From positions 51,098-115,097 of the forward strand of contig RSEH01000153.1 in the NCBI GenBank assembly GCA_006503475.1: 64,000 nucleotides of DNA, written 5' to 3'. Numbering within the stretch: the first letter of the stretch is position 1; every line of letters starts with the position of its first letter. The stretch comes from Stentor roeselii. Its lineage: Eukaryota; Ciliophora; Heterotrichea; Heterotrichida; Stentoridae. Position numbers and translations under genes: made by a program. The notes beneath the pieces are model-generated. The model was not told the DNA's origin. It worked only from the letters and a program-made list of their open reading frames with translations, and ran no database searches. Of this stretch, positions 1 to 64,000 are shown piece after piece.

Positions 1-2663
1 ACTCAGAAGTTAGAAAAAGGGTGAATGAAATTAACGAAGATATAAAAAATCTTCCATTAAAATCTGAAATCAAGGAATTGGCCTCTTTGCCTTTCAGCAG
101 TCTTTTCAAGGAAGTTAAGTCAAAGTTTTTAATTGAACAGAAAACATTTTTCGGAAAGTTTTTGAGATGTTTAGATTTGGAAAAGTTAACAAAAGGATTT
201 GATTCAAATAATTCAATTGTTTTAGCTGGATTAACTGGAATGGGAAAGACTAGGCTCGCTATTGAGTATGCTAATCGATTTGAGCATAAATATGACTACA
301 TTACTTATTTTAATTGTGAGAATAAAGCAACTTTTGAAGTTTATGTAAGACTTTTTGCTAAGATTTTATGTGACTATAATGGAAAATATGATTCTACTAA
401 GGAACATTTAATTAATCGATTAAGGAAAGAAAGAAAGGTTTTAAATATATTTGCTGGCTGCAAAAACCGAGAAATTTTTCAAGACTTCCTACTTCCTGAG
501 TTTCACAATATAATCATTTTCAATCAAGAGCACCCAAAAGACGTTTCCATTTTAAAAATCTCAAAACTTCAAGAAGAACAATCTCTTCATCTAATCCAAG
601 AACTGATAAAAGTCCCAATATCTCCTGAAGGTCTAAAAAAATTATTGAATATAATCGATGGCTGGCCTCTAGCAGCGAATATCATGATAGCCTATCTAAA
701 AAACGATGAAAAACTAACTGACCAAGGTATAGAAGAGCTTAATTTTGATAAGTTAGACCTTGTTTCTATTTTAGAAATGATCTCAAAATTGATGAGAAAA
801 CTAAAAAAATCCAGTGAAATACTTTTAGGACTGATTTCTTTTTGTAACCCTGCCCGAATCCCTCGAAAGATGCTTGAAAAGGCATTCGAAGAATCCCTTG
901 ATAGCAACAATGACTGGTGGGTTGCAGTGTCTGAACTTGAAAAATTTTATATTGTTGAGTCAAGCAGAGACCATTTCGACATTCAGAATACGATTTATCT
1001 GGCATTGACTGAATACCGTAAACCGGAATATTCGAAAAATCTGCTGAAATATATTGATGAGAAATTTCAAATTTCACTTGGACTTTCAGAGGATCCTGAA
1101 TTCAAAGAAATGATTCCTCAGATTTTTTCTATTCTGGATAAGCATGAAGGCCTTGATATGGTTAAAGTGAAAGTAGCTTTGATGATTAGTCTTGCTCTTA
1201 TAAAAATTACTGAACACCAAGAATATATTAAAATTTTATGTAATGAGGTGAAAGGAATACTTGAAAATACTGAAGAAAATAAAGAGTCTTTAAATTTTTA
1301 TTTTTTTCTTGGTTTTTTGTATTATAAAGTAAAAGATTTTAAAAATGCTTGCGAATGTCTAATTGTTTCTAATAGAATCCCTGATGATGAAATGACAGAT
1401 GAGCATAAAATTTTAAGAGATCTGAAATTAGCAAAGATTTATTTAAAAATTAACAAAAATAATGAAGCACTTAAATTTTTAGAGAGGATGCTTAAGCTAC
1501 TAAAAAAAGACAAACAAAAGAACAAAGTCAAGTATTTTAAGTACTTAGAAATTTCAGCTGATTTATTTAAAGATTTAAAAAAAAACTATAAGAAGGCTTG
1601 TGATGATTATCAAGAAATTTTGAATGAAAATGAGAATTGTGATCAGGTTGAAGTGAATTTTAAATTAGCTCAGTGCTTTCAGTTACAAGGAATATTTAAT
1701 AGTGCTATTAGTACTCTTGATGATATTTCTGACTCTAGGATACTCACTTCAGCTAACAGGAGATATTTGGAAATTAACCTTATGTATGCAGAACTTTATG
1801 AAAATACAAAAAATTATCGACTTGCAGTATATTATTTAGAAACTGCACTAAAATTTGATAGTACTTTGAAAAGTAAAGGACTACTTCTAAGAATTTCTCA
1901 TATTGCAGAAAAAGGTGGAATGGTTAATGATGCTATTTTTTATATGAGACAGCATATTGAATCCAATAATCTTCAAAAAGATACAGAATTGCTGAGAGAA
2001 CTTGTGAATCTTTATGAAAAAAATCAAGATCATCAAAGTTCAATTAAAACTTTAGAAAATTTGATTGAGATTAAAGAGGAATCTTTAGGACTTTATAATC
2101 ATGAAATGAGTAGCTTAAACCGTGAACTTTCAGCAAAATTCAACATCTTAAACAAAAAGCAACAAGAATTAATTTACTTAGAAAAATCTCTCAAAATAAA
2201 CAAAGAGTTACAAAATGAACTAGGAAAAGCCGATGACTTAGAAAAAATCGGCATCATTCACTTCGATGATTATAAAAACTCTCTAAATGAAAGTTCAATA
2301 TCAAAAGCTCTTGAATCTTTTCAAGAGTGTTTAATTATCAAAGAAAATATTCAAGGAACTGATGAAATTGAAATATTTCGAGTTATTAACTACATCGCTT
2401 CGATTTATACTCATCGAAGACTTTTTGATAAGGTTGTCAACTGCTTGAAAAGGTTCGAAGTTGATGATTCGAGATTTTTAGATTTCGAAGATCCGGTCGT
2501 TGGAGATATTTTCTATGGTTTAGGATTTGCTTATAGAAAACTTAACAGAAATCATCGATCTAAACAAAATTTCTTGAGGTTTGTTAACTGGAGAAGAAAA
2601 TTTCATGGAAGTGAAGATAGGATTGCATTTGAAGTTGAAAAAAATATAGATGAGTTGAATTAG
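1..2663 (+). CDS. NB-ARC (STAND) NTPase with TPR repeats, 5' end outside window
   Basis: The frame is open from the left edge and no in-frame ATG occurs before the P-loop, so the true start or an upstream exon lies outside; bases 1-6 (ACTCAG) could even be an intron 3' end. A Walker A P-loop GLTGMGKT is encoded at 228-251. A GWPLA motif at 660-674 matches the GxPLA motif of NB-ARC domains. At the expected Walker B position the strand reads VLNIFAGC instead of hydrophobic-DD, so the catalytic acids seem to be missing. From about 1290 to 2640 the protein is helical with TPR-like signatures (ALKFLERM, KACECLIV). NB-ARC/TPR proteins are regulated switches or scaffolds; the ligand here is unknown. 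The domain assignment is fairly secure, the function is not. Confidence 0.7.
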   Translation, partial: SEVRKRVNEINEDIKNLPLKSEIKELASLPFSSLFKEVKSKFLIEQKTFFGKFLRCLDLEKLTKGFDSNNSIVLAGLTGMGKTRLAIEYANRFEHKYDYITYFNCENKATFEVYVRLFAKILCDYNGKYDSTKEHLINRLRKERKVLNIFAGCKNREIFQDFLLPEFHNIIIFNQEHPKDVSILKISKLQEEQSLHLIQELIKVPISPEGLKKLLNIIDGWPLAANIMIAYLKNDEKLTDQGIEELNFDKLDLVSILEMISKLMRKLKKSSEILLGLISFCNPARIPRKMLEKAFEESLDSNNDWWVAVSELEKFYIVESSRDHFDIQNTIYLALTEYRKPEYSKNLLKYIDEKFQISLGLSEDPEFKEMIPQIFSILDKHEGLDMVKVKVALMISLALIKITEHQEYIKILCNEVKGILENTEENKESLNFYFFLGFLYYKVKDFKNACECLIVSNRIPDDEMTDEHKILRDLKLAKIYLKINKNNEALKFLERMLKLLKKDKQKNKVKYFKYLEISADLFKDLKKNYKKACDDYQEILNENENCDQVEVNFKLAQCFQLQGIFNSAISTLDDISDSRILTSANRRYLEINLMYAELYENTKNYRLAVYYLETALKFDSTLKSKGLLLRISHIAEKGGMVNDAIFYMRQHIESNNLQKDTELLRELVNLYEKNQDHQSSIKTLENLIEIKEESLGLYNHEMSSLNRELSAKFNILNKKQQELIYLEKSLKINKELQNELGKADDLEKIGIIHFDDYKNSLNESSISKALESFQECLIIKENIQGTDEIEIFRVINYIASIYTHRRLFDKVVNCLKRFEVDDSRFLDFEDPVVGDIFYGLGFAYRKLNRNHRSKQNFLRFVNWRRKFHGSEDRIAFEVEKNIDELN

Positions 2664-3291
2664 ATTAAATATTTTTAGTTAAATTTTCATAGAAAATTAA
2701 TTTTTCGTGTTAGATTAACTAGATTGTATCTATAGACAGAGATTTAAATATTAGAGCTATTTTTTCAATTCAATATTATAAAGAAAATCTTAGGATGTGA
2801 TTAAGTGTTGATTAGGCTGTGAATATTATTTATTTAAATTGAAATCAGTACTACTATTGAATATATTTCAATGCTAATTGAAAATATCAAAAGCATTTAC
2901 CTAAAATATCCTACGTAAATAAACCAAATAATACTATATCTAAATTTCACTTTGCAAGATTTGAATAAATGTAAGTTAAAGTTATCAGATATGTATAAGC
3001 TGTTCGTAACAATTCATATAATCTAAAAATTATAACTTAAAGATAAAAATCTCAATCCTGGTCAAGATAATTAAGTTAAGACCTAGCTTTATTGATAAAT
3101 AAAAGATTCTTTCAATACTAAAAGTTCTTTCTAATCTAAACATTTTAAATCAAAAGCCTCCCTTAAACTTGACTTCTAATACCCCATAATCATTATAAAC
3201 CCTTATTTTCAACCTGAAATCAGATTAAGACCAATCCAAACAATAACTCTATAAAAATTTCTAAAAAATCAGTCATAATTAAATTTCCATA
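2664..3291. other. Gene-free AT-rich spacer
   Basis: This 628-bp stretch between the NB-ARC/TPR gene and the DOP1-like gene has stops in all frames and no recognisable tRNA box B or repeat. It presumably holds the 3' UTR of the left gene and the promoter of the right one. Confidence 0.5.
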
Positions 3292-6200
3292 ATGTTTTTT
3301 AGGAATGAAAACTCGTTTCCCAAGAAAGTCTTAGACCGCCTGCAAACCTTTTCAAACGACTTCAACAGTTGGGAATGGACCGATTTAGTATTCTGGGCCC
3401 AAGAATTCAAGTCCGCGCTCGAAAAGCACTCAGATCAAGAGCTTCCAATCGCTCTGCTAATGAATCTATTCAAGACCCTATCAGTCTGTTTTCGTTCCGA
3501 ACTTGCAGAAGGAGTCCAACAAAAGTTATTCGATATTTTCTCTCTTCTTTCAACCAGCCCTTCATCAAGCCAACAAAAGTTAGTATCAATGATTTTAGTC
3601 TCTTTCTTCGAAGTAGCATCCAAAGAAATCCAGTTAAAAATAATAGACCTTCTAGAAAAGCTTTGCATAGACATAAAAAAATTCCCAGTAGACAGTATTT
3701 TAGCAGGTCTTTTCAAAGGAGTCGATGAAAAAGGAGAGGTCTTCGAAAAGGTAAAAAATCTTGCTTGTCACTTTTTAAGTAAAAATGAAATTCGTGCAAG
3801 TTCTGCCTTGTGGCGAGTGACAATCAGTTCAAGTAACAAGATGCCGTCTTTAGTAGTGCTTAAATCATTGAAACTTTCTCAAAGTACTGAAAATGAAGCT
3901 CTTGCGATGACAGGACTTTGTGCAGGTCTTTCAGATACAAGTTTAAGAGTCCAACGTCTTTCGCTTGACCTGGTGAAAGTTTACTTCCCTTTGTTAAGTC
4001 TTGATGTGAGAAGAGAAGATAAACTTGTGTTACTTAAAAAAGCTTTGATTATTAGTGACCAGAGAGAACAAACTGTTTTGAGAAGGGTCTGGGAATGGGT
4101 CTTTCCTCATGATATGAATGATGAAATCGACTCGATTAGTCTTGTTTGTGATGCTTTTTTTGAAATTAGAAATGAAATCAATGATAAGGGATTAGTTGTT
4201 AGAATCGCTGATTTAATTTGTGGATGTGAATTTGGACTTAAGATCTTTGAAAGGATTTGCATTGAACTTATTATTTTTATGGTTTTTGTTGAACAGGAGT
4301 CGAAAGATCTGAAAAATTTTGTGAAAACTGTTGAGGAGTTTAAATTTGTTTTAGTTGAAAAAGTTATGGAATCTGTTGAGGATTTCTTGCAGATGAGTGA
4401 AGAACTTGGCTATTCTATGATTGAATTTGTGGTTTTTCATAGATTGCAAAATGGGACTTTTGCTTTTGGAATATTTGAACAACTTATTAATTCGATTGAG
4501 TTCCTTGAAAATAAAGAGAAACTTTTTGACTTGCTTGTAAAATTAAGTCTTTATGTGAACTCTATTCCATCTTTTGAAAAGTTTTCATCAACTGTAATCC
4601 ACTACTTAACAAAAAAAAACGATTCAAACCTCCAGAAAAAAATCATCGAAATCGTAAAAACCTTCGAAAGCAACAATCTAGACGTTCCCACATTCCTTCA
4701 AGAGATAAAAAAAAAAGTAAAAATCAACAAAGACACCGAAAAATACAAACTCCTCGATTTTTTCTCAAACTTCTTCAACCCTCCAGTATCATTGATAGAA
4801 ATGCAATTCATCTGGAAGAAGCTTCTAACAAAAGAAGAAATTTTCCATCTAATAATAAAGATCTCTAAAAAAAACAAAACACTTTCAAACAGTGGCTTAC
4901 TAGAACTAATAACTAAAGGAAGAATAGGTTTCCAATCTTTCTTAAAGTTCTGGGACAGGGCATCAAGTGAAGAGATAATCGAAACAATATCAAGCGACGT
5001 GGTCTGCGTAATAATCAGTCTTATTGACGAGCACGAGGACCTAAGACCCTGGATCCACTCATTAGACAACAAAGCCTTCATCATAATCGACCTTCTTCTC
5101 GTTTATCTCTTAGACCCAGTCACAGTGCGAGTCCCAGCAAACCGAATCTTCATCTACGCCAACCTCTTCGACAAGTACAGCCTAATCCAAAAGCTAGAAA
5201 AACTGAAAGTTTTTCTATCAAACATCAGCCCTTTCGCAATAAACTCACTTTTACAGGTTCAAACACAGTCAAGACTTAGAAGTTTCCTTAGTTCTCATAA
5301 GTTAACAGCGGAAACTTACATGCAAGGACTGGTGAAAACTTTAGTTTTGTTTTTAGTCACCCAGCCTTTTGATGAGTTGACTTTACTTTCTTGTAATTGT
5401 CTTGAAATGGTATCGAAAAGTCTTCCTCAGAACTTGACTTTTCATTTGGTTCGAGGAGGGGTTAGAAGTTTAGAGCATTTAATTGCGCAGAATAATTATT
5501 TGATGCAGATTTCGATTATGACTCTTATTTCACCTTTGTTGAATAGACTTTGTGATGAAGATTATAGAAGACTTTATCAGAGGAGGGTGTTTACAAGCTG
5601 CTTACTTGAAGGGTGCTTCTCGAAGGAAGCGATTATTAGGAGGCAGTGGAGAGATACTATTTTAAAAACTCTTGAAATGGTCTGTAATTATTCAACACCT
5701 GAGGCTTTTGCATTGTACTTTGAGCCTTTGATTAAAGGGATCAGTTATCATCTTGTCACTTTTAAAGATACTTCTTTGATTTCAACTTTATCGCAAATAA
5801 TCAAAAGTGTTTTTCGCTCTAAGATCTCTTCTACTGTCTTTTCTTTAAACTTCCTGGAAAGTTGTATTAAAATCTCTGCTGATTTCCTTGTCATCGCTGG
5901 AAACTCTTATCATGAAAAACATCCAACTGAAAAAATCAAGAAAATTTTCATGAATTTCACGAAAATGTTTCCACAGGACCTGATTGAATCATTTATTTCG
6001 ATTTGGAGTAAATATTGTCAAGGAAAACAAGAGTTTATCAGTGTTTTGCTAGTTTTAGTTCATCAGTTTCGCATGACTTTAGAAGAGTTTTTAAGATATT
6101 TGCTGAAAACAGTGACAAAAGAGCATAAAAATAATAAAGAAATTCAAGTTTTCATCACTTTTTTAATTTACAAGCTTTTTTTACAGACCTCGATTGTCGA

Positions 6201-7521
6201 AGGATTCGTTTCAGATTTTAATGAACTTTGGACTTTGACATTAGAAGTTCTAAATGAACTGCTCAAGTCAGCTCATAGTGAAGTTCCAGCTTTGATATTA
6301 AAAATTCTTTCTTTTATTTCAATGGAGAGCGAGAAATTTTACAGTACTTCAACTCGAACTCATAAAAAAGTTCTGAAAGAATTAGTAGGAAAGTTATTTG
6401 AAAGCATTTTTTCCAATATTTTCCAGATGAAAAAACAATGCATCACTCTTCCATACCCAAATTTTCAAGATGAAGGTGAAATTCACGAACTTTGTTTGAG
6501 TTACATGATTCAACATGCTTATGAAGTGACTTTATTTGTCTGCATCAATGACAAAAGCCAGTCAGTTTTATTTCTATCGAACTGTTGCTTGAACCTTCTT
6601 TTTAACCTGCCTTCTGCAAAATACGGAAAAAAACAAGCCATTTGTTTTATCGCCTCAGTCCTCACTTATTCAGACCTCGATATCACTGAAAAAGTCAGAA
6701 AACAAGTCATTGACATGATTTTCAGTGAAAATTTCATCAAAAGTTCTTCTGAGTGTTTTCATGAGTTTTCTTTCATTGTTGGACAAACCTTGAAAAATCC
6801 GTCAGCTCTTCATGAAACCTTTGAAAGAACGACTCAGGAATTCAGGGAGTCCTGGTTTTTTATCAAGAGGAAATCTTTAGAAACTGAAAAAAAACAACTG
6901 GCTAGAACTTGTTTTTTGTTTTATTCTTCTGAATGGGGGGAAAAGTCTAAAATGATTCAAATGATGCAGAGTTACTTGGAAAGCTGTCTTAATGAAAAAG
7001 GACTTTTTAGGTATTTTTGTGTTTTACTTAAAATCGCTTTTGTGAAGATGAATTTAAACGATTTTCAACTGATTTGGAATCGATTTGTTAGGAAAATTGT
7101 GGTTCTTTGTCTTCAGGTCTTTGAAGATCCTGATGATTTTTCTGCTGTTCTTGATTGTTTGAGGCTTATTGAGTTTTTTTTCTGTGTAGAATTTGAAGAA
7201 ATTTCTAGAATTTTGTATCTTTTTTTACCTGATTTGAATGGAAAAAGAACTGAAGGAAATTTTGAACCGGTTTTACTTAAAAGGTTCTTCAAGGACCCTG
7301 AAAGAGTGAAAAGTCTTGATGAATGCAATTTTGATTTAAAAGTTTGCAAAAGTTTTGTTACAGGTTTTGAAGATGTCGATAATTTCAATGATTTAGAAAA
7401 AATTGTAGTATCTTTCGTAATTGTCTGGAAAATTCACTCGATTCAGCCTCCAGGACATTCAGTGAGTGATGTTTTCGAGCAAATCGAGAGAGAACTGCAG
7501 AGTCTTTTCATCAATATTTGA
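3292..7521 (+). CDS. Dopey/DOP1-family protein
   Basis: A single 1409-residue open frame starts at an ATG preceded by CCATA and ends in TGA, supporting the standard code. The first 240 residues match the conserved Dopey N-terminal domain: a WTDLVFW motif near residue 30, a segment resembling the Dopey block that precedes G-V-x-x-K (AEGVQQKLFDIF, near residue 75), and GLSDTSLRVQRLSLDLV near residue 215. The rest is helical and HEAT-like, as in the family. DOP1 proteins act with MON2 and a phospholipid flippase in endosome-Golgi recycling; that role is inferred from homology. Animal and fungal Dopey proteins are longer (about 1,700-2,400 residues). No intron is evident. The gene is convergent with the METTL1-like gene (82 bp between stops). 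Confidence 0.7.
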   Translation: MFFRNENSFPKKVLDRLQTFSNDFNSWEWTDLVFWAQEFKSALEKHSDQELPIALLMNLFKTLSVCFRSELAEGVQQKLFDIFSLLSTSPSSSQQKLVSMILVSFFEVASKEIQLKIIDLLEKLCIDIKKFPVDSILAGLFKGVDEKGEVFEKVKNLACHFLSKNEIRASSALWRVTISSSNKMPSLVVLKSLKLSQSTENEALAMTGLCAGLSDTSLRVQRLSLDLVKVYFPLLSLDVRREDKLVLLKKALIISDQREQTVLRRVWEWVFPHDMNDEIDSISLVCDAFFEIRNEINDKGLVVRIADLICGCEFGLKIFERICIELIIFMVFVEQESKDLKNFVKTVEEFKFVLVEKVMESVEDFLQMSEELGYSMIEFVVFHRLQNGTFAFGIFEQLINSIEFLENKEKLFDLLVKLSLYVNSIPSFEKFSSTVIHYLTKKNDSNLQKKIIEIVKTFESNNLDVPTFLQEIKKKVKINKDTEKYKLLDFFSNFFNPPVSLIEMQFIWKKLLTKEEIFHLIIKISKKNKTLSNSGLLELITKGRIGFQSFLKFWDRASSEEIIETISSDVVCVIISLIDEHEDLRPWIHSLDNKAFIIIDLLLVYLLDPVTVRVPANRIFIYANLFDKYSLIQKLEKLKVFLSNISPFAINSLLQVQTQSRLRSFLSSHKLTAETYMQGLVKTLVLFLVTQPFDELTLLSCNCLEMVSKSLPQNLTFHLVRGGVRSLEHLIAQNNYLMQISIMTLISPLLNRLCDEDYRRLYQRRVFTSCLLEGCFSKEAIIRRQWRDTILKTLEMVCNYSTPEAFALYFEPLIKGISYHLVTFKDTSLISTLSQIIKSVFRSKISSTVFSLNFLESCIKISADFLVIAGNSYHEKHPTEKIKKIFMNFTKMFPQDLIESFISIWSKYCQGKQEFISVLLVLVHQFRMTLEEFLRYLLKTVTKEHKNNKEIQVFITFLIYKLFLQTSIVEGFVSDFNELWTLTLEVLNELLKSAHSEVPALILKILSFISMESEKFYSTSTRTHKKVLKELVGKLFESIFSNIFQMKKQCITLPYPNFQDEGEIHELCLSYMIQHAYEVTLFVCINDKSQSVLFLSNCCLNLLFNLPSAKYGKKQAICFIASVLTYSDLDITEKVRKQVIDMIFSENFIKSSSECFHEFSFIVGQTLKNPSALHETFERTTQEFRESWFFIKRKSLETEKKQLARTCFLFYSSEWGEKSKMIQMMQSYLESCLNEKGLFRYFCVLLKIAFVKMNLNDFQLIWNRFVRKIVVLCLQVFEDPDDFSAVLDCLRLIEFFFCVEFEEISRILYLFLPDLNGKRTEGNFEPVLLKRFFKDPERVKSLDECNFDLKVCKSFVTGFEDVDNFNDLEKIVVSFVIVWKIHSIQPPGHSVSDVFEQIERELQSLFINI

Positions 7522-7603
7522 TATCAAGTATTTAATAAATCAAAATTTCTAATCTTTCCATATATTTAAATAAATCTCTTAAAAAAGACCATTCCATACT
7601 AAC

Positions 7604-8419
7604 TTAACCTACCTTCTGAAAGATGCACCAATACTTCTTCCCCAAATTCCTCGTCACTTTCTTCCCTTCTTCCGTATCACTTAAAATAACCTGCAAACAA
7701 GGGTCCTTCAAGTTTTCCTCCTCATCAACAGCAACCAAAGTCTTACACTCAGAAAGTTGCTGTAAGTGCCATTCATGTAATTGAAAAACATCAGTAATAG
7801 CATAAATCTTCCCTCCTGGTTTCAACAAATAACAATAATCCATAATCAATGCTTTATTCACTATCCTTCTACGATAATGCGATTTCTTGAAATTCGGGTC
7901 AGGAAAGCAGAAAAAAAGTTTTTCAAGAGATTCTTTTCCACAAAAATTCGGCAAATTTTTCATCGCATTGGTCCTGACAACAGAAATGTTTAAAAACTGT
8001 TTTTTTCTTACTTTTCCTGGATTTTCTTGTCTTGTAGCGCAGATTTTTTTCGCAACGTAGTTGACTAGCTTGTTTCTTATTTCCATTCCTAGGATTCGAG
8101 AGGATGGAAATAAAGGACTCAACCCGAATAACAGTCCTCCGAAGCCACAGCCTACGTCGATGATGCTTGGTTGGACTGTTTGTGTTGAAAGGACTGATGA
8201 TGAAAAGGCGAATGGGTGCTCTTCGGCTGATTTTTTTTTACTGTTGCAGAAAATTCGCAAATTATTCCCGAATTGCTGGTCCCAGTTTATGTGTTGAGAG
8301 GAGATGGGACTGCCTGGGGATTACTAGGAAAAGGATATGTTGTTGAATGGGTTACAATGAGCTCTTGCTCGGAATTCGGATTTTTTTGGTTGAAGACGCT
8401 TTTTGGGAAGTTCTTCCAT
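7604..8419 (-). CDS. METTL1: tRNA (guanine-N7-)-methyltransferase, METTL1/TrmB family
   Basis: Two exons (8419-8325 and 8309-7604) join across a 15-nt intron to give 266 residues. The start ATG at 8419 has an in-frame TAA directly before it. The spliced N-terminus contains the family hallmark RARAHCNPF, then SYPISS and INWD, which align with RAHSNP and RYPVKPEEMDW of METTL1. Exon 2 holds the SAM-binding motif DVGCGFGGLL, the FPDPNFKK signature of the m7G46 methyltransferases, and the ITDV and EEGKKVTRN blocks. The enzyme methylates G46 of tRNA with a WD-repeat partner (WDR4/Trm82), which is not in this window. Length matches METTL1 (about 276 residues). Without the intron the protein would lack its conserved N-terminus. 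Confidence 0.93.
8310..8324 (-). other. 15-nt intron in METTL1-like gene
   Basis: GTAATCCCCAGGCAG on the minus strand. Removal joins TA with T to make Tyr and restores the conserved SYPISS block; retention creates an in-frame TAG at the splice junction. Position 10 is A. Confidence 0.9.
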
Positions 8420-8978
8420 TTATTCAAGGATTTCAGGTGAAGTGTGAAAATTTTTTTAGGGTTTTTTGATGGATTTATAATTTTTATTGTTTTTGATGTT
8501 TGGAGGGTGGTGGGTTTGATTTTTAAAAGTGAAATAAATTGGAATTTTATGTATATCATTGCAGGAATTCTAAAATATTTAACTAGAAGGAATCAGTATT
8601 AAAAAAAGCTCATATGATTCAAGATATTCTTTAATTTACTGAAAAAATTGTCTGTAACTAAACAATTTTATCTAGAACATTATTATTAAATTTCTAATGT
8701 AATATATATAATGAAATTTGTATAATTTCAGTAATAATATTTAAAAGTTAAATCATTCTGAACAAATATCAAATATCCAACTTTTACACTATAAATTTAT
8801 TTTCATAATATTAATAATAAACCAACCTCTAGTACTTTAATATTAACATAAAAATTCTAAATCTCAAGCGACATAATACTCTACAAAATTCCTAAAATCA
8901 AACCTCTCCATCCTAATCAAAATCTAACTCCTTCACCATACCAAAGATCTAAAAACCCTTAATTAGATTATTGATAGT
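8420..8978. other. Gene-free AT-rich spacer
   Basis: This 559-bp region lies between the METTL1-like start and the stop of the upstream membrane-protein gene, both on the minus strand. It contains poly-A/T runs and no coherent reading frame, tRNA or repeat that I can see. Confidence 0.5.
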
Positions 8979-9968
8979 TTAAACACTTTTAGCCCTACTC
9001 GAAAGCAGCGACACCGTTTTGGAAGGAAATTTGAAGTGCCAAAAGTCGACTTCCATATGTCCAAAAATGACTCCAATAAGCCAAGCCCCAGACTTCCTGC
9101 TATAACCAATCAACAAAAGTAAGTTCGTAATAGCTCCAGCGACTTTAAACGAGTAAATAGCCTGAATATTAAACATCAAAAACTGCTCAACAAATACAAC
9201 CAAAGCGATTCCACTGGCACATCCCGCAATAGTCATAAGACAAAAAAACATTCCAGCGAAGTCCTTAGCCCTGATCCTGTTGCCCAAGGCGAAAACCGAG
9301 CAAATCATAAGAGTGACGAATCCCAGGCCCGCAGGAGCCACGACAGTCGCCCATTGAATATTCGCTTCATAGTCGATTTTTAGAATTAACAGGGAAATCT
9401 CGCCGAGGACTAAAAGATTTAAAACGACCCATAAAAGTGTCCTTCGAGTCTTTAATAAGAGAATCTTGACCAGCGAGGATAGACTTAGAATGATGAGGGG
9501 AAGGGTCATGGTGAAAACTGAACGGAAAATCACTTCTTTCTCTTCTGTGTCGATGTAGACTAGGAAAAGAATCAAGGATATCAATACCATGCCGCTCACG
9601 TATATGTCTTTTAGTAATGAAAATGCGCATTCTCGGTGCCAGGTTGTTAGATGCTTGTTGTTGGATGTGTTTTCAGATATCAGAAAGATCAATGATGTTG
9701 TGGTGAATATCAAGACTTCGATGCATAGGCAAATCAAAGGGATAAGTGAAAGCTCTAAACTGTCATAGTTGGTTGAAAGCTACATTTGAGTTACAATCAA
9801 TATCACGAAGGAGAGACCTGGGTGAGAATTTATTATCGCTCCCAGAACTATTTGAAGCGTCAACAGAAAACCGGGAGACTTGTCTAGCGAATAACGCAGC
9901 TGGAAAAACCGCTTCCGCCATGTACCGTATGGCATCGTTGATTGAATAGTTTCTCGATCTAGATCCAT
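8979..9968 (-). CDS. Multi-pass membrane protein, possibly TMEM185-like
   Basis: Two exons (9968-9795 and 9779-8979) join across a 15-nt intron to give 324 residues. The ATG at 9968 is the first Met after an in-frame TGA. The protein has about eight or nine hydrophobic segments separated by short charged loops (KTRR, GNRIRAKD, RKSG). The segment ANIQWATVVAPAGLG resembles the IIQWSYWAVFAPIW block of TMEM185/fragile-X-F proteins, and the hydrophobic layout is similar; the match is weak and I treat it as a suggestion. The N-terminus (PYGTWRKRFFQLRY) is cytosolic-looking and basic. No enzyme motif is visible. Function unknown. Confidence 0.65.
9780..9794 (-). other. 15-nt intron in membrane-protein gene
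   Basis: GTAACTCAAATGTAG on the minus strand, phase 0, with A at position 10. Its TAG ends the open frame if retained. Removal joins two hydrophobic exons in one frame. Confidence 0.85.
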
Positions 9969-10343
9969 ATCACTAATCAAAAATATCAAATTAGAATGGT
10001 TTCATCCATGGCTATCAATTAAAATGATGAGATTGATTGTGTTGTTAGTACGAAGGCGATTCATTTGCAATAAATCGGAATCAGAAAACCCTTATCTCTA
10101 TAATTTTAAATCATATCCAAGTAGCCTCTTCAATTTAATACCTTAAATGAAGATTTCTTATAATTCCAATATCGAGTCTCCCACTTAAACCTCCTCAACT
10201 CCAAAACAAAAACAATATCCATCATAATTTCCAATTAAACAAAATACCTTCATCCATCAATCCTAATCCTCCAACTCTCAAATCCACCCAAAAATCCACA
10301 ATTCCTCTAAAACCCAAAAAATCCATCTAATAATTCATCCAAA
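9969..10343. other. Divergent intergenic region
   Basis: 375 bp between the divergent starts of the membrane-protein gene (minus) and the peroxiredoxin-like gene (plus). It is AT-rich and ends in a C/A-rich, T-poor stretch before the plus-strand ATG. No RNA gene or conserved element is recognised. Confidence 0.45.
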
Positions 10344-11033
10344 ATGATCGCATTTAAAACACTGCTCAAAAGGATGAAAAAAAACATCTGGGTACCTCCA
10401 GGAGTACCTCCAGAAGCCGTCGAAAATTTCGATGTCGAGATAATTCCAAAAGAAATCGAAGACGAAATCGAGTCAAGATGCGAACAATTCGGTCCACTCC
10501 AAGAGCGTCCAGTTCTTCACGAGTTTGAAATGAAGCTAATAGAATACTCAGAAGAAACAAAAGAATACTCAATAAACACAGTGAACTCATCAAAGTACTT
10601 CGACGAGAACATCGTGATCGCCATCGGGATCATTGGAGCCTTTGTGCCGGAATGCACAAGAGAAGTGGTTTACGACTGGGCAGTGGCATCAGGCGCTTAC
10701 GAGTCACGTTTCGATATAAACAAAGTAGTGATAGTTTCAAGGAACGACCCTTACGTGATGTTGAAATTTGCCCAAAAGTTGAACTATGAAGGGCGTCTTT
10801 CCTTTTTAGCTGATTGGGATGGAACTTTTAATAAGTACATCGAAATGGACGTGGAACACAAATTGGAACTTGGAGTGAGAAATCATCGATATATGGCTTT
10901 TTTGTTGGGGAACTCTTTGAGAGTAGTGCATAAAAGTTACTATAGTCATTTGTTTTACTCCAAGTGCATTCACCCGATTTTCCTATGGCAACGGCTGATG
11001 TTTAAAAAGAAGATTCCGATTTACTTTAATTAA
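10344..11033 (+). CDS. Peroxiredoxin-5-like redoxin protein
   Basis: 229 residues starting at ATG after CCAAA. Residues about 88-200 follow the Prx5 fold: a beta strand IVIAIG, GAFVPEC around Cys104, KVVIVSRNDPYVM (compare SVNDPFV), LSFLADWDGTFNKYI (compare LADWNGAFTK) and NHRYMAFLL. Prx5 enzymes reduce peroxides using a Cys in a P-x3-T/S-x2-C motif. Here the Cys is kept (C104), but the Pro and Thr of the motif are Ile97 and Val101, so normal peroxidase activity is doubtful. An N-terminal 85-residue extension and a basic, hydrophobic C-terminus are unusual for the family. The stop overlaps the stop of the converging RBR ligase gene. Confidence 0.75.
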   Translation: MIAFKTLLKRMKKNIWVPPGVPPEAVENFDVEIIPKEIEDEIESRCEQFGPLQERPVLHEFEMKLIEYSEETKEYSINTVNSSKYFDENIVIAIGIIGAFVPECTREVVYDWAVASGAYESRFDINKVVIVSRNDPYVMLKFAQKLNYEGRLSFLADWDGTFNKYIEMDVEHKLELGVRNHRYMAFLLGNSLRVVHKSYYSHLFYSKCIHPIFLWQRLMFKKKIPIYFN

Positions 11034-11976
11034 GATTAGGTGTTAATAAAGCAGTTTTTATCGCCAAGACTAGAGAAAAACAGAGAATTGCTAGTGATGG
11101 GATCATGAAAGCTACCCAGTATGACTGCAGCAGATGAAGAAAGAACTGAAAAGGCAGAAGTAACAAGTTTGCCATTTTAAAAGAAAAAGTAAAGTAAAGG
11201 GCCGAAAGAAACATTTGAACAAGTCCTGTGACAATGACTCCAAAGAAGATCTTGAATATCAGAATGTAAAAGCACCATAAAGGCACTCCTAAGCAGTAAT
11301 ATGCAAAACTGTAAACAGGGTCGAATAATAGAGAAGCTTTTATGAAAACGATCAGTGCTGCAATTGCGATGGCTGAATGATAAATTAGCTCCGCATGCTT
11401 GTTGCTGCATTGGTTTTGCTTGTGAGTCTTGTAAGACTGTTTGCAGTACCAGCAGAAATCAGTACCGCACATTATGCAGTCGATGTGACGACAGCCTTGG
11501 TTTTTTTCTATGAATACCTCGCAACCCGGGCAGGTCTTGCAAAATAAAGCTTTCCAACCGATGTTCAGACCTTCCTCCATGAAAGATCTGATTGCTGCTA
11601 AATTGTTGCTTGGGTCTTCTTGAATCCAGCACTCTTGGCACTTTTCACAGAAAAAGTCTTGTTGTGAGGACTTGGAAACGTAACCTGCGTATCCGCAGGA
11701 CTTGTTCGGACACCACAGAATACCCTTGCTAAAGGTCAGGTACATCCTCAATTGATTATCTCTTAAACTTTGCATTTCCTCTGGCATTAAAAAATCTTCT
11801 AATGAATTCAACATTTTTCCACATTGAGGAAAAGGACACCTGAGGTAAGTTTTCCTCTCCGACAACTGAGACTTTCCCCAGTTCCTGTTGCAGTCCAGAC
11901 ATGCTTTACACCCGCAGGAGATCAGAACCATTGAAGATACTGGAACCATTTCGAAACAGATCTGACAGAATTCCAT
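11026..11976 (-). CDS. RBR-type E3 ubiquitin ligase with C-terminal membrane segments
   Basis: 316 residues starting at ATG 11976 (CTCATAA before it). RING1 spans about residues 4-52 (C4, C7, C21, C23, C26, C29, then C47 and C52). The IBR spans about 89-116 and RING2 about 146-178. RING2 contains ENKNQGCRH-type sequence in which C162 is the position of the catalytic Cys that carries ubiquitin in RBR ligases. After residue 198 there are about four hydrophobic helices, so the ligase should be membrane-anchored with its RBR module in the cytosol, like RNF19/RNF144 proteins. The CDS is tail-to-tail with the Prx-like gene and overlaps it by 8 bp. Confidence 0.9.
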   Translation of the reverse strand: MEFCQICFEMVPVSSMVLISCGCKACLDCNRNWGKSQLSERKTYLRCPFPQCGKMLNSLEDFLMPEEMQSLRDNQLRMYLTFSKGILWCPNKSCGYAGYVSKSSQQDFFCEKCQECWIQEDPSNNLAAIRSFMEEGLNIGWKALFCKTCPGCEVFIEKNQGCRHIDCIMCGTDFCWYCKQSYKTHKQNQCSNKHAELIYHSAIAIAALIVFIKASLLFDPVYSFAYYCLGVPLWCFYILIFKIFFGVIVTGLVQMFLSALYFTFSFKMANLLLLPFQFFLHLLQSYWVAFMIPSLAILCFSLVLAIKTALLTPNLN

Positions 11977-12032
11977 TTATGAGAATCTTATGTTTTTAAT
12001 ATAAATCTATAACAGTCTTATTTTACAGTCCA

Positions 12033-12965
12033 TTAAAAACAGAAAAAATTAAGCTTGCAACAACCTATTTCTTCTGTCACGCCTTCAAGAACTATTTCTG
12101 GAATTCTTAATGATCGCTCGTCGTATAACTTGTCATCTTGGAAGTCGGGAAATTTCACAAGGTTACGGAAACTAAAGTTCTCATCTACGATCTCTTTCTT
12201 CTGTAAATCTAAGTCTTCGAGAAACTGGAATTTTTGAGTGAACTCCTCGTGAGCGTTTTCGAAGGTCCCTTCGGATTTATTGTTTTTTTCTGAGAGGGTT
12301 TCTTGAAGGGTTTCTAGATGTTTTTCGAAGTTTTTGCAGATTTTTTGACTTTCTCTGATTTTTTTTTCGAGTTCGGGTTCACGTTTTTTTGAGGAGTTGA
12401 TGGTTTCTGTCTTTATGTTGATGTCAACAACTAAATATATCCACCTGGCCAGAAGACATCCGCACTTACTAATTTTTATCAATTTGTTCTGAATGAAATC
12501 CTGCGACTTCCAGATTGGAAGTATTTCATTAATCACTTCTTCACTAAGTGAACGTGTCTGAACCCCGCTCATCATATTTTTGAATAAGTTGAAATTTTTC
12601 GTCAAGTTTCTAAACTCAGAGAAGGTTTTCGGACTTTGGCCGAGAACAGTCATGACCTTTTCACAGACTTCCACCAGGACTTGTGAAGGGCAGGCGACTT
12701 TCCGCAGTTCGATGCACATTTCTTTGGAGATTTTCCAGTTGCAATCTTTAAGATCTTCTTGGGTTATTTTGGATTCTTTTGTGAAAAGCTGGATTTGTTG
12801 ACTTGTCAATTGAAGCTGTGTGGTTAGGTTTTCTATTCGCTTATATTCGTTTTTTAAGCATTTTTCGATGTGTTGAACTTCTTTTTGGATCTGAGTAGTC
12901 AGTACGTTTGAATGGTCGGCTGATTCTGTTGACTGGGAAGAGTTTTCAGTTGTTTTATATTCCAT
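12033..12965 (-). CDS. Free-standing dynein heavy-chain stalk-like protein
   Basis: 310 residues starting at ATG 12965. Residues about 30-75 and 195-245 are heptad-like coiled coils that flank a globular core. The core resembles the stalk and microtubule-binding region of dynein heavy chains: EMCIELRKVACPSQVLVEV matches the stalk pattern (E-I-x-x-L-K...P-P-x-V-x-x-V), and the stretch through IWKSQDF, LIKISKCGCLLARWI and LVVDI matches the S-x-A-C-x-x-L-x-x-W-V block. No AAA+ P-loop is present and the protein is complete at both ends, so it is not a motor. It might bind microtubules or a dynein. The homology is by eye and needs a profile search. Confidence 0.6.
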   Translation of the reverse strand: MEYKTTENSSQSTESADHSNVLTTQIQKEVQHIEKCLKNEYKRIENLTTQLQLTSQQIQLFTKESKITQEDLKDCNWKISKEMCIELRKVACPSQVLVEVCEKVMTVLGQSPKTFSEFRNLTKNFNLFKNMMSGVQTRSLSEEVINEILPIWKSQDFIQNKLIKISKCGCLLARWIYLVVDINIKTETINSSKKREPELEKKIRESQKICKNFEKHLETLQETLSEKNNKSEGTFENAHEEFTQKFQFLEDLDLQKKEIVDENFSFRNLVKFPDFQDDKLYDERSLRIPEIVLEGVTEEIGCCKLNFFCF

Positions 12966-12989
12966 TTAAACTTATGAATGAATTTAAAA

Positions 12990-13709
12990 TTAACTGACAC
13001 CTAAGATACTTTTAAAAAAGTTGATCATTTTACATGTGTAAAGTTCCAAGTAAATCTTATGACTCAAATGTCTAGCACGAGTCCCTTCCAAACCTTTATG
13101 CAAGTAGCCATTCTTCGCTTCAATTTCCCTAAAATAAGTGAAATAATGTCCCCTAATTTCTTTATCATAAACCTTCACAACAGGCCACAAAAACTGATCA
13201 TAAACCCTATCAAAATACTCAACAGGGTATCTTTTCCCATCCTTCCCCCTAACCGAATAAATCATCTGACTTCCTAAAGTCGTTTCAAAGCTTTTTTCCA
13301 AAGACTTTTCAGTATCCACCGCTTTCTTCCCATCAAAATATCCAATACTAACACTATTTCCCACCTCATCAACTTTCGGGTAACAATATTTTAACACCTG
13401 AACTGCATTATCAATATTTTCACATTGAAAAATTTTATATCCACTGACCTCATCGCCTCCAAGCGCTTCACATTTTGCGCTTTTCAAGTAAGCTCCAGGC
13501 GACTCAGGGAAAAAAGTTCCATCTTGTGCATCAGTGACAGTTCCTATAATCAAAGGCCTTAAATGAAGAATATGCGCAGGGGACTGGAGACCTCCAGCTA
13601 AAAACTTTCCAATAAACTTAGCCGAAACAGTGAAGCCAGTCCTGAACTCAAGATTATCAGATTCAAGGACATCAATGAACCTGAAGTCATTTCTTGTTAA
13701 CACAACCAT
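12990..13709 (-). CDS. Unrecognised conserved-looking protein
   Basis: 239 residues from ATG 13709; I do not recognise the family. It is soluble, with no signal peptide, membrane segment or coiled coil. Notable stretches are an aromatic-rich block (YFDRVYDQFLWPVVKVYD, residues about 165-182), RGHYFTYFREIEAKN and the charged LEGTRARHLSHK near the C-terminus. The balanced composition and start context (TATAA upstream) argue that it is a real gene. Its start lies 26 bp from the start of the divergent ankyrin gene, and its stop is 24 bp upstream of the dynein-stalk-like gene. Confidence 0.75.
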   Translation of the reverse strand: MVVLTRNDFRFIDVLESDNLEFRTGFTVSAKFIGKFLAGGLQSPAHILHLRPLIIGTVTDAQDGTFFPESPGAYLKSAKCEALGGDEVSGYKIFQCENIDNAVQVLKYCYPKVDEVGNSVSIGYFDGKKAVDTEKSLEKSFETTLGSQMIYSVRGKDGKRYPVEYFDRVYDQFLWPVVKVYDKEIRGHYFTYFREIEAKNGYLHKGLEGTRARHLSHKIYLELYTCKMINFFKSILGVS

Positions 13710-13735
13710 GAAGTTTTTATAAGGCTAATACTTTA
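13710..13735. promoter_or_regulatory. 26-bp divergent start region with TTATAA
   Basis: The whole space between two divergent ATGs is 26 bp. The self-complementary hexamer TTATAA lies at 13717-13722, 7 nt from the minus ATG and 13 nt from the plus ATG. It reads the same on both strands and could serve both genes. Confidence 0.5.
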
Positions 13736-14617
13736 ATGGGGTGCTGTTCAAGCAATGTAGAAAAGTTTTCAATGCATTCTCGGAACTTTAACAGTGTAGC
13801 TCCTGATATCGACAAAGTGACGTCATCTTTTAACACTCCTTACTCGATAAACGACCCGATGGCGGAAATAGAAAACTTGACTTTCAACTCATTAGGTCTG
13901 GCGCTTTACCAAGGAAACCTGGCGAAATTCAAGATTTTAAAAGAAATCTGCAGAGCTGATCCAAAACAAATGGAAATGCTTTTCACGAAGCAAAATCTCT
14001 GTTCTTTTGAAATTCTATTCAAAAAAGGACATTTAGATCTGGTGAAGTACTACTTGCCTATCTTCATGTTAAGTTGTGACTGCAAAATCAATGATGTCCC
14101 TTTGCTTTCAAAGCCTTTACTGCTGGAAGCTGTTCGTTATCAGCACCTGAACATCGTTAAATATGTTTATAAGTATTTTTCAGATGTAGAGGCCCCTGCA
14201 GCGTTTGACATTCACGCTGTTGACCATGAAAGATGTGAAAATTCTGCTTTAATTGCTTGTAAAAACTGTGACTTAGACATGGTCAGATATTTGCATGAAG
14301 AGTGTAAAGTCAACTTTTTAGTTAAGGATAAAAAAAATCAAACTCCTTTGATTGTCGCTGGATTTTCAAGTGAAGATAACGAGTCTTGCTTTGAACTAGT
14401 GAAATATTTAATTGAGAAGGTCTGTCTTGATACCAGTCCTGATTACGAGTATTTATTAGAAATTTTTGAAGAGTCTCGTATCAAAGATTTGATCAGAAAA
14501 GACTTCCTTGGCTTCGACAACAGTTTTGCAAGTGAGTCAGTCTCTAGAATCAGCGAGATCACTGTATTCGACAGGAAAGACGAGGACTTGACTATCAGCG
14601 ACTTAAATTTATTCTAG
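13736..14617 (+). CDS. Ankyrin-repeat protein with N-terminal lipidation motif
   Basis: 293 residues. The N-terminus MGCCSSN has Gly2 and Cys3/Cys4, the pattern of N-myristoylation plus palmitoylation, so membrane attachment is likely. Residues about 50-230 contain four or five degenerate ankyrin repeats, recognisable by FEILFKKGHLDLVKYYL, LLEAVRYQHLNIVKYVY, ALIACKNCDLDMVRYLHEE and QTPLIVAGF. The C-terminal 40 residues are acidic and Ser-rich. Such proteins are membrane-linked adaptors; the partner is unknown. The gene is convergent with the glucosidase II beta gene, with 13 bp between stops. Confidence 0.8.
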   Translation: MGCCSSNVEKFSMHSRNFNSVAPDIDKVTSSFNTPYSINDPMAEIENLTFNSLGLALYQGNLAKFKILKEICRADPKQMEMLFTKQNLCSFEILFKKGHLDLVKYYLPIFMLSCDCKINDVPLLSKPLLLEAVRYQHLNIVKYVYKYFSDVEAPAAFDIHAVDHERCENSALIACKNCDLDMVRYLHEECKVNFLVKDKKNQTPLIVAGFSSEDNESCFELVKYLIEKVCLDTSPDYEYLLEIFEESRIKDLIRKDFLGFDNSFASESVSRISEITVFDRKDEDLTISDLNLF

Positions 14618-14630
14618 CTGTAGATAAGTA

Positions 14631-15587
14631 TTAAGAAATTATTGAAGTCTTGCAAGCAGCAGGTAGAAGTACAGTGGCTTCATATGTACACATTGAGACT
14701 TCTTTAAAATCACTGAACTCGAGATGGTCCGAGCACTGCAGATGTACTTTTAATGAACGAGAGACTTGATTAGGACAAGTCGTTCCTCCAGTGTACCTGA
14801 TGATTGAGTAGTCCTCTTCGAAGCCTGCCCAGTTTCTGATTATTCATTACCCTAAACTGTACTCCATCGACCCTTCTTTCTGATAAGCTCTTTTGAAGAA
14901 CTCAACAACATAACTGTACTTTCCTGCATCTTTCTCTAGTTTCTTACCCACCAAAGGAGAAAATTCTTTAAACTTTCCGAAATCCGAGTCTTTGACCTTT
15001 AAAATTTCATCTTTTTTTCCTTCTTTTTCTGATTTTTCTTCATTCATCTTGTCAATTGCGGATTCAGCAGATTCAAAAGAAAGTGATAAATTTTCAGCAT
15101 TTGACTTAAGTGCTTTAAGACCTGCAAGAGCTGAGTCAATTTCTTTGATTTCCTTTTCTAAAGACTTAAGATTTTCTTGATATTCGTTGACGATTTTATT
15201 TCCTAAGACGACCTGCTCGATTTTCAGTTTCATTCCTCGTTGCCACCTGTCGAACTTTTCCTTTTCAGAGGCTTTCTGGGATTGGAAGAACTCCTGACAT
15301 CGATTAGGACAAAGTCCAGTTTTTTCATCAGAGCCGTCACAACAGTCTACTTAAAACTTACCACAAATAGTGTCATGGACGAAAGAAGAGTGAATGATTT
15401 TTTCAGGACATTGAAATGAGCCGACGAGACAAGCTGACGTGGAAGACTCGTCTGAACCGTCTGGACAGTCACAAAAGTCGTCATTGATGAAAGAAGCAGG
15501 AATCACCCGAGAAGAGTCTCGACATTCAAAGAACTCACAGTTTTCTCCTTGGACTGAAAAAGAAGAAAGGACTAGAAAGGCCAGCAT
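14631..15587 (-). CDS. PRKCSH: Glucosidase II beta subunit (PRKCSH/GTB1)
   Basis: Three exons (15587-15362, 15346-14851, 14835-14631) give 308 residues. A signal peptide (MLAFLVLSSFSVQG) is followed by two LDLa-like motifs, DFCDCPDGSDES and ICDCCDGSDEKTGLCP, the second of which is built across intron 1. A coiled coil (about 110-190) follows, then a C-terminal MRH-like domain with NWAGF, RYTGGTTCP and MCTYEATVLLPAAC, the last built on exon 3. The beta subunit retains and activates the ER glucosidase II catalytic subunit, which trims glucose from N-glycans. At 308 residues it is much shorter than animal forms (about 530), lacks the acidic central region, and ends TSIIS without an HDEL-type signal. 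Confidence 0.9.
14836..14850 (-). other. 15-nt intron 2 of glucosidase II beta gene
   Basis: GTAATGAATAATCAG on the minus strand with A at position 10. Retention gives an immediate TAA. Removal adds the conserved C-terminal MRH-like end. Confidence 0.9.
15347..15361 (-). other. 15-nt intron 1 of glucosidase II beta gene
   Basis: GTAAGTTTTAAGTAG on the minus strand with A at position 10. Removal makes Asp from G and AC and completes the DCCDGSDE motif. Confidence 0.93.
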
Positions 15588-15611
15588 TTTTATTCTAGAT
15601 TAGAAGAGAGG

Positions 15612-16055
15612 TTATTTGAAGATTGTTTTTAGTTTCAAATGTTTTTTTGATGATTTTTTTGAGGATTTTTTACGAAGCGATGAAATTAAAAGGTAGTCGT
15701 CTTTTAGTCGCTCCTTTTTAGGAATTACGCGAGATGTTAGAATTCGGTTTATCTTTGAGATTGAGGATTCTTTCTCGGGTTTTTTTAAGGATTTGGAGAG
15801 TTTTGAACACCCTGAGACTACCTCGTATTTGCAGAGTTCTTGGTTGTATCGAATGATCATGGTGAACGTGCAGTAAGAGCATTGAAAACGGTATTCAAAA
15901 GTTGCAAGTGATAGAAAATTTCCAGCTGTTTATATTTTACTTGTCACTTTCATCGCTTCTGTCGCGTGACTTGTTTCCAGGACCGAGTGGCAGTTCATGC
16001 ATTGAATGTCGAAAGGTAGACAAAAGATGGTTTTTTCTTCAGATTCTAGACTCAT
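15612..16055 (-). CDS. CWC16/YJU2-family splicing factor (CCDC94/CCDC130 type)
   Basis: Two exons (16055-15941 and 15925-15612) join to give 142 residues. The N-terminal half fits the CWC16 family: LPFDIQCMNC, a Cys pair at C19/C22, a second pair at C54/C57 in RFQCSYC, and the YEVVSGC block near residue 72, the counterpart of the DY-x-x-x-x-G motif. The four Cys probably bind zinc. Family members join the spliceosome around the first catalytic step, or help with particular 5' splice sites. The C-terminus is short, basic and Ser/Lys-rich. At 142 residues it is shorter than yeast Yju2 (about 280). The gene is found only by joining exons. It starts 21 bp after the NT-C2 gene's stop. Confidence 0.85.
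15926..15940 (-). other. 15-nt intron in CWC16/YJU2 gene
   Basis: GTAAAATATAAACAG on the minus strand with A at position 10. Removal makes Thr39 and joins the two zinc-binding Cys pairs in one frame. Confidence 0.9.
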
Positions 16056-16076
16056 CCTATTTATATTAATTTTTCA

Positions 16077-17867
16077 CTACTCTGATATCCTCGAAGTCTT
16101 TAATATGAAATCTCGTTCATCAGCGATTTCTTTTAACTTCAACTGAAACTTTTTCTGTTCTTCTTTCATTTTTTCTTGGATTTCTGAGTTTTTTTCTAAT
16201 AAAAGGCTGATCTCTGCGAAATGTTTAGATTTCTGAAGACTGAGCTCTTCACTTACTTTTTCCAGTTCTTTTTCACAAGCAACAAGCTGATCCTGTAACA
16301 AATTAACAGTCCCTTCAGTATCTTCTTCACTAATAAGCTTTAACTTATTAGCTAAAGTCTGAGACTCTTTCTGTGAAAGCCTTAAAAGTCGTCTGGTATT
16401 TTCCAATTCTTCAGTAATTTGCTTGAAGTTCGAATTTTTCAAGTTTTCCTGATTTTCTTCAAGAATCACAGGTTTTACCCCTTCTAAAGACTTAAGAGCA
16501 GCCTCGACTTCTTCTTTACGAGTTTTTAATTCTCTAACATTTTTAACAAGTTCAAAAATTTTATTTTTTCTAGGATTTTTGCAGTTTCCTAAAGGTTTTT
16601 TCAAATCAAAATGAGGAAAAAACATGACTTCTGAGACTTGTGGAGACCGAAGACTGGAAATTTCTGACTCGAGTTTCATGATTTCGAATTTATGCCGTTG
16701 TTCCTGTTCTAAGTACTGAGTTTTCATTTTTTGAACAGTGAAGGCGAGTTCAGTCTGTGTGGTAAGGGCAGCTTGTTTCTGGTCCTCAAGTATCTGGACC
16801 TGATTTTTGAGTTGTGCTGAATAAATCTTACAAATGACGTCAGTATTTCTACGACTTCGAGTTTCCACGTTTTCAATGTCGACTAGTTGATTTTTTTCTT
16901 TAATTTTTTTATTTAGTTCAGAGTTGGTCGTCTGTGCCATGATGAGTTCTTGAGATAACTTTTGTTCATTTATCAGGATTTCTTTCATCTGTTCTTTTAG
17001 ACCTCTTTTACGAATACGGTGTTTTTCCAGCTGACACTCAAGAGTTCCGAGTTCTTCTTCAAGTTCATTTATCCTGATTTTCAGGTTTTCATTTGAGTTC
17101 TTTAAACTTTTCCATTGTCTTTTGTATTCGATTTTCCGTTTCTTGCTCTTCACGCCTTGCCCTTGCAAGTCGCTGTTGATTTGGTCAAGTTCAGCGAGTC
17201 GATCAAAAAGTTGTTGTTTTTCATTTTCAAATAACTCAGTTTTTACCTTCATCTTCACTCTAAGCTCGTCACGTTCTCTTTGAATCTCATTTAAAAGATT
17301 CTCCAGTTGAGAAATTTTCAGGTTTTCTTCAAGTTTTCCTGGAAAAACTGGAGGTTTTTTACTTTTTGAATCGTTTGAATAGTCACCTTCTGTTCCTGAG
17401 TCTCCTGTGACTGAATCGCAAGGGTCGTTGCAAGGCACTGCTGAAATACTCAGAGAAAGTTTGGCTTGCTTGTCAGGCGCGTCTTTTAAAGAGAAAGTTT
17501 GATGTTTTATTGGAAGTGTGCAGAACTCGGCAAGGTCCAGGTCGAGTCCTGCGATTTTTTTAGAAGTGTTGTTGTCGAGATGTGCCTGGACTATTAAATT
17601 TATCACTTTTGGCTTGAATATTCCACTTTTTTCCTTGAATATCGTGTGTTGCAAGGTCAAAGTCTCGTTTAAATCCACTGTTCCGATTGATGGGGAATAA
17701 GGAAATCTGCTCGATTCAACCTTTTTTTTACCTGAATTGAAATCACGGTGATGGAAAATCAGAGAAACTCGAACTGGCTTGGAAAAGTTGATTATTAGTT
17801 GATGAATTGTCAATGTGAATGAAAAAACTTGCTTTGGTTTCTTGAATAAATTGAATATTCCACTCAT
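16077..17867 (-). CDS. NT-C2 domain coiled-coil protein
   Basis: 596 residues from ATG 17867. Residues about 14-160 have the all-beta pattern of an N-terminal C2 (NT-C2, EEIG1/EHBP1-type) domain: VFSFTLTIHQL, VRVSLIFHHRDF, TVDLNETLTLQHTIF, VINLIVQAHL, KKIAGLDLDLAEF. Residues about 185-590 are nearly continuous coiled coil rich in Glu, Lys, Gln and Leu. In animals, NT-C2 proteins link membranes or cytoskeleton (EHBP1) or organise centrioles and cilia. The role here is inferred only at that level. Its start is 22 bp from the divergent DENN gene, and its stop is 21 bp before the YJU2-like start. Confidence 0.75.
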   Translation of the reverse strand: MSGIFNLFKKPKQVFSFTLTIHQLIINFSKPVRVSLIFHHRDFNSGKKKVESSRFPYSPSIGTVDLNETLTLQHTIFKEKSGIFKPKVINLIVQAHLDNNTSKKIAGLDLDLAEFCTLPIKHQTFSLKDAPDKQAKLSLSISAVPCNDPCDSVTGDSGTEGDYSNDSKSKKPPVFPGKLEENLKISQLENLLNEIQRERDELRVKMKVKTELFENEKQQLFDRLAELDQINSDLQGQGVKSKKRKIEYKRQWKSLKNSNENLKIRINELEEELGTLECQLEKHRIRKRGLKEQMKEILINEQKLSQELIMAQTTNSELNKKIKEKNQLVDIENVETRSRRNTDVICKIYSAQLKNQVQILEDQKQAALTTQTELAFTVQKMKTQYLEQEQRHKFEIMKLESEISSLRSPQVSEVMFFPHFDLKKPLGNCKNPRKNKIFELVKNVRELKTRKEEVEAALKSLEGVKPVILEENQENLKNSNFKQITEELENTRRLLRLSQKESQTLANKLKLISEEDTEGTVNLLQDQLVACEKELEKVSEELSLQKSKHFAEISLLLEKNSEIQEKMKEEQKKFQLKLKEIADERDFILKTSRISE

Positions 17868-17889
17868 TTTTTTGTTTATAATTAAAGAT
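17868..17889. promoter_or_regulatory. 22-bp divergent start region centred on TTATAA
   Basis: The only DNA between the NT-C2 and DENN start codons. The self-complementary TTATAA lies at 17876-17881, exactly 8 nt from each ATG. It is the likely shared initiation signal (inference). Confidence 0.55.
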
Positions 17890-19596
17890 ATGGAAAATTC
17901 GTCTAACTATTGGAAAGAAAATTACTTCAAGGTCTATGCGGAAAATAGACAGTTGAGACTTGAACTTGAGAAATTGAAGGAGGATTATAATGAACTTAAA
18001 GAAAAAATTAAGAAATTTGAGGGACCTGGACTGCTTAGGGTGCCGTCGAAAAAGGGATCTATGAAGATTTCGAGTTTAAGTGATTCGAGCCGTATTCAGA
18101 CTCTTACTTCGACTATTGTAGCACCTGCTTACGACATCAGCAAGCTAGAAGATGCAAGTCTAAAAGGATCATTCAAATTTTCAGCGTCCAGTTCAGGCAA
18201 ACTAAAAGTACTATCAGATGATTTTCCAGTGACCAGTGCTGACCTGAACCCAGACCTTCATTTATTTGAAGACCTGTTTATAATAGGCGTGAGCAAGGAC
18301 TTTAAATCAGCAAGTATCCTGGACCGCTACTTGAACGATTTTGAAATGTAATAAAAACTCAGACCAGCTTTCGAAGTACTTCACGACTTTTGCTTTCCAG
18401 CAGGAATCCACGTCCGACAACTTTTATTGTCTGACTCAGCTTCAGAGCTGAATCGTTTGTTATACGGGCAAAACATTACTCAACGTAATGAAAACATGTT
18501 TGTATTCACATTAAAGCCAGTGGAAGGTCTCAGTTCCTATCAATATAACACTCTAGATGTTCTTTACTTTTGCTGCATTGTAATCGAAGACATCGCCAAA
18601 TTCGAAACAGCAGATTGGATAGTTCCAAAATGTTACTGCCTGGCAAGTTACTTCCCCCTATTCGACCTTCACTTCCAATTACTATCTAAGCTTCTCTACA
18701 TGATCCGAATCCGTAGAATGGAAGAGTTAGGAGGTTTAACAGCATCAATAAAAAACTTTTCCTCTCCAGACCTAACCCAAATAGAAAAAGATCTTCTCGA
18801 GTCCTACCGTTCAAAGTCAGAGCCTTTAGGCGGTTCAACCTTTCACCTTCCAGTATCAATGCAAGACCCAATAACCCAGTACTTCCCCGCAGATTTCCAT
18901 TCAGTAGAAAGCATCTGGCTATGCACTCCAATCTTTTCCCTTCTTCAATTCAAGGACTTTTTCTGGCTTTGGAACGCGGTGCTTCTTGAGAAGTCAGTAG
19001 TTGTAGTAAGCTGCAACCTTGCACTGCTCACATCTTTTGTGTAAGACTTAAACAGCTTAGGACTGAAAAACATCCTGAGACCTCTGGAATGGCAACACGT
19101 TCTTCTGCCTCTCGTCCCTGACTCACTTCGAGAGTTAATCGAAGCTCCAGTTCCTTTGCTCATCGGAATCCCTGCCCCTGCTCCTCCTCTCAGAAAAAGC
19201 TACAAAAATCTGGTCTGGGTCATGCTTGACGAGCCGTCCATGGCAAGACGGTTGCAACCTGGCAAGAGAGTTTTAGGAGAAGTTAAAGAAATCTACTTGA
19301 ATGGCATCAAAGAAAAACTCGGATATGAATATGCGAAGTTCGGAAATTCAGGAATTGTGTATCAACCAAATGAAAAACAAAGTGAAGCGATTAAAAGTGT
19401 CGTTGTTTTAATGGTTTCTGCGATTAACTCACTGTTGAGAAATCTTCCGAAAGTGGAGAAAAATGACTTTCAACAGATTAACGTGGTTCTTGAAAATTCT
19501 CTTGGAAAATTTAACCAAGCAGACCATTTGTTTTTGAAATCGTTTTTCTCGACGCAGTTGTTGGTGCATTACCTTGAATCAAGTATTAAAGTGTAG
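17890..19596 (+). CDS. DENN-domain protein (probable Rab GEF)
   Basis: Three exons (17890-18347, 18363-19040, 19056-19596) give 558 residues. The N-terminus has a short coiled coil (residues about 10-45). The uDENN part begins near residue 130 and includes IPAFEVLHDFCFPAG, which crosses intron 1. The cDENN core includes FSLLQFKDFFWLWNAVLLEKSVVVVSCNLALLTSFV, continued after intron 2 by LRPLEWQHVLLPLVP and APVPLLIGI, the classic DENN pattern. DENN proteins catalyse GDP/GTP exchange on Rab GTPases in membrane traffic; the Rab partner cannot be told from sequence. Two in-frame stops separate these parts unless the 15-nt introns are removed. Confidence 0.9.
18348..18362 (+). other. 15-nt intron 1 of DENN gene
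   Basis: GTAATAAAAACTCAG with A at position 10. Removal makes Ile from AT and A, and continues the uDENN motif. Confidence 0.93.
19041..19055 (+). other. 15-nt intron 2 of DENN gene
   Basis: GTAAGACTTAAACAG with A at position 10. Removal makes Val from GT and C inside the cDENN core. Confidence 0.93.
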
Positions 19597-19629
19597 TTTT
19601 AATAGTAGAAGAAATGATTATTTTATAAT

Positions 19630-20346
19630 ATGAATCCACTTCAAGGCACTTTAATCATCAGGCCTATCTGTGCAAGACTTACACGTGACACTGACTTCTT
19701 ATCGAAAATGGACCCGTACTGTCAGGTTTCAATTGGAAACCAAGTCCAGAAGACGAAAATTGCTTCTGGAGCTGGAAAAAATCCAGCTTGGCAGGACCAG
19801 CTGGTATTTAAAATTTCAGCTGATGATATCATCAGGATCGCGATTTATGATTATGACTTTAACTCCAGAGATGACGTGGTCGCTGAAGGGTCGTGTCCGT
19901 TGTCGAGAGTTATTCAAAATCGTGAATGGAGTGATACTGTTGAAATGACTTATAAAGGACGAGCTGCTGGGAATATTACAATTAGTGCGAGTTTTACTTC
20001 TGATTTGAATTATGCTCCTCAGCCGAATATTGTGGTGGTTAATCAGGTCCCGCAGTATTCTCCTGGGTATCCGCCTAGTGTATACCCGCAGATGCCACCG
20101 ATGCAAGCGTATCAACCTCCTCCTGTTTATCAGCCTCCTCCTGTTTATCAGCCGCCTCCTGTTTATCAGAACCCTCCTGCTTATCAACCTCCTCCAGCTT
20201 ATCAAGCCCCTCCAGCTTATCCACAGACGTATCCTGAGTATCCTGCTACTTACCCTGCTGGATATTACCCAGATCCATATTCTACAGGTATTCAAAACCC
20301 AGATGCTTATTTACACCATCCTAACTGCCCACACCACTACTATTAA
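19630..20346 (+). CDS. C2-domain protein with Pro/Tyr-rich tail
   Basis: 238 residues from ATG 19630, right after TTATAAT. Residues about 4-120 form a C2 domain: GTLIIRPICARLT, KMDPYCQVSIGNQ, NPAWQDQLVF, IAIYDYDFNSRDDVVAEG. The Asp residues of the usual Ca2+-binding loops (DPY, DYDFNSRDD) are present, so Ca2+-dependent lipid binding is plausible. Residues about 140-238 are a Pro/Tyr/Gln-rich tail containing six hexapeptide repeats. This layout resembles plant and protist C2 proteins with PPxY-like tails. The cellular role is not known from sequence. Confidence 0.85.
   Translation: MNPLQGTLIIRPICARLTRDTDFLSKMDPYCQVSIGNQVQKTKIASGAGKNPAWQDQLVFKISADDIIRIAIYDYDFNSRDDVVAEGSCPLSRVIQNREWSDTVEMTYKGRAAGNITISASFTSDLNYAPQPNIVVVNQVPQYSPGYPPSVYPQMPPMQAYQPPPVYQPPPVYQPPPVYQNPPAYQPPPAYQAPPAYPQTYPEYPATYPAGYYPDPYSTGIQNPDAYLHHPNCPHHYY
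20113..20220 (+). repeat. Six 18-bp coding repeats (QPPPVY-type)
   Basis: Six in-frame 18-bp units encode QPPPVY three times, then QNPPAY, QPPPAY and QAPPAY. The units differ mostly at third positions and lie in the C2 protein tail. Confidence 0.9.
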
Positions 20347-20374
20347 TCAGATTTTATAACAAATAATCTTATTA

Positions 20375-21741
20375 ATGGAAATTCCTAAGCTGAACCAAAA
20401 CCTATTCAAATCTGAATCAACCACCCCAACAAAGCATTGCATTGAGCTAATAAAACAGGCAGATCACTTGTTGAAAAGGATAAATGATGAAAAATCGAAA
20501 AAGGTGAAAGGAAAAGAAGAGAGTTCGATGAGTCCTCAATTCCTGAAAGCGGTAAAAAATCTATCAAGTAGATTGAAAACTTATAAAAAGATTGATGGAA
20601 GTCTTATTACTAGGCCGGTGCCAACTGTTGTAGAAAAAATAGGACCAGGAAGTTACAACGTTGTAAGATCATTCACACCTATAATTTCCCCTGCGAATTT
20701 ATTACTGGAAAAAATGAGTAAATTTAAACAGGCCTAAAACACAACAACTCAATCATCGCTCCTAACTTCATCGAAAAAAACAAATCAATACAAAAAAACG
20801 ACTACTTCGCACGAGACCACAACATAAGAGTCATCAATAATCTCGACTCAAGATTAATAGCACAAAAGCGGCTTAACTTCATTCACCGAGCAAGATTCTT
20901 AGAAAAGGCAGGAACTCATCATCACCTTAAATTAAGAAAGAATTACGAAATAATCGTCAAGTTATCAGCAGTGCTTATCGTATGTCTTACATTTCCATCA
21001 AAAATAATTTCAATTCTTGCACACAAAAAAGTGACTTTTAAATAGAAACTTCGAGTTCTTTGCATTCACAACCTTGTATGGCTCACTCAAGTAATTCGAG
21101 TCGTTGGAAAATTTATTAAAATAGTCAAAAAAATTAGAAAAAAAATCGCTGATAAAAATATTGTTGGAGTTGCGCCTCCAATTTTAAAGTTTTTTATGAA
21201 AAAGCAAAAAGATATGCAAAGAGTTTTGGTAAAAGTTGTTAATAAAATCAGGAAATCGAATATATTATTTTTACTGCATGTTAGATGGAGAAGGTCAGTT
21301 CTTGTTATACAGAAAAATTTTCGATTAGCTAGATTGATAAAAAAAGCAAGAATTGATATGTTGATCATGTTTTTAGATAAAATTGCGAAAGAAGTAAAAA
21401 TTTGGAATTCTTCGAAAATTAACCAAAAAGTTGATATTGCTCAGAGGTTGTTGAAAGATCTCGTTTTTAATCATGCAAGAGCTATGATCAAATATAAAAA
21501 TGACATGAAACCCACAATGAATAAATTCAGCAGAAACATGTTTTTTGTTGACAGCAACGCGAATTCTGAATTTTCAGGAAGAAATGTAAATTTCTCGAAC
21601 TTAAAAAAACCGAGACTAACAATTTTCACTCAGAAAAAAGAAATCCTCGAAAACCTGATGTTTATGGAAAAAACTGGGAAAAAATCCAGTTTCAAGACGT
21701 TTAAAATAGTAAAAAAAGTGATCAGCATCAGAAAAAAGTGA
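20375..21741 (+). CDS. GPGxY (SHIPPO/STPGR-like) protein with basic IQ-like C-terminus
   Basis: Proposed exons 20375-20717, 20732-21030 and 21046-21741 give 445 residues. The N-terminal part ends in EKIGPGSYNVV (GPGSY at residues 90-94), the STPGR/SHIPPO-type motif of microtubule-associated ciliary proteins. The later exons are strongly basic and helical. LHVRWRRSVLVIQKNFRLARLIKK near residue 300 resembles an IQ calmodulin-binding motif. Joining needs a 14-nt intron (frame change 2 to 1) and a 15-nt intron that begins GTG. Each exon is open and in register only with this model. A single-base assembly error near 20718-20731 could also explain the first junction. Microtubule association is inference. 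Confidence 0.6.
20718..20731 (+). other. Candidate 14-nt intron
   Basis: GTAAATTTAAACAG is 14 nt, not 15; the A six bases from the 3' end is kept. Removal joins A with GC (Ser) and enters the only open frame downstream. It could be a true 14-nt intron or a 15-nt intron with one base missing in the assembly. Confidence 0.6.
21031..21045 (+). other. 15-nt intron starting GTG
   Basis: GTGACTTTTAAATAG, phase 0, with A at position 10. It is the only intron of the set with GTG instead of GTA. Its TAG would stop the frame if retained. Confidence 0.7.
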
Positions 21742-22028
21742 TCTATAAACTCAAACTAACAAATTAATAATTAAAATAGTTTTTCATTTTACTCTTAATT
21801 CAATGAAATCAAATATTAATCCACTAAAACATTTCATAACAAAACTCCAAAAAGCAACCTTATTGAAATTATCCTCAAATCTCCCTTCAATCCCTAAACA
21901 ACAAATCCCTCCGAATAATCTAAAACCCCTAAAAACCCCAAACATCTCAACCCTTCCTTCCCCATCACCAAAACCCACGTCATCCAAAACCCCTAAAAAA
22001 ACTGCCAAAATTCTAAAAATGTCCATAA

Positions 22029-23501
22029 ATGGGTTGTTCCTTTCACAAAAGCCGTCCATCAAACCAAGCCCGTCGTTCTCAATTAAAATCCCGTGAAATC
22101 ACGATAACTCCAGGAACTTTCCTAAAAATATCTCGTGAAAGCCTCTACAGCAACTACCGAGAGATAAAAAAATTAGGAGCAGGAGCATTTGCCCAAGTCT
22201 TTCTTTGCGAGCACATCCCAACGGGTACCCAGCGCGCAGTGAAGATAATTCACAAGGCAGGACTATCAAACCAGCAGCGAGACCCGATTTACAGGTTGAA
22301 GGAAATTCAGATATTGAAGGATTTAGACCATCCTAATATTTTGAAGTGCTTTGAAATCTTTGAGGATGAGGAAAAATATTACGTCTCGACTGAGTACTGC
22401 TCTGGGGGAGACCTCTTTGGTGAAATACTTAAAATGAAGAAGTTTACAGAAGCCCAGGCAGCTGAGATCATGTTTCAGCTCTTGTCGGCTCTGACGTATT
22501 GTCATGAAAAAAATGTCATTCATCGTGACTTGAAACCTGAGAATATTTTACTGCTGGGAGAAGATAGTAAACTTACTTTGAAAGTTGCGGATTTTGGAAG
22601 CTCTTGTATTTTGGATAAGGAGAGAAAACTTAGTGGGTGCTTTGGGTCGGCTTATTATGTTGCTCCGGAGGTTTTGAAAAATAATTATAATGAAAAATGT
22701 GATATTTGGAGTCTTGGGGTTATTATGTATATATTACTCACTGGAAGACCTCCTTATTCTGGACGTGATACTGAAGCTATTTTGGAACAGGTTAGGACTA
22801 ATCCACTTGTCATCACTCCCTTCAAGGTCCTAGGCCTATCAGAAGAATCAGTTGAATTACTAAAGCTCCTTCTCGCAATCCAGCCAACCACTAGAATCGA
22901 AGCAAAAGAAGCAGTAATCCATCCATGGATAACCTTGCACAGATCCGCAGGGCTTCCCGAGGTTGAAATAATTTTAGAAAACCTTCAAAAGTTTAACTAT
23001 GATTCAAAGTTAAAAGAAGCAGTTCATGTTTTTTTAGCTTCTCAGGTGATTTCGAACTCAGAACTTGCAATAATAAGAAAAAACTTTCAGATCCTTGATA
23101 AAGACGGCGACGGTAAAATCACGAGATCTGAGCTTTTCTCACAGTACTCAAAACTGATGAAAATTGATGAAGCTCGAAGGGTTGTCGATGAAATTATAGC
23201 AAATTTAGATCAGGATGGTGATGGAAACATTGATTATACAGAATTTTTAATATCTTGTTATGACCTTCAGAAGAGTATTTCAGTTCAACAACTTGAAATC
23301 GCTTTCAAAATGTTTGATAGTGATGACAGTGGGACTATTACTTTAGATGAGATTAGAAATACTTTAGGAAGTGATCAAATTATTGGGCAGGACGCCTGGG
23401 AACTTATTTTGAAGGAAGCTGATCTTAATGGAGATGGTTGTATTGATTTGAAAGAGTTCATAGCGTTGATGAGTACGAAAGTGAATCAAGAAAAGCTGTG
23501 A
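22029..23501 (+). CDS. Calcium-dependent protein kinase (CDPK)
   Basis: 490 residues starting MGCSFHK, a likely myristoylation/palmitoylation site. The kinase domain spans about 43-301: GAGAFAQV, Lys72 in AVKII, HRDLKPEN with Asp167, DFG with Asp188, and APE. A junction helix follows (about 310-345). Four EF hands follow at 357-368, 394-405, 430-441 and 465-476, each starting with Asp, ending with Glu and carrying normal ligands. This is the standard CDPK layout of plants, ciliates and apicomplexans, where Ca2+ binding releases the autoinhibited kinase. Length is typical. An earlier in-frame GTG or TTG is not needed, because the ATG follows CCATAA. Confidence 0.95.
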   Translation: MGCSFHKSRPSNQARRSQLKSREITITPGTFLKISRESLYSNYREIKKLGAGAFAQVFLCEHIPTGTQRAVKIIHKAGLSNQQRDPIYRLKEIQILKDLDHPNILKCFEIFEDEEKYYVSTEYCSGGDLFGEILKMKKFTEAQAAEIMFQLLSALTYCHEKNVIHRDLKPENILLLGEDSKLTLKVADFGSSCILDKERKLSGCFGSAYYVAPEVLKNNYNEKCDIWSLGVIMYILLTGRPPYSGRDTEAILEQVRTNPLVITPFKVLGLSEESVELLKLLLAIQPTTRIEAKEAVIHPWITLHRSAGLPEVEIILENLQKFNYDSKLKEAVHVFLASQVISNSELAIIRKNFQILDKDGDGKITRSELFSQYSKLMKIDEARRVVDEIIANLDQDGDGNIDYTEFLISCYDLQKSISVQQLEIAFKMFDSDDSGTITLDEIRNTLGSDQIIGQDAWELILKEADLNGDGCIDLKEFIALMSTKVNQEKL

Positions 23502-23645
23502 AGGAATTGTTTTAATAAAGACAGTTGATTTATTAATATGAATGTTGAGAATCGTGAATGTATGGTTTTAGGTAATTAAATAGATAACAGTTTCCGATTT
23601 TTCTATTCTATTCATGCCTAACTTTCTACTAACCTCTAGTTTATA

Positions 23646-24203
23646 ATGTTTATTTTTCTTTTATTCTCTCTCGTCAACTGCAACCGGTTCTTAGTGGACA
23701 CTCTGGACCACATAAAGTTCGTTCGGGATATTCGAGGTCTAGGGCTGAAGCAAGAACTCCACACATCGATTGACTTGCTCTACCCGATGGACTGCATTTT
23801 GTTTGAATCCATTTCAAAAGACTGGTTCATCGACATCGAAGAGGTTCCAAAAGACCTTCAGGCGGAGTTCGAGTCAAATATCGACATCGAGCTTCCCTCA
23901 TCTTTATCAAATGCTCATAAATACACAATCAGGTTCAATAAAACCACTTCTTTCATGATTCCGATTCACCTCAGATACAATGAGTGCTCTTATACAGAGA
24001 AGTACAAGGAAATCTCCCTTCCAAATCCTACTCTCAAATGTGAAGGGAATCTTTATAGGATCAAGGGCGATCAAATCTCAGCTTTTGTTCCTGTTGGAGA
24101 CTTGAGAGATCGTGACTTGGTACTTATGGCGACTTTTTTGTTAGTCGCTGTCTCTGTAGGATGGATCGGATGGAGCGTTTTTAAAGGATTTCAAAGAAAA
24201 TAA
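23646..24203 (+). CDS. PIGX: PIG-X/Pbn1-like subunit of GPI mannosyltransferase I
   Basis: 185 residues starting right after TTATA. The protein has a signal peptide (MFIFLLFSLVNC), a lumenal domain and one C-terminal transmembrane helix (about 158-178) with a short basic tail. The lumenal part follows PIG-X: FVRDIRGLGL near the start (compare GFHRDL), LHTSIDLLYPMDC, ESNIDIELPSSLS, IPIHLRYNE, LPNPTLKC and FVPVGDL before the membrane span. PIG-X stabilises PIG-M, which adds the first mannose to GPI precursors in the ER. Length is close to the mammalian form (about 250). PIG-M is not in the window. Confidence 0.8.
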   Translation: MFIFLLFSLVNCNRFLVDTLDHIKFVRDIRGLGLKQELHTSIDLLYPMDCILFESISKDWFIDIEEVPKDLQAEFESNIDIELPSSLSNAHKYTIRFNKTTSFMIPIHLRYNECSYTEKYKEISLPNPTLKCEGNLYRIKGDQISAFVPVGDLRDRDLVLMATFLLVAVSVGWIGWSVFKGFQRK

Positions 24204-24459
24204 GTTTTTAAAGGGTTTCTAAAATAATTGAGGAACTTTTTTAGATTGGAGATTAAGGAGATTTCTTTCATGTTTGGAGAATTTTTTTTATATTGAGAAT
24301 TATTCATGGAGGTATTAAAGTTGATTTAGTTATAATGAACCAGAATCATTTTTTGTAATGTAAAGAAGAAAATCCTTTAGATAATCAAATGCTTGTCACT
24401 AAAAAAAATTTCAAGTCAATCTATGACTGCTAACTTTTCATTACTCAGAAACTAAAATC

Positions 24460-25455
24460 TTAAACTAAATATATTAAAATCCCAGGCACTAAATACATTC
24501 CCCAAGTAATATCATCAATGAGATCCCAATACAAAGAAGTATATACATCTTCAACACAATCATCATTATTCTGAATGAGCATATACCAGTAAGTCTTATA
24601 ATAATACAACATAAGTTCCTGATAATTCGGTTTATCCCAAAACTTCTTAATACATTCCGTATTAAACCTTCTCTCAGTATTACACAAGATGCTAACTTCA
24701 CTAGAAAGCCAATTCCCAAAGCTGCTAATATACAAACTGTAGTAATTATCCCCCGGAAACAACGAGCAATACCCTTGCCCATCTTTATTAAACCCACAGC
24801 TGCAATCAGAGTAAAAAATCATTCCACTAGCCAACTGAGAATAACACTCTGTGTAATTCGTGCATGGTTTCGGCAGTTCTCCAGCACTTTGAATAGCATC
24901 AATACATTTATTCTGCCAACAACACCCAGTTTCACAGAAAAACGAATTATACATCGCGCAATTTGCAACATTTTGTCCTACTTTTAAACTGAAATACTTG
25001 ACGCAAATGCCATTTAAACACCCTGCTGAATTTTCACAGTCAAAGTCTCTTTCACAGCCGGATTCACCTGCAGGGATTAAAGAAATGCATTTTCCGACAT
25101 TGCAGTAAAGACCTGGGGCGCATTGCGTGTTTATTGAACATGCCTCGTTTAGCTCTTGACCCTGGCAGTAGCCGTATTTGCATTTGCCGTAGCGACACTT
25201 GTGAGTCTTTTTCTTGCAGGGCTCTCCTGGGTAGGCAAGGCTTTGGCTTATGTGAATCTTTGGAATGCATTTGGAGACCTCGAAGTCTGTCTGGCAAAAG
25301 TAGTCATCGGGGCAGGGGTTTAGGTAGATAGTGTCGTTTTGCATTATTGAACAGGTATGTGAAGGCATCTCGACTGTGCCGTCGTTGCATTTCGTTTTGA
25401 AACATAAGGAATTCAGTGAGTTGATTATTCCTGCTGTTAGCACCAGGTCGAACAT
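24460..25455 (-). CDS. Secreted or surface-anchored Cys-rich protein
   Basis: 331 residues from ATG 25455. A weak signal peptide precedes about 34 Cys residues spaced in small disulfide modules: CSINTQCAPGLYCNVGKC, CERDFDCENSAGCLNGIC, CETGCCWQNKC. The modules recall the Dickkopf/EGF-like small-knot style seen in many ciliate extracellular proteins, but I cannot name a family. Sequons NDT and NYT are present. The last 14 residues (WGMYLVPGILIYLV) are hydrophobic and end the protein, which fits a GPI-anchor signal or a tail anchor. Orientation is convergent with PIGX, a GPI-pathway gene; that is probably chance. Confidence 0.75.
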   Translation of the reverse strand: MFDLVLTAGIINSLNSLCFKTKCNDGTVEMPSHTCSIMQNDTIYLNPCPDDYFCQTDFEVSKCIPKIHISQSLAYPGEPCKKKTHKCRYGKCKYGYCQGQELNEACSINTQCAPGLYCNVGKCISLIPAGESGCERDFDCENSAGCLNGICVKYFSLKVGQNVANCAMYNSFFCETGCCWQNKCIDAIQSAGELPKPCTNYTECYSQLASGMIFYSDCSCGFNKDGQGYCSLFPGDNYYSLYISSFGNWLSSEVSILCNTERRFNTECIKKFWDKPNYQELMLYYYKTYWYMLIQNNDDCVEDVYTSLYWDLIDDITWGMYLVPGILIYLV

Positions 25456-25753
25456 ATTTATTGTTGATGAAGGGAATCATGATGACTTGAGTCAGTAAAG
25501 AGATGTGATGGTTTAAGTTAATTTTGAAGTAGTTTGATAATAGTTTTTATTGTTAATTGAATTGTCAAGAATAAGGATTTATGATGGTTTATGATAGTAG
25601 TCATTCCAGGTCATAATAAGAGATTTATTATATTTAGATTAATCACAGGTAACAGTATTAAGCGAAATTATTTACTAAAAAGTATAATAGATCATTAAAA
25701 AACCTCAGTAGTCAAATCGTTAGAAAAGGTTAGAATCACTGCAAAATTTATAA

Positions 25754-26959
25754 ATGAACGGATTGTTTTTCATTTTATGGATCCTTCTATGCGGGTTAAT
25801 CTACATCCCAGTAGGAGTCCTCCTGATCTACAAGTCCAACAAAAAATCGATCAGAAACCGTTCTCCTCTATTCGTTTCAATCGGTCACTGGAGTAACCTA
25901 ATCGAGACAGTTTTCCTTCTAATCGCGCTATACCGATACCCATCATCACCATCCTCAGGTTGGGCATTTGACCAACTTTACCGTTTATTCACAATAATCG
26001 TGCACTACTCTTACTTCATATCCTACGTGCTGCGCTGTTACCGTCTTTATTTTATCTTTAACCTCGATAACAAAAGAGACGAGACCGACAGTTTTTTTAA
26101 TGCAAACATTCAAAGATCAGGTCAAAAATGGTTATTTAAAGTCTTCATCACATCCCTTTGGCCAGTGGTAATAATCGCTGTTCTAATAGCTTTAATCCCA
26201 GAAATAAGCAGCTACTTCCCAGCAGCTTACTATGAAGAGACTGAACCTAACTCAGGAGCGACAGCTAACTTTATATCTGAAGGGATTTATTTATTCGTGT
26301 TGTTTATCGAGGAAATCGTTTTTATTTTCTCAGTTTTTAAACTTAGGAATATTCAAGATGACTTTAAAATCACTGTCGAAATGAGCCTGGTTTGTGCATT
26401 GTGGGTCTTGACTGGCATGGTCTCGATCTTTACTAATGTCAACGTCTGGCTTGTGGAAGTGATCGTCAGGAACCACCTTATCATGATCATGAGCAGCATT
26501 TATCCACTTGTCAAGTCTTTCAATGCAGAGTCGTTTGAAGAAGTGATCACATTGGAAATGCTTCAAAGTCTTGAACTTATTCTCCAGTCTGAAGTCATTT
26601 TAAATACTTTTGAAAAAGTGATTCAACTTAAAACTGTTAAAAATTATAAAGGATGTGAAGTACTTGACTTGTGGCTTAAATGTGAAAATTTCAGGTTTAA
26701 AGAAACACCAGAGTTAAAAAGAGAAATTTTAGAAAATGCGAAAAAAGTGAAGATTTTTTCGAAGTCGCCGAATGGGATTAGTTTTGAATGTTTTCATATT
26801 TTAAACCAGCACTTTTTGCCAGTTTTTCGTGAGTCAGGAGAATTTAAGGACTTGATTCATCAGACGACGCAGCAGCAGATCTATATGAACCGTCTTCTGC
26901 AGACTTCATTGATAGGGTGTGAAAGTGATCCAGTTTACGTATTTCGTAACAAAGATTAG
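25754..26959 (+). CDS. Seven-transmembrane RGS protein (AtRGS1-like layout)
   Basis: 401 residues starting after TTTATAA. Seven hydrophobic helices occupy about residues 4-255. A cytoplasmic RGS-like domain covers about 265-385, with FEEVITLEML, ILNTFEKVIQ, VLDLWLKCENF (the W-L-x-C-E-x-F signature) and the FRESGEFKDLI end. RGS domains speed GTP hydrolysis by G-alpha subunits. A 7TM receptor fused to an RGS domain is known from plant AtRGS1 and some protists and fungi. The fusion suggests a receptor that switches off its own G protein. The 7TM part has no family motif I recognise. Confidence 0.8.
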   Translation: MNGLFFILWILLCGLIYIPVGVLLIYKSNKKSIRNRSPLFVSIGHWSNLIETVFLLIALYRYPSSPSSGWAFDQLYRLFTIIVHYSYFISYVLRCYRLYFIFNLDNKRDETDSFFNANIQRSGQKWLFKVFITSLWPVVIIAVLIALIPEISSYFPAAYYEETEPNSGATANFISEGIYLFVLFIEEIVFIFSVFKLRNIQDDFKITVEMSLVCALWVLTGMVSIFTNVNVWLVEVIVRNHLIMIMSSIYPLVKSFNAESFEEVITLEMLQSLELILQSEVILNTFEKVIQLKTVKNYKGCEVLDLWLKCENFRFKETPELKREILENAKKVKIFSKSPNGISFECFHILNQHFLPVFRESGEFKDLIHQTTQQQIYMNRLLQTSLIGCESDPVYVFRNKD

Positions 26960-27101
26960 TCCAGGATAAATAAATCTTTAAAGTTTCTATTTATTATAAG
27001 ATGAAGTAAACGTGGGCTAGGAAGTGACCTGCTTGCCTTGTTAGTAACAAAGACCAGTACAAGTTAATAATAAATCTCTAAACTTTCCATTCATTAAAAA
27101 C

Positions 27102-28022
27102 ATGAAGTCAAAGATGGACAAGTACCAAAAGCTTGACAAGATCGGTGAAGGGACCTACGGAGTAGTTTACAAGGCTCGAGACACCACAACAGGCGAATTG
27201 GTCGCATTGAAGAAAATCCGTTTAGAAGCTGAAGACGAGGGGATACCAAGCACAGCGATTCGTGAGATTTCCTTATTAAAAGAACTGAAGCACCCGAATA
27301 TAGTCCGGTAATTCCTATTCAGTCTTTGTGATGTGATCCACACAGAGCGCAAGCTCACTCTAGTCTTCGAGTACCTTGACCAAGACCTCAAAAAACTTTT
27401 AGACGCCTACGCCGGGCAAGGTCTGGACTACGGAACAATAAAGAGCTACTTGTACCAGCTAGTCAAAGGTGTTCAGCACTGCCACAGTCACCGAGTCCTT
27501 CACAGAGACCTCAAACCTCAGAATTTGCTTATAAATCGTGAAGGTTCTTTGAAATTAGCTGATTTCGGCTTGGCTCGTGCATTTGGAATACCTGTCAGAA
27601 GCTATACTCATGAAGTCGTTACTCTTTGGTATCGTCCTCCTGATGTTCTGATGGGCAGCAGGAACTATAATACAAGTGTCGATATCTGGAGTGTTGGGTG
27701 CATTTTTGCCGAACTTTACAATGGAACTCCGTTGTTTCAAGGGACTTCACATAATGATCAACTTAAGAAAATCTTTAGGGTTATGGGAACTCCGAGTGAA
27801 GAGAATTGGCCGGGTGTTAGTGCTTTGCCTGATTATAACAGGAATTTTGATAAGTTTCCTGGAGAGAATTTGAGAAATCTTGTACCTAGAATTGATGATG
27901 TGGGGTTTGACTTGATTAGTAGAATGCTGCAGATGAACCCGAATAATAGAATTAGTGCTGCTGATGCTCTTAATCACCCGTTTTTAAGAGATGTTCCTGA
28001 ATTTATCACCAATATGAGTTAA
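27102..28022 (+). CDS. Cyclin-dependent kinase with PSTAIRE helix (CDK1/2 type)
   Basis: Two exons (27102-27307 and 27323-28022) give 301 residues. Present are GEGTYGVV with the inhibitory Thr18/Tyr19 pair, Lys37 in VALKKI, the PSTAIRE cyclin-binding helix at 49-55, HPNIVRLCDVI crossing the intron, HRDLKPQN, the DFGLARAFG loop, the activating Thr in [13 protein letters not shown], and a [21 protein letters not shown] block. This is a canonical cell-cycle CDK. The length is nearly that of human CDK1/CDK2 (297-298). It likely drives the cell cycle with a cyclin; no cyclin gene is in the window. Confidence 0.96.
27308..27322 (+). other. 15-nt intron in CDK gene
   Basis: GTAATTCCTATTCAG with A at position 10. 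Removal makes Arg from CG and T in HPNIVR; the TAA near the donor site would otherwise stop the frame. Confidence 0.96.
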
Positions 28023-28137
28023 GATAAGTTAGAATAGATAGGAATTGGGTTGAAATCTGGAGTTTAATAATGGAAATTGATAAGAAATTTAGATAGTATA
28101 TCTTGTTTTATGAAGATACCAAGATTCACTCATAATC

Positions 28138-31100
28138 ATGCAAGGCAGACTGATCATCAATCGTGTCGAACTAGAAAACTTCAAGTCCTACGCAGGTCTT
28201 AAAATCATCGGTCCATTCCACTCCTCCTTCTCAGCAGTGGTAGGTCCAAACGGTTCAGGAAAATCAAACCTCTTAGAATCCCTTCTATTCGCCTTCGGCA
28301 AACGAGCTAAAAAGATGCGTTTAAACAAGTTATCCGAGTTGATCCACAAGTCTTCAAAGCACCCAAACCTAAACCACGCAAAAGTAACCGTTTTTTTCGA
28401 TTTAATTTCAGATTCACTGAACCCTTTGCCAGATTCTTCATTCAACATAAGCCGAACAGTATTCAAAAACAACATCTCTAACTACAAAGTGAATCAAGAA
28501 GACTCTACCTTTGACCAGGTGACTCTTTTGCTTAAATCAAAAGGAATTGACTTGGAACACAACCGATTTTTGATACTTCAAGGAGAAGTTGAACAAATCG
28601 CCTTGATGAAGCCGAAAGGCAATGAAGAAGGAAAAACTGGACTTTTAGAATATTTGGAAGAAATCATCGGGTCTGATAAATTCATTCCTCAAATTGAAAC
28701 AAGTGAAAAAGAAATTGAAAACATGGCAGATGAACTTTTAGTTCAAAGAAAAATCACTGAACAGGCTGGAGAAGCTGTTAATTCTTTCGCTGGTGAAGTA
28801 AAATCGGTCAGTCAGTTCATATTGGTTCAGAAACAACTCAGTCAATTACATAATCTTAAGTTTCATATAAAACTCGTTAAAAATACACAGGTTTTCAATG
28901 AAAAAGATCAGGAATTCATTAGTGTTTGCAAAGAAGTTGAAAAAATTAATGATGAACTTAGATTAGAAAAAGGAAACGATTTGAAAAATTTTGATGTTTT
29001 GGAAAATAAGAAAAGAGAAATTTTTATTTTAGAAAAAGAAGCGAATATTATTGAAGTCATCGTCAAAGAAGCTATGAAAATTGACCAAGTTTTAATTGAA
29101 AAAATTGAGGCTTTAAAACAGAAAATTTTAAAGGATGAGGATGACAAAAGAAAAGAAATTCAAAAAATTTCTGGACTTAAAGAACTTAATCAGGCTATTT
29201 TTCACCAAGTTGCTTTTGTTAAGGAAAACTTGGAAAACTCGAAAAAAGAACTTGAGATAGTAAAGAAAAATTTTGATGTTGAAAATGAAAAAGTGATGCT
29301 TTTAACTGAACCTCTTCAAAAAGATAAAAATCGGCTACAGTCTGAAATTGCTAAGTTTAAATCAGAATTCAATTCAAAAAAAACTGAAGTTGACAACTAC
29401 TATAAAATCATCAAAGAAGTGCAAGATCAACACGATGCAAAAAACAATGAAAAGGAAGAACTTGAAACCCAACTTAAAAATTTACAAAAAAATTTAGACT
29501 CAATTCGAGAAGAATGCTCAAAATTTTCAGAAGAACTTTTTAAACAATCGAAAAATAAGGAAAAATTGGAAGCTAAAATTTTAGACCTAAATGAAAAAAT
29601 CAACTTTTTGAATAAATCGATTAATTATCAGAAAATTCTTCTTAGTGACCTTGAAAAAGAAGACCATCGAGCAGAAAGTTTAGGAAGATTGCATCTTAGT
29701 CTGATGAACGCGAAAAGTAATGGACAACTTCAGGGCTTTATTGGAAGACTTGGGGATTTAGGAATGGTTAATAGAGAGTTTGATGTCGCTTTTTCATCTG
29801 CTTCTAATTTGTTTGATTATTTTGTAGTGAAAAATGTACAAAATGCGCAAGGTTTACTTGATTTTGTTAGAAGAAACCAACTTGGAAAAGCTTATTGTAT
29901 TATTTTAGATAAAATATCTGAACCACCTGAAGGGAAATTCAATCTTCCATGTTCAAGATGTTCTAGATTATTTGACCTGATTAAGTTTTTAGTTCCTGAA
30001 GCTAGGAAAGCATTTTTCCTGGCCTTGAAGGATACTTTGGTCGCTGAAAATTTGGAGGATTGCAGAAAGATTGCTTTTGGATCGAGTGAAAGATGGAGAG
30101 TTGTCTGTATAACTGGAGAAATTTTCAATCAATCTGGAGAAATGATCGGGCATTCAAGGCCAGTATCAGGAAAAATCAAACTTTCAGACAGTTCAAATCC
30201 AGTTCACCAGGGCCAGTCAAAAGATTCAATTCTTCAAGAAATCCGTTCATTAACCGAATATAGATCCACAGAAGAATCTTATCTAGAATCCCTCGAGTCT
30301 GACCTGTCAAACCTGGCTTTTTCGAAATCATCTCTCGAGAAAGACCTAAAAAAATTAAAAAGCGAAGAAGCTCTTTTAATCCAAAATCTTGAATCCTTAA
30401 AAATCCATTTCGATATCCTTATCAAAAGAAAATCCGAACATTTCGAAGTCCCATCCTCAGAACTCATTCATTCAAAAGAAGCGACTTTAGAAAAGCTCTC
30501 AAAATTTTTAAACCTCAAAAAAGAAGACCTTCTTAAAATTGAAACAAAAATCGAGAATCAAGCAAGTCGAAAGTACTCAGAATTAAAGCAAAATCTGGAA
30601 ATACTTGAAAGAAAAGAAGAGAAACTTGAAAATGAACTGGTTAAAAATGAGCAAAAGCAGATTCAACAAGGAATAGATTTGCAAAAGTCTGAAGAAAAGC
30701 TGAAAAAACTTGAAGAAATCATTAAAAATCACTTTAATCTAAAGGAAAAACTCCTAGAAGAAAAAGATCAGAACCAAAAAGCCATGATTGAAAAAGCAGG
30801 TCACTTCAACCAACTCGAATCAATTCTTGAAGAAAAAAAAGAAGAAATAAATCTTTTCCATAAAGAAAAACAACGAGTTGACTTAAAAATCGCGAAAATC
30901 CACCAAGACCTAAACAAAGGACTGGAAAGAAAGCAAACCCTCGACAAAGAACTTGAATCACTTCGAGACCAGTCATTAGCCCTAAACGAGCAAATAAAAA
31001 AAAACAGAGAAAAATTCACAGAAGACATTTTTCCCTTTCTAAACGACCCAGTCCTTCAACTCGAGTCTTCAGAGCCGACCTCCAGTCTAATAGACGAGGC

Positions 31101-31866
31101 ACTTCAAGACCCTTACTCAGACTACACCCAAAGTCAAATCTCAAAACTTTCGATATCACTTTCAGCCATTGACGAACAAGAGCAAATAATCCAAGAAAGT
31201 CTTGAAACAATCCAAAAAGACATCTCAATTCTTGAAAAATTCAAAAAAAAAATCCAAGATTTCGAAAAAAAATCAAAAAAACTTTCAGAATTAAAAAATA
31301 TTGAACAAGAAAAAAAAAATCTTCTACTTTCTCTGAAAAATGAAAGACTTAGCATGTTTAACAAGGGATTTTCAGAGATTTCTAAATGTTTAAAAGAAAT
31401 TTATCGACTTATCACTGCTGGAGGCGACGCAGATTTAGAGTTCTCGGATTCCACTGACCCCTTCAGTGAAGGGGTCGTTTTCACTGTTCGGCCTCCGTCA
31501 AAGGCCTGGAAAAAAATGACGAATTTGAGTGGAGGAGAAAAAACTTTAAGCAGCTTAGCTCTTGTCTTCGCTTTGCACATTTTTAAACCGAATGCTTTGT
31601 ACGTGATGGACGAGGTCGACGCTGCTTTGGACTTCGTGAATGTTGGCATTGTTGCTCATTATATTAAGAAAAAGACTCGAAATGCTCAGTTTGTTGTTGT
31701 CAGTCTTCGATATCAGATGTTTGAACTAGCGAATCAACTTGTTGGTATCTTTAAAGTTGATGGAGTTTCAAGTACTTTGTGTATAAGTCCTTATGTTTTT
31801 GTTGGTGGAGAGAATAAGAATCAGATCATTCAACAGACTGCGAATAACTTGAAGACTTCGGAATAG
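28138..31866 (+). CDS. SMC4: Condensin subunit SMC4
   Basis: 1242 residues in one exon. The head starts LENFKSYAGLKIIGPFH, then VVGPNGSGKSN (Walker A, residues 36-44). FKSYAG, GPFH and LSELIHKSS are typical of SMC4 and separate it from SMC1-3. Two long coiled coils flank a hinge at about 515-690. The C-terminal head has LSGGEKTLSSLALVFAL and YVMDEVDAALD (Walker B), then the SLRYQMFELANQLVG block. SMC4 pairs with SMC2 to form the ATPase core of condensin, which compacts chromosomes. Length fits the family (about 1,200-1,420). No SMC2 gene is in the window. Confidence 0.95.
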   Translation: MQGRLIINRVELENFKSYAGLKIIGPFHSSFSAVVGPNGSGKSNLLESLLFAFGKRAKKMRLNKLSELIHKSSKHPNLNHAKVTVFFDLISDSLNPLPDSSFNISRTVFKNNISNYKVNQEDSTFDQVTLLLKSKGIDLEHNRFLILQGEVEQIALMKPKGNEEGKTGLLEYLEEIIGSDKFIPQIETSEKEIENMADELLVQRKITEQAGEAVNSFAGEVKSVSQFILVQKQLSQLHNLKFHIKLVKNTQVFNEKDQEFISVCKEVEKINDELRLEKGNDLKNFDVLENKKREIFILEKEANIIEVIVKEAMKIDQVLIEKIEALKQKILKDEDDKRKEIQKISGLKELNQAIFHQVAFVKENLENSKKELEIVKKNFDVENEKVMLLTEPLQKDKNRLQSEIAKFKSEFNSKKTEVDNYYKIIKEVQDQHDAKNNEKEELETQLKNLQKNLDSIREECSKFSEELFKQSKNKEKLEAKILDLNEKINFLNKSINYQKILLSDLEKEDHRAESLGRLHLSLMNAKSNGQLQGFIGRLGDLGMVNREFDVAFSSASNLFDYFVVKNVQNAQGLLDFVRRNQLGKAYCIILDKISEPPEGKFNLPCSRCSRLFDLIKFLVPEARKAFFLALKDTLVAENLEDCRKIAFGSSERWRVVCITGEIFNQSGEMIGHSRPVSGKIKLSDSSNPVHQGQSKDSILQEIRSLTEYRSTEESYLESLESDLSNLAFSKSSLEKDLKKLKSEEALLIQNLESLKIHFDILIKRKSEHFEVPSSELIHSKEATLEKLSKFLNLKKEDLLKIETKIENQASRKYSELKQNLEILERKEEKLENELVKNEQKQIQQGIDLQKSEEKLKKLEEIIKNHFNLKEKLLEEKDQNQKAMIEKAGHFNQLESILEEKKEEINLFHKEKQRVDLKIAKIHQDLNKGLERKQTLDKELESLRDQSLALNEQIKKNREKFTEDIFPFLNDPVLQLESSEPTSSLIDEALQDPYSDYTQSQISKLSISLSAIDEQEQIIQESLETIQKDISILEKFKKKIQDFEKKSKKLSELKNIEQEKKNLLLSLKNERLSMFNKGFSEISKCLKEIYRLITAGGDADLEFSDSTDPFSEGVVFTVRPPSKAWKKMTNLSGGEKTLSSLALVFALHIFKPNALYVMDEVDAALDFVNVGIVAHYIKKKTRNAQFVVVSLRYQMFELANQLVGIFKVDGVSSTLCISPYVFVGGENKNQIIQQTANNLKTSE

Positions 31867-31880
31867 GATATTAAGATAAT

Positions 31881-32846
31881 ATGGGACAGATCATGACCTG
31901 GGCTCGTCCGATAGATGATGAAAATCTGAAAAATAAGGGATTGAGCCCTTCCGAGGCTTCTGAGGTTTCAGTTCTGAGTTTTAATATCTTGGCTGATCAA
32001 TACTCGTCATATCAAGACTTTTGTCCGAAGGTTTATCTTGATTTCAAATATAGAGCGTCTTTGATTTTTTCTATTCTCAAGGCGAATCAGTGTGATTTTC
32101 TATGTCTTCAAGAAGTTGATACCTATGAAAGTCACTTTAAATCGTTTTTAGAGAATGAAGGGTACTCTTCACAGTATAAAAAAAGACCGTCGGGGTATAA
32201 CAATGACGGGTCACTTATTGCTTGGAAGTCTGATAGATGGGTAGTCTTAGAGATTAAAATTATTGACTATAACGAACACCCTAAATGCAAGGAAAATTCA
32301 GCTTATAGGAAAAATAACGTCGGCCTTGTGATAGCTTTTCAAGAAAAGTCATCAAATCGTAGAATTATCGTCGGAACTTCTCATTTCTTTTGGAACCCGA
32401 CTTATGAATATGTCAAGTTTTTACAAGGAAAAATCTATTCAGATGTTTGTAAGGAATTCAAGGACAAGTATCAGTGTCCTGTAGTCTTAACTGGAGACTT
32501 GAATAGTGAACCTTCAAGCTTTACTATTAAGTATCTACTTGGTGAAGAACTTGGAATACAACCTGGTGATGATACTTCAAATGAAATATTGACGATGGCT
32601 GATATTAACCCGCTCGAACTACAGTCAGCGTATTCAAGTTACTTTCAAGGATCTCATCCTGAATTCACAAACTACACCCGAGATTTCAAAGCTTGCATCG
32701 ATTACATTTTACATAGTCCTGAACTAAAAGTAAAAGAACTAGGAAGTCTCCCTTCAAGCGAAGATCTTCGAGGTATAATCGGAAATCCCAGCGAAAAATA
32801 CCCATCAGACCACCTCCCCCTATCAGCAAAATTCGAATTTAACTAA
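31881..32846 (+). CDS. CCR4/nocturnin-type endonuclease-exonuclease-phosphatase protein
   Basis: 321 residues; start ATG lies 14 bp after the SMC4 stop. The EEP fold is complete: SFNILADQY (residues 33-41), LQEVDTY with Glu78, GTSHFFWNP, LTGDLNSEPSS, DYIL and PSDHLPL with Asp310/His311. The FNILADQY and H-F-x-W-N-P variants point to the CCR4/nocturnin/ANGEL branch, which removes poly(A) or related phosphates, rather than to APE1 nucleases. No LRR domain is present. The N-terminus MGQIMTW has Gly2 and could be myristoylated. The exact substrate is not predictable. Confidence 0.88.
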   Translation: MGQIMTWARPIDDENLKNKGLSPSEASEVSVLSFNILADQYSSYQDFCPKVYLDFKYRASLIFSILKANQCDFLCLQEVDTYESHFKSFLENEGYSSQYKKRPSGYNNDGSLIAWKSDRWVVLEIKIIDYNEHPKCKENSAYRKNNVGLVIAFQEKSSNRRIIVGTSHFFWNPTYEYVKFLQGKIYSDVCKEFKDKYQCPVVLTGDLNSEPSSFTIKYLLGEELGIQPGDDTSNEILTMADINPLELQSAYSSYFQGSHPEFTNYTRDFKACIDYILHSPELKVKELGSLPSSEDLRGIIGNPSEKYPSDHLPLSAKFEFN

Positions 32847-32918
32847 AACTCCTATTCAACTCCCCCTCGACTATGAAACCTTAATCAAATCTCAATCAGA
32901 TATCTGTAGAATAATAAT

Positions 32919-33233
32919 ATGTCTTTTAGAGAACAACTATGTGGATGCATAACTGATATGTACAGTTGTCTAATCGCTTTCCAAATCCCATTAGGAGCCT
33001 GTATCTTATCCGGAATGTCAACAAACCAAGCGACAAATTCAGGATTCTTAAGATCTTTCATCATCAGTTTATTTTGTTGTTTCGGGATGTCTTTCAACCG
33101 TCAAGAAATCAAGAAAAAATACAATCTTGAGCAAACCTACTGGCTTGACTGTTTAGTTTACTTATGCTGCATGGCTTGTATGACGACTCAAGAGTTCCGC
33201 GAAGTAGAAAACCGGTACTTATCAGATCCTTAG
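32919..33233 (+). CDS. PLAC8-family Cys-rich small membrane protein
   Basis: 104 residues from ATG 32919. The PLAC8 layout is clear: REQLCGCITDMYSCLIAFQIPLGACILSG at the N-terminus, a hydrophobic Cys pair region (LFCCFGMSF), a basic RQEIKKKYNL block (the R-x-x-L-R-x-x-Y-x-L counterpart) and CLVYLCCMACMTTQEFREVE (the C-C-x-x-C-x-x-x-Q-x-x-R-E motif). Family members affect cell size, metal transport or membrane contact; the role here is unknown. Its stop lies 10 bp from the stop of the converging ARMC9-like gene. Confidence 0.9.
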   Translation: MSFREQLCGCITDMYSCLIAFQIPLGACILSGMSTNQATNSGFLRSFIISLFCCFGMSFNRQEIKKKYNLEQTYWLDCLVYLCCMACMTTQEFREVENRYLSDP

Positions 33234-33243
33234 TTAATTAACA

Positions 33244-34560
33244 CTAATCCCCATGAATCAAAGGCGCTTCATCAGTGAAACATTCAAAATAATAAAACTC
33301 TTCCAAACCCACATTTTTTTCTTTTCCTTTCTTAAGTTTTTCTTCTTTTCTTCCCTGCCTATTCAAAAGTTTTCCACATATTTCAAAGATTTTCGCTTTA
33401 GTTTCTTCATCTTTTTCTTCTGACTGTCTAACAATTTCAACGATTCTGTTAAAATCTTTAGCAATAAGCAGATTTGGATAAACTTTCAAGATTCGATTAG
33501 CTGAAAGTAAACAATGATAAATAACGTCTAGGTCTAAACTTGCAGTTTTGCAGTGATTTACTAGTTTTGAAAGGATTTTGTTGTAAAGTTCGTGATTGCT
33601 TGAGATGTGAGTCCTTCCTGCAACTATAGAAAGAAGGTTAAAAAGTAACGCTGTTGAAAAGTTTTGAAGAAATGGGTGAAGGTCTGGTTCCAGGTGATTT
33701 GAAAGGTACTCTGAAAGGCCCAGGTCTACCATCGCAGCTGCCGCTGCGTCATTAAGACTGAGTTTTTCAAGAGCAGCGATGCAGAAACGGCTACAGACGG
33801 AATTTTTTTCTTCTTTTTTCAGGAGGTTGAATATCAGTGTGCAGATGTAACCCGCGTTGTTACCGATCACGTATTTTTTACCTGGCTCTGATGAACTTAA
33901 CACGGAAACTAGAGCTAAGGTCGCACGCTGGACTGGGTAGTTTTTGCAGGTTATTAGCAAGTTTATGCTACCTCCTAGTATGTCGTTTTCGCTGAGGTTT
34001 GTTAGGAGAATGCCTCGGGATTTTTGTTTTACGTTTAGACATTCGAGTCTTACTTTCATTAGTACTTGAGTTAACTCTTTGAAGGACTTGGTTTCTAGAA
34101 GATGAACCATTTGGTTCCTAATGCTTTGCACATATCCAGGGGTTAAGATCGCTGCTTCTTTTGACTTGATTGACTTCACCCCCAAATCATGCTGCAGCTT
34201 GGAAAGCTGCAGTTTAAAGCTTGAGACTTGATCCTCAGCTTGTTTTACTTCTTCAAGGCATGTAACTGCACCTACTGCTATTTCAAAGATTTTCACTGAT
34301 GAAGATTTTAGCTGGTCATAAGACTTCTGCAGTTGAGCCAGTCGCTTTTCGAGAGACTGGGATACGGAGGACTTTGCTTCTTCACCCATGCAGTAGGTGT
34401 AAAGGGTTGGAAGTTTTAAAGATGAGTCTTTTTTTTTCTTTGGCTTTTGAGGGGCTAGTGACTTTGACTTAACTTCAGCTACAAAGCACTCGAGAGTCGT
34501 TGTTAGTGAGTTGTAGGCGAGATACTCTTTAATCACTTCCTGTGGGTAAAGTTCGTTCAT
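33244..34560 (-). CDS. ARMC9-like LisH/ARM-repeat protein
   Basis: 438 residues from ATG 34560. A LisH motif (VIKEYLAYNSLTTTLECF, residues about 9-26) is followed by a basic linker, a coiled coil (about 68-135), the ILTPGYVQSI block that matches ITPEYLQSV of ARMC9, and ARM-type helices (about 190-370) including LEKLSLNDAAAAAMVDLGL and NFSTALLFNLL, which resemble the ARMC9 core. ARMC9 works in ciliary tip signalling and basal bodies and is mutated in Joubert syndrome. The protein is shorter than human ARMC9 (about 818 for the long form). A ciliary role fits a ciliate but is inference. It shares a 12-bp divergent start region with a DEAD-box gene. Confidence 0.72.
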   Translation of the reverse strand: MNELYPQEVIKEYLAYNSLTTTLECFVAEVKSKSLAPQKPKKKKDSSLKLPTLYTYCMGEEAKSSVSQSLEKRLAQLQKSYDQLKSSSVKIFEIAVGAVTCLEEVKQAEDQVSSFKLQLSKLQHDLGVKSIKSKEAAILTPGYVQSIRNQMVHLLETKSFKELTQVLMKVRLECLNVKQKSRGILLTNLSENDILGGSINLLITCKNYPVQRATLALVSVLSSSEPGKKYVIGNNAGYICTLIFNLLKKEEKNSVCSRFCIAALEKLSLNDAAAAAMVDLGLSEYLSNHLEPDLHPFLQNFSTALLFNLLSIVAGRTHISSNHELYNKILSKLVNHCKTASLDLDVIYHCLLSANRILKVYPNLLIAKDFNRIVEIVRQSEEKDEETKAKIFEICGKLLNRQGRKEEKLKKGKEKNVGLEEFYYFECFTDEAPLIHGD

Positions 34561-34572
34561 AGATTATAAATC
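34561..34572. promoter_or_regulatory. 12-bp divergent start region centred on TTATAA
   Basis: AGATTATAAATC is everything between two divergent ATGs. TTATAA at 34564-34569 sits exactly 3 nt from each. A promoter of normal size cannot fit, so promoter elements must overlap coding DNA or initiation must be essentially at the ATG. Confidence 0.55.
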
Positions 34573-36309
34573 ATGGAGTGGAGTCAACTTGGGATAACCC
34601 AGTCCTTAGTCGAAGGTATTCAAGAATCCTTCAAGTTCGACAGTCCAACTCCAGTGCAACGAGCAGTAATTTCTCATTTTTCAGGAAACAAAGACGTTTG
34701 TGTGGAGTCCTGCACTGGTTCAGGCAAAACTCTAGCGTTTTTGATTCCAATCCTGCAAAAAATTCTCATTCAAAATCCTCCTTCGCCTTTTGCTTTGATT
34801 TTGTCACCTTCTCGAGAACTTGCACTTCAGACTTTTTTAGTTGCTCAGACTTTGACTGAAAAATTTGAAGGAGTTGAGTGTCAGTGTTTTATTGGAGGAC
34901 ATGATAAGGCTAATGATGTGAAAGAACTTTCTCAATGCAAGCATATCATTGTTGGAACTCCTGGAAGAGTTCTTGATTTGATCAGAACTTTAGACTTGGC
35001 TGTTAAAAGAATTGAAGTTTTGGTACTTGATGAGGCTGACAGGTTACTCGATATGGGATTCAAAGACACTATCAATGAAATAATTGCTGCTCTTCCTAAA
35101 CAAAGAAGAACTGGCTTATTTTCGGCAACTATGAATACAGATGTTGAACATTTAGTTAAGGCAGGACTTAGAAACCCCGTATATGTCAAGGTAAAAGTAA
35201 AGAAAGAAGGTCAGGAGCTGCCATCAGGTCTAACCAACTACTTCACAACTTTCAAAACCTACAAAGAAAAGCTCCTCGGTCTTCTACGCTTCCTGCAAAA
35301 ATACCAAACCAAAAAAATAATAGTTTTTTTCGCTACCTGCGCAAGTACAAACTTTTACGAAACCATTCTAACTGAATTAAGCGATTCTTCAATTTCCTCA
35401 GAATCACTTTCCTTTCTATCATCTCTTCAGTTTTTCCGAATGCATGGAAAGATGAAGCAAGTTCAAAGAGAGAAGGTCTGCGAGGATTTTTCATCATCAA
35501 GTTCAGGAGTCCTTCTAAGCACAGACCTAGTCGCTCGAGGACTTGACTTCATTGACATAAAGTGGATCCTTCAGTTCGACCCTCCTCAAAACCCTGACTT
35601 TTTCGTGCATCGAATCGGGCGAACAGCGCGAGCAAGTAAATCAGGAAAGTCTTTGATTTTCCTTTGTGAGAAAGAACAGTCCTACCTGAACTACTTGGAA
35701 CTTAAAGGAATTCAGTTTAAACCAAAAAAACTCAAACTCGCTCGAAATGTCTTTCAAGAAGTTTCTTCAGTAGTCCTGAGAAATCGAGAAAATTACGAAA
35801 AAGCCCAGGCGGCCTTTGTGGCTTATGTCAGGTATTATAAAGAACACCTTCTTAGCTTTATTTTTCAGTTTAAAGACCTGGACTTGGGATTTCTTGCTCA
35901 AAGTTTTTGTCTTCTTAGAATTCCTAGAGTTTCTGAAATTGTTGGAAAAAAAATCGAGAATTTTGTTCAAAGTGAATTAGATCCAGAAGATATTCGTTAT
36001 TCTGACCTTGCCAGAGAAGAAAAAAGACAAAAAATGAAGAGAGAAAAACAAGAATTAAAAGAAAAAATGTTTCAAGATAAAAAAAAACGAAAAATGAAAA
36101 ATCTTAAAAAAAACAACCAAAGACCTCGAAGTCGAAGCGAAAAACGAGAAGCAAAGCGACAGATGATGATCGACGATTTCGACGACCTCGGAAAAGAAGA
36201 GCGAGTCGTGAAAAAAATCAGAAAAGGAAAAATGGAAGACCCTGAAGTTCAGAAGTTTTTAGAAGACAACCCGAACTTCAAGTCTTTTTTCAGAAAAAAG
36301 AAGCATTGA
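34573..36309 (+). CDS. DEAD-box RNA helicase, DDX55/Spb4 type
   Basis: 578 residues. All DEAD-box motifs are present: Q motif FDSPTPVQ, motif I SCTGSGKT, PSRELALQ, TPGR, LDEAD, FSATM, VARGLDF and HRIGRTAR. The order MEWSQLGITQ, the AGLRNPVYV step after FSATM, and a Lys/Arg-rich C-terminus with KEKMFQDKKKR match Spb4/DDX55, which acts in 60S ribosome assembly. The tail ends in DNPNFKSFFRKKKH. Length is close to DDX55 (600). It ends 20 bp from the stop of the converging EH-domain gene. Confidence 0.9.
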   Translation: MEWSQLGITQSLVEGIQESFKFDSPTPVQRAVISHFSGNKDVCVESCTGSGKTLAFLIPILQKILIQNPPSPFALILSPSRELALQTFLVAQTLTEKFEGVECQCFIGGHDKANDVKELSQCKHIIVGTPGRVLDLIRTLDLAVKRIEVLVLDEADRLLDMGFKDTINEIIAALPKQRRTGLFSATMNTDVEHLVKAGLRNPVYVKVKVKKEGQELPSGLTNYFTTFKTYKEKLLGLLRFLQKYQTKKIIVFFATCASTNFYETILTELSDSSISSESLSFLSSLQFFRMHGKMKQVQREKVCEDFSSSSSGVLLSTDLVARGLDFIDIKWILQFDPPQNPDFFVHRIGRTARASKSGKSLIFLCEKEQSYLNYLELKGIQFKPKKLKLARNVFQEVSSVVLRNRENYEKAQAAFVAYVRYYKEHLLSFIFQFKDLDLGFLAQSFCLLRIPRVSEIVGKKIENFVQSELDPEDIRYSDLAREEKRQKMKREKQELKEKMFQDKKKRKMKNLKKNNQRPRSRSEKREAKRQMMIDDFDDLGKEERVVKKIRKGKMEDPEVQKFLEDNPNFKSFFRKKKH

Positions 36310-36329
36310 GAAGATTATTTTCTAACTAC

Positions 36330-38093
36330 TCAAAAATCCAGTTCTTTGCTTCCTTTGCTCTGCACCGGGTTCATGTCCATCTTGAAGAAATTATCATCAA
36401 AAGAAGGCATTCCCCCTGCAAAGTTGAAAGCTTTTCCAAAGTCACCGAAACCTGCATTAAAGCCCATTGGTTCTGGTTTAAGTTCCAAAGGTTTTTCAGC
36501 TTTTTTCTCCAGGTCCTCGCTGAACTTGAACTGAAAGTCTTTTTTTGCAGGTTCTTCTGAACTCGAGCTATTTTTTCGAGGTTTTTCTTTCGCAGGTTCT
36601 TTTATTTTTCCTGAGTCAAGGTCAGCGAAAACATCGTCAGTTCTGAGCTTTGCAGGGAATGCGTCGAATTTCATTGAAAAGTCAGGAAATAAGGTTGATT
36701 CGATTTTTGCTTTCACAGGTTCTGACCTGGTCTCAAGTTTCACTTCTTTGAATTCGAATTTCTCTGAAGAACGATCTGGGAAGAAACTTGATTCGGGTTT
36801 TGAAGAGAATAAATTTGCTTCGGCCTTGGAATGGTCTTCTGGCGGCTTCGGGTCGGAAATTCGGGGCTTTTCTGAATCTTTTGGCTTGATTGGGACTGGG
36901 TCTTTGAAAAAACTGTCGAATTCGAAACCGATGTCTTTTTTTGGAATTTTGAAATCGTCTTGACGATCGACTGGCTTGGCTTCGGGTTTTATTGTCGCAG
37001 GCTCTGAGGGCTTTAAAGGCTCTGAGGGCTTTAAAGGCTCTGAGGGCTTTGATGGAGCTTGGGGTTCGATTGGACGAGATTTTAGAGATTGGTTTTCTTT
37101 TTTTAGTTTTTCTAACATTTCGGACATTTCTTGGATGCTTTTTTCGAACTTTTCTTTGGATTTTGAGACTTTTTTTTTGATTTTTTCGAAGTTTTCTTGG
37201 CTGTCTTTTAGCTTTTCTTCTAGGATTTTGTTTTTTTCTTTTACGAGGTCGAGCTCGGTTAAGTCGACTTCCATGAGTTCGCAAATGCTTTTTAGCATCG
37301 ATGTTTTTTCCTTTAAAATCTTCTCTTTTTCTCTAATAAACTTCTCAGTATCAATCTTCACAGTAACAGTCGAATTTTTTTTCGGTGACTCATAATTTTC
37401 CCCTAAAGTAGGCTGCGAAATCGGTTTCGGAGCATCAACATGCGATTCCGGGTCCTTCAACCTAACTTCCTGTTTTTTAGGTTCTTCCTTCACCACTTTT
37501 TTATTGAGAACCCTATCAAGTGATCCAGGTAAAGTATCAGGTACATCAATACCAGCACGAGCCTTAGCAATAAGTTGCATAGCGACTACAAACTGATCAA
37601 TATTCATATTCCCAGAGTTCATTCCAATTAAAATCCAAATCTTTTTAAGCACCTCAGGTGTAAAATTAGTCCTCTGCAACAATTCCCTGGCTTCAGCAGC
37701 AGTTAAAAATCCTTTTTCATTACTAAGCTTTTTAAAGCCATTAACATAAACAATCTGTTCATTTTCATTCAATTCCCATTCATCAGGCATTGCAGGAATT
37801 TCAATTCCTTCAAATCTAGGCAGTCCAACTTTTTCATGAATCATTTGAAGACTGACAGGTTTCCCTTCCTGTGCCAATGCAATAAGTTTCAAAGCAATAA
37901 AAAACCTGTTCTTATCCAAAAAGTCTTCCTTATTCGGCGTCGCCAGTTCCCAGATGGTCTTTAAAGTCGGAACTGCGATGTTTGAAGTTCGAAATAAAGC
38001 CACTGCCTGTCGCCCTTCAATGCGTCCTGACCCGGCAGGGTCTGTTTTGAGGAAGATGCTGGTATAATACTTTTGTTCAAGGTTTTCAGCCAT
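36330..38093 (-). CDS. EH-domain protein, EPS15-like
   Basis: 587 residues from ATG 38093. Two EH domains lie at about 1-95 and 105-205, with LKTDPAGSGRIEGRQAV and VPDTLPGSLDRV at the edges. A coiled coil follows (about 260-350), then a Pro/Glu/Lys-rich low-complexity region with KPSEPL repeats, and a C-terminal third with DPV, FSMKFD, FKFSED and similar short acidic-hydrophobic motifs, as in EPS15 tails that bind adaptors. EPS15-like proteins assist clathrin endocytosis. The gene starts 10 bp after the stop of the EF-hand gene on the same strand. Confidence 0.85.
   Translation of the reverse strand: MAENLEQKYYTSIFLKTDPAGSGRIEGRQAVALFRTSNIAVPTLKTIWELATPNKEDFLDKNRFFIALKLIALAQEGKPVSLQMIHEKVGLPRFEGIEIPAMPDEWELNENEQIVYVNGFKKLSNEKGFLTAAEARELLQRTNFTPEVLKKIWILIGMNSGNMNIDQFVVAMQLIAKARAGIDVPDTLPGSLDRVLNKKVVKEEPKKQEVRLKDPESHVDAPKPISQPTLGENYESPKKNSTVTVKIDTEKFIREKEKILKEKTSMLKSICELMEVDLTELDLVKEKNKILEEKLKDSQENFEKIKKKVSKSKEKFEKSIQEMSEMLEKLKKENQSLKSRPIEPQAPSKPSEPLKPSEPLKPSEPATIKPEAKPVDRQDDFKIPKKDIGFEFDSFFKDPVPIKPKDSEKPRISDPKPPEDHSKAEANLFSSKPESSFFPDRSSEKFEFKEVKLETRSEPVKAKIESTLFPDFSMKFDAFPAKLRTDDVFADLDSGKIKEPAKEKPRKNSSSSEEPAKKDFQFKFSEDLEKKAEKPLELKPEPMGFNAGFGDFGKAFNFAGGMPSFDDNFFKMDMNPVQSKGSKELDF
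37001..37054 (-). repeat. Three 18-bp coding repeats (KPSEPL)
   Basis: Three tandem 18-bp units with unit sequence GCTCTGAGGGCTTTAAAG on the plus strand encode the KPSEPL repeats of the EH-domain protein; the third unit is slightly diverged. Exact DNA identity between the first two suggests a recent duplication. Confidence 0.9.
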
Positions 38094-38103
38094 TTATCAC
38101 TAA

Positions 38104-39885
38104 TTATTTACCAAGAGACGATTTCAATGAGATCTTACCTCCTAGACTTCCACATCGAGCGAATATTTTCAGGTCGTTTTCAATTTTTCCGATTAGACTT
38201 GAAAGAAAATTCAAAACTGACTGAGTTAAAAAAGACCGAAAAGTAGGGATTTTTGGGAAAAAGTGTAAAATTGATTCAAAAAAGTCTGAAGGGGTTTTAA
38301 ATGAAAAGTAAGAGTTGAGTTTAGAGAGAAGGAAAGTACTGAGGATTGGACTTTTGAAGATAGGAAGATAGCTGTTGAGAAGAGGGAGTAGTTTACTCCA
38401 GGTTTCTAAGGAAAAAGTGACTTTGGAGTCACGGCCTAGAAGTTTTAAGAAGTGGGTCTTGTGGAAGAAGGACTTGAGACTTTCACTTGTTTTTATTTGA
38501 AGTTTCAAGTTGTCGTCTGTGGGGTATGAAAGAACCTCGTCAAATGCAAGCAAAATCTTATTAAGTGGCTCAATATACTCTTCATTAGAATCTAAAATAA
38601 TCACAAGGTGAAGTTCATTTCCAATGAAAAAAGTGTTAAATGAAATACTTTTCTTAATCCTTTTACCATCAATATAATCTGAAAGAGTCGAATCCAAAAG
38701 CCTTTCAAATGTTTTCTTTAAAAACTGCTCAAAATTCTGATTTGACTTCAAAGGTCTTACCTGCATGACGACCGATACCCAGATTTCCTGACTAAAAAGT
38801 GAGAGATCTTTATTAATCCCAGCTAAAAGATGTTCCCTGAAGCTTCCTTTTCCAATTTCAACAAAAATCTCATTCTGAAAGTCAGACCCTTCTCCAATAA
38901 AAACAGAAACTTCTTTTTTCCTAGTGTTTTTATTAATCATCATCCGATTTCTCGTCATCGTCCTTAACAGCTCTTGAGTTCCAGGGTTATTAACAACTGT
39001 TTTCGCCCAATTCAAAACAGTTTCTGAGAAACAAAGAGGCCCTTGCCGTCCTTTTTTCCACCAAAAGAGAAATTCTTCAAAGGAAATTTTTCCATTACGG
39101 TTCAAGTCAATTCTACGAAGACCGTCACGGACTTCATCTTCAGTGACATCTTCTCGAATTTTCCTAACCGCAGCGCATAAATCATTAAATCCAAGAAGTC
39201 CAGTTCGACTTGTGTCAATTTTATGAAAGAGCTCTTTGACCATAGTCACTAGTTTCAAGTCCTCAGCGTAAATTTTCTGAGTGAGTTGTTTTAAATTTTT
39301 CACAACTTTGAAGCCAAAAGCATTTGAAAGCTCTTCTAAGTCTTTACTAGCAAATGAAAAGAAAGCGACTTGAATCCAGACGTGTTTGTAAAGTTGATTC
39401 ACTCGGTAGACTTCTTTGAAATCATCTTTTTTCTCAATGAGGTAAACGACACAGTCAGTGATAATAGGCGCTTTAGAAGTGTGGACTAGAAAATGCACGT
39501 TGATACCAGAAGGTTCGATATTTTCACAGAAGTCTCTATCAGGAAATAGTTCTCTTAAAAGTGTCCTGTTTTTAGTCCATACAAATATTTTGTACTCTTT
39601 TTGAAGCAGGTTTTCGAGGTGGTCGTTTGTGTTCATTATGATTGTTTGGAATTCTTTACTTGCAGATACACCTTCCAATGACTTTAAAGACCTTTCTGAG
39701 TGTCTCTCTGGGTCAGAATCACCTGAGTTGGAGTACTCGATGAGACTTTGCATGTTCGGGTTGTTTGAAAATGACAGGTTTGCTGCTTGGCTGTTTGTTA
39801 GAGATACACTTTTGAGGAAACCTGATTCTAGACTTGTCATTGACGGCATTAGAGCTTTGCGGGAATTGCAAGGACCACAACCCAT
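38104..39885 (-). CDS. EF-hand protein with N-terminal lipidation motif
   Basis: 593 residues from ATG 39885. The N-terminus MGCGPCNS suggests myristoylation and palmitoylation. A pair of EF hands lies near residues 218-275: KIDTSRTGLLGFND (degenerate loop) and DLNRNGKISFEE (canonical). The rest contains beta-rich and helical segments without a family motif I know; FHKIDTSRT and WWKKGRQGPL are distinctive. It is probably a Ca2+-sensing membrane-attached protein. Its start is only 5 bp after the stop of the upstream gene on the same strand, and its stop is 10 bp before the EH gene start. Confidence 0.75.
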   Translation of the reverse strand: MGCGPCNSRKALMPSMTSLESGFLKSVSLTNSQAANLSFSNNPNMQSLIEYSNSGDSDPERHSERSLKSLEGVSASKEFQTIIMNTNDHLENLLQKEYKIFVWTKNRTLLRELFPDRDFCENIEPSGINVHFLVHTSKAPIITDCVVYLIEKKDDFKEVYRVNQLYKHVWIQVAFFSFASKDLEELSNAFGFKVVKNLKQLTQKIYAEDLKLVTMVKELFHKIDTSRTGLLGFNDLCAAVRKIREDVTEDEVRDGLRRIDLNRNGKISFEEFLFWWKKGRQGPLCFSETVLNWAKTVVNNPGTQELLRTMTRNRMMINKNTRKKEVSVFIGEGSDFQNEIFVEIGKGSFREHLLAGINKDLSLFSQEIWVSVVMQVRPLKSNQNFEQFLKKTFERLLDSTLSDYIDGKRIKKSISFNTFFIGNELHLVIILDSNEEYIEPLNKILLAFDEVLSYPTDDNLKLQIKTSESLKSFFHKTHFLKLLGRDSKVTFSLETWSKLLPLLNSYLPIFKSPILSTFLLSKLNSYFSFKTPSDFFESILHFFPKIPTFRSFLTQSVLNFLSSLIGKIENDLKIFARCGSLGGKISLKSSLGK

Positions 39886-39890
39886 GAATA

Positions 39891-40718
39891 TTATTTATGG
39901 ACAATTAGGGATGTTTCTAAAAATACGAGGTCCTTGTGGATCTTTTTCAAGTAGTTTTGACCGTCGTAGATGAACTTTGGGTGACTTGGACTTAACTTTT
40001 TCCAGTGTTTGATCTGACGGATTACGGAAAATGTGGCTTCCATGAATTCAGCTTGTAGGGATTGTTTGTTGCAGGTTGAGTCGGTTACAAGTCTCATCAT
40101 CAACCTTTCTCGTTCATGAATTTTTTTCAAAAGTCTAATCGTAAACATCCTAACCTCCAAAAAGCTTTTACAAATCGCTAAAAGTTGTCTATCAGGTAAC
40201 AAATCAGACAAAGCAAAAGGTACCTGAAGTTCAAACCCAAGTACTTTCGCCGTACTTTTCAAAATACTTCTAGGAATCTGTCCAACAAGAGGTTCTTTCA
40301 TATGTTTAACCTGATATTCAGTAAGCAAAGAAGAGTCTCTTTCAGAGTTAAACTCGAGATTTTCATTCAAAACCTTTGTCTCAAGAGGCGAAGTCTTCCA
40401 GTCTACTCTGAAAGAACCAGGACCTGAAGTCTTTTTTCTTGGACTCAGGATGTTCAAAGGGCTTTGCTTTAATCTTGGAGAAAATTGAGACTTTCCTCCT
40501 CGGGTTGAATGAAGAATCCCTGCACTTATCAACGTCTTTGGTCGAGCCTTGAATCCGAAGGAATGAGCTGTTGAAGGAGTTTTTAAGGAATGGAATTTAT
40601 CGTTGGTCGACCGGTGACGTGGCTTTTGGTGAGATTTGCTGAGAAGGGGAAGTCTTGGATTTGGGTTTTGGGAAATCGCGTCGAAGCTTATTTTGAAAAT
40701 GTTGACATCTTCTACCAT
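39891..40718 (-). CDS. Unrecognised basic protein with helical C-terminus
   Basis: 275 residues from ATG 40718. The first 120 are basic and disordered-looking (RLPLLSKSHQKPRHRS, SPLNILSPRKKTSGPGSFR). The SGPGSF stretch recalls SHIPPO-type GPGxY motifs, but only once. Residues about 125-275 are helical (LTEYQVKHMKEPLVGQIPRSILK, LLAICKSFLEVRMFTIRLLKKIHERERLMM). No known family is recognised. It is the first of three same-strand genes separated by 5 and 10 bp. Confidence 0.7.
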   Translation of the reverse strand: MVEDVNIFKISFDAISQNPNPRLPLLSKSHQKPRHRSTNDKFHSLKTPSTAHSFGFKARPKTLISAGILHSTRGGKSQFSPRLKQSPLNILSPRKKTSGPGSFRVDWKTSPLETKVLNENLEFNSERDSSLLTEYQVKHMKEPLVGQIPRSILKSTAKVLGFELQVPFALSDLLPDRQLLAICKSFLEVRMFTIRLLKKIHERERLMMRLVTDSTCNKQSLQAEFMEATFSVIRQIKHWKKLSPSHPKFIYDGQNYLKKIHKDLVFLETSLIVHK

Positions 40719-40902
40719 TTGGTTTATTGTTTAAGTAAGGAAGTGAAGTTTGATTGATTTTAAAGAGTTTTAGGTTATTGGTTTAAGAAAATTTAGAGGT
40801 TTAGGATTCACAATTTTTAACCTACCAAAATATTCCCTGAAATCCAAGCCCAGAAACAAAAAAACAACATAAATAAAAATCTTAAATCTAAAGGCGGTAT
40901 AA

Positions 40903-42285
40903 ATGTCAGACCCATCAAAAGTAAACCCACTCTCATTCCTTCCAAGACTAAAAAACAAAAAAATCACAGATTCTTTACCAATCAAAAAGCAAGTATCATC
41001 AGAAAAACTCCTAGAAAAAGACTATAACAAGCCAATCGAGATGGATCTAAGCGAGACTCCTTGCAACTCATTAATATCCAGTGATACCATTCTTCATTCT
41101 TTCAAAGACCAATCAACAATATTCCCAAATCAACTGCCAATATCCAAGCCTCTTAGCAACTCTTTACTTTCAGAGCAACACAAAGAAAACATTCAAAATT
41201 TTCAACAATATTCGCGCCGTCCAATCCAGGACCTGTTCTGCGAATTCAACATGCCTTGTCCTGCAAACTTTAAAGGGAACTGTGAGACTCGCGCAGCACT
41301 TTCAAGCCTTTTAAGCCTTTCAGGACCTTTAGGACCACTGGAATCATTACCAGTCCTCACCCCTGTCAGAGAAGAGGCTGAAAGCAATCAGAGCTCAGGC
41401 CAAAACAACTACAAAAGACCTGATCCTTCAAGAATTGCACAAAACGAGACTTTTTCTTGTGTCGGGACAGAAGGAATATATGAAACTAAAGAAAAAAAAG
41501 AAGAATATACACTTTTTGGAGAAAAAACAAGAAAAAATAATGAAATTTTTTATGAATCGTTTAATTCACAGGAAGAAATGAAAGTTTTCAGGAAAAGACT
41601 TGAAGAAGAACGGAAAGATTTAATGACCTGGCAAAAAAGAGCGAATAAAATGAAGAATCTTGTTAATGTTGTGAAAGAACGGCTGAAATTCTGGAGTCGA
41701 CTTGAAAATCAAAGTGGTTTAATTGACGAGTTTATAAAAAACTGCAAAGAACTACCGAGTTCAATTGATTTTAAAGAAAGTTCTTATAGATTTCATGAAA
41801 GGTGGAAAAAAACTATCACTGAAACTATCAACGGTGTAAATATTGATTACTTCTGTCACAAGTCTTCATTTGCATTAGACCCGATCCTTGGAAAACTCGT
41901 TGTCGGGATTTTTTTCAGTACTTCAGGCGAGCCTCATATAAATTTAATACTTTCCTGTTCTTTTTCCAACTCTTTAGTAGATTTTATTTGGAGAAGTTCC
42001 TTAAATTACCTATCAAGTATTGCATCATTAGAAACAACAGAAAAAATCTTAGAAAAAATCAGTACATCTTGGGTGAAATTCGTAGTTTTCTCCAGTCGTT
42101 TTGATTTTTTAAATGAAACATATGAGATGCACCCTGTAAAAATAAAAGATCGCTGCATTTTTTTAAAAGAAAGTCTTTCTTCAGAAGACCGTGAATATCA
42201 TTTAACGTTTTACGCAATTTACGACGGGGTAGACATTTTCGAAGACTACAAACTTTGGTTAAAAAATAATTCTAACTGTAATTAA
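40903..42285 (+). CDS. Unrecognised protein with coiled coil and C-terminal globular domain
   Basis: 460 residues starting after GGTATAA. Residues 1-200 are low complexity and Ser/Pro-rich. Residues about 215-275 form a charged coiled coil (KVFRKRLEEERKDLMTWQKR). The C-terminal 180 residues fold into a compact alpha/beta domain (IDYFCHKSSFALDPILGKLVVGIFFS, WVKFVVFSSRFDF, REYHLTFYAIYDGVDIF). This order (disordered tail, coiled coil, RWD-like domain) recalls kinetochore proteins of the KNL1/Spc type, but I see no diagnostic motif. Family unknown. Confidence 0.7.
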   Translation: MSDPSKVNPLSFLPRLKNKKITDSLPIKKQVSSEKLLEKDYNKPIEMDLSETPCNSLISSDTILHSFKDQSTIFPNQLPISKPLSNSLLSEQHKENIQNFQQYSRRPIQDLFCEFNMPCPANFKGNCETRAALSSLLSLSGPLGPLESLPVLTPVREEAESNQSSGQNNYKRPDPSRIAQNETFSCVGTEGIYETKEKKEEYTLFGEKTRKNNEIFYESFNSQEEMKVFRKRLEEERKDLMTWQKRANKMKNLVNVVKERLKFWSRLENQSGLIDEFIKNCKELPSSIDFKESSYRFHERWKKTITETINGVNIDYFCHKSSFALDPILGKLVVGIFFSTSGEPHINLILSCSFSNSLVDFIWRSSLNYLSSIASLETTEKILEKISTSWVKFVVFSSRFDFLNETYEMHPVKIKDRCIFLKESLSSEDREYHLTFYAIYDGVDIFEDYKLWLKNNSNCN

Positions 42286-42299
42286 CAAATTATCTTCAC

Positions 42300-42839
42300 T
42301 TAACTCACAGCACTCATTTCTTGTAGTAACCATTCAAAACCTTCTGATGCTCCTTCTCCAGTTATCAGGCTTGTTAATACAACTTCATGTTTACAAGGAC
42401 TAGAAATTTCTAAAAAGTTGAGGAAATTACTTTTATTCCAAGGAGTCAAGTCCACTTTATTCCCAAGAACCAGAAAAGGAAGGTCTTTCAACAAAACATC
42501 TCCCATCAAGTCCTTCAAAGCAGTCCTGGCCTGTTCTAAAGTGCTTCCATCGCTTAAATCAAAAATAAAAATAACACCCTGACTTCCTTCAAAGTGATGT
42601 CTCCAGAAGAACCTGCTTTGTTCATCGCCTTTCAAGTCATAAAATGCGACTGTTAGTTTTGAGACTTTGAACTTATAACAACCGATTTCAGGTAAAGGTT
42701 TTGCGGCTCTTGGGTATTTTCCGACTAGCAAAGAAGTCAGAGTTGATTTTCCTGAACCTTTCAGCCCCAGACAGATGATTCTTCTGTTGTTTTTGCCGAA
42801 CCATCTGGAGTGATTGAGTTTGCTGGTGGTTTTACCCAT
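42300..42839 (-). CDS. Arf-like small GTPase with altered switch residues
   Basis: 179 residues from ATG 42839. It has the Arf-family layout: MGKTTS N-terminus (possible myristoylation), P-loop GLKGSGKST (25-33), YDLKGDEQ at switch II, and LGNKVDL. Compared with Arf, the switch I Thr (P-T-I-G-F) is Glu, and the W-D-V-G-G-Q element is Y-D-L-K-G-D, so the catalytic Gln and one Gly are lost. GTP binding is likely, hydrolysis by the usual mechanism is not. The CDS starts 7 bp after the stop of the CD36-like gene on the same strand. Confidence 0.85.
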   Translation of the reverse strand: MGKTTSKLNHSRWFGKNNRRIICLGLKGSGKSTLTSLLVGKYPRAAKPLPEIGCYKFKVSKLTVAFYDLKGDEQSRFFWRHHFEGSQGVIFIFDLSDGSTLEQARTALKDLMGDVLLKDLPFLVLGNKVDLTPWNKSNFLNFLEISSPCKHEVVLTSLITGEGASEGFEWLLQEMSAVS

Positions 42840-42846
42840 TTATAAG
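42840..42846 (-). promoter_or_regulatory. 7-bp gap with TTATAA between tandem genes
   Basis: TAG of the CD36-like gene is followed by CTTATAA and then the ATG of the Arf-like gene. The TTATAA element directly touches the start codon. Confidence 0.45.
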
Positions 42847-45800
42847 CTACTTAATCATTAAGGACTGTCCGTGCTCGCTTTCACTGTCGATCTTGGCCTT
42901 GCGATGACGTCTCCAGATGTATACTGCCAGAAGGATTACGAAAATACCAGCTAAGACGTAGCCTACGATTTGAGCTACTAAGATCACTGTCAACACCACA
43001 TGAATAACCCCAAAATACTTATCACAAATATGCTGACTTAAAATTTCATATCTCTGCAAGAAAAACATAGGCATATAAGTATTAAACCCATACTCTTTCA
43101 AGTTATAAAGTCCAAGTTTAGGATAAAGCATATCAGGTTTCAACTCCGCATTATACTGAAGTTGTTCCATCGCTTTTAAAGCAGTTCCAGTATATTTCTC
43201 AATATCAAAAGAAGACTCATATTTATCCGGTTCGACCTGTGAAGGATCCGTATAATTAATAAGTTTTCTTAAAGTTTTATCCCCATCCAAATAATAAGGC
43301 TTTGATCCAAACAACGGAGCAGTCAATACAGAAGTTTGATTGACAAGACCATTCGGTGCAAATGCATAATACTTCAAATTTTTCGGGTTTTTTGTAACAT
43401 TCTGCAAGTCATCAGGGTCAATAATAAACCTAAGACATTCAAAGTTTCTTTTAGTAGTTTTTTTATCATAAATTCCATTAAAGATAACTCCTGAGATATC
43501 CAAGAAGAACTTCAAATGAGAATGTTTGGTTATATAAGGTTTGAAGCCCCATGCATCAGTCCCATCGATTGGAATTTCGACAGGCCAGGGGTTGTAATTG
43601 ACATAAGAAATATTAGGACCTTTTGGAGACTCTCCCAAGTAAGCCTGAGTGAGAAGGTTGATGTAAGGTTTGCCTCCATAAAGTCGATATCTTCTAACGT
43701 CTTTTGAATGCTGCTCGCCGGTGTCCATTCCGTCACGCATACTTTCACTGACGTGTTTGAAATAGTCCTGAGTCATGTTCTGACCGAGACTCGTCGAGTT
43801 CAAGTTAGTTGCCGGGTTGCCTCCAAGAAGAGGACTTAGATTTTTTGACTGGATCAGCAGGGGCTCGTTGTAATCTGCCCAAAGAATCTGGTTCACTGTC
43901 TTGGTTTTAATCAGTCCTCCAAGAGCGTAAAGGTCGATCATGTACCTTAAATAGTCAATCATTACTCCAGGCATATCGATTTGCAATAGTTTCATCTGGC
44001 CTTCGTAGTCCCTTTCATATTCAAATAAGAAGAAATTTTGGTGAACTACTGAGTTTAAAAGACCTTCGAAACTTAAAAGCAGGTCAATTTGATCTAAGGT
44101 TAAATTCGCTGAGTCTTCTAAGTTCTTCGCAGAGATAAAGGCGAAATACTCAGGAGTACCTGTGTATCCCATTGACAAGTACTGGTAATTCGTGATACTT
44201 GTTGAGTTTTTTATGAATATTTCTTGGAAAATACTTGGTAAGTTCATTGTTATCATGCTTTGTCCCCATTGCATCTTCGCCATGTACATCGGGTCACATC
44301 TCAGTCCGATATTAGGACAATTGAAGTTGATCTTCAGTTCCTTATCATATTTCGCAAAGGTGTTAGTCAAGTTGTTATTTGTTTTGAAAAGTTGAATCAT
44401 TTCTGACTGGTTCAAATTTGATAACTTCATGAATTCTACCCAAGATGTAGAGTTCACATCGTACCAGTAAGCTTTTATCCAATAAGAGATCCCGTTGCTT
44501 GAAGGTGACCATTCAAGTTCTAATGATGAGCAAATAGAAGCGCTTTCTGGAGAAAGGATCTCTGAGACTGTTTTTCCACATTCAAATTTATCTTCAAAGC
44601 TTCTTTTTAAGTTATAGATACTCGAGATTGCTATGGGTAAGGTCTCTGACATGCCGACTAACAGGCTGTATAGTGTCTGGCTTCCTAGAGTTCCAAGAGA
44701 AATTTCTTGGGTCATTCCACGATTATCGATGTTGTAAACCTCAGGATCGAACCTTCCTTGAAGTGCAGTGTAATCAATTAAAGCATTGATATAGTCCCAA
44801 AGAATCCTGGCCTTTGTTTCTGTTCCCAAGTTCAACATCTCTGAAATCAAATCAAACCTTCCTTTATACGCCCATTCAAAAAAACTATTAATTTTTCCGA
44901 CATCTAGCAAAGTAAACTTGCTGTAAGCAGGGAAGTTGTTTTTCCTGTTATAATAAAATAACGAGTTATAATCATCAATAGTGAAATTACAGGATCCATA
45001 TTTGTTTCGAATAGAAGTGCTGTTGAAAAAGTAATAAAGCTCAGGGTACCCTGGAGTTGTATCATTCGCGCCTGCAACTGAAATAGAAGGATTCGCCATA
45101 AAAGGCGGGAACAATGTGACTCCAGAAGAAGTCCATTGAAGACCTGCCAAAAAAATAGGGTCACAAGTCAAAGGCGCATGTGGATTATCAGGACATTCGT
45201 AATTATTATAAAACAAAATCGTTGTCAAATCATAAGAATCCTTGAAATGTCCTGTAAAAATCGACATCAGTTCCAAGTCCGTTAATCCAAAATAACTCCA
45301 AAGGACATAAATCGTTCCAGAAATCGGATGAGTCAATGTAAAAGTATCATTTTTCAAGTTCTCCATCAAAGCTTGCACCCAGATAGGATTACTGGTATTT
45401 CTACCCATTCCATAATACTTGTCATTCCAGATGCTCGAGGCTCTTTCTTGCGAAATCCCAGCTGGTTCAAAGATAAACGCATAAGCCGCTCGATACCCTC
45501 CAAGCAATGGAAGGATCAACTGACTATAACCCGTTGTCAACAGAGAAGTTTCAAGTCCATTCACTATCTGAAAAAGGCCAGAAAGTGCAATTTGTTCTCT
45601 AGTTAAATGTTTTAATTGAAACCAGGCCCCAAAGGCTCCAAGACTTAATTGCGTGATTTGGTCTTCTGCGGAAACACTTGAAGGCCATTTAGTGTTACTT
45701 GTCTTTTTCGTATATCGAAGAAGGTGGAACCTGACAAGTTTTTTGCCGTTTTTTTTTTCCCAGTGGGTCTTTTTGAAGTAGTCGTATTCTTGGTAGACGT

Positions 45801-46077
45801 AGCCACTTTTACGCTCGATTAAAGGCTGCTCTCCTTCCATCACACCTTCGGGGTTGAGGATGTTGAAGAAATGGAAACTTTGGTACATCTTTGCTTTAAA
45901 GTCTCCAGGGATCTCGCCCCAGATCTTTACTTTGTTGGACTTGGTCAGAGTGACTGAGTCTTTTATTTTCGTCTCTAACAGGTTTGTTAGGATTATTGGC
46001 GTCAAAACTGCGATTAAAAGGAAGACTATTCCCCAGAAGGATAGACATCCTCCGATCACCCATTGGCGTTTAATCAT
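42847..46077 (-). CDS. CD36/scavenger-receptor-B family protein with enlarged ectodomain
   Basis: 1076 residues from ATG 46077. One N-terminal helix (about 8-32) and one C-terminal helix (about 1018-1045) enclose a very large lumenal region, the CD36/LIMP-2 topology. After the first helix come VTLTKSNKVKIWG, FHFFNILNPEGVMEGEQPLIERKSGYVYQEY, the signature order of CD36 proteins (compare NPQEVM, RGPYTYR). CD36 ectodomains are about 400 residues; here the lumenal part is nearly 1,000, with several self-similar stretches (LPLLGG, WVQALMEN, DPIFLAGLQWTSSGVTLFPPF and later DPMYMAKMQWGQSMITMNLPSIF). This suggests internal duplication of the ectodomain. It should bind or transport lipids at the surface or lysosome (inference). 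Confidence 0.85.
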   Translation of the reverse strand: MIKRQWVIGGCLSFWGIVFLLIAVLTPIILTNLLETKIKDSVTLTKSNKVKIWGEIPGDFKAKMYQSFHFFNILNPEGVMEGEQPLIERKSGYVYQEYDYFKKTHWEKKNGKKLVRFHLLRYTKKTSNTKWPSSVSAEDQITQLSLGAFGAWFQLKHLTREQIALSGLFQIVNGLETSLLTTGYSQLILPLLGGYRAAYAFIFEPAGISQERASSIWNDKYYGMGRNTSNPIWVQALMENLKNDTFTLTHPISGTIYVLWSYFGLTDLELMSIFTGHFKDSYDLTTILFYNNYECPDNPHAPLTCDPIFLAGLQWTSSGVTLFPPFMANPSISVAGANDTTPGYPELYYFFNSTSIRNKYGSCNFTIDDYNSLFYYNRKNNFPAYSKFTLLDVGKINSFFEWAYKGRFDLISEMLNLGTETKARILWDYINALIDYTALQGRFDPEVYNIDNRGMTQEISLGTLGSQTLYSLLVGMSETLPIAISSIYNLKRSFEDKFECGKTVSEILSPESASICSSLELEWSPSSNGISYWIKAYWYDVNSTSWVEFMKLSNLNQSEMIQLFKTNNNLTNTFAKYDKELKINFNCPNIGLRCDPMYMAKMQWGQSMITMNLPSIFQEIFIKNSTSITNYQYLSMGYTGTPEYFAFISAKNLEDSANLTLDQIDLLLSFEGLLNSVVHQNFFLFEYERDYEGQMKLLQIDMPGVMIDYLRYMIDLYALGGLIKTKTVNQILWADYNEPLLIQSKNLSPLLGGNPATNLNSTSLGQNMTQDYFKHVSESMRDGMDTGEQHSKDVRRYRLYGGKPYINLLTQAYLGESPKGPNISYVNYNPWPVEIPIDGTDAWGFKPYITKHSHLKFFLDISGVIFNGIYDKKTTKRNFECLRFIIDPDDLQNVTKNPKNLKYYAFAPNGLVNQTSVLTAPLFGSKPYYLDGDKTLRKLINYTDPSQVEPDKYESSFDIEKYTGTALKAMEQLQYNAELKPDMLYPKLGLYNLKEYGFNTYMPMFFLQRYEILSQHICDKYFGVIHVVLTVILVAQIVGYVLAGIFVILLAVYIWRRHRKAKIDSESEHGQSLMIK

Positions 46078-46357
46078 TTACTAGTATGGAGGGTTTTTTT
46101 GATTTGGTGATGTTTGGTGGATTGGAAGAAGAGGAGCTTTTGGGGTTTATGGATTTTGGATTTTTATTAGTGTGGAATTGGATTATTTTGGGGAGTAGAG
46201 AATTAATAGATTGGAAATCTAGAGGTAGGGATAAGGAATTCTTGAGGAATTAATTTTATAATTGCAAATTTAGAAACTCTTGACCAGCCAACCTGAAAAA
46301 TTCCCATTCCCCAAAACCCATAATAATCTCTCAAATCTTCTAATAATTTTTTTAAAA

Positions 46358-47809
46358 ATGTTTAAAGAAACTGCTCAAAACTTCGACGAGATCTTAAAAT
46401 GCGTGATCTGTTTCGAAAAGCTTTCAGATGCGAAGATGTGTCCATTCTGTTCAAAACTCTTCTGCAAAATCTGCATCCGAAAGTGGTTAACAGAGAATCG
46501 TTTAGAATGTCCTCACTGCCGTAGCGGTCTCCGTCTAGAAAACATCATAACCTGCCGATTCGTGAAAGACTTAAACCAAGCCCTCGAGTCACTAAGCCAA
46601 ACTCGTTCAGACACAACAGACCGGTGCGAAAGTCACGATTGCCCTTTAAACTACTTCTGCTCCACATGCGAGAAGCCGATATGCTCAGACTGTGCAATGT
46701 TCAGCTCTGATCACAAAGGCCATGATTTCCTTCATTTAAATGTCGTTTATTCTCAGCATATTCAACAGATCGAACTTGAAAAGTCTTCACTTAAAAAACA
46801 GATCTTTACTCTTGAGTCTCTTTCAAAAGAAATCGATTTGAAATTTGAGAAGTTTTCAGTTTTTAGTGAAGAAAAAAATAGAGAACTTAAAAATTTCATG
46901 GAAAATGCTCAGACCAGACTTGAAGACCAGCTTTTTTTGAGACTTGAGGAACTGAAAAGAAAGAAAAAAAGTGTTTTAGAGGAAATTGGGAAATTAGAAG
47001 ATTTGCAGGAGGAGATTGAAAGAGAAACAACACTTGCTGGTAAAAGTAAATTAATTTCAATCAGCTCTGACCTGGTCCAAAGGCTAAAAAAGTTCCAAAG
47101 TCCTGACGTGAAGCAATTTGAGACCCATTCTTTGAATTTCGAGTTCCAATCAGAAGTGATTCCAAGTTATGAAAGTGCAGATTTCGAATTAAAAGGTTTT
47201 TCTCTTGCTCAGAACTCATCTGAAGTCGTTTATAGTCAGAACCTGGAGTTCAATGGACTTGTCTGGAGACTCAAGGTCTACCCTAATGGAAATGGCGTCG
47301 CGAAAAATAATTACATGTCAGTTTTCATTGAACTCGTCAAGGGCTACCCGGGCTCGGCGAGGTATGACTACAGAGTCGAAATGATTAACTTGGCTGATGC
47401 TTCTAAATCTGTTCAGCGCGAGTACAACTCAGACTTCGAACAAGGAGAGTGCTGGGGATATAACAGGTTCTATCGAATTGATTTACTTAGGGAAGAAGGA
47501 TATTTAGATCAAAGTGATTCGCTGCATATGAAATTTTATATAAGACCTCCGACTTTCTATCAGATGGCTAAAGATCAAGCTAATTTCATCAAGGTTTTAA
47601 AGGAAAAGGAAGAAACTTCTAGGGCTAGGTTTCAGGGAATTGTTGAAAAGATTAAAACTTTTGATCAGAATGATGAGGACAATTTACATCAACAGTTTTT
47701 TATGAGTCCTGAAGAAGTTAGTGAGGATCGTGAAGTCTCTGAGGCTTCGGAGAAATGGAATTTTGAACAGTGTCGATGTGAGAGTGAGGAAGATGTTGAT
47801 GTTGAGTAA
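46358..47809 (+). CDS. TRIM37-like RING/B-box/coiled-coil/MATH protein
   Basis: 483 residues. I chose ATG 46358 because the 26 upstream codons contain no other ATG and the first is TTG. The RING finger spans about 15-54 (CVIC, CPFC, CKIC, CPHC). The B-box spans about 86-122 (CESHDCPLNYFC, CSDCAMFSSDHKGHDF). A long coiled coil (about 140-235) follows, then a MATH domain (about 285-430) with WRLKVYPNGNGVAKNNYMSVFIEL and GYNRFYRIDLL. This order is diagnostic for TRIM37, a ubiquitin ligase of centrosomes and peroxisomes. The tail is acidic. Function inferred from the family. Confidence 0.9.
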   Translation: MFKETAQNFDEILKCVICFEKLSDAKMCPFCSKLFCKICIRKWLTENRLECPHCRSGLRLENIITCRFVKDLNQALESLSQTRSDTTDRCESHDCPLNYFCSTCEKPICSDCAMFSSDHKGHDFLHLNVVYSQHIQQIELEKSSLKKQIFTLESLSKEIDLKFEKFSVFSEEKNRELKNFMENAQTRLEDQLFLRLEELKRKKKSVLEEIGKLEDLQEEIERETTLAGKSKLISISSDLVQRLKKFQSPDVKQFETHSLNFEFQSEVIPSYESADFELKGFSLAQNSSEVVYSQNLEFNGLVWRLKVYPNGNGVAKNNYMSVFIELVKGYPGSARYDYRVEMINLADASKSVQREYNSDFEQGECWGYNRFYRIDLLREEGYLDQSDSLHMKFYIRPPTFYQMAKDQANFIKVLKEKEETSRARFQGIVEKIKTFDQNDEDNLHQQFFMSPEEVSEDREVSEASEKWNFEQCRCESEEDVDVE

Positions 47810-48685
47810 ATGGTATTTAGAGATAACCTTTTTCTTGGCTTGGACCAGGTAAAAATTTGATTAATAAGTAATAAGATTGGTTTTTGGAGATGGGAAAATA
47901 GATTTATTTAATTTTGATATAATAGTGGAATTCTGGCATTTGATAAATAGAATTCCAAGAATATAAAGTGTGTTCTTCATCATTTCTTATCTTTATTTTA
48001 GGATTTTACTTGAAATTATAAAATATCTACTCAGAAAAAAACTATAAAAACTTATTTGGAAAGTTTACATTTAATTTGATTTTCTAATAACTACAAGATC
48101 ATCATTTATAAATTTTTCAATTCCTTTAAGATCCTCAATTCTTATAAGTTTAATATTTCAAGTATACCTAAAAGTGACAAAAGATTTGTATACTTAATTC
48201 AACTAATTAGATCTTTATTTCATTTTTACTTAAATAGGATGTATTTAATATTTCTGTCTCATAACAATTATCATCTTGAACTATTTCTGAAAATGAAATA
48301 TTTTATTGTCCTAATGACAACTTATAAAGTTTTCGATAAATGTAGGATATTAATCATTATCAATTTATCTGCAATATCAATTCTATTCAGGTTACTTTGA
48401 TATAACCTTTGAAATTTATCAAAAACCCTAACTTTAAAAAGAAAACATAAAAATAATAATTATATAAGTTCTGAGTCTATTTCAGACTGATCAAAATTCC
48501 ATAATAATCATTTCAAACGATTTAATCAAGCTAGAACAAAATAAAAATCAAAAAAAATCATAAAGTCAAAATATTTATAAAAAAATAATCAAATTACTTT
48601 GAAAAACCCTTCAAAACACCTACTACATAAGAAAACAATCTAAATTCATTTAAAGAATTGAATGCAAAAATAATTCTTCTTATAA
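47810..48685. other. Gene-free AT-rich spacer
   Basis: 876 bp between the TRIM37-like gene and the first LNR gene. No frame is open long enough to suggest a gene and no tRNA or repeat is seen. It marks the change from the tightly packed left region to the looser right region. The last bases are CTTATAA next to the LNR gene ATG. Confidence 0.5.
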
Positions 48686-51600
48686 ATGTTCAGTATCTTG
48701 CTAATTTTAACTTTTGTTTACTCTGAAGATCAATGCATCTCATCATGGAAAGGTGATGATTATTGCGACCTTGTATGCATGACAAAATTGGATGAATTTG
48801 ATAAAGGTGACTGTCTTCTCTATTGCACTTCAAGCGGATGCTCCAAGACTGGTCCTGATTCAATTTGCGACTCTGAATGCGACATTGTTGAATGTGGGTT
48901 TGACTATGAAGATTGTGTAGAGTGTAGCCCAGGATGCACAGAACAAATGAGAACTAACAGTGAATGCGATCTTGTATGCAATAACATTGCTTGTAATTAT
49001 GATAATGAAAAGTGTCTATGTGCTGCTGGGTGTACTCCAGAGAAATTATCAAGTCTTAATTGTGAAGTGTCTTGTAATAATTTGGCTTGCAATTATCAGA
49101 ATGGAAAATGCCTTTGCGCTACTGGCTGTACATCTGATAAGATTTTAAGTCTTAACTGTGAAGAGTCTTGTAATAATTTGGCTTGCAATTATCAAAATGG
49201 AAAATGCCTTTGCGCTATTGGCTGTACTCCAGAGAAATTATCAAGTCTTAGTTGTGAAGAGTCTTGTAATAATTTGGCTTGCAATTATCAAAATGGAAAA
49301 TGCCTTTGCGCTATTGGCTGTACTCCAGATAAATTATCAAGTCTTAATTGTGATGAATCTTGTAATAATTTGGCTTGCAATTATCAAAATGAAAAATGTT
49401 TATGCTCCTCAGGATGTACGTTAGAAAAGCTCTCAAGTTTAGTCTGCTATGAATCCTGTAATAACCTAGCATGTAACTATCAAAATGAAAAATGCTTATG
49501 CTCTTCTGGCTGTACACCAGAAAAGCTTTCAAGTCAGGTTTGTGATGTATCTTGTAATAATCAAGCGTGTAATTACCAGAATGGCAAATGTTTATGTGCT
49601 CCAGGATGCACTTCTGATTTATTGATAAATAATTTTTGTGATTCAGTTTGTAACCTGCAAACATGCAATTACGATAACGGAAAATGCTTATGCGCAGTCG
49701 GATGTTCTCCAGATCTTCTAACTAACAATATATGCGATTCATCTTGTAATGTCTTGGCATGCAGCTATGATAATGGAGACTGTTTATGCAATGCAGGGTG
49801 TTATCCTAATCTTTTAGCTAATACTATCTGCGACTCAGTTTGCAATGTAAATTCCTGCAGTTATGATAATGGAAAATGTCTTTGCAGCTTAGAATGTCTT
49901 CCAGCGCTTTTGAGTAATGATGTGTGTGATTCTGCATGTAATGTTGCAGCATGCAACTATGATAACAATAAATGTTTGTGCAATCCGGGCTGCACACAAG
50001 ATCTGCTGAATAATGGCATCTGCGATATAGACTGCAATGTTTTTGCCTGTGGGTTCGATAATAATGACTGCTTTTGTGAGATAGAGGATGGTTTCTATAT
50101 CTCTGGAGAAAACTGTCTTAGTTGTCATCCATCTTGTCTTACATGCATCTCAGGAGGCCCTTCAGATTGCCTTTCATGTAAACCTAACTTTCAACTACTG
50201 AACTCCTCCTGCATCTGCAACATTTCTTACTTCAAACAAGGTGAAAACTGCCTGAAATGTCCAGAATCATGCCTTTCATGTTCTTCATCTCTTTACTATA
50301 AATGCAAAGAATGCAGTACATCCTTACTCGAAGGTATTTGTTACAAGCTCTGCCCCTTAGGCTACAAAAAACAAGGTTCGAACTGCATCTTAAACAACTT
50401 TCAAGCCATCAACTTTCGATTCGACGGAAGTGTTTCTGCTTTGCAAGAGCGAAATACAGGTGAAATGGCTGAGCCTTGCACAAAAGAGTCAGAAATAATT
50501 GTCTATCACAGAAAAGGACTGTTTTTTAATGGGCTCAACACGTGTTTTTCGTTTAGACCTGAAGATCTAGACAATCCCATAATCGGTCCAAGTTTTTCAA
50601 TGAATATTTGGGTTAGATCTTTAAATGAATTTGAACTTTTTGAACTTTTCTCATCAGAAGAGTTCTTTTTAAGGCTTTCTTTGTCACCTCAGGGGTTATT
50701 TTCAGGAGTTTTAAATAATGAGATGTTTCAAGCAGTTATGAATGGAAGTTTCAACGCTTTTGAATGGAATTGTGTTGGATTTGGACTTAATTATACAGAA
50801 AAAAGTGAATTTTTTTATAAGATCAATACAAAAATGATAAATACGATGATTTTAACGGTTAATCCTTATAAAGACTCTGAAAACTCGAAGTTGATTTTAG
50901 GCTCCAGGAATGAAAATAAAGATTTTTTTAAAGGTTTTCTGTTTTCTTTTGAGATTTTTAACAATTTTGTTAAGTTTGAAGAATTTTCAATAATTTCAGG
51001 AATCGGATGTGAAATTTTTCCGAAGTTTTTTAATGAATGTCTTGATATTTGTGGAGTTAATGAGTTTATGACAGAAGATTTCAAATGCGCTGCATGTCCT
51101 AAACGTTGCAAATTTGGATGTATTGATGATTTGACTTGTCAGATCTGTAAGACTGCAAATTGCACTGAATGTGATACTCTTGATTTAAGGATATGTTTAA
51201 AATGTGAAAACGGGTTTGGCCTTACTAATGGAACATGTGCAGAGTGTAGAGATTCTCAATTTTACAACCCGATGACCTCTACTTGTGAAAATTGCCAAAG
51301 TTTTTGCAAAATCTGCACTGAAAAAATATGTTCTGAATGTGAGGAGAATTTTGTAATAAATTCTAAAGGTATTTGTGAATGTCAGCAAGGTTTTGAACTG
51401 AATGATACTATTTGTCAGCAAGCATTTTTTTCAGCCTTTTTGTTGATATTTAGCAATAACTCAGTTATGGTAAAATTCGAAAAAGATTTGAAAGAAATTC
51501 TTACAATTGAAAGTTTAAAAGTTGAAGTAAATAATGATTCTATTGATTTTGATTTGGAAAAGATAGACTTGAAGTCATATATAATAAACTTGAAGCATTT

Positions 51601-52909
51601 AAAATCAATTAAAACTGACAACAGGAAAATTCAGGTCAAGTTCAAAGATAAAATCTTTTCAATTAATAATTTTCTACTTGTTGATAAGGTCTTAGAAGGA
51701 ACTTTGTTCGATGAGGAAGATGAAAATTCAACTGAAGACCAAAAAGATATAAATGTTGCTTCCAACTACGGGATAAACGCTTTTTTTATCGCGGGAGGTT
51801 TAACTGTTACCTCTTCTTTGATTTCCTTTAATCCTCTTCAGATCTTCTATTTTTTAAACATTTTAGAAATTTACATTTATTCTGTGCTTTTTGACCTGGA
51901 ATTCAATTCAAGTTTTGTTAAATTTATTGAAAATTTAAAAAATTTTACTAAAATTCCGAATTTTCTGGATAAAATATTGAAAATTCAATCAGATATACCG
52001 AAAAAATTTCATCGGCTTGGAATAAAAAACAGCTTTGCTTTGATAAATTCTATAGTTTCTTTGATTATTCTAGCAATTTTAATGATCTTGCAGATATTTT
52101 CTGTCATTTTTATGAGAATGAGTTTTAGGTTAAAACATTATGGGGAATATCTTAGATCTAAAATTGTTTTCGGCTTTTACTTAAGATTTTATTTCCAGTT
52201 TTTCCTTGATTTGGCTACTTTTTGCTTACTTTCAATAGTTTACACTAATTTTGAAAACATTTTCAATTTCTTTGACAAATTCTTCAGTATTTTCTTTTTG
52301 GTAATTATTATCTAGTCACTTTTATGCTTTTGCTTCATTTCAATGATAATAAAGCTATTCAGAATTTTTAGATATTGTAGTAATCAAGATTCAATGAAAG
52401 AAATGCTTAATGAATTCAAATCTAATTCCTACTCTTACTCATATTATTATCTTCTGTTCATCTTCAGAAGATTAATTCTTTCAATTTCAATTGTTTTATT
52501 CAATGATTTTTTTTTGCAGCTGACTCTTAATCTGGTCTTTACTTTTATTGTAAAATTTACTTAGGTTTTGTTTTACTTGATTTCAATTCAGCCTTTTAAG
52601 AGCAAGCAATCCTTTTCTTTTAATTTTGTATCTGAAATGCATATTTTTGTTTTCTATTCCCTTCTATTATATTTCTCAGCGAAACAAACATCACATTATC
52701 TAAAAAATTCCAAAACTCTAATCTTTCTTATTATTTCGACTTTTGCAAATATAGCTATTTTACAGATTGTGACTCTAGTGACAAGCAGCTATCAATTCAT
52801 TAAGAGTAAATGCACAAAAGCAAACAAAATAGCTCCTGAAGTAATTTTCACTACAACAGTCTCAAAAGTACAGATTTGGAAAAACCGAAAAGAAAAAGTA
52901 TTAGTTTAG
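48686..52909 (+). CDS. Large surface protein: LNR repeats, LamG-like domain, multi-pass C-terminus
   Basis: Three exons (48686-52300, 52316-52549, 52565-52909) give 1397 residues. A signal peptide is followed by two irregular and then twelve 32-residue LNR-type repeats (about 81-464). A Cys-rich furin-like stretch follows. A LamG-like beta region spans about 575-790 (RGLFFNGLNTCFSF, FSMNIWVRS, KLILGSRNENKDFFKGF). A second Cys-rich region runs to about 915. The last 380 residues carry several membrane helices, which the two introns join in frame. The C-terminal FIFRRLILSISIVLF and ISIQPFKSKQ blocks match the membrane modules of the 53411 and 63290 genes. A receptor, adhesion or channel role at the cell surface is inference. 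Confidence 0.85.
48926..50077 (+). repeat. Twelve 96-bp LNR-type coding repeats
   Basis: Twelve units of exactly 96 bp (32 residues, pattern G-C...C...C-N-N-x-A-C-N-Y-x-N-x-x-C-x-C) start at 48926, with no gaps. Units at 49022-49405 are the most alike at DNA level, which suggests recent unequal exchange there. Confidence 0.92.
52301..52315 (+). other. 15-nt intron 1 of LNR/LamG gene
   Basis: GTAATTATTATCTAG, phase 0, with A at position 10. Its TAG would end the protein inside a membrane segment. Confidence 0.88.
52550..52564 (+). other. 15-nt intron 2 of LNR/LamG gene
   Basis: GTAAAATTTACTTAG, phase 0, with A at position 10. Removal joins two halves of a membrane helix leading into the IQPF block. 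Confidence 0.88.
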
Positions 52910-53410
52910 TTTACTAGTTTAAGTAGATTTTAGACCAAATCGACTATGATTTGAGGCTGAGTTGAATATATTTAAAGATTCTTTTATAATATTACTTTTG
53001 CCAAATTATTCATTTGAGAGAGTGCTAATAAACTACACTATACACTTGAATTAATATTTTAGACAAATTTGAATTTAAGAATTATATATGTTTTGGTTTG
53101 AGAGTAAATAATAATGATCAGTTAATTTCGAAAATAAGCCTCAGAATATAAGATCTGATTTAATTCTACGTGATTATATATAAGATTAAACAAAATTCCA
53201 TCAAAGGAACGATTAAACTATTTTCCATTTTATTTACTACAGCATAATCTAATTTTCCATATTTAATTTTGATATAATTTCTAAGTTGTTCGGATTTAAA
53301 TTTTCTTATCTTTCAATCTTCTTTTAAGCAAAGAGACTATATTGTTTAACTTAATACCAAATTGATGTATTTCATTTTTATATCATCAATCAAAAAAATT
53401 TAACTTATAA
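52910..53410. other. Gene-free AT-rich spacer
   Basis: 501 bp between two same-strand LNR genes. Nothing codes here that I can see. It ends with CTTATAA directly before the next ATG, the same seven bases as before the 48686 start. Confidence 0.5.
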
Positions 53411-56400
53411 ATGATTTTTAGCCTGATGTTTATGATTGGCACTATCAGCAGCTCTTGCAATGAAAATTGCACAGAAGTTTTACTTAACAATAGTAACTGC
53501 GATTTCTCATGCATGACTGCATCATGTGACTTTGATCTTGGTGACTGTCTGGTATCTTGCAATCAAACTGGTTGTAATAAGACAAGTCCTGATTCATCTT
53601 GTGACCTTAGCTGCAATTTTAAAGAATGCGGATATGACTACGGTGATTGTTTAGATTGCAGTCCAGGATGCACGAGCGAAATGCTTGAGAATACATCTTG
53701 TCAATCATCATGCAACAATTCAGCCTGCAACTATCAAAACGGAATTTGTTTTTGTGCCCCTGATTGCCCTCCAGTTTTCCTAAAAAATTCATCTTGTCAA
53801 CACCCATGCAACAATTCAGCTTGCAACTATCAAAATGGAATTTGTCTCTGTTCTCCTGAATGCACTCCAGAAAAACTTGGAAATTCTTCATGCCAACCAG
53901 AATGCAACAACTCAGCCTGCAACTATCAAAACGGAATCTGTCTCTGTTCTCCTAAATGCACTCCAGAAAAACTTGCAAATTCTTCATGCCAACCAGAATG
54001 CAACAACTTGGCTTGTAATTATCAAAATGAGTTGTGTTTATGTTCTTCTGGTTGCACTCCAGAAAAACTTGAAAATTCTTCTTGTCAAATAGAATGCAAT
54101 AACTCGGCTTGTAATTTTCAGAATGAGTTTTGTAATTGTTCTTTTGATTGCACTCCAGAAAAACTTAAAAATTTAACTTGTCAAATAGAGTGCAACAACT
54201 CGGCCTGTAACTATCAAAATGAATTATGCCTATGCTCCTCTGGATGCACTCCGACCAAGTTTGAAAATTCTTCATGCCAAAAAGAGTGCAACAACTCGGC
54301 TTGCAACTATCAAGATGAGTTGTGTCTCTGTTCTTCTGGTTGCACTCCAGAAAAACTTGCAAATTTAACTTGTCAAACAGAATGCAACAACTCAGCTTGT
54401 AACTTTCAAAATGAATTGTGTTTATGTTCGGCTGGATGTACTCCGACAAAATTTGCAAATTCTTCATGTCAAGCAGAGTGCAATAATTCAGCTTGTAACT
54501 ACCAAAATGAAAAATGCCTATGTGCCTCTGGATGCACTCCAGAAAAAATTGCGAATTCAATTTGTGAATCTTCATGCAACAATTCAGCTTGTAACTATGA
54601 CAATGATACTTGTTTATGTGCTCCTGGCTGCACTCCAGAGAAATTTGAAAATTCAACATGTGAAGATTCATGTAATAATTTAGCCTGCAACTATCAGAAT
54701 GAAATTTGCTTATGTGCTCCAGGGTGCACTCCGGAAAAAATTGAAAATTCGACTTGTCAACTTTCATGTAATAACTCAGAATGTGACTATCAAAATGGGA
54801 AATGTTTATGTAGTCCAGGCTGCTATCCAGATTTAATTTCAAATAAAATTTGTGACAAGTTTTGTAATGAATCATCATGCTGGTGGGACGGTAACGACTG
54901 TGATTGTAACTCGGGTTGTCATCGAAACATGATAAATGACAGTATCTGCAACCCTGAATGCAATGTATCTGAATGCTTTTATGATTGGGACGATTGTAAC
55001 TGTGCACATGGTTGTAATGCAATTCGACTTGGCAACAATATTTGCGATTTAAGCTGTAATGTCTCAGAATGTTTTTATGATTATGAAGATTGCAATTGTG
55101 ATCCAGAGTGCGACTGGAATTGGATAAATGACGGAGTTTGTCAAACTGTTTGTAATACAAATAATTGCTCTTATGATGGAGGAGACTGCAACTGTCATGG
55201 TGAGTGTTACGAATATATGATTAGGAATTCTTATTGTGATAGTGACTGTAATGTTACTGAATGCATATTTGATGATGGGGATTGTGACTGCTTTCCTGGA
55301 TGCTCGCCCACTATGTTCAATACAGGAACTTGCGATGATATATGTAATCGAACAGAATGTCATTTCGACGGCAATGATTGCAATTGCAATACAGACTGCC
55401 ATCAATCTATGCTAAATAATAATATTTGTGATGTCGCCTGCAACGTCTCTAGTTGTTTCTACGACTACGAAGACTGTGAATGCGATACAGGATGCAACCC
55501 AGCAATGCTAAACAACAGTATATGCGACCCAAGCTGCAACACATCTCTATGCAATTTCGATTACGGAGACTGTGACTGCAGCCCAGGCTGCACCTTAGAA
55601 TTACTCCAAAACAATGAGTGTGATCCAGTTTGTGACGTGAAAGTCTGTTGGTTTGACTGGGGATTATGTGGAAGTTGCGCATCTGGATGCTTTGAATCAA
55701 TGATTTTTAATTCGATTTGTGATGATAAATGTCAAGTCGCTGATTGCGATTATGACTCTTTAGGATGCACAGACACTTTTTTCTACTGGGCGAATTTTAG
55801 TTTATTTGCCAGGGACAATGTGGAAAATGTTTATGAAATAAGCAATAATGAGTATTTTACTTTTACGAATGAGTCACTTAATGTTCAAATTTATGTTCTT
55901 GGAGGTGATTTCTGGTTTATCAACCAAACTGATCTTTTTGAATATTTGACTCCAGAAATTGTTATTATTGAACCTTTGTATTGCAGTCTTATCATTGTTG
56001 ATGGTTGTTATCTGGAAGGTCAAAGGCCGGTTTTTTATGTGATGAATGGGAAGTTCTTCGGGGTGAACATGATTTTGACCTTTAAGAATATTCAGTTTTC
56101 TGCTTTTCATAATATCAGTTTTTATAGTTCTGCTGAATATTGCCAGTATTTGAATATCAGTGGGTACCAAGTGTATAATGATAGAAAATTCAGAATTGAT
56201 GGAATTTTTTCTTTTTTAAATGATTCGATTTGCAGTAAAAGTGTTAATTTTAACTATTTTGATGTAAAAGAAGGAGGATTTTTGGGACTTTATGTAAGGT
56301 TTATTTAGGATGTTGCTTTTAAGAATATTCGGTATAACTATAAGTCAATAATTTTTTTGAATAATGGGTCGGCTGTACTGGAAAAGGTGGATTTTTTTAA

Positions 56401-59400
56401 TATTGTCACTCATAAAAGCTCAGCTGTTATCGTAACACCTTCAAGTAACTGTTTAACTATTGGATCAAGTAATTTTTTTACATACAATGGAGGAAGCGTT
56501 ACTTTTATCAACAATGGATATGAAATCATTCCAGAAAACCCTTTAGCAGGGTTTCTGTCTTTATGTAATATAAATGAAACAGTAATAAAGAACATTTACT
56601 TCTCCTTAAATATTTTTTCTGGGCCTGACTCTCATTTACTAAACATTTCAAAGTTTTATAAACTTGAGCTGAGTAACCTTACAATTTCCTACAATATGTG
56701 CAACTCAACTTTGATCAAGATCAACCAGTCCGAAATTTCATCAATGGTCCAAACACTTCCCAATTATTTAAATATCCAGCATGTCGATATCACAGGCTTG
56801 AACATCACTCATACTTTAGCCAGAACTTTACTTTCTTTGATATATAAAAATGACTGCCAAAACATTAAGATTTCTGCAAGTTCATTTGAAAATAATGAAG
56901 CAATTAACTCTTTAGTAAATTACTCGATCAATACAAATGATCCTCTATGTATAGACGGCCCAAAGACTTTATCTTTAAACATCCCAACAATAGAAAAGCG
57001 TAAATTTGAAATAATTAACACAAATTTCTATAAAAATAAAGGAAAATTCTTGATAAATCTAGAAAAAACTGTGAATTTAGCACTTTCTGGATTGACTTTT
57101 AGAGAAAATTTCAAAAGTGAAGAGAGTTTAAATGTTTTGATTTTGAAGGAAATTAAAAAATATCGAGGATACATGAGTAGCAGCTATTTAAATAACACTG
57201 AAGTCTCTAGTTGTCTGATTTCAACTCGTGAATCTCAAGGAGTTTCGATATATTCAACGAATTTTATTGAGAACCTTTTGTGCCTTGTGGATATTTTTAG
57301 TTTGTATAAAAAATTTGAACTTGTGGATTCGAATTTTAGAGAAAATGAATCTCAGAATGGTAATCATTTGATTTATATTCAAAAAGGTAATGGACTTAGC
57401 GTGAATTTTGAGAAGAGAGATAATTATATTTTTAACAATTTGGTTTTCGAAAAGAATCGATTGGCTAGTGAATCAAATGGAATCATTACAATTAATGAGG
57501 TAGGAGACAACTTTCTTAACTTGACAAAACTGACTTTTATTGATAACGATCAAGCTTTTCACATAAACTTCGTGAGATATCTGAACTTCCGTGATGTGAG
57601 AGTTGCAAACAGTAGTTCCTCTCTATACTCTTTCTTATTCTACTTTCCACTAATCAATTCCGATCTTCAAATAGAAAACTGTAAATTTGAAGGAAATCCT
57701 GCAACGATTTTATCAATAAACGCTTCTATCTCAACAGTTCTAAACCTTCAAATAAAAGAATCAACTTTTTCTAAAAACTCAGCAAAAACAGAGATTTTTA
57801 TCGAAAATAAGATCAAACTTTCATCGACCAGTGCTCTGACGTCATCTCGGATTGAATCAAACTCAGGTCTATTCATGTATCTGGTCTGTGAAGGTTCCTT
57901 TATCTTGAAGCTGAACAGATTTTCTCTAAATTTGAGCAAAACAACTGTGATTCTTTTATCTGAAGGGGACATGAGACTTTCTTTAACTTCGAATAATTTT
58001 ATGAAAAATGAAGGGCCAGCTTTGGTTGAAGTAAGCAGCGATAAAAATGCTACAATACTAGAGTCATTCAATAATAGTTTTACATTGAATAAAGCAAGTT
58101 CAGTTTATATCTCCAATATTCTTTACAGAGATAATTCATCGAAATACTTAAATAACTCTTTCAATACAGGAACAGTCCTTTACTCAACATCCTTTTCAGT
58201 CGCAATAATCCAAAACTCATTATTTTCAAACAACTCAGCCTCTTCAAACGGAAACATCGCAAACGTCTTAAACTCCGCTTTATATCTCTTTGAACTAACC
58301 ATCGAAAACAACGAATCCTCTGAAAAAGGTGGTTTTTTATTCAACGACCAAGACTCATCCTTTTTCATCTCATCTTCTACCTTCACAAAAAACACTGCAA
58401 AATACGGTTCTTGCATTTATTCTCACTATTCAAGTGAATTAAACCTTATAGAAAACTCGACTTTCTCTCAAAACAAAATCGGTTCCTCTATCAGTCTTCT
58501 AATGTCCTCCTTAGACCTGAAATTTTCATCTTTTTTGCATAACAAAGGAAAAATTTACTCAGGTATTGACTTGTCGTACTTATCAGAAGTCACTATCACT
58601 GACTGTACTTTTAATAATTCTCAAGGCTCTGGAGGACTTGTACTTATTGGAACTTCAAGCAAAGCTGTCGTTGTTAGAACGAATTTTTTCAGTAGTTTCA
58701 CGAATAATGTTTTTAGCTTTTTGAATATTGTTGAAAGTAGCTTTGTTTGTAAAGAGTGCAAGTTTTTTAATGGAACTGCTCAAGGTGCTGGGTCAGTCTT
58801 TTGTGATAAGTCGTAAGAGTTAGATAGGGTCTGTTCGTTTTTTAATTGTGAGTTTGAAAAGTTTAATAATGGCAAAAGTGAAGCGGTTTTAGTTGCTGAA
58901 GATGCGAGTTTGAGCTTGCAAAATGTTTTTATTCGGAAAGTTGTAGGCTCGGGTGTCTTTCTTTCGAGTAAAGCAAGATTTTATATGAATAAGTCTTGGA
59001 TCGAAAGTAAAATTTACTTAGATTGCAGTGCTTTTTACGGTTCAGGACTAAGATGCATCGATTGCTCCTCCGTTACAATCAACAACAGTCGTATCACTTC
59101 CTGTGAAAGTGAAAACTACGGAGGAGCTCTAATCGGTCAAGGCACTTTCTTCATAATTCCATTCCATCTACAAAACAGTCAAATAGACTCAAATTCAGCT
59201 CAATCCGGTGGAGGTTTATATGCCTCATCCTTAAACCTCTCAATCTCAAACACTTCCTTCAAATCGAACTCAGCCCATTCAGGAGAAAGACCAAATTCAG
59301 GTAAAGGTGGAGGACTATTCATCGAATCCTCTCTAATCCAAAGTGAAATCTTCATAAACTCCTCAATTTTTTCAAACAACTCAGCAAATATAAGTGGAGG

Positions 59401-61447
59401 AGGAATTCAATCTTTCAGTCTTCAACCAATTATCATCAAAAGCAACTTTTCCAATAATTCCGCATTTTACGGAAAAGACATCGCATCATTTGGAAGTAAC
59501 TTGGCCTTAGACCCTCAAACATCAAATTCTTTAAAAATCGCTCCAGGCTCAACGATATCGAAAGCAATAATCATAAACGTCATCGACCACTACGGCCAAA
59601 CAGTCCTCACTGACAACTCTGCCTCAGTCATCGCAACAGTTCACGACAAGGCCAACATTTTCTTAATGGGAACAATGAAAAAAAGAGCCGATCAAGGAAG
59701 TCTTAACTTTAGCGACTTGGGGTTTAAAGGAAAAGCCAACAGTTCAACAATTTTAGAGTTTTTTTCAGATATCAGAAATTCAAGTAATGTTTTTATTGAG
59801 GTTAATTTGAGAGAGTGTTTTATTGGAGAGACTTTTAAATCTGAGTCTTGTATTGTTTGTGGTGAAGGATTTTATAACTTGAAACCTGCTGAACCTTGCA
59901 AAAAGTGCCCGAAAGGCGCGATTTGTTATGGAGGGGCGAATATTATAGCTGATAAGGGATATTGGAGAACTGATAATTTAAGTGATGTGTTTTATGAATG
60001 TCTTTATAAGAAAGCATGTCTTAAGGAAAAGCTGGGCGAAGATAGGTGCTTGAAAGGATATACTGGAACTTTATGTCAGGCTTGCCAGGATGGGTACTCC
60101 AGGACTGAAGATGATAAGTGCAGCAAATGTGTTGATAGGAATAAAAATATCATTGTTTTGACTTTTGTTATCGTTGGAGGACTTATTGTTATTTTTGGAC
60201 TCTCGTATGCGAATATCAATGGAGCACTTAAGGAACAGTCGGTTACTTCTGTTTATTATAAGATTCTTACGAATTATTTGCAGATTATATCTATTACTAT
60301 TTCTTTTGATTTGAATTGGCCTAAAATTGTTTTGAAAATGTTTGAAATTCAAGGACAACCTGTTGGAGCGACTTCTCGAGTGTATTCAATCGACTGCTAC
60401 ATATCCGGAATATTCCACCGTTACTATGCAAAGTTAATCCTAATAAACCTGATCCCTATATTCACCTCAACTATAACCATTCTCTTCTTTTTATTCTTAA
60501 GTCTCTGCCGAAAAACAACCTACTTAAAATCCAAGATGATCGGATCCATAATAGTCCAAATATTTTTCTTCCAGCCAAGTATAATCCAAATGAATTTTTC
60601 AATGTTCAACTGTTTAAAAATATCAAACGGTGAGTTTTACATGACAAAAGAAATGTCGATAAAATGTTGGTCCGAAGAGCACTTATTCTACACACTTGCA
60701 GTTGCAGTTCCAGGTATCGGCGTATGGTGCGTTTTAGTCCCAATCATTCTTTTAATCAGTCTTCGCAAAGCTTATCAAAATCTAGACAAAATCTGGGAAA
60801 AGCTAAAATACGGTTTTCTTTACAAAGGTTATAAAGACCATAAATTTTTCTGGGAATTTTTGATTTTCTTTCGAAAACTCGGAATTATTTCTTGTGCAGT
60901 TTTTTTAAGTAATTATTCGATTTATATGCAAGCTTTAAGCACTTTTATATTTATTGCTTTTGGGTTTATCATTCAGCTTAAGTTTCAACCTTATAACTTG
61001 AAACAGTTGAATAAGATGGAAATTAGGTCGATTGTTGTTTCTGCTGTTACGATTTATGGAGGGTTGTTTTTTATGACTGATGATTTGAATGAGTTCTGGA
61101 AAATTATTGTGTTTGTTGTGATGGTTCTTTCGAATTTAGCATTTTTGTATTATTGGGGGTATTATACTCTTGGGTATTATGTTGGAACTCTTTGTATTAA
61201 GCTTAATTGTTGGAAGAAAAAAGGTGGATGGGTTAGCAAAGTTGTACCTGAAATTAATTTAGGGAATGAGAAAGTTGATGAGATTACTTCGAATGAGACT
61301 AAGACTCCTGGAATACCTCAGATGACTTCGCCTACTACCAAGTTGGATTCTATAGGATTTCAATTTAATGGATCTCTTGAAGAGAAGAAAGTGAAGAGCT
61401 CTGGAAAGAAAAAGTTGAAGTTGCAGTGGGTTAGGGCTTTTAAGTAG
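53411..61447 (+). CDS. Giant surface protein: 24 LNR repeats, beta-helix region, multi-pass C-terminus
   Basis: Three exons (53411-56293, 56309-58812, 58828-61447) give about 2668 residues. A signal peptide is followed by 24 LNR-type repeats (to about residue 786). A long region (about 790-2100) of short beta strands contains motifs such as NSAQSGGGLYAS, SNTSFKSNSAHSGE and SSIFSNNSANISGGGIQS, the pattern of right-handed parallel beta helices and Pmp-like repeats. A Cys-rich stretch (about 2135-2235: CIVCGEGFYN, CPKGAICYGG, GTLCQACQDGY) is followed by about seven membrane helices, including EFLIFFRKLGIISCAVF and IQLKFQPYNLKQLNKMEIRS. The tail is Ser/Thr/Lys-rich. Many Asn-x-Ser/Thr sequons imply heavy N-glycosylation. 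Likely a large glycosylated receptor, adhesin or channel; function is inference. Confidence 0.88.
53660..55768 (+). repeat. Twenty-two LNR-type coding repeats, 96-bp period
   Basis: Units 3-23 of the array follow each other at exactly 96 bp from 53660; unit 23 is one codon longer and unit 24 ends at 55768. Units 1-2 upstream have other spacings. Units 3-14 read CNYQN-x-x-C, while units 15-24 mostly carry the D-x-x-D-C pattern typical of Ca2+-binding LNRs. Confidence 0.92.
56294..56308 (+). other. 15-nt intron 1 of giant LNR gene
   Basis: GTAAGGTTTATTTAG, phase 0, with A at position 10. Without it the protein would end at residue 965 before the beta-helix region. Confidence 0.9.
58813..58827 (+). 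other. 15-nt intron 2 of giant LNR gene
   Basis: GTAAGAGTTAGATAG with A at position 10. Removal makes Ser from TC and G and joins CDKS to VCSFFNC. Confidence 0.9.
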
Positions 61448-63289
61448 TTATTAAGGATTTAGAAGAGATTTTAGATAGTATGTTGGTAAATATATTTCTG
61501 GAGATTTTAGATATTAATTTTCTTATATCGGAATTATTTCCTATCATAAAGTTAAGATTTGAGATAAATTAATGATTTAAGTTTAATTATAAATTTATGG
61601 AATCATTAATTAGTGATAAATGTGAAGTCTCCCTTCACTCAAATTAATAAATCTTTAAATTTTCAAAAAGTAATTATTGTTTTTATAGACTGATTTTAAA
61701 TGAAAATCTGATTTTACCAAAAGGGGACTACACATATAACTGATTTCACCCACTACACAACATAATGGTGAAACTAAAGAAGATTTCAGAAACAATTGTA
61801 CATGTAATATCTAAAAGTTTATGACGTTATTAAAGTCAATAATTAAAATTATTTGGTACAAATTGTTTAAATTTATAAACTTATATAAAAGATGATTAAA
61901 ATATTTTATGATCTTTTGTATTATCCAAATCTGTTTGAGATTGCAGAACAACTATTCTATTAATATTTAAAGATCTAAAAACAAATATAAAATAATTTCT
62001 CTAAAATTATAAGTTTCTTTCATTAACTAAACTTCCATAAACTTACCTGCTCCAATCAGTAAAATTCAATAAAATCTGATCTGCATTAAAGTTTTGATGT
62101 AATTCTTGATACACTGAATCTAGCTATTTAAATCGCTCTCAAAAGATTATCCAGTTCTAAAAAGATTTAATCTTCTTTTTCAAACAAGCTCAGTCAATCT
62201 CACAGCACATGATCTTCCATCACTATCAAAACTTTTGTTATTTTTTGCAATTAAAAGCCAGATTTATTTTTACTCTGAAATTTATTGGCATACTTCTATT
62301 CTTTCCATTCCATCAAAACGTCAAAATGACGATACTTCAGAGCAAATTTTTTTTCTAGCCTATCCAAATTGGTCTCTCTCAAAAATAATTTTTTGAACAC
62401 TGATGCACTGGAGGAAACTCTTGAAGAGGCTTCGAATAGTTGATTAAAAGTGAATAAAGCTGAACCAAAGATAATCTTTTTAGAGAAGTACTAAAAAGAA
62501 GTGAATTTTTAGTTCTTTATTGATTTTTTTTGCTTTTAAGCTGATTTGAATAGCTTCTATACTGCGGAGGATAATCAAAGAATTCAAGGAAATTTGTTGA
62601 ATCTTGAAGATTTTTTCATTTTATCAAGAGACTTTTGTAGCAAATCAGTGAATTCCTGATTAGTCTTCTGATTAAAAACATATTTCGATGAAATGTTAAA
62701 GAAAATGAGTTGATTTTTAGGAAATCTTGAGATAATTAACTTATAATAAGAATCTCATAATATTTTTAGTAATCAAAGATGATAATTCAGTTTCTCATCT
62801 TTTTAGATAGTTATATGGATTGGGCTTTCAATAATGAGGGTTGATGACTGGTATTAACGAGAGAAGTCAGTTATATCCTATACTCCAAATGAAGTTTATG
62901 AATAATTTGATATTAGGATATTTAAATCAAAAATCATTATTTGATTGAGATTTTTTTAAACTTTTTCAATATGTCTTGAATCAAGTATTTCTGAAACTCC
63001 TTCAACTTCAAGTTTTAAAATAGTTAGCTGATATGAAATGAAAATATTTTAGATCTTTTGAAAAGTTTTAACTAATCCATTTAGATTGAAAACAAAATTA
63101 AAATTTAGAATGACCATAGTCTTCGAACAGCATATGCTAACCAATATAAATATATATAAAGGTTAATCAAATAAGGGCATCATTTTGTATTTTTTTTCTA
63201 ATTTACAAGATTTTTATCCATTCATGAAAATTAATCCTTTTCTATAAGCAAGGTTAACTACTTAAATTCATAAACTCTTAAACAGAATT
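61448..63289. other. Long gene-poor region with possible decayed coding relic
   Basis: 1842 bp without an intact gene, the longest such stretch here. Most is featureless AT-rich DNA. Between 62330 and 62757 one plus-strand frame reads like protein (LEETLEEASNS, KAEPKIIFLEKY, YTAEDNQRIQGNLLNLEDFF) but is broken by several stops, which could be a decayed gene. No tRNA or repeat array is seen. Confidence 0.4.
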
Positions 63290-64000
63290 TTACTGCTTCG
63301 TAATGTCAACCTCGATCAAATTTTTATTCTCTTCATCATTTCCAGTATCCCGTGTCTTCTTAGCCCCTTGTTCAATCTCATTTTGCAAGACATTCAAATA
63401 AAGCTCATTCAAAGACTGGACAGGAAATCCATTCACTTCTTCTTCAATAAATTCCAAAAAAGTGCTACTTTTAACACATCCAACTTTATCAAAAAATAAT
63501 CCTTTCTTATGAATAACCTCATTATTGAAATCTTCAACAAAAGCATCTCCTTTTTTTAAAAGGTGTCTAAGCTTGTGAAAATGTTTAACTAAAGTATCTA
63601 AGATAGCAAAGCTCATCCAATAAATCCATTTTGCACTAAAATAGCAGTTTCCCAACACAATAATAAAAAATAACAAGAAACTCGCAAAGTTTCCCATTTC
63701 TTCTACTAAGAAAAACTGTCCACAATAAATTGTTATATTAGCAGCTAATAAACTTTCTAACTCCAATGAATTCAGTTCTGAAGAATTATAAGGTTTTATT
63801 TTATACTGCAAGAAAAATGCTAAAATCAGAGCAAGTTCAACTAAAAGTGCTTGAATATAAACAGAAGTTTGTGATGTAAAGACCAAAATACAGATCATTA
63901 CAAGTTTCCTATACAAAACAATAAACTCCCAATAAAAAACTGAACTTTTATACCCATTACAAATAAATCCAAAAACTATTCGATTTTGATCCTTAAACAG
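63290..64000 (-). CDS. C-terminal part of a third multi-pass surface protein, 5' end outside window
   Basis: The minus-strand frame is open from the right edge to a TAA at 63290. The protein end encoded here aligns with the C-terminus of the 53411 gene: YWEFIVLYRKLVMICILVFTSQTSVYIQALL against FWEFLIFFRKLGIISCAVFLSNYSIYMQAL, then IKPYNSSELNSLELESLLAANITIYCGQFFL. At least three membrane helices are followed by a cytoplasmic tail of about 110 mostly charged residues. It is a member of the same superfamily on the opposite strand. Whether it carries LNR repeats cannot be told from the window. Confidence 0.85.
   Translation of the reverse strand: MFKDQNRIVFGFICNGYKSSVFYWEFIVLYRKLVMICILVFTSQTSVYIQALLVELALILAFFLQYKIKPYNSSELNSLELESLLAANITIYCGQFFLVEEMGNFASFLLFFIIVLGNCYFSAKWIYWMSFAILDTLVKHFHKLRHLLKKGDAFVEDFNNEVIHKKGLFFDKVGCVKSSTFLEFIEEEVNGFPVQSLNELYLNVLQNEIEQGAKKTRDTGNDEENKNLIEVDITKQ

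Follow-up and report, generated by a model that had tools for sequence, protein, structure and literature searches.

How near to each other can two head-to-head genes begin, and can one short sequence element mark the start of both? In the 64,000-nucleotide stretch of Stentor roeselii DNA analysed here, hereafter the window (positions 51098-115097 of contig C63, in an assembly of 44.39 Mb and 522 contigs), the question is raised by three divergent gene pairs whose start codons are separated by 12, 22 and 26 bp (Table 1). Re-reading the sequence confirmed that a single copy of the palindrome TTATAA is present in each of these gaps, as the first-pass annotation had reported, and that this copy is exactly centred in the two shorter ones; in the third it lies off-centre.

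The two start codons that face each other across the 12-bp gap are credible, since the helicase aligns with yeast SPB4 over its residues 1-545 (E 1.3e-91), that is from residue 1 onwards, and the LisH match of its ARMC9-like neighbour begins at residue 9. The matches of the latter protein, ARMC9_LisH at residues 9-33 (E 0.0014) and ARMC9_ARM at residues 277-339 (E 1e-4), both fall below the curated cut-offs. Homology also supports the start codon at 17867, as the NT-C2 match begins at residue 9 of that protein, and gave no support near the N-terminus for the starts at 17890, 13709 and 13736.

Table 1. Short divergent gaps, their flanking genes, further copies of TTATAA near start codons and head-to-head pairs sharing one copy. 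Positions refer to the window unless a contig or locus is named.
Feature	Position (strand)	Remarks
12-bp divergent gap, AGA-TTATAA-ATC	34561..34572 (.)	ATGs at 34560 (-) and 34573 (+)
TTATAA of the 12-bp gap	34564-34569	3 nt from either ATG
22-bp divergent gap	17868..17889 (.)	TTATAA at 17876-17881, 8 nt from either ATG
26-bp divergent gap	13710..13735 (.)	TTATAA at 13717-13722, 7 and 13 nt from the ATGs
ARMC9-like gene, 438 aa	33244..34560 (-)	start codon adjoins the 12-bp gap
SPB4-type DEAD-box rRNA helicase, 578 aa	34573..36309 (+)	domains DEAD, Helicase_C, CTE_SPB4
NT-C2 domain protein, 596 aa	16077..17867 (-)	NT-C2 at residues 9-146, E 4.3e-15
153-aa ORF	17890..18351 (+)	no family above its cut-off
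239-aa ORF	12990..13709 (-)	without Pfam match
Ankyrin-repeat protein, 293 aa	13736..14617 (+)	Ank_2 at residues 164-228, E 2.1e-10
TTATAA adjoining ATG of Arf-family gene (42300-42839)	42840..42845 (-)	
TTATAA adjoining ATG at 25754	25748..25753 (+)	
TTATAA adjoining ATG of LNR (Notch-repeat) protein gene at 48686	48680..48685 (+)	
TTATAA adjoining ATG of second LNR protein gene at 53411	53405..53410 (+)	
TTATAA sharing its last A with the ATG at 23646	23641..23646 (+)	
TTATAA 1 nt upstream of ATG at 19630	19623..19628 (+)	
TTATAA 15 nt upstream of ATG at 20375	20354..20359 (+)	
Shared pair	L037	67 codons open on either side
Shared pair	L042	67 codons open on either side
Shared pair	L060	only 39 codons open per side, the limit of the stretch
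Shared pair	C1 78952	137 and 995 codons
Weaker shared pair	C63 37454-37478	16 and 3 nt; 62 and 322 codons; one short frame
Weaker shared pair	C1 4125-4163	16 and 17 nt; 1374 and 66 codons; one short frame

Some general features of the genome frame the analysis. Removal of a 15-nt GT..AG segment, with a consensus of about GTAAnnnTTAnnTAG, explains 26 of 112 isolated in-frame stops; for eight other segment lengths the figure ranges from 4 to 13. In-frame TGA is rare, with 1 of 41 helicase matches containing it, as do 3 of the 150 Ras-family matches that were scored. TGA terminates 16 of the 151 called genes, a count that is to some extent circular, TGA having been among the stops by which the genes were called. 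Such short introns and the near absence of internal TGA would suit a heterotrich ciliate that uses the standard code. One intron-like segment of 15 nt (GTAAG...TAG) lies on the minus strand at 15347-15361, where its removal restores the frame of what we take, by eye, to be a glucosidase II beta (PRKCSH)-like gene. In the contig stretches searched, four telomere-type repeats were not found. Blepharisma, for its part, is reported to have predominantly 15-16-bp introns and to read UGA as tryptophan (PMC9942806); in view of the rarity of in-frame TGA here, it was set aside as the source. Apart from these features, there are at least 150 Ras-family matches (150 scored of 267 candidates), with clusters on contigs C119 and C292. 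In 3 of the 33 convergent pairs on the contigs analysed, the two genes share exactly 8 bp around their stop codons, one of these overlaps being at 11026-11033; such an interlocking of two stops may be a preferred one.

TTATAA at gene starts

We have carried out an analysis of approximately 304 kb (contig C63, positions 1-140000 of C1 and 1-50000 of C339), on which the calling of ORFs of at least 120 aa resulted in 151 genes, whose starts are first-ATG calls mostly without homology support. Of 150 genes, 28 have TTATAA between positions -18 and +1 relative to the ATG, as compared to 0, 2, 3 and 3 of 150 when this interval is moved up by 40, 60, 80 and 100 nt, respectively, to 47 of 3949 internal ATGs with the hexamer at the equivalent place, and to 6.0 ± 2.3 genes expected from mononucleotide shuffles. 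When the window is left out, the hexamer is still found near the ATG in 17 of 113 genes, with 1 of 113 in the control. Between -24 and +1 it is present in 33 of the 151 genes, the expectation from dinucleotide shuffles being 8.1 (z 10), and it ranks first among the over-represented hexamers upstream of the ATG (hexamers seen at least six times, dinucleotide shuffles). Clearly, TTATAA is enriched near start codons and positioned with respect to them, and this holds outside the stretch of DNA in which it was noticed. The window contains 58 copies of TTATAA, but the distance to a called start is -1 to 18 nt in only 10 of them.

We consider it probable, at roughly 0.6, that a start-proximal core promoter or initiator is in general use in this genome and that TTATAA is its palindromic form, which may serve both genes where the gap is short. 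In fact, 21 of the 28 genes that carry it are arranged in tandem or flank divergent gaps of more than 40 bp, so that the hexamer belongs to gene starts at large and is not special to divergent pairs. The same counts speak against the dedicated, centred bidirectional element proposed by the first-pass annotation, as does the fact that none of six sharing pairs outside the window is centred. TTATAA is found in around one gene in five, and the shorter word YATAA near the ATG in 53 of 150, around one in three; these proportions indicate an element that is either degenerate or not universal.

The symmetry of the hexamer was also analysed in tandem genes, in which a T precedes 13 of 21 TATAA and an A follows 13 of 16 TTATA, indicating that genes without a divergent partner use the palindrome as well. 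The 8-mer matrix that was fitted (about YYWATAAW) is nevertheless asymmetric and has its strongest part in the ATAA half, so that the general form of the element is not palindromic. TTATAA is the shortest word with ATAA on both strands, which would account for its suitability as a shared site.

The distances between TTATAA and the ATG allow a second reading to be weighed, according to which the motif is an A-rich, Kozak-like context for the start of translation, not a promoter, and transcripts begin elsewhere. The enrichment of A at -1 (64%) and at -2 (55%) goes along with it, and so does the peak at the ATG itself, where 16 copies lie at distances -1 to 1, distance 0 being the commonest. However, a translation context should keep to a single distance, and a further 17 copies are spread over distances 2-18, against 0.9 expected; the spacing between TTATAA and the ATG is thus not fixed, and we regard the translational reading as rather improbable.

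At 42840-42846 a CD36-family gene and the Arf-family gene on the same strand follow each other so closely that CTTATAA, 7 bp in all, makes up the whole gap from stop codon to ATG. Two large neighbouring genes (48686-52315 and 53411-56308), which encode many Notch-type LNR repeats, both have TTATAA directly before the ATG.

Where transcripts may begin

Under the core promoter reading, RNA polymerase II would most likely begin at or just downstream of TTATAA, and the 5' leaders would measure very roughly 0-15 nt. The YATAA-type element, with its better conserved 3' half (ATAA), would set the start a few nucleotides before the ATG. We have examined the distribution of out-of-frame upstream ATGs, of which there are 5 between -12 and 0, against 9.4 expected (P 0.09), and about as many as expected beyond -12, with ratios of 0.73-1.22. 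Very short leaders would give such a pattern, as longer ones would select against upstream ATGs over a longer stretch; the depletion being limited to the vicinity of the start, as near-leaderless mRNAs predict, it weakly suggests such leaders. The proposal of the first-pass annotation that TTATAA may fix near-leaderless mRNAs thus finds partial support: the linkage of the hexamer to starts, mostly at 0-18 nt upstream, points in its favour by inference, and the depletion of upstream ATGs adds to it weakly. As to other ciliates, leaders in Paramecium are reported to have a median of 19 nt (PMC5485702), and those of 14 Nyctotherus chromosomes to measure 8-44 nt (PMC2633312). At the other end of the transcript, median 3' UTRs of 21-23 nt are reported for heterotrichs (PMC4967479); in the window, AATAAA-like words lie within around 20 nt after several stop codons, for example at 7521, 11033 and 23501, a proximity to be expected if 3' UTRs are very short.

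The spacing of the genes and the upstream ATGs also bear on a further alternative, that transcripts begin within the neighbouring coding regions and overlap, TTATAA in the gaps being a mere constituent of AT-rich intergenic DNA. Some transcripts probably do overlap their neighbours, as gaps of at most 15 bp separate 13 of 82 tandem pairs, and near starts many AT-rich words are over-represented. However, TTATAA exceeds dinucleotide shuffles around fourfold, and beyond -12 the out-of-frame ATGs, in numbers that are small, show no clear depletion, a point against long leaders. This alternative appears less probable still than the translational one.

In respect to the factor that would read a core promoter of the kind we favour, one gene for TBP with both repeats is present (locus L069, C77:62690-63400), and TTATAA lies 9 nt upstream of its own ATG. 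As judged by eye from its translation, the four DNA-contacting phenylalanines are presumably kept at their expected places. The element would be read by a TBP-containing complex. It shares the TATAA core with the canonical TATA box of eukaryotes; the latter, however, is situated around 30 bp upstream of the transcription start, a spacing that would here place the start inside the coding region. At the SPB4-supported start codon TTATAA is only 3 nt away, and a predicted start 30 bp downstream would lose this codon. A canonical TATA box at about -30 was provisionally set aside on this ground.

Sharing and centring in divergent pairs

Among the called genes, TTATAA is found in 4 of 5 divergent gaps below 30 bp, three of these five being the pairs in which it was noticed, and in 1 of 2 outside the window; the short pair devoid of it, on C1, has a gap of 9 bp. 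Counted by gene, TTATAA is near the ATG in 7 of 10 genes that flank divergent gaps of at most 40 bp and in 21 of 141 others (Fisher P 3e-4), and counted by pair, in 4 of 5 short divergent pairs (P 0.02); both values are too good, since 3 of the 5 are the very pairs in which the hexamer was first noticed, and the count by gene is also inflated by the copies that are shared. An excess of TTATAA specific to short divergent gaps is on these grounds only suggested.

One copy of TTATAA is common to several head-to-head ORF pairs. Nine such pairs were collected, namely the three of the window, four others (L037, L042, L060 and C1 78952) and two weaker ones (Table 1), the second CAT at 37448 being counted together with the pair at C63 37454-37478. 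The pattern CAT-N(0-9)-TTATAA-N(0-9)-ATG was used, of whose 1303 matches in the whole genome the first 50 in contig order, at 48 distinct places, were listed; 38 of these places were examined (20, then 15 hand-chosen from the remaining 25, and 3 on C1), and in 4 of the 38 both frames are open (L037, L042, L060 and C1 78952). Around 116 instances of CAT, gap and ATG were also obtained; the majority fall within longer called genes and were left out. Three candidates were dropped as one of their frames closes, after 39 codons in L034 (2 and 9 nt from the ATGs), 47 codons in L049 (1 and 3 nt) and 45 codons in L050 (3 and 3 nt), the last of which would else be a centred pair outside the window; allowing for one tiny intron by script opened none of the three.

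Exact centring is found in 2 of the 9 pairs, with 0.33 expected from uniform placement, and both are those that prompted the finding; with no centred pair among the six outside the window, centring as a rule is ruled out, and we regard it as incidental.

The counts over the whole genome give no excess of the shared arrangement over composition at either spacing. The 1303 matches with N(0-9) compare to approximately 1008 expected from component frequencies (ratio 1.29), and the backwards control yields 570 against 455 (ratio 1.25), so that the apparent excess of 1303 over 570 vanished once component frequencies were applied. With N(3-20) there are 2990 matches against 3265 expected (ratio 0.92) and 1616 against 1475 in the backwards control (ratio 1.10). 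That the divergent arrangement results from chance and the reader's selection, short AT-rich gaps sometimes holding TTATAA and two having happened to be centred, appears about as improbable as the overlap of transcripts; it accommodates the absence of centring and the single occurrence in two short gaps outside the window, together with genome-wide counts near composition, but is opposed by the strong enrichment of TTATAA at gene starts, which is repeated outside the window.

Related elements and a proposed mechanism

The first-pass annotation knew of no described element of this kind; this does not stand, as a TSS-seq study of Giardia lamblia reports a somewhat symmetric AT-rich initiator that is sometimes bidirectional (PMC3792122). 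Its consensus runs from -5 to +5 with respect to the start site, and ATTTTAAAATG is among the variants frequently seen (PMC3792122). Significant two-way expression within 5 nt is given there for 928 pairs of transcription regions, some cases starting both ways from one nucleotide between adjacent genes, and Teodorovic et al. 2007 are credited for bidirectional transcription; how symmetric an element was proved to be no predictor of bidirectional starts (PMC3792122). The likeness consists in an AT-rich, somewhat symmetric and start-adjacent element with very short leaders, predicted ones in the present case, and an AT-rich, roughly symmetric element beside the start codon, as characterizes a Giardia-type initiator, is indeed what we observe, the asymmetry of the matrix notwithstanding. 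The two differ in that transcription starts were mapped in Giardia, whereas the present element is known from sequence, and in that the variants listed for Giardia are mostly TTTAAAA-like, whereas the core is here TTATAA or YATAA (PMC3792122).

Other systems are similar in some respects and distinct in others. In the nanochromosomes of the ciliate Pseudokeronopsis an AT-rich putative cis element lies between the transcription start and the start codon, which its authors tie to transcription initiation and perhaps to translation; it is, however, a 15-nt motif (WnAWTWn) on single-gene chromosomes, and hence not common to two genes (PMC8899921). Halteria grandinella, also a ciliate, has an AT-rich, start-proximal TATA box-like motif and leaders of around 18 nt, but the transcription start averages 17 bp past the motif and the ATG follows 18 bp on, whereas the present motif peaks at the ATG (PMC7858049). 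The A-rich start-adjacent signal of Spironucleus salmonicida, proposed by its authors to be part of an initiator, consists of three or more A directly preceding the ATG, as seen in 33.0% of genes, with no palindrome described in the text available to us (PMC3916229). In Paramecium, one intergenic fragment used as a bidirectional transgene promoter drives two divergent genes; it measures approximately 1.9 kb, and the available text describes no single shared hexamer (PMC4937312). For heterotrichs, we found no description of this element in the open-licence literature.

Taking these comparisons together with the core promoter reading, a shared symmetric initiator is plausible, with a precedent in Giardia. 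As TTATAA carries ATAA on both strands, one copy could act both ways, and head-to-head genes with a gap below around 30 bp can share one palindromic copy. We infer the setting of the start site, the two-way action and the reading by a TBP-containing complex from the features described above. The part that concerns sharing is weakened by two more off-centre pairs, by the N(3-20) count, which is below expectation, and by the result on symmetry in Giardia. A bolder version would have the single TTATAA be the entire core promoter of both genes, with two initiation complexes that compete or alternate, near-leaderless mRNAs with 5' ends that meet or overlap inside the 12 bp, and the rRNA helicase and the ARMC9-like cilium gene coupled by mutual exclusion; we consider this unlikely, with odds of the order of one in a few.

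Should the proposed mechanism hold, the element would provide gene finders with a usable start signal in such compact genomes. Mutation of one hexamer could be used to probe both the orientation of RNA polymerase II at a symmetric site and the translation of nearly leaderless eukaryotic mRNAs. The 12 bp between the two start codons, with one palindrome for two genes, would constitute a very small natural bidirectional promoter, and heterotrichs would then have an independent parallel to the AT-rich initiator of Giardia.
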